Assembly (NCBI GenBank): GCA_015179025.1
Contig: WHUX01000073.1
Span: 124,001 to 188,000 of the forward strand
Source of the DNA: Terfezia claveryi
Lineage: Eukaryota; Ascomycota; Pezizomycetes; Pezizales; Pezizaceae
Direction: 5' to 3'
Length of the DNA: 64,000 bases
Part shown: piece by piece, positions 1-64,000 of the stretch
Numbering within the stretch: the stretch's first letter is position 1
How the letters are laid out: each line of letters starts with the position of its first letter
Made by a program: the position numbers and the translations under genes
Notes under the pieces: generated by a model
The model's database searches: none
Told to the model about the DNA's origin: nothing
Seen by the model: only the letters and a program-made list of their open reading frames with translations

Positions 1-3000
1 ATTGAATAATACCGAGAAGCGAGGGATGAATGGGCCTATCTTATACCGGAAAGATTCTTAATATCCGTACTGACTGCCCCAATATTATTATTCTATACCC
101 GAGAGGTTCCCAACAATTCAACCCAGCGCTTAGAAAACCCCTGCCATTCTTTTGCCCCATGGTCGGCGATAATTTTCCAACACAGCAAATAACGTTAGTT
201 GGAACTACCGTAGAGCTGAATATTCGCCCACTTTTCCACTCTTTTGTCCAATTGCAATCGTCCCGAATAAACGTGCTAGCCTTTGCACAGAGATCGGGGA
301 ACATTTCCGATAAGCATGAGACAGCAGGGACGTTGACGTGCTCTGAGTTTAACGTACTTACATATGTACCAGTTGCAACCATCAAGTCTCATCTGACCCT
401 CGAGCGTGATTGCCTTTAAGATCTTGTAGCTCAAAATTTTCAAAACGATAACGTAATGGATAGGATGGCGGGGTTCTGAGGCGCTTTGACCTCAAAGCAT
501 GACGACGCGACAACGCGATTATGGAAAGTAATTATGTAGCTCATGTGAATATTAGGTTAGGTATCCGGTAATTCGTGGTTGAGTTTACCTACATTGGTGC
601 AGTTCATAAGTCAAAGAAAGCGCTTGCATCAGAGAAAAATCCTAACGTATACAGATGGATTGCCCTAAATTTTCTAGGCTATACCAACAAAGACTACCGT
701 ATCCTAGTTCAAATTGCTTGCCTGTATCTAGAATCTGACATAAGTTTGCAGGGCTAAACTCGGGAATGGTTGCCGAACCATGCAAAATTGCCAAATGAAG
801 GTCTTCATCATACAACAGTCCGGATAAAGGTAAGGAAATCTTAATGTGCTCTGGTTACTTAAATAATAACAGGATTAACTCCTCTAAACCAAGTTTGGTA
901 GGCGTCCAGAAGGCCAGGAGATATATATGATGGTGTGATGGTGTTCATAACTTATCAAAAGATCTCAGTTTGGCCGTACAAAGGGGCTCTCTGTCGAATG
1001 AATTTTGTACTCAGACTGGGGTAGTTACGAGCATGTCTGTGTTGCTTGCATACCTTATCGATCTACGTGGAAAGTTCCAGCATGCATGCAGGTCGTCAAG
1101 TTTAAGTTTTTACCAACGAGATTAGGTTTCCGGGATTTCAAGCTCATTTGAGAAGGGCAAATGAACAGTTTTGTAGCAGGCAGAGCCCTAGGTGGAGAAG
1201 ACTCGTGATTGATTGGCTCGCTAATTATAAGTACTGTATGTAATGTATAATTCTCCCGGGGGCTTGGAAATGTTGGTAACGTATAACCACACGATCGGTG
1301 CACATCTGAATAGATATAAATTCTGCCAAAGCGCCTTGGATCAAGAGCGAGTCCGCCGCAGGGCTGATGGATATGAGACAATAGCTTAACCGAGAAACCC
1401 GTCGTTGTATTCGCTGCTGGTGAAGTGCCATAGAAGGTTTCTCCTGAGCCATGAAACAAGATGCATTTTGGCATAATTATGAAAAACGGCAGTACTTAGT
1501 ATGTCCAGCATTTTTCGATTTCGATTTTCCTGTTTCCCCATATATGAAGCAGATGAGTACTCCGTACCTCCCTCAGATGTGCTTGGGATTGTGGCATGTA
1601 CAGTTGACCCATCTCAATCACGATCATTGCGTGACTGGTGCCATATCATGGCATGGTTCTTGGGTCATAATCCTTCGTGACAGCCGGTACCTACACAGGT
1701 CGTTCCTTACGTGTTTGAGAGGTTGATGTGCCGAATTGTCCGAGTTTGGTATTCGGCATCTTTGAGACACGCCTAGTACCTAAGTAGCAACAAGGACACG
1801 GTTCATCATGAATTCTGTGCCAAAATTCGTCTGCCTCAACCCTCATGCATAATTCAACGATACAGGACAGACATTTGCCCTTACTGACCTTGCAAAAGTT
1901 CAGGGGGGACTGTAAAGTAAGCTGCGCTATCATGACAGGGGGGGCCTGGAATTGGAATACTAGTAGAATAGCTTTGAAAATAGGAAGCAATTCCGGGGGA
2001 TGTGGATAATACGTTTTGATAATTATAGAGTGAAATCCTGCGGGCGAGTGACCTCGAGGTGGCAATATTAATCGATGGCCAACAAAACTCACTCTGCATA
2101 GTGCGATAAGGATCGTAAGTATACTCTAATACTGTGGAATGGGGATACTCCGTTTCTATCCTTGGCCTACTAAGTCCAGTAGGAAACAGAGAATTGAATC
2201 AAATACCGAAACTTTCCTTCCCAATCGTTTTGATAGCTTGAAAAAGTCGGAGATTTCACGGACTAACTCTGGGTGAACCTAAGACATAAGACAGGCCATC
2301 CAATAATATCAAAGGAATACCTAAAAATCGAAACTCAACTCAGGCTTTTGGGGAAAAAAAGTTTTGTCATTGCTTTTGTGGGTAAATAACCCCGGTGAAA
2401 AAAAAAAATTTCCTGCTGATCCACAATATCAATGTTAATTTGGACAGCAATTTAGCGAGAGCGCGTATCCTGGCATCTAATTCTTGCTCCGTACGCGACC
2501 ATATATGTACCACTGACTTTCTTACCCCCACTCAATTAATGAAACATTCTTTGTTTATACAGTTGCTGAGATGATATCGTAAAACAGGTAGATGGGCATT
2601 AAACTCTAGAATACGGATCCCCGCAATTCTAGATTGGTCATCTTGTAACTGAGCTGGTCTCTTGATCCGGACCCAATTTGCATGATTTGGAGGTTGGCAC
2701 ATGACCTCATTTAACTACTGTCTACGCCTGCAAGTGGTTGATAAATTCATGTAAGCATTGACCTGTAACTTATGAAGCTGAGATAACGATCAGGGCTACA
2801 GGGGCGCAGTTGAAATTACATACTCTGCTGGAAAAGGCATTTGCTAGATAAAAGTGAATATTCAAATATGGCTTCGCTACGTACCTCGAGGCTTGCGCGC
2901 AAAAACCTCGCACGGTGAACCCCAACGGTCTCAAGATCATGTTCGGTCACACCCCTTCAATTTAGCATATGCCGCACCTGAATTGCTGTGGTATGGTTTC

Positions 3001-3182
3001 AGTTTGAAGTATCCTAGTAGCCGTCCTCCCCCGCTTCTGGTACCGAAAGCATAGGTCGAACCTTTAAGGGGAGGCTTCAGGACCCCGTCATGACCTTAGG
3101 CCGATCGCGGGTATAGATTAGTAGCTGTCGTATGAGCTTTTTTGCTCTCAGATAGAAATGCTTTAACAGTTGACTATTCAAT
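1..3182. other. No recognisable gene
   Basis: Several open frames of 60-140 codons occur on both strands, but they overlap each other, lack any motif I recognise and have no consistent intron structure. I see no transposon ends or tandem repeats. Treated as intergenic or unrecognisably decayed sequence. Confidence 0.5.
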
Positions 3183-3266
3183 GACTGATTGGCGCAATGG
3201 TAGCGCGTTTGATTCCAATCTATGGATTATATCAAAAGGTTGCGTGTTCGAGTCACGTATCGGTCA
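3183..3266 (+). tRNA. tRNA-Trp (CCA) with a 12-nt intron
   Basis: The sequence folds as a cloverleaf. The acceptor stem pairs GACTGAT with ATCGGTC (one U-G pair), followed by discriminator A at 3266. The D stem is GCGC/GCGC around AATGGTA. The anticodon stem TTTGA/TCAAA encloses a loop with anticodon CCA at 3215-3217. A 12-nt intron lies at 3219-3230, directly after position 37, the canonical place for nuclear tRNA introns. The T arm is GCGTG-TTCGAGT-CACGT. Internal promoter boxes are visible: A box around 3190-3200, B box around 3246-3256. A T-rich stretch near 3294-3301 may terminate Pol III. Spliced length is 72 nt. It decodes UGG. Confidence 0.9.
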
Positions 3267-4970
3267 GTACCGTAGCTTTTGTAGTGCCATCGCATATTTT
3301 TTGTGATTATTGTTCTTGTGCATCCCACAGTGGGGGGGGTATGGGTGCCAACTAGACTAGACTAAGACTACCTTTCAATTCCTAGCTGATGGCGCAGCAT
3401 AATCTAGCAAATACCGGCTTCTAGTCTGGTTGGCACAACACCGGCTTCTTGGGTTTTTCATGCTCCATTTCATTACTGTCAGAGTCGGACTCCAAAACTG
3501 AGTGTTTAATACCATATATTTGTATATATGTACGCCGAGTTCGGCCATCATGATTTTGCAACGTAACCCAGTGAGCGAGCTAGCAACCTGCCCGTACCTA
3601 TGCACTTCTTATTCACAAGTCGGTACGCCTTTGAATGCTAGAACATTAGCTGCCTTGGGAGTGTATAGATCTACAACATTTCTTTTATTTGATACGCTCC
3701 TCTTTTCCTCATATCTCCTTGTTGTTGAGATATTTACATTTAAAATTCCCTTCTAATATAGGTCGAGACGTTACAGAGTGGGTTGCTCAAATTGCCGAAT
3801 GCAAAAAAATAGACTGGTTCATAGCACTATATTCGGCAAGGTAGCGATTTATTTTTGCTTAATGCCATAGGAAATAGACCTTTATTGTGGGTATATTCTG
3901 CAATTCTGCCATGTAGGCTCAACGTGTATTACCATTATTTTCAAATTATGGGTATATTTTTCTCGTTTTGTTTTTATATACCCTACCTTATGTTCTCAGT
4001 AAACCTGTTCGGCCCATGACTTAGCCCTGTTACCCTGAACTTATGTTATTATCTAGGTCACATGTCCTCTTTCGCTAATTAAGTTGCTGTATCATAGAGT
4101 ATATTTGAAAAATTCAGGAATATTGAATAATTTCCTCACGGGATTGCGCAAGCTAGTCGTACGCATCCGCCGCAGGAGAATAATTCGAGAAGTTGTGCGA
4201 TTAATGTCTGTGGGATAAAATCAACATTGTATTAGGCCTTGCCAACTACCTGGCGAGGTAGGCTCTATTTAAAATAGGGACAACCGGAACACCTGGATTA
4301 GTTGCCTGATAGTCTACGGGAGGAATATTGAATCTCAAATAAACACCTTTTAAAATCTACGGAGTATGGCAAGAAGAATCTCTGGACTGTTCTCATCTAC
4401 CCTCAGTTTCGCCTCACGTACCGAATTGGGACGAAATTTCAGCAGTATCGTCCGGAGACACCGTATAATTTCGAGAATTTGGAGCTATACCGGTACGTGG
4501 TTGAATTTTTGTTACCCTGAAGGCGACCACTGGAGGTCTCTGAAAGGTGAATTCATTCTAATCACGCGGGCTGCGAGTGATATTATAGTCCTCGATATTT
4601 CATTCCGGACTTGTAATGATTGGAAATCATAAAGTATATAAATTCTATTCTCGACAATAGTTTAGTTTAGCGGGTTAGATGCTGCATATTTGGCTCGGAG
4701 GGGATAAGGTGAGTAAGAAGAACTACCCCTGTGGGCGTATATGCGAATGGGAGGACGCTTTACACTGCATTGCTGTGTCCATGGTCTACTTCCTAGTGGC
4801 AATTAAGTATGTATTAATTGAATCCATTCTACCATGTAGGGAGATCATTATAACAACTGGTGCAGATGATTTCTTGTGGTTTGATCACTAGAACGGCCTC
4901 CCCCTCAGGCCACTACCTTTGAACATATTACTCGATTGTTGACAGTGTCAGCTGTTAGCCCAAGCGCCAA
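3267..4970. other. No recognisable gene
   Basis: AT-rich intergenic DNA. The open frame at 4366-4632 (88 codons) shows no recognisable domain and no conserved-looking intron signals. No repeats were noticed apart from the T-rich end that belongs to the next element. Confidence 0.5.
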
Positions 4971-6170
4971 CACTTTTTTTATTTTTATTTTTATTTTTTA
5001 AAATCTATCGTCTATGGAGCCTAAGGCTATGAGACGGCCCCGTTCCCTCATCTTAAAAGACTTAGTACATCCACGAGACAACGGATTGCATGAACGCCCA
5101 GCTTCCCGAACCAAGGAAAATCAACCAAAATAACCCCTACTTCCCCCGCCACGCCCCCCAAGGGGCCCCCCAGAAAGAAAGTCCTCCTTCGCCACGCCCA
5201 ATCCCGGCCCTCCCCTTCCCAAAGCCCACTACTCATACCAGGTCCAGGTTGGCGAAGAAGGTCTCAGCCAAATCCTCTATAGCTTCCTTCCCCCCGCCCT
5301 TCACCTTCTTGACCCACCTCTTCCTATCATCCACCTCTTCCCAGGTGCTCCATCTTCTACCTAACCCTTCCCCATACCTGCAGGTTAGCCACATGCCAGC
5401 CCGTCTCTGCTTGTTCCCCACACCTTCGGCATCTAGGATCAACCGAGTCGTCCAGCTTAGCACTCCAGGATTGGAGATTCCCCTTTCCTGTCCTGCAGTG
5501 GACGAAGTTTACCCTTGCCCTCCTACCCCACCTGACCACTCTTCCTGTCCCAGTCCCCATTACTATCCTTTCCTTCTCCCGCCTCCTCTTCCATTCTTGT
5601 TTCAGGCCTCCCTCTGTGATCTGAAGGGCTAGGGGTTCCATTTCCTCCGCCCCTGCCTTGGCGAGGGTACTGTAACCGCTCGCTCATTGCCCGGTATGCC
5701 CACATGAGCTTTCACCCAACCGAGTCTAACCGATCCCCCACCTGTGGCCTCCTGCCTCGCTCTTATTGCCTGACTAATGCTCACTAGGTCAGCTGTCCTT
5801 GCTTTGCCTTTCTTGCCTGCGTTCTTGATTGCCGCAACGGTCAGTATCAAGACTCTCCATTCTAGTAGCGCAGTTGACAGAGCTCTCTCAATCCCGCCAC
5901 CTCCCCATCCCAAACGGTAGAGATTCTTCCTAGGCCTACGCTCCCCTGTATACTTCTACCCTCCGAGCACCAACCACCCCCCACTCGCCCATCTTCTCCC
6001 ATACTGCCATCGGTGTATATGACAACTGCATCCTATCTAATGGTATCAATTCTCCTTACCCATTTGTCTTGTTTATCCTCCTCAGTCAGACCTAAGTCCA
6101 CTATTGGGATATCCATAACTGGGGAAAGCTCCAACACTACTAAAACCCATTTGGGCTCTCAGGATACTTC
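4971..6170 (-). mobile_element. 5'-truncated Tad-like LINE, 3' end with RNase H
   Basis: Read on the minus strand, this is the 3' end of a non-LTR retrotransposon. An RNase H domain starts near 6020 with the catalytic motif YTDGS and continues to VKAHVGIPGNERA near 5690. It then passes through at least one frameshift into a Cys-rich zinc-knuckle segment (CRRCGEQAETGWHV, about 5410-5380) and ends DLV-stop at 5233. About 230 bp of 3' UTR follow, then a (TAAAAA)n-type tail seen as T-rich plus-strand sequence at 4973-5001. No reverse transcriptase remains, so this is a typical dead-on-arrival 5'-truncated copy. The 5' boundary near 6170 is where LINE-like reading ends and is approximate. Stops and frameshifts mark it as inactive. 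Confidence 0.75.
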
Positions 6171-6895
6171 ACCGAGTAGTATCCACGATCGCGTAGCTTT
6201 GTCTGGTACATGGGTAGCACAATATGCCACTGTGCATATGCATGTAGCCATTCATAAAACCATGCCACCACCATACCGGTATTATGTACTGGAAGTTATT
6301 ATAAGTTACGAAGCACTGGCGCGCAGGGTAATGAAAATATTCGTATAGAATGTATATATATACTAGAATATGGCCCTGCCAGGAGCCATCCTATCAGGAC
6401 TACCTAGTAGGTTACAAGTACCTACCATGCTCTGGTGGCAATTTCAAACACTGACTCTTGTCCTGGCTCAAGTTGCCAACACACAGAAAGATGAATAGAA
6501 CACGCCCTTCCCGGAGCCCCTCATCTGGGCCCTAGGGCCCGGAATACCTAGACAGAGATTCCCTACAATAATAGGAGATCTAGTTGGACATTGATTCCCA
6601 GTTGGTTCGTTCGGCTTTCTTTTGATACACCTATAGTCCAACATAACTTGATGACCTTTCTGTTCCGCCGGGTCACGGGCCATGCGCCCTTGTTGTTCGT
6701 CAGGTAAGGACTGGCCCCTCGATCTAGAGGTTTGGCAGCCACCCTATATAGCAGCGCTTATTGCTGTACAGTACCATATAATCCACTAGTGAGGGTTGAT
6801 GTCTGCGCCTCCAGATATGTTTACCATAGCAATCGTATGCGGCTGCATCTAGGGCAGTACCATATTTACCTCTGTAAGATTGTCACCCACGCCTC

Positions 6896-7050
6896 TTTTT
6901 CTGTTTTTCTAAAAGAAAAATTACTCATATGCTGTCCCATTTGGGGGACCATCATGGGCCACCTGGAAACCCGGGTGGATTCAGGGACAAGGCAAGTTAA
7001 TCTGCCAGGTCCGGCACTAAATACACGAACTTGGGTGGGTCGGGGCCCCA
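6896..7050 (-). repeat. 3'-end fragment of a second LINE family
   Basis: About 100 bp (6939-7016), with a run reading AACCCGGGTGGATTCAGG, is closely repeated at 16470-16545. Both copies are flanked on the low-coordinate side by T-rich sequence, as expected for minus-strand retroposon 3' ends with A-rich tails. The copy at 16.4 kb is attached to LINE coding sequence, so this one is best read as a severely 5'-truncated copy of that family. Confidence 0.5.
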
Positions 7051-7324
7051 TGCCAGAATAGTGGGCGATGCCACTTAACATTTTTCATCCTTACTCCTTT
7101 TTTTTGGTGTGTCTATATATCCAGTCGGCGTCTTGGGGCCATGGAACCAGCATAATGCGCCCCTGTGCCAGAGGAGGGTGAATTGAACTTTATGAAGTAA
7201 TAGAGTGCTATTGTTCGTTCTTAAAATTACTCGCGGCATTGGTATTGTGCAGAGCGCCGTAATAAGCTAGCTATCTCCATCCAGACGATTACTATTTTCC
7301 TGGCTCACAGCCCATCAAAATTAC

Positions 7325-9602
7325 TTAATACCCAGCCCACCAAGTCCCATTGCCACTACGATCTGATGAATCCCACACCAACTTCGAACTCGAATTCAAA
7401 GGCCGTTTGGGCCAAACAACCCCCCCACCCAAATTATTCTTGCCAACTTTCTCTCCCAGCCCAGTCCACAGCCTCATGTGCTCTATCGTAATAGTCTCAT
7501 CATCATCACATTCGGGCTGGGCTCCCTCATCCTTCTCCACATAGAACCCTATACCCAGGCTATCTTCTCGCCATGGATATACCCTCGTGGTAGCGGCAAA
7601 ACGGTCATTGACAAAGATCTCAATCAAGGAGCCATCAACAAAGATCTCAACATTAATATCCTCCTCTGCATTAGTCCGGGCAAGAATTAGTGGCCGAAAA
7701 TGTCCCCAAACAGTACTATTCCCGAGGATGTTCGTGGTGACAAGTTGAGAAGATTGTTCACGGTGAATCGCGATTCTATGTTTTTGAGGGTGATAGATTA
7801 TCTTTGTCTGCTCTTCTCCATCAGGGGATGCTCTGACCACAAAGCCGAGTTCGGAAACGGCCTTTCCAACGCGGGAGATGGTCGTTGATAGCGAAAACCG
7901 ATCAGATTGAATTATATTACCGTATTTATCTTTAAGCATCTCAACGACTCCGGATTCGCGTTCTCCCCAGTAGAATGTATAGGCTCCAATGGCAGTTCTC
8001 CTCAAGGTGCGAACGACTTCTGGGAGGGGGCGGAATCCCTTAGTGGAGGCTGTTAGGAGGGTATTTTCCCCATACCTCACCTTGGATTCGTTGACGATGA
8101 AGGGGCCCTTCTTGGAGAGGTATTTATCCACAGTGTCTACAACTCCGTGAATAGTCTTCACAAACAACTCCCTTGGTAGTCCCAATGCACCATTATATCC
8201 GATCGCTCTTGATAATGGTAAATTGCCATTAATCTCATCCTGCGACCATCCCCACTGAACTCTCCTATCCTTATGTTTCTTATCCAAGAACGACGTCATT
8301 GCATAGAGATTCCCCCAATCCGAAACCCCCGCCGCGATAGGTTCATACGACACAGAACCATTTTCTCTAGTGGTGACCTTCCCTTCATTCCAAAGAGACC
8401 ATCTGTCATGCCCTTCAATACTTCCTCCCTCGGCACCGAAATTGGTAAAGTACCTTTCTGTTCCACCGGCCTCCCCTTTGAGAGTGTAGAATCCGACAAC
8501 CTCGAAGTTGAAGCCCTGGGAACCGGAGATTTCAACTCCGTCGGTGGCGAAGGTTTCGTTCATTCCGGGCTCCCAGAGGGCTCCGAGAAAAGTCCATTTG
8601 GTGAGGTCGGAGGAGGGAGCGGAGTATAGGGGCATACGAGGACCGACGTTCTTGATACCGCTCCCTAATACCAAGTAGAAGTGGGGTTCTTTATGGTTGA
8701 GGAGGGTGTCGAGCTCGGGGAAGGGCTTGAAAAAGGGATCTCTCCAACCAGTAATCTGTATTAAATAGAATTAATAAGTGATCTCAAACACCAAATTCCA
8801 CAAGAGGAAGAAAATGACAACATACATTCCACCCAGCCGGTGGTGCCGGTATAACTGGATTCTGCTCATATCTCTGCCACGACTTCCCCCCATCCTTGCT
8901 AGTTGCATACGCTTGCTTCTCCGTCCCGGGATATACGGAAGTTTCCAGTTTGTAGGGAGAGCACTGATAGCAGTGTAGAACATTAACAAGGTACCATCCC
9001 GCTCTCCTTTTAGGTTTACAGGCTGAGCAGTTCCTGAGAAAACACCAAGTTTATCATAGGGTTCCCCGTTGAGATTTCCGACTAAGGCCTGGGAAGAGCC
9101 ATCTCTCCAGTCGTGAATGTCGGTCCAGGTGATGAGATCTTTGGAAACGGCGTGGCCCCAGGACATGTTGCCCCACACTGGAAGAGAGTGAGTTAATCTT
9201 GTTATTGAAACAATGCTGCTGGGTCACATACTGACGTGGTTGGGGTACCATTGGTACATGAGATGGTATTCGTGCCTGGTAGGATCATACATAGCACCAC
9301 ATGGGTCCTATACATATCAATTTGAATCTTAGTAAACATACACATGGATCATTCAATGTGTGATAGAGATAAATTTGAAATAGTAAACTTACATTCATCC
9401 ACCCCGCAGGAGCCGCAAAATGGTATCTTGGTCTCCATTTTTCAAACAAAGTATTGTTTCCCAGAGTCTCAAGGTTATTGATATCAACTGTCCTCTTGTC
9501 AAATCCAGCAGCTGGAGTGGACAGAGCCTCAGCGCCGGCAGCAAGGAGCAGTGCAAGCTTTAAAATTGAAGCCGAACCTACCAATTTGGAGAAGCTCACC
9601 AT
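7325..9602 (-). pseudogene. Secreted GH32 beta-fructofuranosidase-like gene with a 1-nt frameshift
   Basis: This is a glycoside hydrolase family 32 gene (invertase/fructosyltransferase type), acting on sucrose or fructans outside the cell. Exons on the minus strand are 9602-9393, 9307-9232, 9177-8826 and 8755-7325, with introns of 85, 54 and 70 bp and GT/AG borders. The start gives a signal peptide (about 27 residues) and a Kex2-like KR site at residues 36-37. The nucleophile motif WMNDPCG spans intron 1. The RDP motif is in GWRDPFF at the start of exon 4. The likely acid/base Glu is in FEVVGFYTL, where many relatives have EC. The C-terminal beta-sandwich is complete, ending TWWAGY. Exon 3 is one base short: at about 8932-8936 (PYIPG then TEKQ) the frame shifts. 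With one base added the product would be 689 residues. Either a recent null allele or a sequence error. Confidence 0.85.
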
Positions 9603-9690
9603 TATGTCAATATAAAAATCTCAATAACAGAGGAAGTTCCGGTGGTAGTAGTATAACTAGTAGTCGCCTGGTGAACCCAACTCCCGTGCC

Positions 9691-10040
9691 ACTCACGAAA
9701 GGAGCCGTTGCTGCTTATATACAGGATGAGCTAAATACCAGTACATGAGCTAACTTCCAGTACCTAGAATATTTGTATCTAATTCCAATCCCCGGAAAAG
9801 ACCTCTCGCACTTCTATATCCGATTTCACCCCACCCGTCACCCACGAAAGGAGCCGTTGTTGCTTATATACAGGAGGAGCTAAATACCAGTACATGAGCT
9901 AACTTCCAGTACCTAGAATATTTAATATTTAATTCCAATCCCCGGAAAAGACCTCGCACTTTTATATCCGATTTCTCCCCAGCAGTCACCCAGAAAGGAG
10001 CCGTTGCTGCTTATATACAGAATGAGCTAAACACCAGCAT
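9691..10040 (-). promoter_or_regulatory. GH32 promoter unit repeated 2.4 times in tandem
   Basis: A unit of about 147-150 bp begins near 9694, 9840 and 9988; the third copy is cut short near 10040. On the minus strand each copy has a TATA-like TATATAAGC (first copy about 9713-9721, roughly 115 bp upstream of the ATG). The first two copies also have CCGGGG (9789-9794; 9940-9945), which fits the CreA consensus SYGGRG, next to a CCAAT pentamer on the plus strand (9784-9788; 9935-9939). CreA is the fungal carbon-catabolite repressor, and a CreA site is plausible for an invertase-type gene. Binding is inferred from the motif only. Confidence 0.65.
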
Positions 10041-11080
10041 GCTGTTGCGGGGTAGTGTCTCTCAGCCTAGGTGGTGCTTACCAGATTACCTATAGAGACA
10101 GGTGCACCAGGGGTAATATATTTCCCCAGCCTGGAGTGCTACTACATGTATGGAGTGCAAGAAGGATCAATAATTCAAAGGAAAATTGCTCTTTAATGAG
10201 ATAGCAATGTACCTAGGCACTCATCTAATTGATTACCGGGAATTCCTCTGTCTGCAGCTAACTCGAGATATAGATCTGGAACATGCACTTAGTTCAGCGA
10301 TCTGAGGCTGTATTACGGTAATATCAATGACGTCCACAAAATACCATCTGATACACGATATGCTAATCTTCGTATTTGCCTATGGTCACAACTATCTCCC
10401 TCCTCTCTCCATTCATTTGCTCGAGCCTATAACTAGATAGGGTTAGAAGGCGGTGGATAGCCCGACTTTCAATTCTCAGACTGCTGTTTTCTCTAGTTTC
10501 CATTTTAATAGATCAGAAATATATAGAGCTACCATGATCTTAATCTGAGCTCACCAGACTACGAGTCTTCAGCTAGTGATACATACCAAAAACAGCTTGA
10601 ACCATAATTTCCTGCAATTGGCGATCGCATATGCGCAATATGTATTTCGCATTTGTGCTGCATTGCCCCCTGTAAATGTAACTTGCCGAGAAGCCACAAA
10701 AGTAACCAGAATTATGTAATTGATATTTGGATTTACCGTTGAACCTAGGTATACCGACGGCCAAAATCTGATCCCTGCCTGCCGTCCGGTTTAACTCAGG
10801 ATCCGGTTAAGCAAATTTTTTGCAGCGCTGTGGCGGGGTATCCATTTTGATTTATTTGCTAACTACCGTAGTATTCTGATATTCATTGGGAGTGGGAAAA
10901 TGCTATGCATCGTGAGTTAATTGGTTGGCATCACAAATATCTTCCGAATTTACAACAAGCAGCTACTATCAGTAGCTATATGCTTACTTTCGGAACTGAA
11001 GATGTTACAGACCAATGACAGTACTAGATCCTGGAATTGGGAAAGTGCAGAAGCATGGTCATTCAGGCTGGAATTCCTCA
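10041..11080. other. No recognisable gene
   Basis: Intergenic sequence beyond the triplicated promoter. I see no coding signature, tandem repeat or transposon end here. The small minus-strand frame at 10573-10764 looks random. Confidence 0.45.
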
Positions 11081-11089
11081 GTAACCTGT

Positions 11090-11638
11090 TACCGGAGGAA
11101 CATCAGGAATTCTACCAGTTGATGAATCTGTATCTCCAGAGGTACCGACAGTTTCAGAAGCTCTTTCACAGCTTGATGATCTTGCTACATTTTTCCAAAC
11201 TCTCTCCGTTTCGACACTCTCTTTCCCTTATTCCCAGCGCCAAATACAAGTTTCCGACATGGTTGAGACAGTTCTGTGAGTGTACAATATACTATCGGTG
11301 TTTGGGCAAACCTAGCACCCAGTGATCATGTTTTGTCTTAGCGGTTACACTCTCCAACACTTCTTCAGGCCCAGGAAGGTTTAAAACACTATCAAGCTAC
11401 TACTAAGGTCCAGAAGCAACTTCGGGTTTTTTGGCCTTCGAAGTGGATTCGGCTTACCTAGGTATATTTGTATGTAATAATAAGTATGTTTTAAGATCAA
11501 TTTTCCACTCCGGTCCGGTTCTTCTACAGTCCGGTATAACGAGGAAATTTGGGTAGGAAACTAAAAATCCATCCGAGGCCGTCCGTTATAGCAAGGTTTC
11601 CGCTATAAAGAGTTCCGGTATAGCTAGGTTCAATTGTA
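11090..11638 (+). mobile_element. pogo/Fot-type transposon, 3' remnant
   Basis: In plus-strand frames the stretch 11110-11275 contains PTVSEALSQLDDLATFFQTL, which resembles the C-terminal region of CENP-B/pogo-like DDE transposases. A second block near 11350-11460 (QEGLKHYQATTKVQKQ and following) ends at a stop at 11460. About 70 bp further, 11526-11638 looks like a terminal region: CCGGTATAACGAGG and CCGGTATAGCTAGGTT are inversely related and the element would end in a TA dinucleotide at 11637-11638. No left end or catalytic core was found. The coding blocks lie in different frames, so it is dead. Confidence 0.45.
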
Positions 11639-12996
11639 CAGAAAATGCCCTTCATTACATGCGGAGTGGTTTTACATTCGCGATCGCAATATACATACTT
11701 AATGTATGTTCTTGGCCGCGCCCCTAACTGTAAATATAAGCCTCCCAGCACATGCGCCACAGCAGGCTGACGGGAATTCAGTACGGTCAAGAAACCCGGT
11801 CAATGTCTTAATATAAAGCTCTGATTTGAGTAAGATAGTAGAAATTCACTGGTGAAAGGAAGGTTGAGGAAGTTTTTGGTATATGTTGATGTGATTGTGT
11901 GAGCTCGAGGGTAAGTAGTCAAACGGTAGTGGATGACATTGATATTCGAAGGAAGCAGTGAATACCTATAAAGGAATGGTCCACCATGCTATAATTATTA
12001 ATAGTGAGGTGGATATCACTCTTCCTAGATCTGAGATTAGATACAATCTTAGCATTTAATAAATAAACTACCATAAGCTGCCGACCCCTCCCGTGATGGA
12101 GGTCTTTAGTCCTATGTCGCTCTTCTTGGAAGGGTCAAATGATTGTCCCATGTTTTCTACATCGAACCCATGGCTAGCTAAAGCAAGAAATTGCGCAAAT
12201 GCAAAGTCTGGAAATACTTAATAATTGTTTCCAACATTGTTTCGACAATAAGAACATTATTTTATATCTGTACGTCGGGCAAATTCTCCCTTGTGGCATC
12301 TTCATAGACTAGATTTCGGCCCCGTAGTACCGTAATAACATGCCTCAACTTAGCTGCCACCTCTATGCACCAGTTCTCACCAAATCCCGGCACATCGGCC
12401 AGAGGATTATGAATATCCTTGGTTAACCTCGCAAAAAAATTGACAAGATCTGTTCGAGAGTCGGTGGACTTCAGAAAATAAAATATTCTTTGGCTAGAGA
12501 GTAGTTTACTGGGCTTTCTTGAAGCTTATGGCCAGAATTTTACAATTACCAAACGACCCTCAAAATTTTCCTCGGATAACACCTTCCCTCCATGAATATA
12601 AGTTGCTAGGAAGGCTGCTACTGGCAATCGTTGATTTTTTCCCCTGTTTGGGCCGGGGCCGATTCCGTAAGAACGATAGTACGATAGCTGGTAGCTTGCT
12701 AATAGTCCTCATAATCCCCGAGTTGATGCATCGGATTTTGTTATTGGCTAGACCATAGAAAGGGTAAGAGTAGGATAGACCCTCACGAAGCTCGTCAAAT
12801 CAATACCTGGCGCCGCGAACTGGAGATCCTATGAGTTAACAATCATGCCATTTTTGATAAGCTATAGATTATTAAATCCCAGGAAACTGGAGGATACAGT
12901 TTAAAACGATATCTTTCGGTTCGCTACACGAAAACGGTAACTGTGATACTTGTAGTGAGACCTTCATATTCTACTGATCATGAGTGGGTAGCCATG
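11639..12996. other. No recognisable gene
   Basis: Nothing supportable was found. The open frame at 12519-12758 (79 codons) lacks a recognisable domain. Confidence 0.45.
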
Positions 12997-12998
12997 TA

Positions 12999-13585
12999 TA
13001 GAGGTCTCTCGATACAAGTATACTAGATATAAGCATAAATTGGTTATAAGCATACATTCGCCGGTCCCACGAATATGGATACAAGTATATTCTTATTTTT
13101 TTTGCTTAGTCATCATATATATGCTAGTAGCTGGAGAAGCGCTAAACCATAAAATCTTGCCAACCAGACTTACTAAAAATTACCCCAGATCCAGAGAAAT
13201 ATAGACTCTTTTCTCTTCAAGCTGAACCTACAGCTAATAATATCAGGGAGCTACAAGATGTACTACAGCGTGAGAATAAACGTATTGAGACTCTATTAAT
13301 TCAGCGCAGGCGTCTGCATGTTCAGCGCAGTATTACTGATTTTCTGGTGTATCCCGGAGGCGCCTCCGCTGCCTCCTCTCGTTGATATTCCGGTCTCCAC
13401 ACCTACTCTCGTTTGGCTATTTCTTATTTGTATGCTCTGCTTGTATTCCTGAACCTATTCTACAGCATTTCCTACCGCTAGCTAACTTCATTCCTAGTTA
13501 CCTATTTTCTTTTGCTATAAGCATATTTTGGTTACAAGCATACTTCTCTCGGTCCAAATGATATGCTTGTATTGAAAATCCTCTG
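12999..13585 (+). mobile_element. Deletion derivative of a pogo/Fot-type transposon, flanked by TA
   Basis: Left end TAGAGGTCTCTCGATACAAG (12999-13018) and right end, reverse complemented, CAGAGGATTTTCAATACAAG match at 15 of 20 positions. Each is bordered by TA (12997-12998 and 13586-13587), the target duplication of Tc1/mariner-pogo elements. Motifs like GGTTATAAGCATAC and GGTTACAAGCATAC occur just inside both ends. Inside, 13170-13385 encodes 71 residues of transposase C-terminus including RELQDVLQRENKRIETLLIQ, then SITDFL and a stop. The N-terminal DNA-binding part and the DDE core are missing, so this is an internally deleted non-autonomous copy. Confidence 0.7.
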
Positions 13586-14765
13586 TACTAAGCTGGCTAG
13601 CTTGTTCATGCCACTAGCCATACCTCTAGGATGGAAGAGGGAAGGTGGAAAGGGCCCTCTAAGCGGAGCTTCATATGTTCCGAGGAAGCCACAGTGATGA
13701 AGTGGAAAGGCAAGGTCCAGAAAGTCATCAAATCTCCTACAGCCCTCCAGACACAGCTTGTGACTTTGCTAATGGGGCGCATTGCTATACAAATCTACCT
13801 ACATGAGTAACAAACTATCTACGTTAACTATCAGCACAACTTGTTGTTCAACATGCTATCATTCCATTGTCGATGCCTTGTAGTTCGGCTGAGGCCTAGG
13901 TGGTTGGAGTCTGGCCTGGTTGCACACTGAAGTTGTCGATGATGGAGGTGAGGGTATTGAGGATTGCATAACCAGTATTGCAATACCTTCATAAACGACT
14001 GAGAACGAACTTTCTCGATATAAGCCCATATTCGTTATAAGCATACGGAGGTGGTATGCTTATAAGGAAAGTAAACTGTGACTATAACCAAAGTGTTCCG
14101 GGATAACGTCGGGGGACCATCAGTGCATTCCCTTCGCTGGTCCCTCTGCCTACCCCTGATTTTGATGTGGTGAAAGGCATCCCAGCAAATGGTGGAGAAA
14201 CCAGAATTGACAATATGCAGTTAGAATTACTTAATTGAAATAATTTGTATTAATTGCAGTGCTTATGCCTGCCAGCCGGTTGCCACGAACACATATAGCA
14301 CGGAGCGATTATATTTATTGTCGGGTTCAAGGGCTCGTGTGAAGGATATATAACAAGCTAGTAGTACAAGCCAAATTAATATCACAATAGGATGACTCCT
14401 AAGTAGTTTTGGGTGTATATAGCTAGTTATCTTCACAACTACTCCGTGTGAAGTTTTTTTTTTTTTTCTAAAGTCTTATACCGGCGATTGACCTAAGGTC
14501 ATGACGGACAGTAGAATCCTTGTGAAGTAATACATAATAAACTTCAAGCCACAAAACTATCCCCATTTTAATTACTGGCTTCTCCGTAATTTTCCAACTT
14601 TAATCATGGGATTCCAGCAACGCAGCTCACCATACAGATTCCATCTCTAGTCATAACCTTACGCCTGCTTGGGTCCTGTGGGGCCCCATAGGATAAGTGT
14701 CTCCAAGAATGCAAAGAGGTCTAAAGAACTTAAATGGAGTAGATCTGTGTATACTCGTATCCTGG
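13586..14765. other. No recognisable gene; a lone pogo-like end
   Basis: No gene is supported. At about 14008-14068 the motif CGATATAAGC...TTATAAGCATAC recurs, followed by its inverse GTATGCTTATAAG. This looks like a short relic of the terminal repeat of the 12,999-13,585 element. A 12-T run lies at 14457-14468. Near 14577-14640 there is a weak match to the array that starts at 14766. Confidence 0.4.
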
Positions 14766-16020
14766 TGTTTTACAGCTTTACCCGAGAGCTTCTCTGTAAT
14801 TCTCCGAAGAGGATTCCAGCAAGCTGGAGTTTGGAGAGGACACTGACCTAATTGTAAACCTAGAGGTATAAGAAATTAGCAAGAGGTAGAGTAAGAAGAA
14901 AGGGCGTTCGGGTTGATCAACGCACATGTTAGTCTAGTCTAAGTTTTGACCTATTGAAGACACCTAAAACAAACAAGTTAGTAAAAGGTATAGAAAAGAG
15001 CATTCGGATTAAACAGACCTGTTAGTCCAGTCAAGTACGAGTGTCCACTTTATATCATAAAGTCAGTAAAGTCATCGCAAAGAGATAATTCACTCCGAGT
15101 TGATTTACATACTGTTAGTATAAGGAGGCCTTTAACCTATAGTATTCACCTAATCAACATACAGGTTAGTTAAGGGCAAGAAGAAGGTTAAGAAACAAGG
15201 CATTTGGATTGATTCACATACCTGTTAGTCCATGGTGTCCATAAGTTCTTCATTACGACTTTACCGGGCTTCCCCGAATCCTCCGAAGAGGATTCCAGCA
15301 AGCTAGACTTAGAACAGGAGACTGACCTAATTGTATACCTACAAATATAAGAAGTTGATAAGAGGCAGAGAAAGAAGAAAGAGCGTTCAAGTTAGTTAGT
15401 ACCTATTAGTCCAGTCGAATTAGACCTATTAAAGACACTTAAAACAGACAAGTTAGTAAGAGGTATAGAAAAGAGCAAGAATTGAACGGACATGTTACTC
15501 TATGGCGTCTATAGGTTTTTCGTTACGGCTTTACCGGGGCTTCTCCGTAATTCTCCGCAGAGGATTCCAGCAAGCTGGAGTTTGAAGGGGGACTGGCCTA
15601 ATTGTACACCTACAGATATAAGCAGTTAGTAATAGGTAGGGAAGAAAGGGCGTTCGAGTTAATAACGTACCTGTTAGTCCACTCGAAGTTTTCAACCTAT
15701 CACAGACACCTAAAACGCAAGTTAGTAAGAGATTTAGAATTGAGCATTGGAGTTGAACAGACCTGTTAGTCTAGTCGAAGCTTTCGGCCTATCAAAGACA
15801 CCTAAAACATACAGTTAGTCAGAATTATAGAAAAGAGTCTAGAAAAGAGTATTCGAGTTGAACAGACCTGTTAGTCCAGTCTGGCTAGCTGTTAGTTCAG
15901 TCGAAGTCTCGGTCTATAGACACCTACAAACACCCAGAGTCAGTAGGCAAACTCACGAAAGAGAAACCAAAACATCCAAGATATATCAAGTCACATACCT
16001 GTTAGTCCTTGTTCAGTGCA
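14766..16020 (+). repeat. Compound tandem array with two alternating sub-units
   Basis: Two degenerate sub-units alternate. Sub-unit a is about 165-175 bp, contains GAGGATTCCAGCAAGCT and ends near CTGTTAGTCCA; copies begin near 14766, 15252 and 15522. Sub-unit b is about 85-95 bp and contains AGACACCTAAAAC and GAACAGACCTGTTAGTC; copies begin near 14948, 15421, 15691 and 15786. Together they form a higher-order repeat. No convincing protein is encoded; the open frames at 14669-14851 and 15858-16142 simply read across repeat units. Confidence 0.7.
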
Positions 16021-16408
16021 TGAGGAAGAGCAAGAAAGGAAAAGATGTGAAGAAATCAGAAAGGTGGTCAGTATGGTTTAGAGAGAAGAGAAGAAGAGAC
16101 GGAGGGAAGGGGGGGAAGGAGGGTATTTATACAGTTGGGTAGGTACTTCAGCTATTGTTGATTAGACAGTTTGCGGGGTTGTGTACGGCGCTAGAAAACT
16201 GGAGGGCCGCAGCCTTACCTAAACCTGAGATAAGGGAGGTTTATATGTGGCGAAACGAGAACCCTCTGGAAGCTGGAGGAAGATAGCCTGGCTGACACGT
16301 AACTAGAACCACAATCACAGCCACGACCCGCCACAACTATGTAGGAGCACCAAACACCTAATCTGCTTTCAAACATCACCTCTCGCTGTATTTTCGTGCC
16401 AACCAGAA

Positions 16409-17330
16409 ATGTATTTTGTTTTTTTCTTTTCATTTTTATTATTTTTTATTTTAAATACTATCCGGTCCTGCAAGGGGACCATGACGAGCCACCCAGAAAC
16501 CCGGGTGGATTCAGGACAAGGCAAGATAATCTGCCAGGTCCGGCGCCTATGTACCGCAGTAACAAAAACTCAAGAGCCAAAAGGCAGCGACAAATATAAG
16601 TAACGATATGACATAAACTAAAAAGTAGAGTGATACAAACTCGAGAGCCAGTTGGCTAGGAAACGCGGAAAGTAAATAAACTGTGAGTAAACACTTGGCC
16701 AGCCCAAAGGAAACACAAATGGCGCGGGGCCCACATGCTGTCATTGACCGCCTAATGCCAGATGACCCTGGGAGGCCGGAGTGAGGCCCGCTCTAGCAAT
16801 CCTATAATGACGTGTGAAACAAACTAACTTAAGCAGCTCAAGGGCCTATCAGCCGTAAAATATGCGTGATCACCCTCTGCCCAGCATCTTTCTGTATAAG
16901 AAACTGAAAAGGGCCCCTACCGTGTCCCATTGATCACCGTCCTCTCCCTGGATCCATATGGGACGGTCGAGATCTATTCCCAGTCCTTGATACTACCCAA
17001 AGCAGCTCTCTGGTCGCCGTCTCGCCGAAGTCTGGACAGTCGAAGGTGATGTGTCGACCATCCTATGCCTGGTGCCCACACTGGCAGGCGCTTGTGTTGG
17101 ATTTGCCGATTATATGGAGCCAGTATTTCTGGGGCCCTTTGTCAGTTCTCAGTTGCGTATTCTCACTATAATCTGGTTGGTCACGACGCCTCCTGTGTCT
17201 CGCTGCCACCCTACGAACTCTACCAGACAAGTCCAGACTACATACTGCAAAGTATCAAACTGAGGTGCAGATAGCCAAACTCCTCCAATGCCCTGTCACA
17301 CCAGTCTCACTGTACCGGTACAGCCCAAGT
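16409..17330 (-). mobile_element. LINE 3' end with Cys/His zinc-knuckle segment
   Basis: On the minus strand, 17140-16870 reads KYWLHIIGKSNTSACQCGHQ, a stop, then DGRHITFDCPDFGE. This resembles the Cys/His tail after RNase H in fungal non-LTR retrotransposons, where CxC...HxxxxC is typical. It is followed by a 3' UTR that contains the sequence shared with 6939-7016, then an A-rich tail (T-rich plus strand 16409-16460). Upstream coding is decayed and the RT domain is absent. Confidence 0.6.
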
Positions 17331-17723
17331 TTTGGTAGCTCTTGCTCATCTCCACTTCAAGCATGAGGCATGAGCCTTGTTTCCCCTCAACGCCGACGCT
17401 AGCCATGGCCGAATCTAAATTCTCTGGCACTCTGTAACTTAGCTATAGATGAGCACTTTGCATTGGATCATGAACGATTTAGATTCCATTTCGGCCTTTG
17501 GGTGCCTTCTAATTGTGTTATGTCTTCTGGCTGATGGGCTATCGATCGTGGATATTTGCTTTCTCTTCTGCTTACGGCCTAGGAGCTCATACAGTAGATT
17601 CCAATCGGTTATGTTCGCTTAATTAGAGTTGCATCAAACTTCGTTAAGTTCATGGCACAGCATATCAGTGGTTTTAAACTCTCCCCTTTTGATTCCAATT
17701 TGAGAAATGCATGCTAGGCTATG
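17331..17723. other. Intergenic, no feature seen
   Basis: Lies between the LINE fragment and the 3' end of the kinase-like gene. Nothing recognised. Confidence 0.4.
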
Positions 17724-18610
17724 TCAGTATGAACTTATTGCAAGGGAAGGTTTGCATACCCTAGCCAAGGTCTCAATATCAGCATATGCTGTCGCATTAA
17801 CAAAGTTGTACGCTTGTGCAGACCATGCCCTATCCCCACTTAGGATTGGCTCAGCTGTTGTGGGAATGGCAAAGCCTCGAATCATCATTGCCGTTACAAG
17901 CTTGCCAATAGCTTCTGGATAGTTCATGTTTGCATTTGCCATAAACCAGTTTGCTGTAATCCAGTCAGCAGAGGTGTATAATAATATTGGTACTTGGATG
18001 GCACCCACCAAGTTTGACCTCCCCCCTCCGATTAAGCATGACAGTTGACGTTGTCACCACCGCTAACCCTCCTAGAACCTAATAGACAATTAGCAACAAC
18101 TCCACTTTCGGAATCTGATTTAGTCACTACCTTATTCGTAATGCTTGCCATTTGTGGTTCCGTGAGCTTTGAACATGTGAGAACCCGCACTACGGAGACA
18201 TCTAAATACTCGGAAAAGATATGTACTTCTCCTATATTGACGCATATTTCATGGATAGAAGCAAGACTCGCATGTACCACCTTAACCAAGTCAACGATAT
18301 TTTCGCGATCTTGAATTGTAGATAAAATGGCTATTGTGTCGCTAGGCTCGTGATGTACTACTATTGCGTTATGATCCTTAATGGCTATGTATTTTTTGTA
18401 GGACGTCCATGGATTCTTCAGATCACTTTGTGGAGTATTTTCTGATGATGATGCGGGCACTGACATTGTTTCTAGGTTGGTATCCGGCAACATGGCTACC
18501 GACTTGGTAGGACTGATAACGTGATCAGAGGAAGGTCTACCACGTATCACTGAAGTGATGAGCCCGTTGCTGGGCCACGCCGTCTGTCGTTTTTGCAATA
18601 ATCTTTCCAT
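17724..18610 (-). CDS. Kinase-like (probably catalytically dead) fungal protein
   Basis: Proposed exons on the minus strand: 18610-18131, 18078-17994 and 17953-17724, with introns of 52 and 40 bp (GT/AG; the first has branch-like GCTAAT). Predicted product 264 residues. The first 75 residues are Ser/Thr-rich and look disordered. Residues from about 85 follow the order of a protein-kinase fold: WTSYKKYIAIKDHNAIVV, then DTIAILSTIQDREN (the beta-3 region, without the usual Lys), a hinge-like EVHIFSEYLDVSVV, then TSTVMLNRRGEVKLGG where an active kinase has HRD...N and DFG. Those catalytic motifs are absent, so a pseudokinase is likely. The 40-bp intron is at the low end for fungi. Divergently transcribed from the gene at 18857 with a shared 246-bp intergenic region. 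The kinase assignment is by pattern memory and moderate. Confidence 0.55.
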
Positions 18611-18856
18611 GTCAATTAGTTAATCCTTCGCTGTGGCCAGGGATTTAAACACAATTTATTCCTGAGGGTATTAATGGGACACGTTTCTGGTTGCCAATTT
18701 CCATTATTGGACCTTGCAAGCGAATTCCGCTGCCTTGGCGGAGTAGGCAACAATCAGTGGTAGCTGTTTCTAGCCTCATTTCTAGTCGTGTATAAATCGA
18801 GCCCCGCACACAAGTCGCTCCGGGAAAACATAACACAAGTAACCTCCTAACTCATC
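18611..18856. promoter_or_regulatory. Shared divergent promoter region
   Basis: Only 246 bp separate the two start codons, so both promoters must lie here. A TATA-like TATAAATC occurs on the plus strand at 18791-18798, about 60 bp upstream of the plus-strand gene, with a purine-poor ACACAAGTAACC leader. No known operator was recognised. Confidence 0.4.
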
Positions 18857-19892
18857 ATGGACTTGGATGATAAATCCAATTATTGCCTCGTTCTCTACGA
18901 ACCCACTCCCAGTAATGAAACCTCCCCCTTGGAGTCGATAACTTCAATACCCGAAATGGTACAGTTTGTTCTAAGCTCAGCGGATATGTCGAATGTTGAC
19001 AGGGTCGTCGACAAGCTCACCAACCCAGCAGATAAGCAAGAATTTTTTGGGCAGATGGCGGCTGTATTTGCATCGCTGGCTGAAGCCAACGGTCAGCTGT
19101 CCGCCAGTATATGGGCTGCAGCACAACGAGTCAAGTCAGAAATGGAGAGCATCGGTGCTTGGAACATAACGCTGGAGATCCTCAGCAATGTAAGCATAGA
19201 AGCGAAGAAACATCAGCAGGCTCAACACAGAAAAGAGCAGGCACTTGCAAGGCTCCTGAGAATTTGGCCGGAGAATTGGAGAGACGCCTTCCCTGCATTG
19301 ACTTTTCCTGCCTATGGAATGGAGTCGGAGAAATTTCTCCAGGAACTAAGCACGGTGGCAACGCTCCAGCCAGATCCGAAACAGGTCAAGCCCTTACTGG
19401 AAGAAGCTCTTCAGAGGAGAATAAACAGACTTGGCAGTTTTAAGGACCCAGTGATCAGATTGGATGAAATCACCTCAGTCAAAAGAACACTTCAAGAGGA
19501 GGTCGGTTTTTTCAATATAATCACTGGTTTTGTTTCCAATGCTTATCAGTTAGCAGGCGCGGGAAAACCACCGAGACGAGGATATCGAGACCGACCCAGG
19601 CGGAGCAAGCAGCAGGCGGAAGCCACTAGGAAAAGTTATGGTACGCTTGAACCGTGTCTCCGCACAAGATGTCGCTGAGGAACTACAATCGACTCCAGAT
19701 GAGAGGGAGCGGGAACTTCTACTTAAGATTTGGGATCTGATGGCTAGTGGCGATGGTGGAGTGGAGCAAGATGGCGGCAAATTGGGATTAGACCGGCTTA
19801 GGAGTATTGTGGATGCCAGGGAAGCAGTATTGAAAAAGCAAAAATCAAAAGAGAAGAATGCTGCACGGGCTCTGAAGAGGAAGGGGCAATGA
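18857..19892 (+). CDS. Unidentified protein, basic C-terminus, one intron
   Basis: Two overlapping open frames (18857-19678 and 19638-19892) are best explained as one spliced gene: exons 18857-19501 and 19554-19892, intron 52 bp (GTCGGT...TTAG). Splicing joins LQEE to QARENHRDED and gives 327 residues, whereas each frame alone ends abruptly or starts mid-sequence. The product is mostly helical and polar, with an Ala/Gln/Glu-rich middle (AEANGQLSASIWAAAQRV) and a very basic coiled-coil-like tail (AREAVLKKQKSKEKNAARAL, then KRKGQ). No signal peptide or membrane segment. I do not recognise the family. The head-to-head arrangement with the kinase-like gene suggests co-regulation. Confidence 0.6.
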
Positions 19893-20076
19893 CCTTGTAT
19901 TTCTTTTTCATTCCATTTTCATTTGTAGGTCAGAAGTTAATACTATCCTCGTTTGCTTTTTAATTTAGTGTTTTTTTGAGCGAGTACCTAGTTATAGGAA
20001 TTGAACAATCTTTTTTTCTTCGCTCAAAATTAGTAGCTACAGCAACCGGTTACTTGTCGGGTGGGCTACCCTACAG

Positions 20077-20532
20077 ATTATCTCGAGAAATTCACTAGCT
20101 TCGGTGGCGCCTGCAATGCAGTTGATCATAAAGCGATACCTAGAAAGCTATGGTAACAGTTGTACTGGTATTCATGATATAGAACATACGAGTAGAGTGA
20201 CATTATTATGTTAACTTGAGTGCATGAAATCATGGAGAAAGTACTTATGCATTCCACTACCAGTATCGGTATCAGAAGTTAATATCCCACTAGAAGAAAT
20301 AGTTTATCGGTCTATGGTCCTATCAAGCGAATAGAATGGAGCTAATTGAAGGTAGAGATACTACTGATGTTTCTTATATCGACGACTATGTACATCTGCA
20401 TATATAACCCCCGCATAGGTACTGCTCTAGGTACCGCTCGTACGCATTGTGATTATGCATGGCGTGCGCATCTGTGCTACAACAGGTTAATATTGCAGGC
20501 GCCACCGACGCTAGTGAATTTCTCGAGATAAT
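20077..20532. mobile_element. 456-bp MITE with 41-bp terminal inverted repeats
   Basis: The ends 20077-20117 (beginning ATTATCTCGAGAAATTCACT) and 20492-20532 are inverted copies matching at 40 of 41 positions. The interior has no coding capacity. Near-perfect ends in an otherwise decaying area imply recent movement. The target duplication is not obvious; palindromic ATTA/TAAT at the tips leaves TA as one option, so the superfamily is unresolved. Confidence 0.75.
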
Positions 20533-20601
20533 ACGGGTACATAGAGTGAGCTCAAGGTGTAAATAGAAGAAAATAATGAAAAAATTGTTGTAGTAGATGT
20601 G

Positions 20602-20865
20602 TTAAATACTATGGCGGCGGTGAATAACTGCATGTCCACCCTGAACGTGAAGCTCAGATTCAAACTCAGGCTCAGACTCCAACTCAGACATAGGATCTGG
20701 ATCCGGATCACTAACACAATCACATATTGTATCCACCGGCAATCTGAATTCTTCCTCAATTAATGCCAATGAGTCCGAGGGCAGGCAGGTGGTTGGTGGA
20801 GCTGAGCTGGCTATTGTTCGAGGTGATTTTGCTGCTGTTTTAATTCTTCTAATTCTTCCCACCAT
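20602..20865 (-). CDS. Small acidic ORF, doubtful
   Basis: An 87-codon frame with a basic start (MVGRIRRIKTAAKS) and an acidic repeat-like segment (DPDPDPMSELESEPEFESEL). The codon pattern is ordered, but part of it comes from a CTCAGA-type simple repeat at 20650-20690. No domain recognised; it could be a small gene, an exon or nothing. Confidence 0.2.
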   Translation of the reverse strand: MVGRIRRIKTAAKSPRTIASSAPPTTCLPSDSLALIEEEFRLPVDTICDCVSDPDPDPMSELESEPEFESELHVQGGHAVIHRRHSI

Positions 20866-21059
20866 TTACTCTATAGACATAGACATAGTTAAATCAATGC
20901 CATATATTTATTGAATGGGCTACTTGGAAAACTTGCAGTCAACTTCACAATCTGTCTCCCAGACCTGCACCGATCACAGGTCCTCTACCTATCACCGGTT
21001 TGCGTGAATGTCCATTCTGATGGATCGAACGGTTTTCTATACCTTGAGTACGAAACAGG

Positions 21060-21165
21060 GTTTATTTGATGCGCCATAACGGGGTCTCGTAGTTGGTATA
21101 TGGTGTGAGTTGTAGCAGTTGGTATGTGGTGCGGGTTATGGCAGTTAGTATGCAGTGCGCAGGCA
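21060..21165 (+). repeat. Short minisatellite, about 31-bp unit
   Basis: GTTGGTATATGGTGTGAGTT, GTTGGTATGTGGTGCGGGTT and GTTAGTATGCAGTGCGCAG follow each other with short GTAGCA/ATGGCA spacers: about three degenerate copies. Confidence 0.55.
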
Positions 21166-21332
21166 GGGTCTACAATGGTCTGCTGATACATACACCTGTA
21201 TCATGTCACGTAGCTGTCATCATGTAGCTGCCTGCTAAAAGTGCTAAGTGTGCTAGTATGCAAGAAGTACAGTATATTATAAGAAAATAAATAACAACTT
21301 CGTACCAATTGAAATTGGCAACTTCGTTGCCA

Positions 21333-21616
21333 ATAATCGAGCGAGCAAATCAGTATATAATCAAGCGAGCAAATCAGCATATAATCAAGCGAGCAAAACA
21401 GCCTAGAATCGAGCAGCAAATCAGCATACCATCGAGCAAGCAAATCAGCCTAGAATCGAGCAAGTAAATCAGTGAGAAAATGAGCGAGCAAATAAGCGAG
21501 AAAATGAGCGAGAAAATGAGCAAGCAAATGAGCGAGAAAATGAGCGAGAAAATGAGCGAGCAAATGAGCGAGAAAATAAGCAAGCAAACCAGGGTAGAAT
21601 TGAGCGAGCAAAATTA
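21333..21616 (+). repeat. Minisatellite built on GAGCGAGCAAAT / GAGCGAGAAAAT
   Basis: The left part uses a unit of about 24 bp (AATCGAGCGAGCAAATCAG plus a variable TATAT/CCTAG). From about 21474 it changes to a 12-bp unit, alternating GAGCGAGAAAAT and GAGCGAGCAAAT. Open frames on both strands across it (SEKMSEQM and ACSFSRS type peptides) are products of the repeat, not genes. Confidence 0.8.
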
Positions 21617-21906
21617 TTTGGAAGGAATGAACAGGAGAAAAGCTTTAAGTCCCAGCTGGGCACACCTTAGAAATAGGGACTTGCCGTATCTTACCGCCAG
21701 CCATTACAGTCAGATCGACTGGTGCTGCCTTAAAACCAGATTATATGTCTTACCTACAATCATTCCGCCATGTCGGTTGGGGCTCCTCCTGCAATTGGCA
21801 AAACCTAGCACAAAAGAGGAAATACCCATATATGGGAAATGAATGAGAAGACAAACATATAGAAATGATGGCTTTTTGGCCTCTATATATGCATGCAATT
21901 CATGAT

Positions 21907-22142
21907 TCCGCTGGCTCTAGATATTGGTGTTTTGCATGCTTCTACTGGCACTATATATTAGTAGTTTTCATGCTTTCGCTAGCTCTAGGTATTGGTGTTT
22001 TGCATGCTTCTGCTGGTGCTATATACTGGTGTTTTGCATGCTTCCGCTAGTGCTATATATCGGTGTTTTTCATGCTTCCGCTGGCTCTGTATATTAGTTT
22101 TTTCATGCTTTTGCCAGCTCTAGATATTAGTGTGTTTTATGC
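21907..22142 (+). repeat. Minisatellite, about 36-bp unit
   Basis: Repeated core GTGTTTTGCATGCTTCCGCT followed by GGCTCTAGATATTG-like sequence; about six degenerate copies. Contains a GCATGC palindrome in most units. Confidence 0.75.
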
Positions 22143-22299
22143 TAGGAAGTATAATGGAAGTGAATACTACGTGATGCAGACTAAGGCAGATGATTTCTCA
22201 TATAGATGCGGATATACAGGCTAAGAAGAACCTCCGATTGTAGGTCCCGATTGCAGGCTTATATAGATATAGATATCTAGGCTAAGAAAGAACCCTAAT

Positions 22300-22455
22300 T
22301 ATATACTCATATGGACATGGATATCCAGACTAATAGAGATCCCTGATTGCAGGCTAATAGGGACTCTCGATTGCAGGCTAATAGGGACCCCTGATTGTAG
22401 GCTAATACGGACCCTCAATTGCAGGCCAATAGGGACCCCCGATTGCAGGCTTAAG
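22300..22455 (+). repeat. Minisatellite, 23-bp unit
   Basis: Unit GATTGCAGGCTAATAGGGAC plus CCC/TCT, about six copies, with less regular copies upstream from about 22200. Confidence 0.75.
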
Positions 22456-22631
22456 GACATAAACGCTAGCTCGGCGAGTTGTCAACAGTACAAAAACTCG
22501 CTCACCTCATAGCGCATACTATAGAAGTGGCAATTCTAGGCGATTAGTATTTTCAGGGAATACAAGAAATCTTTTACTCTGAGTATTGTATTAACAGACC
22601 AGAATATATACATAAGAAAAGCTCTGCCATT

Positions 22632-22832
22632 TCCCGCTTGCTCAATCCTCTGCTTGCCCAATCCCCCACTTGCTCAATCCCCATACCCACTTACTCAATC
22701 CCCTGCTTGCTCAATCCTCATACCTACTTGCTCAATCCCCCGCTTGCTTAATCCTCATACCTACTTGCTCAATCCCCTGCTTGCTCAATCCTTATACCTA
22801 CTTACTCAATCTCTCACTTGCTTAATATCCTG
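22632..22832 (+). repeat. Minisatellite of CTTGCTCAATCCCC units
   Basis: Repeats of CTTGCTCAATCC with alternating spacers CC(A)TACCTA and CCCTG, about a dozen copies. It lies directly beside the 3' end of the integrase pseudogene. Confidence 0.75.
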
Positions 22833-22849
22833 CTAGCTCTTATATTGAA

Positions 22850-24590
22850 TTCATATATGGGTGCGGCCCTAATCCAGTATGACAATGGGCAGTACATGAA
22901 CATCCTTCTTTTTTGCATTGGCAGCAACTATCAGAACATAGGCCTTTGCATTTGCAGTTAACTATAGATCTAGCAGAGGCAAGACGTACAACTTTATGTA
23001 GTAACTTTGGTTTTTGACTTTGCCATTCTAATGGAATAGACTCAAGGTAGACTAGTCTAAAACTAGAAGGAAGCTGCTCTAATTCACTAGTAGGATAGTA
23101 TCGATCTAATAGGCTATATTCACTATATAGCTAATATCAGTCAGGATGAGGCTTATAGACAACTCTACAAAAAATTCGGCGATAGTCAGTAGAAGCTCAA
23201 TCAATACCAGGAATTCGTAAGCTGACGAGATCACCTATTATGAAGGTATCTATTTTGTGCTATTGAATATATCAATTTGCTATTTTCTTCCGAGCTGTTG
23301 CAGTACATTTGCGGACTTTTACTAGTATAATGTCGGTACTGCCAGTGGGAAGTTCAAGTTGAACAGAAGTAGATTGACTCAAAAGTTTAATCAAACTATT
23401 TTCCTCATTATCCTCCTTCTCCTCATTCTTTTTATTATCCTCCTCTTACTCATCCTCTTCCTCATCATCTTCTTCCTCTTCTTCTTCCTCCTCCCCCTCC
23501 TTCTCGTCCTCCTCCTCTTCTTCATTATCCTTATCCTCTACTTCCTTATCATCATTCTCTACTTCCTCATCATTTCCATCTAGGATTGGAGATAAACAAC
23601 CTAAAAGATGATATACTTTTTATTTAAATACAACTTCATATAGACTATATCCAGTTGTCGAGTAAATCTAATATTATTAGTTTCATTATTATAAGACCAG
23701 CCTGAGTATTAGAAATGATTACTTACTTGTTGATTCATTGCTAAAATTATAATAGGTAAAATCTATACCTATTGATTATCACCTGATTTAGCTTTGGCCA
23801 TTCGAATCTTCTGCTTTAGAACAGCATTTGCTTGTTCTACCAATCCTTATGTTTGAGGATGGTATGGATGTCCTCATATTAAAGAAATTCCATGATATTC
23901 TATAATAACAAATACTTCATCTTTAAACTTATTACTATTGTCGCATTGAAGAATTTTTGATGGACCAAATTGTCTAATCCACATGAGGAGGATATAAGCA
24001 ACTTCAGTACTTTCCTTAGACTTTAAAGGATAAGCACTAGAAAATTTACTAAAATGATCACAAATATGTAAAATCCATTGGTATTCTCATCTGGATCAGC
24101 TTGCATATCGATTAGATCAATTTGTACTCATTCCTAAAGATTATTAACAATGATTGGTTGTAGTAGACTATGACTTTAACTTGGTTTATTATGTGCACAT
24201 AGTTGATAATGCTGTAATAGTTTCATAACCTATACCAAATATTAATATTAATATATACTAAGTAGATTCAGACTTAACCATACCTCCTTACGATTAATTC
24301 TATAGTACTTCTCATTAATAGTTACATAGGTTTTGTTCTTGCCTGCATGTATTAATACATTATGAGTATGTACAATAACGTCAAATACATCATACTCTAA
24401 GACTACTCATTGATTATTTTTCCTAGCAATAAAATATAAAGCATTATTTCATAGCTCATATTCCTTGAGTGCCTTTGATCATAGCTTAATTTCTATTGTA
24501 TTGCCTTTAGCAGCCTTTAGATTTGGATCTCGAAGGTATGTCTTAATTTTGCGATACCTAGATAGCATTTATTAGTCACTATTATACTAG
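22850..24590 (-). pseudogene. Retroviral-type integrase pseudogene with acidic linker and Cys-rich tail
   Basis: Read on the minus strand with stops ignored. A zinc-binding-like region (THNVLIHAGKNKTYVTINEK) lies near 24350. A DDE-type integrase core follows with QCDNSNKF (catalytic Asp) and HPYHPQT-stop-GLVEQANAVLK (catalytic Glu) near 23890-23800. An acidic E/D tract of about 60 residues is encoded by the TC-rich plus-strand block 23400-23580. Then comes TDYRRIFCRVVYKPHPD and a Cys-rich tail, CKCKGLCSDSCCQCKKEGCS with TAHCH, near 22960-22890. This order (integrase plus C-terminal CxC region) is known from orphan integrase/Ginger-like genes. Numerous TAA/TAG codons sit where Gln or Trp is expected, in AT-rich surroundings, consistent with RIP. 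No RT found nearby. Confidence 0.65.
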
Positions 24591-24759
24591 ATAATTTTAG
24601 GGTTATTACTTCTCAAAAGTCAAGCGAGATTTATTACTTATTATATATAAATACTCTTCAAAGTTGGTGCGGGTAGTACCAGAAAATGCTTCAATAGCAC
24701 TTAGAGATGGAGCGGACCCTAGAGGATGAAACTAGTTGAGATCAGTCTCAGTATGATCT

Positions 24760-24930
24760 TGAGTGATAGATATTAGTAGAGATTGGTAAGATTGTGATAT
24801 TGTAGAGACCAGTAAGAGTGTGATATTATAGAGACTGGTAAGAGTGTGATATTGTAGAGACCAGTAAGAGTGTGATATTGTAGAGACCGGTAAGAGTGTG
24901 ATATTGTAGAGACTGGTAAGAGTGTAATCA
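24760..24930 (+). repeat. Minisatellite, 28-bp unit
   Basis: Unit GTGATATTGTAGAGACCAGT plus AAGAGT, about six copies with C/T and A/G variants. Confidence 0.8.
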
Positions 24931-25594
24931 AGCAAAGCAATAGTTAAAACTTTGTAGTATCGTGATCTTTAAAGGCTACTATTGTGAGGGCTACATCCTC
25001 TTATTCTTTGACCTAATATTTCTCTACATAATAACCTTCATTTCAGGTATACCTCTACTGAGTATTTTCTACAATAGGTCATTTTATGTTATCTCCGATG
25101 TTCTTTAACCAAATATTGCTACAAAATTACCTTCATATCAGATATGTTCCTATTTAGTAATTTTAATGTCACTGTGGCCACTGTGGCCGCTGTGATTGTG
25201 GTAAATCCTTGTTGCTATCCATGACATAGAACAATTTAATCCCGTAACGGCCTGGTTCATTACGATATCCAGCCATACCATAACAGCCTGGTCCATTGTG
25301 ATATCCAGTCCATACCAGTATGGACTGGATCCTAGAACAGACCAGAACATATATATCTATTACTCAATACTTTTGTATATATAATTATTAGTGAATACAA
25401 TAGATATTTCCACTACATGAATATTCAATGGCTGCAATAGTGGCTACGCACCTAGCTGGTATTAGAGCATTATACATACAAGTGGGTGCATTGTAACTAT
25501 AGCATTAACAATATGATGATGCCAAGGGAAGGAACTCTAATATCTAGAGATTGAAATATGCCAACTAGAGTCTGGATGGCTTTGGTTGCCCCAA

Positions 25595-25715
25595 TGGTGT
25601 CCAGATTGTGTTGCAACTCAGCCGGGTGTCCAGATTGTATTGCAACTCAGCCGGGCGTCCAGATTGTATTACAACTCAGCCAGGCATCCTGATTGTGTTG
25701 CAACGCAGCCAGCAT
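25595..25715 (+). repeat. Minisatellite, 29-bp unit
   Basis: Unit TGTCCAGATTGTGTTGCAAC followed by TCAGCCGGG, four to five copies with point variants; it lies just beyond the 3' end of the kinase pseudogene. Confidence 0.75.
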
Positions 25716-25859
25716 CTAGACGCACAAGATGCACAAAATGTATATGCATAAGCTCTCATGTCTGGACGCTGGGCAGTACATCTAGACGCCACTTTTTTCT
25801 TGCTGATGGAAGGCAAATTAGTTATGTGCTCCTCAAATTTGGAATTGAATAAGGCTAGG

Positions 25860-27000
25860 CAATCTCGCTCGAATTTTTTAGGAAGACCACTTTCCCGCAA
25901 CAAGTGAAAGTATAGTACGTTAAGAGCTTGGATTGCGGTATAGCGCCGGCTTGGAACGAATTGAAGGAAGGAGCTCAGGAGATCTAGAATATCATTATTA
26001 TATTGCTCGAAGTATGTAGCTAACTACCCAGAAGGCACATGAGGAAGATTGTGGAGTCCCAACTCGAACCATCGAGACTACTTGTACAAATCCTAGCTTG
26101 GAGGAGTACCAATGATTGAAAGAATCTATCTTATCTGGTCAAGTGAATTTGTGCCCTAGAACAGGGGGTATGCACTAAGAAGATATGCAAAGATGCATTC
26201 TACTGACCAAAGGTCCACTAGAAATATGTATGGTCAGCTTCCATTAACAATTGCTATGGAGAATGCATTGTTACCTGCTTTGTTATACGTTTGGGGGTTA
26301 AGGATGACCTCTAGTGTATAATACCAAAGTGTCACAACGTTAGAAGTCATCGAGCGTTCCTAAGTATAACTCCTTGCCAGGCCGAAGTCATAGATTTTTA
26401 CTTCTCCATCATTGTTCACTAAGATATTTTCAGGCTTTATGTCTCTATGAATTACCCCTGTAGAATACATGTATCTCACTCCACAAAGAATTTGATACAT
26501 GAAAGTCCTAATTTGTTTGCTATCAAATAGCTGAGTCTGAAGGAGTACCTGAAGATCAAACAGCATGTATTCTTGCGATTTTGGTATCAGATACAGTTCC
26601 ACTACCCATAAATTATCACTCACCTTGATAAAAGTATATATCCTCCAAGTTAGGATCAAGGTTGATCTGCAGAAGTATACGATCTATAGTCTGTTAGGCC
26701 AGGTCCACTATATAATATAATTGGAAATGTATATTTAGATGTCCACATAAGTGCTTTAGGACTTTGATTTCCCTCAAAACTCTTTTTCCCATTTGCATGT
26801 TTTGTTCCCTCGAAATGATAGTATTTCTTAACTGCAATCTCCTCACCTATAAAATGGTCCTTTGCCTTACTGTATCTGGAGATGAGCTAGCAGAGAAAAC
26901 GTATATGGGTGTAAATATACCAAACGATCCCATATCTACCGACACCTAGCATCGCTAAATAGGAGTAGTTGTTTTGCAACAGGAAGATCTTATTATAAAC
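25860..27000 (-). pseudogene. CMGC (MAPK/CDK-like) protein kinase pseudogene
   Basis: All main kinase blocks can be followed on the minus strand through several frames: glycine loop LGVGRYGIVW (about 26960), EEIAVKKYYHF with the beta-3 Lys (about 26850), [20 protein letters not shown], catalytic [14 protein letters not shown] (about 26430), DFGLARSYT then a stop, SMTSNVVTLWYYTLEVIL (degenerate APE), DLWSVECIFAYLL, and FVPSRRYTAIQAL. The sequence resembles fungal MAPK-like kinases; the activation loop shown lacks a TxY motif. At least six stops and several frameshifts make it non-functional. A small minisatellite follows its 3' end. Confidence 0.75.
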
Positions 27001-27099
27001 TCTGTAGGGAGTATAGGTGTTAGGGTCTATTGTGTTTGACGCTGTAAGAAAGGCTGAACTGTTGATGAGTTCGGGTGCTACATAATGATATTATATCTA

Positions 27100-27450
27100 C
27101 CGAGAGCCCATATAGACATGATTTGTTTCCGCACGGGCATCCCAACCCATGTGGACATGATTTTTCTCTGCAGGGGCATCCAAACCTATATGGACATTAT
27201 TTTTCTCTACAAGGATATCCGAGCCCATATGGATATAAACTCTGTCTATGTGGACATAAACTCTATCCATGTGGACATAAATTCTGTCTGTAGGGGCACC
27301 CCAACCCATGTGGATATAAATTCTGTCCGTAGAGGCACCCCAACCCGTGTGGACATAAATTCTGTCTGTAGGGTCACTCCAACCCATGTGGGTATAAATT
27401 CTCTCCGTAAGGGCATCCCAACTCATATGGATATTATTTCAACCCATGTA
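27100..27450 (+). repeat. Minisatellite, about 39-bp unit
   Basis: Unit GGGGCACCCCAACCCATGTG followed by GACATAAATTCTGTCTGTA, about nine copies, some truncated. Open frames on both strands (HVDINSV and IYVHMGWG type peptides) are by-products of the repeat. Confidence 0.8.
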
Positions 27451-28120
27451 GACATTCTAGTAATTCACACAGACTTGAATTTGGTTTTGAATTACTAAAA
27501 ATAAACTCTATAACCCACAAAAATTCTAATTCTGTATGATAATTATCTAGTACCCTGTCCCAGCTATTCAAAAATTGGTGGCTTTAATATATTTACATCC
27601 CTTGTAGCTAACTGCTAATCTCTTTTACAATCTTTCCTAACTAATGGTACTGTTGGTTCATAATCCTATGGACCAACTTGTATAACATAAGCTTTCTAGT
27701 GAACATTAATATTAGGACACTATATTTCAAGGCAGAGAACTGACCAAACTTTCTAGTGGAGGTGGCCATGAGGCTCCTTCAGCAGATTTGTACACGTAGC
27801 ACTTCTTATCTCTGTGAACTAGTAAATAGATATTGGCATGACACAAGTGTCTAAGCTCGAATGCTTTCTTTAACAAGCCTAGTCACCACTTGCGAAATTT
27901 GATGGAGGTTGATTTTGGGTCTTGTGCAACTTACTTTTTGACAGAAGATGACATGGTGTGTTTGGGGTACCGAAAATGATCATGGTCTAGGAAAGGACTT
28001 GAGGGGGTCTTTATAAGCGAGTACCAAAAATGGAACCCCCCTAAATATGGACCCTCCACTTAAACACAGGGTATATATAATATATGGCTTGCCACTAATG
28101 TTTCTGGATTGATATAGTTT
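27451..28120. other. No recognisable gene
   Basis: AT-rich intergenic sequence between the minisatellite and the ferric-reductase pseudogene; nothing recognised. Confidence 0.4.
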
Positions 28121-28124
28121 AACA

Positions 28125-30256
28125 GTGAGAATATATGGATACATGGATAGTACTTTCTGGTATATAGTCTCACTCATTGGCCTTGGTAGCCTAATATTGT
28201 TCATGCTATTGTTTTATATTGCTTTCCAGAAGATTCGGATGTACTTATGCAACTGGGGTACTTTTGTACTCACCTTGTTCAAGAAACACCTTTACTATCC
28301 TGCAATTACTAACTCATAGGATCCCACCCGGTATGGGGTATTACTTTATGTTATCTTATTCATGGGGAATATTTTTCCAATTATTTATAGCAATGGTAAG
28401 TTTAGTGTAGACATTGATTCAATCAGCAAATATTCCACCTATATATGTATTATTAACATAGGCCCACTAATTCTGTCAGTGCACTTAAACCTGCTTACAA
28501 ACATAAGCCTATCTTCAGATAGCCACCATTGGAGTTATGTGGGATTTGGATTCATTTTAGTTCTTGAAGCAGCCATACACAGTACTGCAATATTAATAAA
28601 GAAAATAGACAGAGGCATCAGGGGTGTTCACAAAATTTCGGGACAAATCGTTTGGTAGTCCCAATGATATGTATTTATGTCAACACTACTGATACTATAG
28701 AGCAAGTCGGCGGAGCCTTAGTTCTGGCCACCATATTGCCCACTCCGCCTCTGCGTAGGTATAGTTATGAGCTATACTTAAAGTTCAAAACTGCCTTATT
28801 GATCGCAGCGTTTGTTGCACTTTGGCTTCACCTGCCACTAGAGTCTAGTCAAGCAAAGTGGTATTTGATTGCTAACATGGGCATCTGGTCTGCTTCAGTG
28901 GGGCTGGGAAGTTGCCTGACTTACCACAGAGGTTTTACAGAAGTATCTATTGAAGAAATTCATGGAATCTTTTAAGTAAACTTGACGGCTTCCCATCAGT
29001 GGCCACTTCAAGCTGGACAGCATATCTACCTTTGGATTTTAGTTGGATCTTATTTCTCCTTATTCCAAACCTATCTATTTAATATTGTATGGTGGGACAG
29101 TAACAAAATCTCACTACTTATTAAGCCCCATAGAGGCCTAACCCGAGAACTTCTACTCCTTGAAGGGAAAAAAACGAATCTGAAGACTGGTTGAGGGTCT
29201 ATACAGCTCCACCTACATATACGGAGAGGGGGGGAAACTTAGGATCTTTCATAATGTTGTCCTCGTTGCAACTGGCATTGGAATTGCAGCTGTGGTACCA
29301 TATATGAAGGTGAAGTGGATGGTGTAGTTGGAAGCCATCTTAGTGCATACTCTTGTATGCATAGGTTCGAATCCTGCCCTTGCCAAAGGTTTTTCTAACA
29401 GCCAAGGAATAGGGGTTTGTCTTAAAGAAGTTTCCCCCTATTGGCTTAGTCACAGACACTCTATAGAGTTAAGTCTTGGCAAGTCCTAAATAGCCTTAAT
29501 AGTAGTGGATTAGGGGGTTAGGGTAGCCAAGTTGTTCCGTTGGCAAGTGTGGAGGCAGACCAAGTCTTCTAAAGATGCGGTAAATGGGGCTATCTTATAG
29601 CCTAAGGCTCCATAGACGTACAGACTTAAAAAAAAAAAAAAAACCATATATGAAGGAGTTAATAGATAACTATGCCAAGGAAATTCGTACAGAATGAATT
29701 TGGTTAGTCTGGATTTTGGGCAAGGAATGTTAGTATACCTAACGACTACATTCATATTACTATAAGCTAAAGATCCAGTGCATGATGAGTAGATTCAGGA
29801 ATGGATGTCTCATTTAATGGCTAGTAACTCAGCATATGTATAGACCTCCCTTTAAGACATCTACTATAATTCATTGCTAACTACTTCAAGATTTTGAATA
29901 TCACACTCTACATCTTGGCAGACTACCGGACAGTCATATCGCCAAATGGTGTGGCTGATACACACAAACCGGGTGACATATGACACTTTGGAGTTCATGA
30001 TCTCGTAACTAAAATCTACTCTACTTCAGATTTTTGCAAAATTGTAGAGAAGGCTTTTTTAAGCAAAGGAACAAGTACTGTTATTGCAGGTATAAATGTG
30101 ATAGTTCATGTAGTAGATGCCTGCTTACCAGCCAATAGTGTCAGTTTATCTGAAAGTCAGAAGTGTAATAAGGGAAGCTGTGATTGGCAGAATATCAGAG
30201 TATACAGCCTTCTTGGAATTAGATTTCAAGCCAGAGAGTGATGATAAGAAATTTTA
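28125..30256 (+). pseudogene. Ferric-chelate reductase (FRE/NOX family) pseudogene
   Basis: A full-length but broken gene can be followed across frames. Membrane segments include GSLILFMLLFYIAFQKI, DPTRYGVLLYVILFMGNIFP, LVLEAAIHSTAILI and ELYLKFKTALLIAAFVALWL. His residues sit in HHW, AAIHS and LWLHL, as expected for the haem ligands. The FAD-binding entrance WPLQAGQHIYLWI follows, then HPFN-like YLFNIVWWD, the NAD(P)-site VATGIGIAAVVPYMK, and a C-terminal block FLELDFKPESDD before the final stop at 30254-30256. Damage includes TAA for CAA after EEIHGIF (28973), a frameshift at an A7 run near 29168, more stops downstream, and a SINE insertion at 29310. It would have reduced ferric iron at the plasma membrane. 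Confidence 0.75.
29311..29642 (+). mobile_element. tRNA-derived SINE with poly(A) tail and target duplication
   Basis: A 332-bp insert splits codons of the reductase motif VVPYMK/ELIDN. The 14-bp ACCATATATGAAGG occurs at 29297-29310 and again at 29643-29656, and the insert ends in a run of about 16 A. The 5' part is tRNA-like: D-stem GATGG/CCATC, A-box-like TGGTGTAGTTGG (29320-29331), a perfect B box GGTTCGAATCC (29364-29374), and a terminal CCTTGCCA. The anticodon arm (TGCATAC/GTATGCA) is degenerate, so it is not a working tRNA. The rest is tRNA-unrelated body. Removing insert and one duplication restores the reductase reading. Transposition would depend on a LINE in trans; which one is unknown. 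Confidence 0.85.
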
Positions 30257-33200
30257 GTTAGTGTTAATAGTTAATTTGTATTGGTTTCGAGACCGCACTT
30301 TCACAGGTGGCTCAAGGCCTTGCTTAGTATGGGTTAGGACTGGTTTCGGCAGAACCTCTACAGGGATGTATAGTTGTAGCAACATATTTTTTTCCAGAGA
30401 ATTAATGTATTATATATTCATTTTACAATACATATAATTCCATCTCTAAGACTATATCAATGACATAACTATCTAAGAAATATAAGACTTCAATCAGCTA
30501 TACAATTTCTGCGCCTGCTATTAGACTCTCCCCAGCCAGGCTTGTGTCTAACTCGCTAGACCACGTGCTGAGCTACTCGGATGCGATGGTAATATCACTG
30601 TAGTTGTTGCTGATCTAATAGGGCAAACACAGTATATCCCTATAGCAAGGCCTAGGTATATGAATGGGAGTGTTGCTATCCCCATCAAAGGTATGGTTAG
30701 TGGTTGGCCTGCGTTCAATTGTTGGGGAATTAGTAGTTGGCCATTCGATATATTTCACATCAATCTGGTTGAGGGTATGCACCAACCCATATTTGGTGTG
30801 GATCCTATCTTTGCTCTGGATTGCTGGGGAATTGGGATCATATGACAGAAAATTACCATCAAGTAAATAGTAATACCAGTATCGCTTTAGCATGATATAA
30901 GGAGAGCCTGTTATTGGGAATTTAAGGTGGATGAACTATGTAGTGCTTGTGGATTCATGATGACCAGCTCTTTGTATGGAGTAACAACAAAGGAAGCTGT
31001 CCCAAAAGCCAACAATAGAGGCTTCATTGACATAAGAAGGAATAAGGAGAGTAAATTCTATGAATGATATTTTAATGGAGATGGTATGCATGAGGGGTAG
31101 GGTATATTAGTATGCAGGAGTTCCCTTTATATAGTCTAATCACATGGCATGCATCATATAACCATATGGTATCACTATATAACTACATGGCATAGCCACC
31201 CAGTAAAATAGCAAACATGAAACTGTACACCGCAGACCAGATACCAAATGAAGGATACAAACTAGTTTTACATAACACCCTTGTATGGTATATCGTAAGT
31301 AAGAACAAACAGCTATTTAGAATGGCGACTAATCATCATACATCTGATTACATGACCTCTATAAAAATATCTTGACTTAATACATATTGTCGATAATTCA
31401 TCTCACCAAGTTTGGCAAAGCACTCTTGGAAGCCAATTTCAGGCGCCACCCTCCCCTGATATCTAGAGTTCATCAGAAAGAATGTTTGCCCAGTAGTGTA
31501 CACCTTCTAATGAAGGTATCGACGATTATAATACTCTTTGTTTTTATCTAAACGGTTATTTCGAGAACTGATCGGAGAAAATATGCACAACTTTAGAGAC
31601 CACCATGACGTTTGCATCAAAACAGTTCCCAAAGGCACTAGTGGATATTTTCCATCAGAAATAAGAATATTATTTAGTGAAAATTAGTTACATGCCAATT
31701 TTGGATATATAGTATATTTGGCATCCTGAACTATTATGACATGTACTCTAATTGGGCTTTGATATTTGAGCTTCAATATTTAAAAGTATATTGACAGTGA
31801 GTGGTATAAGGACTACATCACAGGGCTGCATAATAAATATGCAAAAGTAACTAGACTATGCAAAAATATATAAGGACCTTTCCCAAATAGGAAGGTAGAA
31901 AAAAGCTATTTCTATTTGGGACTAGAAAGTACTATGGGCAGTAGGTGTGACACCTCGGATGAAGAGAAATGATAAGCAGAAGCTTGCAGCTAATTTTGCA
32001 TAAATTTTGTCCACTCATAGATTAGCATGTGTCGATCTTTTGGATACAATATTACACATATGTAGTACATGGAATGTCATAAGTGAGGATGATACTATCG
32101 TGTAAAATGGCAATACAGATCTGTTGGTACCTACCCCATGCTATCTAAAAACAGCATATATGCACTACGTCATAAGTAAGACATTAAGTCACAGCTCAAC
32201 AAAGCATGGGAATTCTTTTCCCCTTTGGGTGTATATATGACAACTGCGACGAGACAAGCAATAACTGGAAAATAAGTTCGATTTCAAACTCATAGAGCCA
32301 CTAGCAAAACAGGGCAGATAGACAAGAAGGTGCTAATACTGCCTGAAATTTTCCACATTGTTGATAGATCAGGAGTTTCTTTAGCTTATACTTAATCAAT
32401 GTTTGTACATATTCTCATCACTATCAGAGCCAATTATTACGAGAGTCAAAATGCAAGGGGTAGTAAATGTGTTATATGTAGTGATGTATTTAATTAAAGA
32501 CAATAAAAGGGAGTATAATCCTAAATTATGCTGTAACTATAATATAATGAAGTTTGAACTACTTGATAATCAATACAACCTATTCCCCTACTCTGCACCA
32601 TCTCAATTACAGAATTAATTAAAATGCGCCCCTGCTATTTTCATAGTGTAAGACATCTTGTTCATATTCTCGAACTAATTGCTGTATGCGAAAACAATTG
32701 CTTTATTAAAATTTATTAACATATTCTGCACCTCCAGTAGAGAGGTCCTAAAATTTACTAGGCCATGATCACGAAATTAAGTACTCCGACCACACTTAAG
32801 CAGATGAGTATTGTATTGGCAAATGATCCTTTGATCTCAATATTCATGATATATTCGAAAATGGTTAGATCTGAGAGCTGTACTTAATGTTCATGTTTTA
32901 TTGAAAAATGTTTAGGTCCAGAGGCAGTACTTAAACCATAAAAAAAGGTCTAAAAATAGCATATCCTTTTATGGACTAGCGAGGGGCCAATAGGTATCCG
33001 ACTCATCAGTGATCTCCTATGTATTCTATTTCCAAATAAGGAACTAGGATCATCCATTCCAACTTATAAGTTAACTGGAGTGATTTAAAATCTTCTGAAA
33101 CTGTATCCCATAGTACTTGCAGCATAAATTGTATTGACTCGAGCTTTACTAGCAGCTAGAGGCAGTAGTAAAAATAACATATTTGCAAAAAATAGCCCAT

Positions 33201-33850
33201 CTGCCAGGATAACTGAAATGAGTAATGCACAATACTAGTACATTGTAGAGTCAACTAAATAGTTAAAGCAGTGCCAAGATATATGCTATATATAGTATAG
33301 GATAGGAGGTCAGTTATGGGTCTTTAGGCAGGAAGAGGCAGTGACTACCTTTATTGGTTTAGTATAGTAATGTAGTGTGGGAAATTTATGATACGGGCCA
33401 TTTTTGGACAACCACATATGTGTACTCTACATGTTACGTGATTTTAGACCATAAACACCCAAATTTCATAATGCACCCAATTAAATGAAACTACCATTGA
33501 CGGAACTGAGCTCGATAGGTGGCTTCTGCACCTCGTCATGTCATGGTTGTGTCCAAAGAGGTGTGATAGGTCTTTTATTTATCTGATTATTCACTAATTG
33601 TTGAACTAACCTTCATAGGCTGGAGGCATAGGCTGGAGGATCGGGCTTGATAGTTGGATTTAGGTGCCAACATAGAGCTGATATCAACTATTGACTAATC
33701 TTAATTCTCCAAGTTGACAATATCGACTATAAGCACATCCTGATCTTCCATTGGCTCCCCATCAATTGGCAAGGCATTCTCTGGTCAGGCGACCACCCTG
33801 GATCATGTAAGGTTTGAGCTGGGAAAGTTAACCGATGGATAGAAGGAGAG
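30257..33850. other. AT-rich gene-free stretch
   Basis: About 3.6 kb with no coding signature. At 30660-30860 there is a short GTTGGCC/GTTGGGG-rich segment with imperfect internal repetition. Otherwise I see nothing. Confidence 0.45.
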
Positions 33851-34460
33851 TGTTGGCAATCTTGCGTTGACTCACGATAGGAAGTGTTAATTCTCAGATG
33901 TTGAGTACTTGCACTATAATAGAGAACGTTGTTTCATTACTTATATAATTGATTATATACTTTTGTATTTCCTATATTACTACTATGTTATATAACTAAG
34001 CCTCTCGGTTGAAGGACTAGCTTTCAACCACCTCCTACTACTTTATAAGCGTCTACAGCACGCGGAATTTGCCATGGGAAGTTCCATGGCACTTGCTATA
34101 TGAAGACACCCTCATTATGGTCATGTGACCTCTATTTAAGGCATATGACTCATTACTATGGCCACATGACTATTGTTTAAGGCATGTGACTCATTACTAT
34201 AGCCACATGACCCCTTTTGTACAACGTACTACCTTCTGGTATACCACCCTTTATTGTATTTATTTCCTTAGTCATCAGATCTTAAAAGAGTATAAATAGG
34301 CCGCTAGATTCCCTCTGGAATCCACAAGAAGCAACAAGCAAGCACATAGAGCAAGCAAGCCTATATTCTGATCAGATCAAGATCATATAGCTTAGATAGC
34401 ACAAATCATATAAGATAGATTACACCAATTAATTACTGTTCCCTGCGGGAATATCCCACA
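33851..34460. mobile_element. Probable solo LTR
   Basis: The segment begins TGTTGGCAATC and ends ATATCCCACA (TGT...ACA). It carries a TATA-like GAGTATAAATAGG at about 34286, and the region reads like a promoter with a leader. Three copies of a roughly 44-bp sequence containing CACATGACTATTGTTTAAGG lie at 34110-34215. No partner LTR or internal coding was found and flanking 5-mers do not match, so the call is tentative. Confidence 0.35.
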
Positions 34461-35788
34461 TAGTAATCTCCTTACCCTTCTGAGGTCTTACCTTAGCAGA
34501 ACCGAAATATACAAATATCCATGCCTATGGATATAGAGTGTATAAATGGTACCAAATGAATACTGTCTAGTACTATTCATTACATGCACAGTGTCGATAC
34601 TGGCAGAAAGGGATCAGAAGTATTTTCAGGCATGTTGTTATTTGAAATGACCATAATAAAGCTTTCTTGATGGTATTGTTAACTGTCTACTTTGCTCTGG
34701 ATGACTTTGTCACTGTAATTCTCATCATGTAATAGAACGACTATCCCGTTTTATATTCTAATCTTCAATTCATTTACTACATAGTCCTGGGTAAGGTTTC
34801 TGACTGGCCTAGAAATGTTAACAGTCACCATGAGAAAAAGATCATTACAATACCTACTATTCTACTTCCGTACACAATAACCATGTATAGTGTGCCATCT
34901 CGGAACACAATAACCTAGATGCAAAAGAATACCAAGTAAAACATACAACCGATTACAGCGATATAATTCAAAATCTTCCATAGCCACCACCATTTTTCTA
35001 TTTTTAAATACCATGACAAATACTAAACAGGGTTGCTATAGTTCTAATATTAGCATTGGCAGCTAAGCATAAAGTGGTAAATAGAGAAACTTACGATTCA
35101 GGATGTAATAAATCTTTTTCTATCTCTGTAGCTTTATAGTCAAGTTTGGCAGCCAGTTGGGCTAGGGTTTAGCTCTTCTGGTCTGAATTTGAATTCATAT
35201 TGAAGGTGACCTCGTGGGGCATGGTATTGACATTATCAACTATCCTTTGTGATAAGTGTCTCAATAAAACCAAAATGGTGAGGGAAGTGGGAAGGGATAG
35301 GTAATGATGATGGAAGTGGGAAAGGGTAGGTATAGGTGTAGGCGGTAGGGACATATATGAGCGGTTGCTATATATAGGTCAGGAATTCGCCTATTTCATT
35401 CAGCTTCCATAACTACAGTACATTTGATGCTGGCCTAGCTGCATAACCCAAAATATATCAAAGCCAGATATGAACTCAGTACCAGTAAAGGAAGATCTGC
35501 GGAAGTAAGTACCTCTTGTCACCATTAAAATATTCAAAACTAAAGGTGCCAAGGTTTGCTTTACACTAAAAACATTGAACCCTTGAATGTATTAGGACGG
35601 AAATTGTCATAGCTGAAACAGCAATACAATATGCTAGCGAAACTGCTCAATCAGTTATACAACGTGCCAGCGAAACTGGCCTTAGCTAGCTAACCGCTCA
35701 TTAAGATGAATATGTAAAAAGTATATTTACTTCGCTTAACCAAACTGCCTGAATTGTGGAGGATCAACTATGCAACTAGAATTTGACT
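34461..35788. other. No recognisable gene
   Basis: AT-rich sequence; the minus-strand frame at 35169-35354 reads through GGGAAGTGG/GGTAGGT simple repeats. Nothing else seen. Confidence 0.4.
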
Positions 35789-36036
35789 ATGATGAGGGAA
35801 GTGAAGGCACTACTGGACAACCAGAACAATACCATTTTTGCTGAGTGTGAAAAGATATATGAGCAACTGAACGAGCAACTGAACCAATAGAACTAGAACC
35901 TGCATGGAATTGTAGATCACTATAAGCAATAAGAAGAAGAGAGAGTGAAGTCGGAGCAAACTCTCAAAAATCAAATAAATGAATTGGGATTGCAGCTTAA
36001 AAACTTTCAGGAGGTGGTGGAATGGCGCCTGGATTA
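35789..36036 (+). pseudogene. Coiled-coil ORF fragment ending at a hAT-like terminus
   Basis: Starting at ATG 35789, the frame reads a heptad-like coiled coil (MMREVKALLDNQNN, IYEQLNEQLNQ, EEERVKSEQTLKNQINELGL) with three stops at Gln-like positions. It is cut at 36036 by sequence resembling the end at 53873. Identity unknown; Gag-type or transposon-accessory proteins often look like this. Confidence 0.4.
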
Positions 36037-36180
36037 GTATACACATCGGCTCGAGTCAAGGCGAGTTCTACTACTATTTTTCCTACTCGGTACCGACTCG
36101 CACCGACACCCATTCTTCCGAAGCCAACTCGCTGCCAACTCAGCGGCTACTCATTGATTGACCGAGTCCTCGCTAAGAAT
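36037..36180. repeat. hAT-like terminal region (left)
   Basis: Begins TAGTATACACATCGGCTCGA and is rich in CGAGT/ACTCG words. The reverse complement of 53873-53740 begins TAGTGTACACACCGAGGCGA and continues with related blocks (TTTTTCC, GACTC..CCGAC, CCAACTCG, CGGCTA) in the same order. The two are therefore inverted terminal regions of the same family. Confidence 0.5.
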
Positions 36181-36230
36181 TAGTCACCCATGTTTCACCT
36201 CGGTCTTGGTTTTGTGTTTTCTCCATTATC

Positions 36231-36757
36231 TGTCACAGATCACTCCTCCTGTCACAGATCCGTCCTCCTATCATAGATCAGTCCTCCTGTCATGAATCCG
36301 TCCTCCTATCACGGATTGCCCTGCCTGTTACAGATTCCTTCCATCAGGAAAGAATTATAGTTTGCCTTTAGTGGCACCCAGGGCACCCGATGGCGCCTGC
36401 TGGCGCCTGCTGGCGCCCAAGGCACCCATGAAACAAGTACTATTTGTTTGCTAGGTGCCTTGGGTGCCAGTGGGCGCCAGTAGGCGCCATCAGGCGCCCT
36501 GGATGCTACTAAAGGCAAACTATAATTCTTTCCTGATGTTCTCCTGTCACAGACTTGAACTTTTCCTTCCCGCTCAATCCTTACCACCATTTCACAACTG
36601 CATTCTACTAGTAGCTAACCTTCTGTCCATTCCCCTGTCATTCTCCTGTATAATCTTACCATGCCTTGCATGCTAATGTGAATTACATTCGTTGATACTT
36701 CATCAATTTCTGCACACTCTGATTCTTATAAAACGAATTACTTTAATTCTGCAAATA
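36231..36757 (+). repeat. Copy 1 of a direct repeat with a TGTCACGGA array
   Basis: About six 19-bp units of the type GGATCCGTCCTCCTGTCAC (36231-36338) are followed by about 215 bp starting GACTTGAACTTTTCCTTCC. Both parts recur in the same orientation at 53285-53625. A 193-bp hairpin is inserted between them in this copy only. Confidence 0.7.
36344..36536. mobile_element. 193-bp foldback MITE
   Basis: Outer arms TCAGGAAAGAATTATAGTTT and its inverse close a long hairpin; inside are several GGCGCC palindromes and a loop around TACTATTTGTT. The related repeat at 53.3 kb lacks this insert, giving an empty-site comparison. Confidence 0.75.
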
Positions 36758-37221
36758 TAGAAACCTAAACTAACTGATAAATTCCCAATACTCATGTCTA
36801 AACAAATCTCAATATCCCAAGATCAAGGTAAAGTAATTCTCCGATCCCACTTATACCGCCCTCTTACATAAAACTGGCCCTCCTACATACTATCAAAAAG
36901 ATAGCAAACTGAATCAAAAAGCAACTCCCAACAGAAATAGATAAAGAAATATTGCACATGAAATCCTCAAAACTCTAGCTGTCCCATATAACAACTAAAA
37001 TAGCAAACCTAAATGAAGAAAATACTCCTAACATAGAAAAGAAATTTTCCCTAGAACCTGTACTAATACTTACCTACTAGTATACCCCACATACCATCAA
37101 CATCCCTACCTACTCATACTTTGTAGTTCCTACGCTGTGTAGATCGCAGTTTCTTCTGAAACCTGCTTGCCATTGATGGCGTCAGACTTACGGACTGTAA
37201 TAAACGGTACTTCCGGGTGCT

Positions 37222-40170
37222 TCAATGCGGAGTTGAAGGAGATGGTGTTGCTGCTTGCCCACACAATAGACTTTGATGGAACAAGTTGGACATGCCTGAG
37301 GTAGAATCTTCCATGAAACTATGTGATGGGCTGGCATTCTCGGATGCTAAATCTGCTAGGTCATTTAGGAGGTACTCATCCATTATCTGTCTCCCAGCTA
37401 CTTCCGTGTCACAATCTATATCTGAATCTATGTCCGTCTGTCCCTGAACGGTATCTAGAGACTGTGCTACTATGTGGCAGAGGAAGTCTGTATCATAGCT
37501 GAGTGCTTGTTTCTCCAGCATTACCTCACCTTCATCCAAATCAGCTATGCCTTCTTCTACATGTACTGGTCTAATTTGTGCCTCTGGGGTTCCATATTTC
37601 GCATGTACAGCATCCCACAATTTGGTTAACATTAGCGCAGTTATCATCTGGTGACCTATTCTGTTGTGTCGGTATGGCAAAATATCTCGAGCACTACTGA
37701 ATATTCGCTCTACTGGGATAGATGTGAGTGGAATGCTCAATATGTCCCTCGCCATTTGTGCCAGAGTGGGATATTCATTAGCATGCACCTTCCACCAGAA
37801 TAGAAGGCATTTCTCATTCAGTGTTGTTACCAGATTTGCCAGGTATCTCTTGATTTCTAGCATATCCTTCAATTGGCTTATGGTATACTCTTGTAGTCAA
37901 TGCATTATATAGGATTGTTCTCCATCATCTACTTGTATATTATAAACCTGGGCTTCCGGCACATACTTGGCGTAATTATGTTCAAAATAATCTTCGAACT
38001 GAACCCTAAGAAGCGAATTTGGTAAGAATTATGTTTTTTTGTATATTATGGATGGTCTCCTGTCACGGAAAATGGTGTCACGGAAAATAGTGTCATGAAA
38101 ATAGTATCACAGAAAATACATGGGCCAAAATAGTCATATGCTGATGGAATTCATACGTACTTGTAATACTCCGTGTATAAATATAGTCCCCATTCTGCTG
38201 TGTACTACTTGGATCTTGGACATTAAGATTTCCCCAGTCGTTATACAAGGATAATTTCTTAGATAGATCAAGGATGGTTGTAAGGTTGTAGATGAGAGAT
38301 TGTTTTTCGGTCCTAGAATAATACTTCTTGAAGATCTGCTGACACGTTTTTATCGTAGAGAGAAACCCTGGAGCCAGGTAGGATTAGCTGGAAGTTTGCG
38401 TATACGTTTCCGCTGTTTTTCTATGTGGTCGAAGATGTCATTGTAGATAAAGAACACATTCTGTATGGTCATATGCTACCCTGTAGAGATAGTATAAGTG
38501 TAATCTGATAAAGGTTTCAGGAAAATAGTAGCCTCCTGAACTTGGTTCCACTCTTCTTGACTCAACCATAACTCTAAGTACTTGCTCTCTGTCGTAGATA
38601 GAGCGATCCATTGCTCAATGTAGCACTGGAGCCTCAATGCTCAAGTAAGCATTTCAAAGGTTGAGTTCCAGCGAGTTTTGACATCCTGAATGAGCCCCAT
38701 GGGCGCATGGGAATCAGTTTGGAGTTCCTTGAATTATGCTAGGCATTGTGGGCTGGCTACTATAGCCTTACAGAGCTCTCGAACCTAGACAAATGTTAGC
38801 AATAGGATTCCGTGACATGTATTAGCCTTTCATGACATGTCGCCATTCTGTAACATGTCTGCCATTCCGTGACATCTTTATTGAGTAGCTCAGAAGATGA
38901 CTTACTTTGCAAACAGATCGTGCGAATGTACCTGGAGCATAAATCTGTAGTGCTCTGATTGAAGACTCAATAGCAGGGGTGGACGAGGCAGTATCATTAT
39001 TATCTGGGTTCGACCTGAGTTCTTTTATAAACTGGTTACTTACTAGCGCAATCACATGTGCGAGGCAGGGAAGTCGGTATTGCTAGGGGTCCCATTTAGC
39101 ACCGAATACATTGGCTTGTAAATGCTTAGCCAATGCCGTATTGACACTCGCGTTGTCCGAAACGATGGCCAAGACTCGGTTCGAAATGCCATATTCCCTA
39201 ATTAAATTCTCTAGTTGATTACCCAAGTGCATAGCATTATGAGCTTCCCCACCTAGGTACTGGAATCCAATCATATGTTGGCACAGCTGCCAATCATGGT
39301 CTATATAATAGAGTGTTGTGCCCATGAATACTAACTTGTTTGGAGAAGTCCAACAGTCTGTAACGAGGTGGAGGAATGTATCTTCCAGAAGGCTTTTTTG
39401 AAGCTTCTATTAACTTCAGTGGCATAGTGATGTATGCTCCGGCGAAGTGTTGTCGCACAGGAGATATTAATACTAGATCTAAGAAATTTCAGGAGATACT
39501 GGAACTGCGGATGTTCGATGGTTCGGAAAGGTAAGTTTGTACCAATTACCGTTTTCATGAGTTCATGTTTGAAGCGATCATCACTGAATTGCAATTCGGG
39601 GGATTGTGCAACTGCAGGTGTTGTCTACTTGTAAATGAGCCTATGCCCAATTATTGCAGGTAGGTATGAATTATATAATTACCTTCCCAAACAGGGTTGA
39701 AATGTCCTGATTCTTTCGCCTACTAGCAGAGTGGCACCTGCCCGAGCTGAGATGAGTTCTCATATGTCTGTACCCATATTAAAGGCACTAGGGTGTTGCA
39801 AGGTACCCTTGCAAGCTAAGCAAAATATGAATGGCTTACCGCTGTGAATCTTAGCCCCTTGTCCGAATTGGGCCCAGTGCGCTGCTGTTCGGAGCTTAGA
39901 ATCCTCGGGGTGGGTTAATATTATTACTTCTTAGATCTTTAGCCAGATTGTCATGGAGCTTGCCTGCCCACTCGGTCATTTCCCACCATGCATCAAATGG
40001 TGCAGATTGTTCAGCTTCCCACTGGAAAGCTGTCCCGCCTAATATTCTGGTGAGAGTGGAAACTATTGGGCTCGATTGAGTACGGGCACACTTGGAGATA
40101 GAGACATGTTGGAGTATGGGGCTAGTAGTGCAAGTTCGTCTGGCTATTGTGTTCCTAGGAGTTGGCAATA
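37222..40170 (-). pseudogene. hAT transposase pseudogene
   Basis: Blocks in order on the minus strand: WWEMTEWAGKLHDNLAKD (40000), a BED-like zinc finger with FCLACKGTLQHPSAF (39830), FKHELMKTVIGTNLPFRTIE, DCWTSPNKLVFMGTTLYYID (first catalytic Asp), LAIVSDNASVN (second Asp) then CLAHVIALVSNQFI, TTILDLSKKLSLYNDWG, and the C-terminal dimerisation domain (37222-37872) with MARDILSIPLTSIPVERIFS. The order and motifs are those of hAT-family transposases. Several stops and frame changes, and possible introns, separate the blocks. The last 216-codon frame is intact and ends with an acidic, Ser-rich tail. Confidence 0.8.
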
Positions 40171-40877
40171 ATAGATTTGGAAGGGCAGTAGGGAAGAGAG
40201 GCCTATTTATTCATATTCTGAGAGCATTTGGGGTATGTCATAGATAACGTGTGCTTGTCATGGATAACGTGTACTTGTCATGGATAATGTGTGCTTGTCA
40301 CAGATTTTATAGGAGACATTCACAAGGTACCTGTGGCACTTTCCTTAATAACCCAAACCTATCTATATATAAAATATGTCTGTCAATCATGCTGTAGTAT
40401 ATCAATAGCGCACCAAACCTAATTCCAATCCAAGTGCGCAATCATCCATTCATTCCAAAATGGATCTACAATATTATCGTGGACATCATCTGAGTCCTCT
40501 GAGCTATATGGTGAGAGCTCACTTCTAGGCTCAAAGCATCCATCTGGCTTTGATATATTGTTGGAGATATTGGTCAAATCTAGTTGGAGTATGCTAGATC
40601 TCAATAGCTAATCGGGGCTGTCTGTGAGTTGCAAAATCTCGAGAGGTCTAGACATAATTAGCCTGCGTGCTATCTATGTACAAGGATTAGTAAGATACCT
40701 TCTTAAAGGCCGAAGCCAGACCTCTTGCCCACAACATAATACTGTTATCCTAAGTGGGGGATGCTATTATACTAGTATATAGACAGGATGCCAAATGATT
40801 CTGCTGTCAAGGATCCAGTAGGTCTGGGAGAGTATCTACAATAGGTATGTTAGCACTCCAATGTTTTAATGCAACAA
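40171..40877. other. Non-coding, TGTCACGGA-type repeats
   Basis: Immediately upstream of the hAT transposase. Three to four units TTGTCATGGATAACGTGTGC lie at 40252-40310. The minus-strand frame 40419-40604 is short and unidentified. Confidence 0.5.
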
Positions 40878-41404
40878 TTAACTTACCGATGGGTATTGAC
40901 AATCTTCACATAAACCCCATATCTCTCCCTCACCAGTCAGATAATGGTGGAAAAGGGTAATGCACAACAAATCATACATAGTATAGTCATCTAGGTAAAA
41001 GGGATCCCAAGTCGTCTTTGGACTCCTGTAGATACTCAAGAAGAGCAGTAAATCATACTGATTAATCCAAATCCTCTCTAGAAGCTCCATGGCTACCACT
41101 CGGGATATAATCTTGTTGGGGTCAAATCGGTCCATAACTAACTGTCTAGACTGGTGTGTTACCATTTCCATTCCATGTAGACTAAGGAACCATTGTATCC
41201 TAGCAGTATCTCTCCAGTGCTCCCGGAACTCTTTGAAACCGAGTTCATCTTCTGGATTGTGGTATACTGCCATATTTGTGTAGTAGTCTGGTTGGCACAA
41301 TGCCCGTTGTGAAGCTGATATGGATGGTGAGAATTACAACCCTGATGAACTATATATAAGCAAAACTCCAGATGATAGTTCTGGAAAGAATCCCTAAATG
41401 GCAA
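40878..41404 (-). pseudogene. Unidentified protein fragment
   Basis: A 140-codon frame (40878-41300) with protein-like composition: ELGFKEFREHWRDTARIQWF, then FDPNKIISRVVAMELLERIW, then WGLCEDCQYPSVS. It is preceded by another frame, LPFRDSFQNYHLEFCLYIVH, reading into it via a frame change or intron near 41290. No domain recognised. It lies between the hAT transposase and the basic/acidic gene. Confidence 0.4.
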
Positions 41405-42820
41405 TGTCCTCTTTTGATAGGTTGTTTAGTTATATCTGATTCTGCTTTAGAATTAGTAGACAAAAGTAGACTACTGTACTCCGCAGGTAATACTAATTGT
41501 ATCTTAAGGACCTGGCTCGCATTAGTCATGGGAAAGACCTGCGTGACCCACCTAGGACATGGCAAAAGATCTATGACAACACATCCGTGACAAGACATCC
41601 ATGACAAAATAAGCCATCCGTAATAATATAAAATATCCATGACAAGAAAAAATATCTATGACACATAAGTTTAGCACAAGCTACCCACCCAAATGGAACT
41701 ACCATCCTGATCTACTCTAGCCTAGTATTGAACTGCCACCTTCATTCATAATAGTACCATATCTACGAAAGCGATAGGTCGATGCATAATCTACAGCGAT
41801 TGACTAGTCAATAGGATAGATTGGTTATTATCAACCTATGTAGTTGAGGTCAAAGCATGCACTGATACACTTTGTTGTATACTATAAAAGTTAGTTTAGC
41901 CAGTAGAAAGTAGGCTGGGTGAAGTATTCTATCTGTCTCATGTGATAATGGTCAATGTATCTTCTCAAAAGCATTATTAATCCTGATATAGTCTAGTCGT
42001 TCACATCCATTGACCCATCAATTACTCTACTAGCAATAATGTCATTTATCATTTGCAGAGGTATAGGTAGTCTACTTGTATGAGCCTCCTTGTGAGGTAC
42101 AATGGGTCAAGGGGTCCAGGTCAAGCTAAGCCAGTTCCGAAACAGGTAACACATACTTAGGGATGTTTCAGGGAGTAACCAGAGATATTTTGGGGCAGTA
42201 GCTTGGGCCAGGGTCTGCTGAGGCCAGATAAATTCTACGTATCCCTATCTCGTACTACTCGATTAACTTCGATCCTCCATTATCTGCATCTCCCTAGCCT
42301 TTTGTCATTCCGCATCAAGCCACCTCCTATCTTTTATTACTATACCACAAGAAAGTATGCCAACTAATTTAACTATTAGGCAAAGAGGTGAAATTCCAGG
42401 GTTAAGGTATGACTTCCATACTTTTTTGCTTGCCCCATATGATATTGCATACATGTCCTGTGTTATTTGAGTAAGTGTGATAGCCATGTGGACTTGTCCC
42501 ATTTTACGCGGTTCCACTGAACAGATGATGATAATTGTTATTTTCCTGTTACCTTAAGCAGGTCATGTTTGAAGGGCATGGAAAACACATGTGCCACAAG
42601 GTCGTGTGGTTTCTTCTGCTGGAAAGTGATCTGTGGTAAGGAACAGGAAAAGGATGTATAGCGGTATTATGTGATAACTCACACTTGATTTGACATGGTA
42701 TTACTGGCTTGCAGCTAATTCCTTTTCACCCAAACTTCTAGTGGTTATCAAACCCGATACCGAGTGCGAAATCAGTTACGTTGTCTAATGGTAGAGGTGC
42801 CAGCCACCCCTAGTGAAGCC
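41405..42820. other. Non-coding or decayed; TCCGTGACA cluster
   Basis: A cluster of CATCCGTGACA-type units on the opposite orientation lies at 41540-41665. The minus frame at 42305-42517 is unidentified. No other structure seen. Confidence 0.4.
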
Positions 42821-42849
42821 GAAACTGAAGGAGATAATGAGAGGGGGTT

Positions 42850-43150
42850 TTGCAGGAACTAGTGGTGGAGATGCAGGAGGACAATCCTAAGCCAGGGGTT
42901 GAAAACAAAGAGAATGAGAACCTCTCTTTGTTAGTCCAAGTCCAGCAATCCCCATACTCGCCATTTGAACATTCCCAACCTGAACAACCTTCCCTGTCAT
43001 TTGACCCCCCCTGTTATTAACTCAAGAAGGGCAAGGTGGTCTCAAGAGCGGTCATCCCGGCGATGCCATGTTGTAAACAAAAGCGATGGCAAAGGCAGCA
43101 GGAAGCAGGAGTCATGGAGGAGGTCGCTGTGGGGGAAGTCTTACTATTGA
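42850..43150 (+). pseudogene. Unidentified coding remnant
   Basis: A frame with protein-like bias: ELVVEMQEDNPKPGVENKEN, then SPYSPFEHSQPEQPSLSFD, then a basic stretch (RRARWSQERSSRR). No start or domain recognised. TGTCACAGA clusters follow at 43490-43560 and 43660-43705. Confidence 0.3.
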
Positions 43151-43763
43151 CATTGGGCCAGGCTCTTCTGATTTTTATTTTGGCCCGATATCATTCCATG
43201 TTAACCAAAATTAAACCACCAATATATTCATGCGTAGACTTGACTGCAGGTAAAATTCACAATGATGGGTACACGCATCGTGGTGATGCTAGTCACGTGC
43301 CCGTGTTCGGTTAATAGCATTCAGGTTTGCTTGTAAACAAAGAATGAATTCCTTTATTTGCATGAACAGAGGTTTTTGGTAGTCATCTTCCATTTATCTG
43401 TAAATTCCAAGGAATCGTCAGCGCTTTAATGGTGATTTCTATCTATATAATCTATAGTGAAGATAACGAAGGGTATGTGTTCCAAAGCCATGTCACAGAT
43501 GCTGTCACAGAGGATGTCACAGAGGCTGTGACGGAGGTCGTGTCCAGAAATTTGAAGTTGAATGATAGTTAGCTTATTCACTGACTATCATTTATCTCAA
43601 TCACTGACATTCCCGTCTAAATAACTAGCAGAACCAAGACATATGTTTTGCAAAATCGTGTCATGGAGGTTGTCATAGAGGTGTCACGGAGGTCATGTCA
43701 AGGGAACGAGGTTGAGCCCAAAGTGGAAAAACTACTGACGAAGTTTGTGTTTAAGTATTCACA

Positions 43764-44180
43764 ATGCCAAACCGTCCTGAGAAGAAAAAGACAACTGGTA
43801 AAGTGCCAACTAGCCCGGCACTAGAACCTCCAATGCAGAAAAAAAGAAAGACAACCCTAGGAGTGCCAGCCAGCCCGGTTGCAAAGACACCGACAACTCG
43901 CACAGAGCATGTTCCCAAAAAAAGGAAGACAAGAGCAGAATTAGCTCAGCCAATTGAGGATGTTCCAAGAAGAAGGACAAGAGCCGAACTAGCCCTCATT
44001 CCACCCCCAGTTGAGAATGTTCCAACAAGAAGCATGCCAAGAGTGGAACTTGCCGAGGATGTTCTAAAGAATCTTTATGCCAAATACGCTGACTTCCCAT
44101 AAGGCTCTCGAGAGTTTAATCCAGACACAGAATTTAGTGGGGGGAGGAAGGCATGGGGCACCTCCACTAATCTCTATATA
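43764..44180 (+). pseudogene. Basic/acidic ORF, 5' part (split by gypsy element B)
   Basis: Starts at ATG 43764. The first 110 codons are rich in Lys, Arg and Pro with nuclear-localisation-like KKRKT blocks and a repeated RAELA/VELA motif next to DVP/NVP. A TAA at 44100 (Gln-like position) is followed by in-frame coding right up to the LTR at 44181. The continuation is found at 50325. Composition suggests a nuclear or chromatin-associated protein, an inference only. No family recognised. Confidence 0.5.
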
Positions 44181-44691
44181 TAAGACGTGGGCTCTGGGGA
44201 CAAGGCGACCAAGAGGTACGCCGGGGAGAAGGCAGGGACTAGGGCAAGACACACATAGGAACACTACGTGTGTGACTAGGGGAAGGCTGGGACGGGGAGG
44301 CAAGGGCAAGAGGCAAGAGGGGTAGAGGGCAAGGGGCACGAGACACGCGGAGGCAGTTGCCGTGTGTATCGGAGGGGGGCAGCTGTACTGCAGAGTTATT
44401 CACGGGACAAGGCAAGACGAGGGGGTGTACAAGGGAGGTATACCTTCACGGAGAGGCAAGGTCCTGTATTCGGTATACAAGACATTGGATAGGGATCCAA
44501 CGACAGTACGAGAGATAGGGGCTATATATATTCATGATTCCAGGCCAAGGCAAAGAAAGGAATAAGCTTCCCGAGATCCCTATCTCAGGAGCCAAACAGG
44601 ATAGCAATAACCTATCACCTGCGCCGCAGGTGATAAGCTATCACCTGAGTCGCAGGTGATGACAAGGACAACTAAGCATGCAGTTGTAATA
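44181..44691 (-). repeat. Element B 3' LTR
   Basis: 511 bp, aligned by eye to the 5' LTR and to the LTRs of A and C. The outer TGTCAC is changed to TATTAC. A palindromic block TATCACCTGCGCCGCAGGTG is present twice (44608-44664), once in the 5' LTR. The polypurine tract AAAGGGGGGATAG (minus strand) adjoins at 44692-44705. Confidence 0.8.
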
Positions 44692-44869
44692 CTATCCCCC
44701 CTTTAGGGTAGAGCTCCAGTGATAAGGAGGCTTAGGGCATGACAACCGGCAAAATCAATACAAGAAACAACAACAAGTGCAAGAACGAGAACCCTAACTC
44801 CAAACAACAACAAAGACCTATCACCTGCATCGCAGGCGATAACGGAGACAACAACAATAAGAACAAGGA

Positions 44870-47800
44870 CAAGAACCCCAACTTAAACATGGGGAGATCA
44901 CTCAACTGGATGGGGCTTCCTCAGGTATTGCTGATGGAACAGGGAGACAAATCCTGTGCATTCTCCAAGTCCTCAGCGAGTTGCCAAGTAGTCTCCTCAT
45001 CCCCTAACCATTTAACCTTGTATTGCAGATGACCATACCTCTTCCTTGAGTCCAATACCTCTTCGACCTCCCACTCCTCTTCACCCTAGATCACTACAGG
45101 AGGGGAAGAGAGGTATTTCTGCCCTGGGAGGGGTCATCCGCAGCGGGCTAGATCTCGGAGACATGAACAACCGAGTGCCGTTTGATATCTTTGGGAAACC
45201 TCAATCGATAGGCATGAGTTCCCACAGCTGCCAATACCTCAAAGGGTCCCAGGAATTTATGATCCAGCTTGCGGGAGGGGTGTTCTGTTCGGAAGTGCCG
45301 GGTGGAAAGCCATACTTTGTCTCCTGGCTGATATTTAGGGGCTGGCAACCGTGATCCATTAGCATACTCAGCTTGCCGGGCTTGTGCATATCCCAGCTCA
45401 GCTTTCTGGGTATGCTAGAGTTCAGCGATTCCAACCACGAACTCCTTAGATGGGGGGTGGGCTTTTTGCAGGGGCGCCAGGACATCCACGAACCGGGAGT
45501 GCCAACCATAATTAGGCAGGAAAGGGGAGGTTTTGGAGGATTCCGAGAACTGGTTGTTCATAGCAAATTCGCAGGTTGCCAGCAACGAAACCCAGTTATC
45601 CTGCTGGTAATTGACAAAGACCCGCAGATATTGCTTCATAATGGCATTCATCCTCTCCGATTGGCCGTCCGTCTGGAGGTGATATGCCATTGATAGATGT
45701 GCTTTGATCCCCAGAAGTTCCCAGAAGGCTTGCCAGAATTCTGAGGTAAACTGAGGGCCATGGTCAGATACGATCGATTCAGGGAGGCCATGGTATCGGA
45801 ATATATTATTGAGGTAAAGATTAGCTAACTCTGGGGTAGAGCAGGTATCCCGGCAAGGTATAGCATACCTCATTTTCATCAACCGATCCACTACTATCAA
45901 GATGGCATTGAACCTCAATCTTCTGGCAACCCTATTACGAAGTCTATAGTCAGGTGCAGCCACAGCCGATCAGGGATATCCAGAGGTTTCAGGGTCCCAT
46001 ACGGGGCGTGGCGGACAGGCTTAGCACGTTTGCAAACGTGGCAGTTCCGTATGTACCGCTCCATATCCTTCCGTTGGTCGATCTATATGTACTCCCTAGC
46101 CAGAAGCTCTAACGTTTTGGCCACTCCAAGGTGACCTGCAACCAGGCTGTCATGGTGTTCCTTGATTAATCAAAGGCGCAGCTCTCCTTCCGGCACATAC
46201 AGCCATTCGAGGTAGTAGAAGAGGCCTTCCTGGACAGTACACTCAGCTAGGGAGATCTTGAGGTGGCGGCGCTGGCCAGAATCCACTGCAGCGATAATTC
46301 CCTTAGTCAGGGGGTCATCCTCATATACCCGTCTCACCAGTTGTCGGAGGTCGGCTTCCATGGCAGCCTCGGCTTCCACATTAGCCTCAGCATCAGTAAG
46401 GACATTGGCCGCCAGATCAAGGTTTTCGGGCTTCAATACCACCTGATTTTGATATTTTAGCCTTTCATCCCTCTCCTTAGGGAGATCTCCTAATCTTCAG
46501 GTTAGCATATCTGGCTTGCCACCAGCTTTCCCAGGATGGTACTTGATCTTAAAGTTGAACCGAGAGAGAAATTCTGACCACCTGGCCTACCGTCGGTTGA
46601 GCAGCTTGGTGGTGGTAAAGTACTCAAGGTTTTTATGGTCGGAAAGTACTTCGATAATTCCCTTGACTGACTCCAGGTGTGGCCTCCATTCCTCGAATGC
46701 TTGTACAATGGCCATCAGCTCCTTGTCATAGATCTCGTAGTTGCACTCAGCTGGGGAATGCTTCTTTGAGAAATAGGCTACTGGGTGGAGGACTCCATCA
46801 ACATACTGGAATAGGATTCTGGCGGAGACATAGTCAGAGGCGTCCGTTTCCATGATGCACTCGCTATCGGGGTCAAAATAGGCCAGGATTAGGGCTGAGC
46901 AGAAGGCTTCCTTGAGGTTTTGGAAGGCGGATTGGGCTTCTGGATTCTAGTGGAAGGCCCTTTTTGTCAAGTATGAGCCAGCTTCTACCTTCGTTTTCAT
47001 CAAGGCCGTCAGAGGTGCTGCGATTCTTGAGTATACCAGGATAAATTAGTGGTAGAAGTTGGCAAATCCTAGGAAGGCTTGCACATCCTTCAAATTGGCT
47101 GGGGTTTCCCACTCTTAGATTGCAGCAACTTTGGCGGGGTCTACCCTAATACCTTCTGTAGTTATGATCAAGCCCAGGTACTTCACTTCTTGGACGTGGA
47201 ATTCGCATTTTTCAGGCTTAAGGTACAGCCCAGCCTGCTTCAGCTTCTCCAAGACTTACCTGATATGGATTTTGTGCTCTGCCAGAGTATTTGAATAGAT
47301 CAAGATATCGTCAATGTAAGCTATGCAGAACACATCCAGGAAGTCTCGTAGAGTGTCATTAATAAAGTGTTGGAAAGAGGCCGGGGTATTGGTTAAGCCG
47401 AAGGGCATGATGTTGTACTCGAAGTAGCTATAACGTGTATGGAAGGCAGTTTTCCACTCCTCCCCCTCAGCGATCCGTACCAGGTTGTACGCTCCTCTCA
47501 AGTCCAATTTGGTGAACCATTTTGCCTTGGAAAGCCTGGCTAATGTCTCTTGGATTAGAGGTAGGGGGTACCTGTTTTTGACCATTATCTCGTTCAGGCT
47601 ATGATAATCAACACACAACCAAAGAGAGCTATCCAATTTCTTCATGAACAGTACAGGAGCACCAGCTGGGGAAGAGCTGTGCCGAATGAAGCTTTTATTC
47701 AAGTTCTCCTCCAGGTACTTCTTCAGGGCCTCCAATTCCACTCGGGACATTCCGTAAAGGGGCCCATAGGGGGGGGTCTTACCCTCTACTAGCAGAATTG

Positions 47801-48640
47801 TGTGGTCATATGGTCGGTGGAATGCTAGCTTCTCCGCAGCTTTTTCCGAGAACAGATCAATGAACTTGTGATATTTATCCAGGACCATGGCCTTCCACTC
47901 CTCCTTAGGCCACATCTTATTGATTTCCAGGTTTACCTCATGTATAGACAGGGCATGAGCCTTCAGCTTGTGCCTCCTGGTGAGGTAAGCGAAAGCCCCT
48001 GCCCTGATAAAGCTAACGTTGAGGGACTTTGGGGTCACCAGGGGGATAGAGGGGACAGGGGAAATAGGGGGAACAGGGGAAACAGGGGGAACAGGGGGAA
48101 CAGGGGTAAACGAGGAGTGGGCAGCATTGATGTACACGGGCTGGTATACCACTTGGGCTGGGTGGATTATCGGGGGTGGTAATGCGCATAGCCTCGTGAT
48201 GGTGATTTTTGGACCTCCACAGTTTTTTCTGCAATAATAGCTGTTGAATTGCAAGGTGTATGAGCCGAAGCTGACTGACACATTATGCATTCTGAGCCAG
48301 AAGATCCCAAGCACAATTGGATATTTTAGTTTGGTCACAAATATTGGGAGGTCCTCCGAATGGACTCCAATGGCACTGAGCAGACACGCGAGGTCAATAA
48401 TAGCCCCAGAAGAGATGGGGCAGCCATCAATGACGTCGAGAAGGCGGGGGTCTTTAACTTTGAGATTGGTATGGAATTTTTACTAACGAAGGCCTGATCA
48501 ATGAATGCAATTCCCGAAGCACCACAATCAATGAGAGCTGATGTTACCACTGTTTTACCATTGAATTTAATAGTTATTGGTACTATAAAATGCTCCAAAC
48601 AAGCGAGATTCATCAACAGACATAAGTGCAGGCAAAGAAA
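44870..48640 (-). pseudogene. Element B pol (protease-RT-RNase H-integrase-chromodomain), broken
   Basis: Homologous throughout to element A pol. Visible blocks: protease DCGASG (48530), Pro/Val-rich spacer made of PPVSPVPP repeats (48030-48120), RT FCIAYIDDILIYSN (47310), RNase [11 protein letters not shown] (46840), integrase IVSDHGPQFTSEFWQAF (45750) and HLQTDGQSERMNAI (45660), chromodomain EEEWEVEEVLDSRKRYG (45050). At least a dozen stops or frameshifts. The plus-strand glycine-rich frame at 47868-48182 is an antisense shadow of the spacer. Confidence 0.8.
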
Positions 48641-48689
48641 ATGCAGACAAAGATAAATGCCCTATGCAGGTCCCTTGCTAGTGTCAGTA

Positions 48690-49811
48690 ACTAGGCAAGG
48701 GACAGGGCTTTTGCCAACTCATCAACCTCCTCGATCCTGGATTCGGAGATGGCGTGTGCGGCCATCGAGCAGTTTTTGCGGAGGGGACATGCCACGATAA
48801 AATGGTCCCCTTTTCCAATGCTATGCACAGCCCGTTCATCCGGCGGCGATCTCTCTCCTACTGGGTTAACCGTAGCCTACCTGCGGATAGGTCCATGGGG
48901 GCAGCCCACCCACTACCAAGGAGGTGTACAGGCTTGTTGACTGGTGTAGGTTGTTGTTGTTAGGTGCGTGCTGTCGAGAATGGTGTACGGGCAGTCGAGG
49001 TGGGAGTGTTTTTTGGGGGGCTCTGAGTGCCGCTGTCTAATGTTCCACTCAACTAGCTTGTTCAATAAGTTCCTCCAGGGTTTGGTCGTGGACAGTAAAC
49101 CAGAGCCTTTTTCAGCTCGAAGGTAAGCCCGTCTTTGAACTGATCGAGCTTGGCTTCGTCATTCCAATTGAGCTCTGCTGCTAGCCTGGAGAACTCAGTG
49201 ATATAGGCTGACAGTTCGTTGTATTTTTGCTTGAGGTCTCGCAGGGCTCTGCTGGCAGTTCTTTTAGGGTCAGGGTCCCCGAAGACTCGGTCCAGGATTG
49301 CCATTAGTGCCGGGATATCTACCAGATCAATTCCTGTTGCCTTGACGAAGGGCTGTACCTGGTCCATAGCTTTAGCCTCCAGTAGGCCATAGATATATGA
49401 GAGCTGGTGGTGAATCGTGGAGAACTTCGCCGAGTCCCCAGAGAGTTTTATTTGCACAGAGTTTTTCCATGCTAGTAACCGGCCCCGGTCCCCATTAAAC
49501 TTGGGCAAGGTTGGTAGGTCTTGTGTTTTCGGGTTCTTTGAACCATCGGCCAGGTCTAAAGCGTGAGTCAATCTCCGGATGGTTATCCTGTCCTCTACTG
49601 CATCTTCTCGGAGGAGGGTTATTTCGTCTTCGGCTTCTCGGATTCGCCTTTCGGCTTTCTGAAGGTCCGCTCCTTGTTGTTCGCCAATAGCATAAGTGTC
49701 TGTGAAGATCTCGATCACAGTTCGTCAGTATATTGATAGTTCTGCTGGGTCTGATGGGATAGGAGTCAGCCTCCAGGCTGTGAATCTTTCGGTGGGTAGT
49801 GTAATGTTCAT
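48690..49811 (-). pseudogene. Element B gag, broken
   Basis: Starts at ATG 49811 (MDINITLPTERFTAW), with a stop after about 30 codons, then the long frame 49718-49062 including coiled-coil AERRIREAEDEITLL and the retrotransposon Gag domain (LKQKYNELSAYITEFSRLAA). The zinc-knuckle region near 48800-48850 is damaged. Parallel to the intact gag of element A. Confidence 0.75.
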
Positions 49812-49848
49812 GGATATTGTACCGGTTGGTCTGAAAGATCCAACGTAG

Positions 49849-50324
49849 TGTGACATGGGCTCTGGGGACAAGGCGACCAAGGGGTACGCCAGGGCAAGGG
49901 CAAGGCTAGGGTAACACACATGTAGGAACGCTACGTGTGTGACCAAGGGAAGGCTGAGGCGGGAGGCAAGGGAAAGAGGCAAGAGAGGCAGAGGGCAAGG
50001 AACACGAGACACGTGGAGACAGTTGCCGCGTGTATCAAAGGAGGCAGCTGTGCTGCAGAGTTGTTTGTACGAGACAAGGATGTGCACAAGGGAGGTGCAC
50101 AAGCACTGGGAGAAGCAAGGTCCTGTATTGGGTATACAAGACGTTGGATGGGGATCCAATGACAGTACGAGGGACAGGGGCTATATATATACATGATTCC
50201 GGGCCAAGGCAATGAAAGGAATAAGCTTCCAGAGATCCCTATCTCGGGAGCCAAGCAGGATAGCAATAACCTATCACCTGCACCGCAGGTGATGACAAGG
50301 ACAACTAAGCACGCAGTTGTGACA
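49849..50324 (-). repeat. Element B 5' LTR
   Basis: 476 bp, ends TGTCAC...CATGTCACA in transcription direction. The inner flank CTACGTTGGATCTTTCAG, identical in A, would include the primer-binding site. The TATA-like TATATATA lies at about 50182. Confidence 0.8.
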
Positions 50325-51390
50325 ATACGAAAAAATTCGAGAAACATACAAGAAACTACTTGGACCCCGCTATCGTGGGAGTGAGCTAAGGACTGGAAAA
50401 GGCAAAAGGTAAATGGGTGCTCAAAGCAGGGATTAAGGAGGCCGAACACGCCACTACTACTGGAAGGGCAATAGGCACCTGAAGGGCCTCGTTAACTGAT
50501 ATGGAATAAGGCAACTTTGAACACTGGTTCAAAGGACTTGCGACCTATGTTTATCTGCAAAAAGGCATATATTTTGTACCAGTGGCATCAGCTATCCGAC
50601 GCAGAAGCGAGTCTATTTGAATTACAGGAGCAAGAAGAGCTCCCCGAATTCAAAATTCCAATGCTGAGTTGGAAGCAATAGGGGTAAAGCCAGTGCAGCA
50701 ATTCGCAGTAGTCATTAGCATTGTACCATCAACTACTAAGCCTATGCCCATTTGATGAGCCAACCGAATGTGACACAGTGTCTGGCACGGGACTAGTGAT
50801 ACAGGGCCCAACACACCACTAGCAATTGATAGCAGGATGCAGACTATATAAGAGGAGTTGGCTGAGGGGGTGCCGACGATTGCTTAAGTATGAGGACATT
50901 GGGGATATTGAAGAGGTAGATGTTCCTCGTGCTTGATCTAAATCTGAGAACTTTACTCACAAGTAGATAGGACTACGATGACAAACCAACAAGCAAGATA
51001 ATAACGAAGATATAGGACTATGGGGCCGATGGGTAGCTTCAGGAGGGTTCTTCAGAAGAAGAAGCTCAATCAACTGAATCCGACTCCAGCAAACAGGGAA
51101 AGGCATTGTCAGTACCTAGCGGAGATAGGCCTGCCGAATTGCTTCAAGCGACACCGAAGATGGGGACTATAGGGATTCCACCAGGAGAACGATTGCAAGT
51201 CAATGAATGAGTATATCAGCGGATTTTACATCAAGGTGCTGCATGATAACAAGCGACAACAATAAAGATGACAAAGGCGAGAAGCAAGTCGCAGGCGATG
51301 ATGGGGGAAAGATGAGCCAGCAGATGAGATGAGGGTGAGTATGATGATGAAGGTGACAATTACAGTGAGGATGGGGAAGAAGCAAACTAG
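50325..51390 (+). pseudogene. Basic/acidic ORF, 3' part (continuation from 44180)
   Basis: With element B and one target duplication removed, the frame LY-TKKFEKHTRNYLDP continues without a shift. Further blocks include EKAKGKWVLKAGIKEAEHAT, GNFEHWFKGLATYVYLQKGI and SSEEEAQSTESDSSKQGKAL, with stops and two frame changes, ending in a strongly acidic tail EYDDEGDNYSEDGEEAN and TAG at 51388-51390. Function unknown. The next gene downstream is the H3-like ORF. Confidence 0.45.
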
Positions 51391-52057
51391 GGAGGAGAAT
51401 GGGAACTAATTTGATTTCTTTTTAGTGTCACAGATGGAAAACATGTCACAGATGGAAAACTTGTCACGATGGAAACATATCATGGATGGAGAACTTGTCA
51501 CGGATGCTGTGAATGGTCGTTCGTTAAAATTTTCTGAGGTTTAATTGTATCTACTACTTTTGTGTTTGATTGTGTATTTTATTGTATCTTTGCTTGTATG
51601 TTTGTTGGATGACTACAGCCTGAAGCAAGGGGTATTTCGTTTTGTGTTGTTTTTGGATGTCTACGGTGTATGTAGAGATATTTTCTTTGTGTTTTTTTGA
51701 TGTCAACTGAGCACGCTAGGGGGTATTTGTTTTAGAATTATGTATATCTCTACGGGTATTTTCCTTGTATGTTTTTTTGATATAAACAGGCTAATGTGGC
51801 GTAACACTAAGGTAACGTTTTTTTGTTACTCCCTTTGTTATGAGTGAGCTAACAGATGGATGCAGATAAACAATGAATTATACTTTGTTGTAGAGCTCAA
51901 TGCTTGAGATCAGTCTATTTTTCGTCCACTTCGTGCCCTCAGGAACATATATATACAAGCAAACTTACTGTCCCAAACCTCAGATCCTTCGATTTGCAAC
52001 CTTCAGTCAGTGTGGATATTACACTTACTCTTTTGTACCCCCGAATACACAGATATA
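51391..52057. other. Intergenic with a TGTCACAGATGG cluster
   Basis: Four to five units of GTCACAGATGGAAAAC type lie at 51425-51515. The rest is T-rich spacer with no gene. The promoter of the H3-like ORF would lie here; ACATATATATACAAGC at 51943-51958 is a TATA-like candidate. Confidence 0.45.
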
Positions 52058-52611
52058 ATGGCCGGGAACAAACAACGAGCTAGGAATGTCAAGACGATAG
52101 TACCCCGAGAGTACCTACAGTGGTCCAAAAAAGAGAGGGGTACTCCCCAAAAAGAAAAGGGTACTCCCCAAAAAGAAAAGGGTAGTCCCACGAAAGAGAA
52201 GGGTAGATCGGCGTAACAACTCCCCCCAGTTCAATTTGAACTTGGAATGCTAAGTTTGCTGTCAGTGGCAATTATTAGACAAATTCGGAGACAACAGGCC
52301 AGCAGTCAATTAATCATTCCAAAGACTGTGTTCCGACGGTTATGTCGAGAGATCATACAGGATGTTAACACTGAATACAACAGTTATCCTACGATACTCG
52401 TGGGCGGACAAATGTGGAGAGAATTGGCATCATAGCAACAAATGCCCTCCAAGAGGCTACGGAGGCATACCTCCATGAATTTTTGACAAGTAATAAAGCA
52501 TATATCGTAGAAGGTCAGGGTGAGACTAACCAGGTGTATGAAATAGCAATCAACCTGTATGCAATACAGAGTGGAGACCGAAAACCCATCACGCCAAAAA
52601 TAATTCTATGA
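52058..52611 (+). CDS. Divergent histone H3-like protein, multi-exon
   Basis: Start ATG 52058 gives MAGNKQRARNVKTIVPREYL, matching the H3 tail pattern (A-x-x-K4-Q-x-A-R8, then P-R-x-x-L). A KGTPQKE-type repeat replaces residues 25-45. Proposed introns: 52203-52265 (branch-like GCTAAG), 52383-52435 or alternatively 52364-52419, and 52490-52546 (branch GACTAAC 16 nt before AG). After intron 1 the histone fold appears: IRQIRRQQASSQLIIPK, then FRRLCREIIQD (alpha-1), NALQEATEAYL (alpha-2), then INLYAIQ...ITPKI (loop 2/alpha-3). Each aligns with canonical H3 (IRRYQKSTELLIRK, LVREIAQD, ALQEAAEAYL, TNLCAIHAKRVTIMPKDI). Length 125-126 residues against 135. R2 and K9 are lost, and the last dozen C-terminal residues are missing. 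Intron 2 is uncertain, so a recent pseudogene is possible. It lies in transposon sequence. Confidence 0.65.
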
Positions 52612-53224
52612 AGGATGTGTGTTGTGGCATCAGGTGGAAGCCAATCGGCTATCTGGGGGTAATGTGACCTACTGCCCTACACCCCAAGCACCACCAGTAC
52701 TACCATCACCCTCATCATCCTCCTCATCATCCTCCTCATTCCTCCTCATCATCACCGTCATTACTATCATTACCCTCATCATCATTATCATCAGAATCAT
52801 CGTCTTCACTATCACCATCAGTTTCGCCGTCGACTAGATCACGGCATCAGTTGGTGCCCCGCCATCTCCTGCAACTCCTCCTTCGCCAGCATCAGTTGGT
52901 GCCCCATGATCTCCTACAACACCTCCTTCGCCAGTACCACCTTTACACCTTCAGCATGACCTACACTGCTGGCATCGCCTACATTGTCATTGCGTTCTGA
53001 CGATGTATGGGGAATGGAAGGAAGAGGCCAGGAGTAGGGCATTTGACTTTTTCTATAGGGTTATTTTTTTGGGTTGTGTTATGTATTTGGGAGATAATAT
53101 CTTATGATAGCTCCGTTTTTTTTTTTTTTTTTTTTTTTTAGGTTATATAAATTGTGATGGTAGAAATGAATGTTAGGAGAGCTCATAATCTGGGTGAAAC
53201 ATAATTTGCCAGAATAGACAATTC
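52612..53224. other. 3' flank of the H3-like gene; low-complexity runs
   Basis: Contains a CATCATCCTCCTCATC-type simple repeat at 52695-52815, two ATCAGTTGGTGCCCC repeats (52846-52912), and an uninterrupted T run of about 23 at 53118-53140. Open frames rich in Ser or Ile here are artefacts of the simple repeat. Confidence 0.5.
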
Positions 53225-53625
53225 TGTAACAACTTGAGGCAATTCCGTGACGACTATGGGACAGTGAGAAATGGCAACGATTCCATAACTACAGATCCGT
53301 CCTCCTGTTATGGATCCGTCCTCCTGTCACGGATCCATCCTCCTGTCACAGATCCGTCCTCCTGCCACGGATCCATCCTCCTGTCACAGATTGCCCCACC
53401 TGTCATGGATTTCTCCTTCTATTACTGACTTGAACTTTTCCTTCCTGCTCAATCCTTACCACCATTTCTCAACTGCGTTCTACTAGTGGCTAACCTTCCG
53501 TCCATTCCCCCGTCGTTCTCCTGTGTAATCTTACCCTGCCTTGCGTGCTAATGTGAATTACATTCATTGATACCTCATCAATTTCTGCACACTTTGATTC
53601 TCATAAAACGAATCTTTTTAATCCA
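53225..53625 (+). repeat. Copy 2 of the direct repeat with TGTCACGGA array
   Basis: Units GGATCCGTCCTCCTGTCAC repeat about six times at 53285-53400, then about 200 bp starting GACTTGAACTTTTCCTTCC, matching 36231-36757 in the same orientation. It lacks the hairpin insert found in copy 1. Confidence 0.7.
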
Positions 53626-53699
53626 AGCAATCCGTAGTATGTTCAGTTAAATTTAAACCGAATTATATGAGAAACTGGTCCTCCAGTCGAGCAATATAT

Positions 53700-53873
53700 G
53701 TCAGTAGATGACACTAAGGCTTGGCGAGTAGTCGACGGCTACTTGGCACTGCCCCGAGTAATTCAGAGCAACATATAGCCGACTGGCCGAGTTGGAGGCT
53801 TGGGCAAAACTCGGCCGTCGGCGTGAGTCTTGGTGAGGCAGCACAGGGAAAAATCGCCTCGGTGTGTACACTA
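53700..53873. repeat. hAT-like terminal region (right)
   Basis: Inverted counterpart of 36037-36180, rich in CGAGT/ACTCGGC words and containing GGCTTGGGCAAAACTCGGCC. It ends GTGTACACTA at 53873, exactly where gypsy element C sequence begins, so the DNA element appears inserted in C. Confidence 0.5.
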
Positions 53874-55642
53874 GCTGCACTTGACTATGGACTTCGTAAC
53901 AGGGTTGCCGGAAGATTCAGGGTTTAATACCATCTTAATAGTGGTGGATCAGTTGATGAAAATGAGGCATATTATACCTTGCTGGGATACCTGCTCTGCC
54001 CCAGAGTTAGCCAATCTCTACCTCAATAATATATTCTGATACCATGGCCTCCCTGAATCGATTGTATCTGACCGTAGCCCCAGTTTACCTCAGAATTCTG
54101 GCAAGCCTTCTGTGAACTTTTGGGAATCAAAGCACGTCTGTCCACAGCATATCACCTCCAGACGGATGGCCAATCAGAGAGGATGAATGCTATTATGAAG
54201 CAATATCTGCGGGCCTTTGTCAATTACCAGCAGGATAACTGGGTTTCGTTGCTGGCCACCTACAAATTTGCTGCAAACAACTAGTTCTCGGAATTCTCCA
54301 AAACCTCGCCTTTCCTGGCTAACTACGGTTGGCACCCCCGGTTCATGGATGCCCTGGTGCCTCTGCGAAAAGCCAAAAAAGATGCCCCGGCCAAGGAGTT
54401 CGCGGTTGGAATCACTGAACTCCACCATACCCTGAAAGCTGAGCTGGGATATACACAAGCCAGGCAAGCTGAGTATGCCAATGGATCACAGCTGCCAGCC
54501 CCCAGACACCAGCCAGGAGACAGGGTGTGGCTCTCCAGCTAGCACTTCCGAACAGAACGCCCCTCCCACAAGCTGGATCATAAGTTCCTGGGCCCCTTTG
54601 AGTTATTGGCAGCTGTGGGAACTCACGCCTATCGATTGAGGTTTCCCAAAGACATCAAACGGCACCCAGTTGTTTATCTCTCCAAGATTGAGCCCACTGT
54701 AGATGACCCTCTCCCAGGACAGAAACACCCCCCACCCTCTTTAGTGGTTATCGAAGGTGAGCAGGAATGGGAGGTGGAGGAGGTACTAGACTTGCGGAAG
54801 AGATATAGGCTTTTGTAGTATAAGGTTAAATGGTTGGGGGATAAAGAGTCAACCTGGCAACCTGCCGAAGATCTGGAAAATACACAGGACTTGGTTGCCC
54901 TGTTCCACCAACATTACCCCCGGAAGCCCCACCCTGCCCCAAGATGTTCTTATCATCCTGAAATTGGTTATTAGGGTTGTTATTGTCGTAGTTATTATTG
55001 GTACGTACTCCTGGCATTGGAGACGTGTTATGGGTTATTAGTTACTTGTCCGCCTTGTTTGTTTGTTTGTTTTTGCCTTGTCTTTTGCCTTACTTTTCAT
55101 CGATGGGGCTCCGAGCCTAAAGGGGGGATAGTGTCACAACGTCCTTTCATACCCAGGTTTGAGAGTCAGACGGGATTCCGTCCGACTCTCGTTATTGTTG
55201 ATTGATATTATTGTTATCTCTGTTTCCGAGATAAGGGGTCTTGGGAACCTTATTCCTTCTAGTGGCATTGGCCAGGAAGGAAGCCTGTATATATAGCTTG
55301 CTCTCTCTGCCCTCTCGTTGGATCCCCATCCAATGTCTTATATATCCAATATAGGGCTTTGCTTCTCTCCCGTTGGTGAATCTCCCTTATGCACCTCCTT
55401 GTCTCACCTCGACTCTGCAGCCCTGCTGCCCACCCCGGAACCTCCTGTCCTTGCCTTGCCTTGCCTGGCCTCTGCAGCCCTGCTGCCTCCTACTACTCCT
55501 GTGTGCCTTTTTTGCCCTCACTCTTGCCCCTGTCCTAGCCTTTCCCCAGATCATACACCTAGCGCTCCTACATGTGCGATTCCCCCTTGCCACTGCCCCG
55601 GCGTACCTCTTGGTCGCCTTGTCCCCCAGAGCCCTCGTTACA
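53874..55642 (+). mobile_element. Ty3/gypsy element C, 3' part only
   Basis: Same family as A and B but in plus orientation. Begins inside the integrase catalytic domain (MDFVTGLP at 53889) and continues through SDRSPSLPQ-type frameshifted sequence, TDGQSERMNAIM (54160), the chromodomain EQEWEVEEVLDLRKRY (54760), polypurine tract AAAGGGGGGATAG (55119-55131) and the 3' LTR. Gag, protease and RT are absent; they should lie beyond the other end of the DNA element that truncated C. Stops (for example TAG at 54540 and 54816) show it is inactive. Confidence 0.8.
55132..55642 (+). repeat. Element C 3' LTR
   Basis: 511 bp, from TGTCACAACG to CCTCGTTACA. Contains TATATATAGC at about 55290 and one copy of the CTAGCGCTCCTA-type stem-loop near 55558. 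Outer flank CCTCT. Confidence 0.8.
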
Positions 55643-55667
55643 CCTCTCTCCTCGAACCCCCCCTAAT

Positions 55668-57010
55668 AGGATGAGTATCATATGGGTAAACTCATGACTA
55701 CGAGAGGGCCCTTTACCTAACATCTATATTCATAATTAAACAGCTTTTAGAGCAGCAAGCAACAATATATACAAATAGTCAGCTATTATTACAAGCTGCT
55801 CACTGCTCCAAAAATGAATTATTTTCAGAATTTGGTATATTTCTATGATTTATGCTATTATAACCCCCATATACCTCAATTCGCTACAATACTCTCTTCC
55901 CAAGTATTTTTAGCCCCTGCCGAAAAGTCTCCAATAGCTCTGGGAGCTCTAATACTCCCCCTTCAAGAATCTTCACCCTCCATTAATACCCCTACCTCTA
56001 CTCTCTCTGTTGGCCTTATATTGTACGAATAGGCCCAAAAGCGCGAGGAGACCTTTACCTATATCCATAGTAAATTAGTGCTCAAGGTGGAGCGTACTAG
56101 TTTAGTTAGTATGGAGCATGCAAAATTACAAATTGCAGGATCTCAACTCAGCATAGTGAGTAAGTTCCAAGAGCTCTTATTCAATCAACCAAATCTACCC
56201 CATCTATGCCCTCCTCAATCCCCCAAGTTCAAGACTTCTCTAAAGCATCCTCAGCAGCCCTGAAGAGGTTGCTAATTGCTCTAAAGCTACAATACCCCTC
56301 CATTTTGGGCTCCAGGTAGTCGCATTAGCTATGGTAGTATGGTGGCCTTTCTCGAGGCATTTTAAACCCTTTACACCCTCTATAGCTACCAGATCAGCCC
56401 AAGCATTACCAATATGTACCAGAGCAGGTGTTGAGAGCATGCTAGGTTAGGCACTAGGTTAGACGCTATGTTAGTAGTCTGGTTACTATATTGGTAGACA
56501 CTAGGTTAGATGCTAAGTATAGCACTAGAACAGCACGAGACTAGACAAAGCGCTAGGTTAGGTGTTGAGGAATTTAGAGTAGCTAAGTCAACGCTGAGTT
56601 GGACTCGTGAGTGTGAGGTTGCTGTTGGTTGCTGTGAGGGGGTTGAAATGGCCCCAAAGGAGAGTAACAAAACCTCCTAGATGGAAGCAACCCATGAAGC
56701 CCAAAGGGAAGGTATTAGAACTCTCAAAGCTATTGGAGAACTTTTGGCGGTGGCTGAGAATGCCTGGGAAGAGAGTATTACAGCGGATTGAGGTATATGG
56801 GGATTATAATAGCATAAATCATAGAAATATACTTAATTCTGAAAATAGCTCATTTTTGGAGTAGTGAACAGCTTATAATGATAGCTGACTGTTTGCATAT
56901 ATTGTTGCTTGCTGCTCTAAAAGCTGTTTAATCATAAATATAGATGTTAGGTAAAGGGCCTTCTCATGGTAATAAGTTCACCTACATAATACTCGCCCTA
57001 TTGGGGGGTG
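55668..57010. repeat. Long inverted repeat, arms of about 300 bp
   Basis: The left arm (55668-about 55965) and right arm (about 56705-57010, inverted) share long stretches such as AAACAGCTTTTAGAGCAGCA and TATTTCTATGATTTATGCTA, with differences that are mostly transitions. The outer tips are CCCCCC(T)AATAGG. The centre has a fragmentary plus-strand frame (SLVSMEHAKLQIAGSQLSIV). It may be a foldback DNA transposon or two head-to-head copies of one repeat; no target duplication was identified. Confidence 0.65.
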
Positions 57011-57278
57011 TTTGGGGAGGGGGGTTCAGGTATAACAAAGATCATGCTGGGGGAGTTGGTATGGGGGTATTGAGTTGAATATGACAGGATGTGAGAGTAA
57101 CCATGTTGTAGAGTATATTTGCTTCTATAGTGGTGAATATAGCCGGAATCAGCAGAGTTATAATATACGAGATGTTGTCGCTCGCTACGCTCGTGTGACA
57201 TCTAGGGGCAGGTGGTAATTCATATTCCAACATGTAACTCAATTGTAAGAAACTATATAGAAGCTATTGAATGTTAAG

Positions 57279-58228
57279 CTAAGAGATTAATAATTCGGAA
57301 TATACAATATTGCTTGTAGTAATAGGAGAGATAGAACTTTGTAGTATGGCAAGATTAGTTACATTAGTAACTCGTAACATAGCAACATAAAACTGACCAT
57401 GTGTAAATGCAGAAGTACGTAAATCTAATCCAACAATACCTAATGTTTGCCCTTGCGCCTTGTTAACCGTCATAGTAAAATAGAGCTTAATAGAAAACTG
57501 CTTTCGACTTAAAATAAATGGAAGCTCACCCTCTGTAGTGGCTAATAAGATGCGGGGAATTAGTTTTCTTTTGCTATGAAAATCTTCACCTAGAATTTGA
57601 ACCTCAATACATCGATATCTAAGTCGAGTAACAATCATGCATGTTCTATTACAAAGACCTTCTGTAGGGTAAAGATTTCGTAACAACATAACTGGACATC
57701 CAACTTTTAGAGTAAGCTGAGATGGAGTTAATCCACTACAGTTTAAACTTTGTAAATATTCCGCAGGATATTGAGCAAAATTAGGATTTTCTTCATTTGC
57801 ATCAGAAGTATTGATTGCATGAAAAGTTTGACTTTGACCCGGTAGTTTGTCTAAGATGGAAGTGTTGAATTGATTGACTGTATCGTTATGAAATGCTAAA
57901 ATGCATCGATTAGTAAAAGCTGTTAGATCAGATACAGCAGTAGATAAGACATTAGAAGGATATACAAAATTAATAAGATCTTCTGGTTGGGTATAAGCTT
58001 GAATATAAGATGGTAAAGAAATAGTACCAGTAAGTGTAGAATCATATGAAATATCTTTTAGCCAAGATACAAAAGAAATATTATCAGTACCAGACTGAAC
58101 TCGCATATTTAAAGTAAGATGTAAAATATGAAAATTTGACCAAAGAAAAGAACTTTGTAAAGATGCATAAATGGTTGAGGCACGATTACCACGAAGTACA
58201 ATAGGAGCTATTTGTGCAAAATCACCAC
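57279..58228 (-). pseudogene. Helitron helicase (PIF1-like), C-terminal part
   Basis: From 58228 the minus-strand frame reads GDFAQIAPIVLRG (helicase motif near III), a long central part (LNCSGLTPSQLTLKVGCPVM, LLRNLYPTEGLCNRTCMIV), and the PIF1 signature FTMTVNKAQGQTLGIVGLDL followed by FTHGQFYVAMLRVT, ending at a stop at 57279. This is the C-terminal third of the Rep-helicase of Helitron rolling-circle transposons. It is intact as far as visible. The upstream part is cut by the LTR of element A at 58229; motifs I and II and the Rep domain are not in the window. Possible 3'-end structure: AGATGT...ACATCT around 57172-57205. Confidence 0.8.
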
Positions 58229-58788
58229 TGTAATGAGGGCTCTGGGGGACAAGGCGACCAAGGGGTACGCCGGGGAAGTGGCAAGGGGTAATCGCACACG
58301 TAGGAGCGCTACGTGTGTGATCGGGGGAAAGGCTAGGGTAAGACACACGTAGGAACGCTACGTGTATGACCAGGGGAAGACTGAGACGGGGGCAAGGGCA
58401 AGAGGCAAGAGGCAAGAGGCAAGAGGCAAGAGGCAAGAGGCAAGAGGCAAGAGGCAAGAGACATGAGACACGCGGAGGCAGTTGCCGCGTGTGTCAAGGG
58501 AGGCAGCTGTACTGCAGAGTTGTTTGTTCGAGACAAGGATGTGCACAAGGGAGGTGCACAAGCGCTGGGGGAAGCAAGGTCCTGTATTGGGTATACAAGA
58601 CGTTGGATGGGGATCCAACGAGAGGGCGGAGGGACGAAGATATATATACATGATTCCAGGCCAAGGCCGTGGAAGGAATAAGCTTCCCGAGATTCCTATC
58701 TCGGAAGCTAAGATAACAATCACCCATCGACGACACCCAAACAAGCCTGTTCGAGTGTCAAATCAAGACTAAGAACACGGTTGTGACA
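58229..58788 (-). repeat. Element A 3' LTR
   Basis: 560 bp, TGTCACAACC...CTCATTACA in transcription direction. It includes a run of about nine CCTCTTG heptamers (58393-58460) and two stem-loops of the form CACGTAGGAGCGCTACGTG (58292-58312) and CACGTAGGAACGCTACGTG (about 58346-58364). TATA-like TATATATA at about 58639. Polypurine tract AAAGGGGGGATAG adjoins at 58789-58802. Confidence 0.85.
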
Positions 58789-58976
58789 CTATCCCCCCTT
58801 TAGGCTGGAGCTCCAGCGACTAGGAGGCCTGGGCACGATAACCGGCAAAGTCAACACAGGAAACAACAACAAAGGCAACGACAAGGATTCCAACTCCAAA
58901 CAACAAGAAGAACGAGAATAGCGAGAAGAACGAGAGTCGGACGGGCCCCACCGTATGACTCTCAAAAGACACAACA

Positions 58977-61900
58977 TCATTCCATTGGGCGAGGCTTCCT
59001 TGGGTATTGCTGGTGGAATAGGGCGACCAAATCCTGCGCATTCTCCAAGTCCTCTGCGGGTTGCCAGGTAGCCTCCTCATCCCCTAACCACTTGACCTTA
59101 TACTGAACTCGTCCATAGCGTTTCCTTGAGTCCAGTACCTCCTCAACCTCCCACTCCTCTTCACCTGCGATCACCACTGGAGGAGGTGGGGGGTGCTTTT
59201 GCCCGGGAAGGGGATCGTCGGCGGCTGGCTCAATTTCCGATATGTGTACAACCGGGTGGCGTTTGATGTCCTTGGGGAACCTCAATCGATAGGCATGAGT
59301 GCCCACAGCAGCCAACACCTCAAAGGGTCCCAGGAATTTATGATCCAGCTTGCGGGAGGGTCGTTCTGTTCAGAAGTGCCGGCTGGAAAGCCACACCTTG
59401 TCTCCTGGCTGATATCTGGGTGCTGGCAACCGTGATCCATTGGCATACTCAGCTTGCCGGGCTTGCGCATATCCCAGCTCGGCTTTCAGGGTACAGTGGA
59501 GTTCAGCGATTCCAACCGCGAACTCCTTAGCTAGGGGGTTGGCTTTTTGCAGGGGCGCCAGGGCATCCACAAACTGGGGGTGCCAACCGTAATTAGCCAG
59601 GAAAGGGGAGGTTTTGGAGGATTCCGAGAACTGGTTGTTCGCGGCGAATTCGCAGGTGGCCAGCAACGAAACCCAGTTATCCTGCTGGTAATTGACAAAG
59701 GCCCGCAGATATTGCTCCATAATGGCGTTCATCCTCTCCGATTGGCCGTCCGTCTGGGGGTGATATGCCGTTGACAGGCGTACTTTGATCCCCAGAAGTT
59801 CGCAGAAGGCTTGCCAGAATTCTGAGGTGAACTGAGGGCCACGGTCGGATACGATCGACTCAGGAAGGCCATGGTATCGGAATACATTGTTGAGGTAGAG
59901 ATTGGCTAACTCTGGGGCGGAGCAGGTGTCCCGGCAAGGTATAACATGCCTCATTTTCGTCAACTGATCTACCACCATCAAGATGGCATTGAACCCCGAA
60001 TCTTCTGGCAACCCTGTCACGAAGTCCATAGTCAGGTGCAGCCACGGCCGATCAGGGATATCCAGAGGTTTCAGGGTCCCATACGGGGCATGGCGGACAG
60101 GCTTAGCACGCTTGCAAACGTGGCAGTTCCGTACGTACCGCTCCACGTCCTTCCGTTGGTCAATCCATGTGTATTCCCTGGCCAGAAGCTCTAACGTTTT
60201 GGCCACTCCAGGGTGACCTGCAACCAGGCTGTCATGGTGTTCCTTGATCAATCGAAGGCCCAGCTCTCCTTCCGGCACATACAGCCGTTCGAGGTGGTAG
60301 AGGAGGCCTTCCTGGACGGTACACTCGGCTAGGGAGATCTTGGGGTGGCGGCGCTGGCCAGAATCCACTGCGGTAATAATTTCCTTGGCCAGGGGGTCGT
60401 CCTCATATGCCTGTCTCACTAGTTGTCGGAGGTCAGCCTCAGCTTCCGCAAGGGTATTGGCCGCCAGGTCGAGATTTTCAGGTTTCAGTACCACCTGATT
60501 CTGGTACTTCAGCCTTTCATCCCCCCCTTTAGGGAGATCTCCTGATCTCCTGGTCAGTGCATCCGGCTTACCCCCAGCTTTTCCAGGCCGATACTTGATC
60601 TTGAAGTTGAATCGAGATAAGAACTCCGACCACCTAGCCTGCCGTCGGTTCAGCAGCTTAGTGGTGGTGAAGTACTCAAGATTCTTATGATCGGATAGCA
60701 CCTCGATGATCCCCTTGGCTGACTCCAGGTGAGGCCTCCATTCCTCAAAAGCTCGGACAATGGCCATTAATTCCTTATCATAGATCTCGTAATTACACTC
60801 CGCCGGGGAGTGCTTTTTGGAGAAATAGGCCACTGGGTGGAGGACTCCATTGACATACTGGGACAGGATTCCGGCGGAGACATAGTCGGAGGCATCTGTT
60901 TCCACGATACACTCGCTATCGGGATCAAAGTGAGCTAGTATGGGAGCTGAGCAGAAGGCTTCCTTGAGGTTCTGGAAGGCGGATTGGGCTTCTGGACTCC
61001 AGTGGAATCGCCGGTCCTTTTTGGTCAGGGCTGTGAGGGGGGCCACGATCTTGGAATATCCTAGAATGAACCGTCGGTAAAAGTTGGCGAATCCCAGGAA
61101 GGCCTGGACATCCTTGAGATTTGCTGGGATTTCCCATTCCTGAACGGCGGTGACCTTAGCAGGGTCCATTCTAATACCTTCCGTGGTGATGATCAACCCT
61201 AGATACTTAACCTCCTGCACATGGAACTCGCATTTCTCGGGCTTGAGGTACAACCCAGCTTGCTCCAGCTTCTCCAATACCTGCCGGACATGGAGTTTGT
61301 GTTCCGCTAGGGAGTCCGAGTATATGAGGATATCGTCCAGGTAAGCTGTGCAGAACACATGGAGGAAGTCCCGCAAGGTGTCATTGATAAAGTGCTGGAA
61401 GGAGGCTGGGGCATTGGTTAGGCCAAAGGGCATCACATTATACTCAAAATGGCCATATCGTGTTCGGAAAGCAGTTTTCCACTCCTCCCCCTCGGCGATC
61501 CGTACCAGGTTGTAAGCCCCTCTCAAATCCAGTTTGGTGAACCATTTGGCCTTGGAGAGCCTGGCTAATGTCTCCTGAATTAGGGGTAGGGGGTACCTGT
61601 TTTTGACCGTTATCTCGTTTAGGCCCCGGTAATCGACGCACAACCGGAGAGAGCCGTCCGATTTCTTCACGAAAAGCACTGGGGCACCCGCTGGTGAGGA
61701 GCTGTGGCGAATGAAGCTCTTGTTGAGGTTTTCTTCCAAGTACTTCTTCAAGGCTTCCAGCTCCACCCGAGACATTCCGTAGAGGGGCCCATAGGGGGGG
61801 GTTTTACCCTCTATCAGCGGGATAGTGTGGTTGTACGGTCGGTGTGGTGCGAGCTTCTCCGCGGCCTTCTCCGAGAACAGGTCGATGAATTCGTGGTATT

Positions 61901-62699
61901 CGTCCGGAACCATGGACTTCCACTCCTCCTTGGACCTCGTTTTATTGATCTCCAGGTTCACATCATGTATGGACAGGGCATGTGCCTTCAGCTTGTGCCT
62001 TTTAGTGAGGTAAGCGAAGGCCCCTGCCCCGATAAAGCTAACGTTGAGGGACTTTGGGGGCACGGGAGGGACATCGGGAGCAGGGGAAACAAGGGAAACC
62101 GGGGGATTGGTGGCATCGATGTGTGCGGCCTAGTGTACCACCTGAGTTGGGTGGATTACGGGGGGCGGTAATGCACACAGACCAGTAACGGTGGCCTTTG
62201 GCTCTCCGCAGTATTTGCGGCAGTAAGGGCTATTAAAATGCAGGGTATAGGAGCCAAAGCTGACCGATACATCGTGCATCCTAAGCCATGGGATTCCGAG
62301 GACAATTGGATACTTGAGTTTTGTAACGAACATAGGGAGGCTTTCGGAGTGGTCCCCAATCTGGGCAGGAGTACATGCAATATCGGTAATGGCTCCAGAA
62401 GAGATAGGTCGGCCATCAATGACATCGAGGAGGCTGGGGGTTTTGAGCTTAGAGGTGGGTATGGCATACTTACTGACAAAGGCCTGGTCAATGAAGGCAA
62501 TTCCTGAGGCTCCACAGTCTACGAGAGCTGATGTGACGAGTGTTTTACCATTGAAGGATATCGTGATAGGTACAACAAAATGCTCACCAAATAGGTGAGA
62601 CTCATCAACAGACATAGAAGGAACAGAAAAAGACGACAAAGACAGGTGACCTAGTGCAGGTCCCTTGCTAGTGTCAGTGACTATGCAAGGGACAGGGCT
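58977..62699 (-). pseudogene. Element A pol: protease-RT-RNase H-integrase-chromodomain
   Basis: Entered by a likely -1 shift at 62699-62705. Protease active site DCGASG (about 62520). A TAG at 62130-62132 replaces a Gln codon. RT block LCVDYRGLNEITVKNRYPLP and catalytic FCTAYLDDILIYSD (about 61340). RNase [15 protein letters not shown]. Integrase zinc region HHDSLVAGHPG...CHVCKRAKP (about 60210-60110) and core DFVTGLPEDSG, IVSDRGPQFTSEFWQAF, HPQTDGQSERMNAI. TGA at 59370-59372 replaces an Arg codon seen in B (RHFRTE). After it, 59369-58977 encodes the chromodomain (EEEWEVEEVLDSRKRYG, YKVKWLGDEEATWQPAEDLE), which targets integration to modified chromatin in chromoviruses. Both stops are transitions; otherwise the ORF is intact over 1,200 codons. 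Confidence 0.9.
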
Positions 62700-63817
62700 T
62701 TTCCCGCCTCATCAAGCTCCTCAATCCTGGGTACTGGGGTGTCGATTGCGTGGACGGCCAGGGAGCGGTTCTTGCGGAGGGGACACACCACGATGAAATG
62801 GTCCCCCTTCCCACATGCAATACACAAACCCTGAGTGCGGCGACGGTCCCTTTCCTCCTGGGTAAGACGAGGCCTACCTGCTGACAGGTCCATGGGGGCA
62901 GCCCCACCCGCTACCAGGGAGGGGTGTGCAGGCTTGTTGACCGGTGTGGGTTGTTGTTGGGTGCGCGCTATTGGGAAGGGGGTACGGTGAGTCGAGGTCG
63001 GGAGTGTCTTTTGGAGGGCTCTTAGTGCCGCTGTCTGCTGTTCCACCCAGCTAGCTTGCTCAATAAGCCCCTCCAGGGTCTTGGTCGGTGGGCAGTAGAC
63101 CAGAGCCTTTTTCAGCTCGAAGGTAAGCCCGTCTTTGAACTGGTCGAGCTTGGCTTCGTCATTCCAATTGAGCTCTGCTGCCAGCCTGGAGAACTCGGCA
63201 ACATAGGTTGACAGTTCGTTGTGTTTTTGCTTGAGGTCTCGCAGGGCCCTGCTGGCGGTTCCTTTAGGATCCGGGTCTCCGAAGGCTCGGTCCAGGATTG
63301 CCATTAGTGCTGGGATGTCTACCAGATCAATCTCCGTGGCCTTGACGAAGGGCTGTACCTGGTCCATGGCCTTACCCTCCAGTAGGCCATAGACATATGA
63401 GAGCTGGTGGTGGACGGTGGGGAACTTCGCCGAGTCCCCAGAGAGTTTTATCTGCACAGAGTTTTTCCATGCTCGTAGCCGGCCCCGGTCCCCATTAAAC
63501 TTGGGCGGGGTGGGTAGGTCTTGTGTTTTCTGGGTTTTTGGACCATCGGTCAGGTCCAAAGCGCGAGTCAGTCTCCGGATGGTTATCCTGTCCTCTGCTG
63601 CATCTTCTCGGAGGAGGGTTATTTCATCTTCAGCTTCTCGGATTCGCCTTTCGGCTTTCTGAAGGTCCGCTCCTTGTTGTTCGCCGATGGCATAAGTATC
63701 TGTGAATATCTCGATCACAGTTCGTCGGTATGCTGATAGTTCTGTCGGGTCTGATGGGATCGGAGTCGCCATCCAGGCTGCGAATCTATCGGTGGGTAGT
63801 GGAATGTTCGCGAACAT
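62681..63817 (-). CDS. Element A Gag with CCHC zinc knuckle
   Basis: The first ATG inside the element is at 63817 (MFANIPLPTDRFAAW); the open frame extends back into the LTR but that part is not expected to be translated. 378 residues: N-terminal coiled coil (DLQKAERRIREAEDEITLLR), retrotransposon Gag domain (NGDRGRLRAWKNSVQIKLSG to LKQKHNELSTYVAEFSRLAA), then a zinc knuckle CIACGKGDHFIVVC (C-x2-C-x4-H-x4-C). Ends at TAG 62681-62683, six codons after the slippery heptamer. No internal stops. Confidence 0.9.
   Translation of the reverse strand: MFANIPLPTDRFAAWMATPIPSDPTELSAYRRTVIEIFTDTYAIGEQQGADLQKAERRIREAEDEITLLREDAAEDRITIRRLTRALDLTDGPKTQKTQDLPTPPKFNGDRGRLRAWKNSVQIKLSGDSAKFPTVHHQLSYVYGLLEGKAMDQVQPFVKATEIDLVDIPALMAILDRAFGDPDPKGTASRALRDLKQKHNELSTYVAEFSRLAAELNWNDEAKLDQFKDGLTFELKKALVYCPPTKTLEGLIEQASWVEQQTAALRALQKTLPTSTHRTPFPIARTQQQPTPVNKPAHPSLVAGGAAPMDLSAGRPRLTQEERDRRRTQGLCIACGKGDHFIVVCPLRKNRSLAVHAIDTPVPRIEELDEAGKALSLA
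62699..62705 (-). promoter_or_regulatory. Candidate -1 frameshift site GGGAAAA
   Basis: In the Gag frame the codons are GCG GGA AAA, i.e. G_GGA_AAA, which fits the X_XXY_YYZ slippery pattern. Shifting back one base opens the protease-RT frame without a stop from here through the protease. Element B has GGCAAAA at the same place. Confidence 0.6.
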
Positions 63818-63848
63818 CGTACCGGTTGGTCTGAAAGATCCAACGTAG

Positions 63849-64000
63849 TGTAACGAGGGCTCTGGGGAACAAGGCGACCAAGGGGTACGCCGGGGAAGTG
63901 GCAAGGGGTAATCGCACACGTAGGAGCGCTACGTGTGTGATCGGGGGAAAGGCTAGGGTAAGACATATGTAGGAACGCTACGTGTGTGACCAGGGGAAGA
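63849..64000 (-). repeat. Element A 5' LTR, partial
   Basis: Matches the first 152 bp of the 3' LTR (58229 onward) with five transitions. The remaining roughly 400 bp lie beyond the window. Confidence 0.9.

Follow-up and report, generated by a model that had tools for sequence, protein, structure and literature searches.

The window, a 64,000-nt stretch of Terfezia claveryi DNA whose contig is labelled C701 in our searches of the host assembly (72.6 Mb, 794 contigs), contains an A-subfamily copy of a hAT element that carries an H3-like histone gene. This copy occupies positions 36035 to 53873 (~17.8 kb, or ~11.7 kb without a nested gypsy-type element), as indicated by a right end that recurs exactly in copies with different flanks and by a hAT domain inside. 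The right terminal repeat (53853–53873, minus strand; inward reading TAGTGTACACACCGAGGCGAT) is the end found in other copies, in agreement with the hAT-like end reported in the first-pass annotation of this locus. The left terminal repeat TAGTATACACATCGGCTCGAG (36035–36055, plus strand) is a probable, tentative assignment made by eye, with 15 of 21 bases matching the inward-read right terminus; an automated search for A-type termini with up to five mismatches gave no match at 36035, and no target duplication was seen in the window. A degraded hAT transposase lies at 37114–39058 on the minus strand; its dimerisation domain (37615–37824, corresponding to C701:161615-161824 in the genome search) matches PF05699 with 63.9 bits (cut-off 21.4), and the four longest tblastx blocks share 60–78% identity with the element on contig C773.

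A central gene, on the plus strand, is split by the gypsy-type LTR element (~44182–50324, plus strand), the LTRs of which (44184–44634 and 49852–50293) are 85% identical. The 5′ part of the gene (43760–44181, start approximate) is homologous to an open frame in the A copy L069 (L069:2637-3548), and the 3′ part (50325–51400, end approximate), which includes an acidic C-terminal exon, was delimited with the L069 frames 2637–3548 and 3578–4003; the DNA from 50325 to the right end at 53873 matches L069 at 92.7%. Neither the central gene nor the other frames scored above the cut-off of any Pfam family, PDB matches of the central gene had E values of 0.04 or worse, and its AlphaFold model had a pLDDT of 42.6. 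Spacings of 14 kb had raised the suspicion that the hAT unit moves as a whole with its gypsy insertion; this was rejected, as the gypsy junction was spanned only in C701 and C82 among the 42 rows retrieved (best 40 of 437 candidates scored). These two contigs also have their right flank in common and so look like one duplicated stretch; a right flank is likewise common to C506 and C56.

The H3-like gene itself (52058–52645, plus strand) consists of three exons. Exon 1 (52058–52212), placed by alignment to relatives, encodes the tail and is frameshifted in the window copy; exon 2 (52266–52489) encodes αN, α1, a long loop L1 and α2, as supported by alignments and a PDB H3 match; and the exon 3 core (52547–52645, end approximate) encodes a long L2 and α3, as supported by alignments and the full-fold PDB match of a relative. 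Intron 1 (52213–52265, 53 nt, GT..AG, GTAACAAC..TGTCAG) was placed from sequence only, and intron 2 (52490–52546, GT..AG), placed by alignment, is 57 nt in the window and 58 nt in most A copies. Three introns had been proposed at first. The intron at 52490–52546 proved correct to the base by sequence comparison; the one at 52203–52265 is present, with its start moved to 52213, where a phase-1 junction restores the H3 frame when read with related copies; and the one in the middle was ruled out, the break being a 1-nt deletion against related copies. Compared with other copies, the window gene has lost 4 nt and 1 nt in exon 1 as well as the 1 nt in loop 1, and has gained 1 nt in exon 3. These indels account for the KGTPQKE repeat, the apparent third intron and the short C-terminus, which are therefore decay of the window copy by alignment, and the repeat and the shortened C-terminus, earlier taken as properties of the protein, are frameshift products rather than family traits. 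The assignment to H3 stood in part: positions 52217–52432 match PDB histone H3 (best E 3.9e-6), but reach only 20.8 bits against the Pfam Histone profile (PF00125), under its cut-off of 26.4, and exon 3 alone had no histone match. Judged against its relatives, the window gene represents a decayed version of an H3-variant gene borne by a hAT family.

The relatives give a clearer view of the protein. In their own frames, the copies have two predicted introns of 53–77 nt, GT..AG and in phase 1, and in 40 distinct A/C/D-type copies aligned the splice dinucleotides are mostly kept even in decayed copies; as exceptions, donor 1 reads AT, CT or TT in several of them. The profile search suggested as a check in the first-pass annotation gave 45.8 and 44.8 bits for the spliced A and B proteins and 39.3 bits for a C-type protein that is a chimera of two copies, all exceeding the Pfam Histone cut-off. 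This chimera matches PDB H3 chains from the tail to α3 (best E 2.4e-9), the best 60 of 169 matches all being named H3. The fold is complete (αN, α1, α2 and α3), with α3 aligning with H3 TIMPKDIQLARR; the AlphaFold model of exon 2 is weak (pLDDT 62.0) and has three helices in H3 order. L1 and L2 are DNA-contact loops, and by alignment the A protein exceeds H3 by 14 residues in L1 and by 5 in L2, the L1 insertion being common to subfamilies A, B, C and D. The A protein also retains R49, R52, R53, K64, F67, R69, R72, R116, T118 and D123; R63 is replaced by P and another residue stands in place of K56, which makes the stability of a nucleosome uncertain.

Subfamilies B and C and some A copies have a protein that starts with M(A/V)RTKQ, most A copies one that starts with MAGTKQ; the RTKQ start is the H3 K4 site. 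No start codon with RTKQ was found in subfamily D (L030). The reported loss of R2 applies to most A copies, which have G, and not to the family, as R is present in L014, L028, L029, L032, L034, L063, L072 and L073. Beyond the start, the tails differ widely among subfamilies, and no canonical ARKS K9/K27 site occurs in the tails read. Because ARKS is missing and L1 and L2 are longer, the element protein is, on its sequence features, an H3-like variant and not canonical H3. A protein database search with the B protein returned nine candidates, none at E 0.001.

A divergent tail and a longer loop 1 are also features of CenH3, so the gene might be a host centromeric or variant H3 gene merely sitting in repeats. 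We give this reading practically no credence. In an 11-row tree of four element proteins with H3 and CenH3 reference rows, the element proteins formed one group (100/100) outside H3 and CenH3, separate from the CenH3 group (93/94); they also have no W at the CenH3 α2 place, and both features disfavour a CenH3 identity. Pairwise scores were mixed, the B protein scoring 132 against host CenH3 and 113–116 against H3. In addition, a separate gene that we classify as host CenH3 exists (L001, C773:158053), and the H3-like genes are enclosed by the terminal repeats of the element. Apart from CenH3, the assembly yielded one full H3 gene only, L002 (G000:C153:8707-9078); its tail is altered (APRKQ IKQQFQQAAHKVARKVAHTSNSG GVKK), and an assembly search with standard H3 gave nothing better than L002 and CenH3; the altered tail may reflect an assembly gap or a real change. 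The introns of the element genes do not coincide with the intron places read in L002.

A genome search for copies, another check that had been suggested, used one exon 2 as query and returned 112 rows. Removal of two host rows and merging of neighbours left ~101 H3-like copies, a lower bound because the search scores the best candidates only, and a manual count found exon 2 open across at least 78 of 80 residues in 25 of the 112 rows. The copies share one right end, ...CACACTA, and the A-type right end was present at 18 of the 26 loci inspected, next to 16 different flanks. When 149 of 150 matches to the hAT dimerisation domain were related to the 101 copies, 37 had the domain 5–16.5 kb upstream on the opposite strand; it lay upstream on the same strand in 2, downstream on the opposite strand in 1 and downstream on the same strand in 5.

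The limits of the element are clearest on C773, where a 12,596-bp copy is flanked on both sides by a perfect 8-bp target-site duplication (TSD), TGAGTATT, and has inverted termini that are identical at 22 of 22 bases. This terminal repeat had 103 matches in the assembly at up to two mismatches, compared with none for the reversed control. Among the 100 matches listed, six contigs (C773, C54, C419, C246, C21 and C44) contain a terminal-repeat pair 12.6–19.5 kb apart that encloses both the hAT dimerisation domain and an H3-like copy, in each case on opposite strands and with the histone 1,557–1,575 bp from the element end. The domain lies at C773:773774-773968 and scores 45 bits in L075. The element thus shows the 8-bp TSD, the terminal inverted repeats (TIRs) and the transposase with dimerisation domain that define hAT elements, and the earlier proposal that a mobile element carries an H3 variant of its own is supported by these paired repeats, the copy number and the exact duplication. 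A TSD search for the C62 element found none, and that for the C355 element matched the known right end on C355 and one place on C140. The C773 transposase domain contains one in-frame TGA and the central gene is broken in L072, so no copy has been demonstrated to be autonomous. Paired copies of this terminal repeat also occur ~2.6–3.1 kb apart without an H3-like row on C7, C31, C104, C190, C198, C214 and C277, among the matches listed, and these are probably non-autonomous derivatives. A 618-bp element at L072:7390-8007, with A-type ends and AATATCAC flanking both sides, is a short derivative adjoining a B element.

A hAT element may capture an H3 gene that then hitchhikes and drifts unused, and in the available text of both earlier papers on H3-carrying hATs (PMC3538342, PMC6710886) such passive capture is how the authors read their own cases. 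Here, many copies contain stops or frameshifts, and the C pair L028–L029 has a pN/pS of 1.5, on six changes only (B copies have 0 or 2 changes). However, over ~107 codons of exons 2 and 3, dN/dS between subfamilies was 0.12–0.14 for A–C, 0.21 for A–D and 0.12–0.13 for C–D; it was 0.13–0.15 for A–B and 0.14–0.16 for C–B, both unsure at dS >2, and the D–B pair gave no ratio because dS was saturated. The resulting range of 0.12–0.21 is close to the 0.17 obtained for the transposase (413 codons; the window transposase itself is decayed) and provides evidence of purifying selection on the histone between subfamilies. Also against passive capture, the splice dinucleotides, RTKQ and the loop insertions are common to diverged subfamilies, and exon 2 is still open in 25 of the 112 rows. 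We therefore regard unused passage as unlikely. Because selection has kept the histone across several lineages, the element seems to need it.

The rest of the element gives a similar picture: dN/dS was 0.16 for the 3′ block of the central gene and saturated for the 5′ block. Alignment of A (L069) with B (L072) at the DNA level recovered the central gene and a terminal piece only, whereas a translated search brought out the histone exons and short pieces along with the central gene, indicating that the coding parts are what was kept. Taken at sequence level, this is a hAT family with three gene regions (transposase, central gene and H3-like histone) in which the H3 variant is a long-standing part, and we are highly confident that it represents a hAT element with a selected H3 variant. 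Individual copies decay nonetheless: 21 A copies showed 498 transitions and 52 transversions, with C-to-T rates of 0.172 at CpG, 0.100 at CpA, 0.038 at CpC and 0.020 at CpT, a RIP- or deamination-like pattern.

Tandem arrays of the TGTCACGGA type accompany the genes. A repeat search placed them in the window element in the left subterminal region (36230–36335), between the central and H3-like genes (51426–51506, plus strand) and in the right subterminal region (53291–53414, plus strand). Allowing one mismatch, TGTCACGGA occurs 32 times in the 11.7 kb of the window element, not at all in the nested gypsy and five times in the remaining 46.2 kb; when the element was shuffled 30 times by mononucleotides, the motif averaged 2.1 occurrences and never exceeded 5. 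The two parts of the C773 element on either side of 775251–778200 contain it 13 and 33 times and the part covered of the C355 element 24 times, and the sites in the elements lie near the ends, between genes and in intron 2 of B. The arrays might offer sites to the transposase or to a guiding protein. Their position near both ends and between genes, and the roughly equal constraint on histone, central gene and transposase, would suit a structural part of the transposition complex, a histone fold that packs ends and arrays for the transposase with no marking of chromatin. Such a part would not require the H3 tail start to be kept as RTKQ, and we consider this role improbable. Adjoining the left subterminal array, positions 36342–36538 form a near-perfect, MITE-like palindrome with arms 87% alike.

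The best overall explanation, which we hold with slightly more belief than doubt, is that the histone is useful to the element and acts on the element's chromatin, rather than being a passively captured fragment. That the H3 variant acts through chromatin at all is likely; it probably changes the chromatin of the element and may thereby counter silencing. An effect on anti-silencing or accessibility of the element itself is plausible, though we place it somewhat short of even. Under this explanation, the element's spliced transcript would supply the histone, which would pair with host H4 and enter nucleosomes formed on the element; the transposase or the central protein may direct it there by way of the TGTCACGGA arrays. 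Such nucleosomes, having the RTKQ start and longer DNA-contact loops but no canonical K9/K27 sites, would carry less of a silencing mark and remain accessible to the transposase. A K4 site without K9/K27 contexts would fit an anti-silencing device, yet the transition-rich decay of many copies implies that they are not well protected, so any protection would be imperfect. The complete histone fold and the many copies would also allow action in trans on the host, in which the element protein, as a poison or diluting H3, would loosen the chromatin of the host or compete for H4 with host H3 or CenH3. The altered tail of L002 could hint at such a conflict, but a gap in the assembly may explain why no standard host H3 was seen, and action in trans is, in our judgement, unlikely.

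hAT elements with an H3-like gene are already known, having been published in 2013 and 2019 (PMC3538342, PMC6710886), and the present element resembles that type in having a transposase and an H3-like gene between TIRs and, as in Pyrenophora tritici-repentis, a central ORF. According to the accessible parts of Manning et al. 2013 (PMC3538342), an H3-like gene is present in many copies in a hAT element of Pyrenophora tritici-repentis; its protein is neither H3 nor CenH3 and has tail insertions, histone ESTs were seen, and drift was suggested. The presence of many copies, the protein type and the tail insertions are shared with the element described here, as is the order of transposase, central gene and H3-like gene. 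Compared by description, the P. tritici-repentis element is ~5.6 kb (with a 2.3-kb form) and has 26 nearly identical genes, whereas the present element is at least 12.6 kb and comprises several diverged subfamilies that show evidence of purifying selection.

Dhillon et al. 2019 (PMC6710886), in the portions available, described H3-carrying hATs in Pseudocercospora fijiensis and five other Mycosphaerellaceae as dissimilar to the P. tritici-repentis element and their copies as RIP-inactivated and intronless. hAT ends, an 8-bp TSD and transition-type decay are shared with the present element, and the H3-like copies there number in the hundreds. Again by description, those elements are ~9.5 kb with a 20-bp TIR, lack introns (pointing to transcript capture) and had no dimerisation domain found, whereas here introns, a 22-bp TIR and the dimerisation domain are present and 25 of 112 rows have an open exon 2. 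Capture of a retrocopy, as in P. fijiensis, is therefore unsupported by the intron-bearing genes here. One of the two H3-like copies per element in that study has a 16-residue insertion, possibly equivalent to the L1 insertion of the present element.

An analogy, and only that, is offered by the VANDAL transposons of Arabidopsis, which in the text consulted (PMC5735166, PMC10398659) likewise have an extra protein beside the transposase and tandem repeats in non-coding parts. Their VANC proteins are anti-silencing and their targets are often tandem repeats (PMC5735166); VANC is not a histone, and it binds DNA motifs and removes DNA methylation (PMC5735166, PMC10398659).

In the accessible text of published open-access papers, we did not find long-term purifying selection stated for an element histone in several co-existing intron-bearing lineages. 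What appears to be new, on the sequences compared, is that several lineages with introns and intact exons exist and that the histone has been under long-term selection. The available summary of the 2013 study asks whether captured genes face selective pressure and, if so, why (PMC3538342); the four subfamilies in one genome, with the histone kept at about the constraint of the transposase, bear on this question. What was a gene-capture curiosity thereby becomes a testable example of a transposon that may influence the chromatin it lies in, and structural and chromatin studies gain a set of diverged, partly intact histones whose DNA-contact loops are long. A broader and rather speculative idea, which we think has a low chance of being right, is that H3-carrying hATs form one old lineage that brings along a nucleosome component of its own, assembled on the element under guidance of its arrays and proteins; this component would keep K4, escape K9/K27-type silencing and thereby hold the element open, and the captures in other fungi would be decayed or recent members.

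Several other features were seen in the window. An ARAGORN tRNA call at 3182–3267 has a two-base anticodon and is probably spurious. Dense minisatellites and repeated segments lie at 14770–15881 and 21333–22826, a GGCAAGA array of ten units lies at 58391–58460, and further gypsy-type copies related to the nested one, with 76–85% identity, occupy 53874–55638 and 58333–63954.
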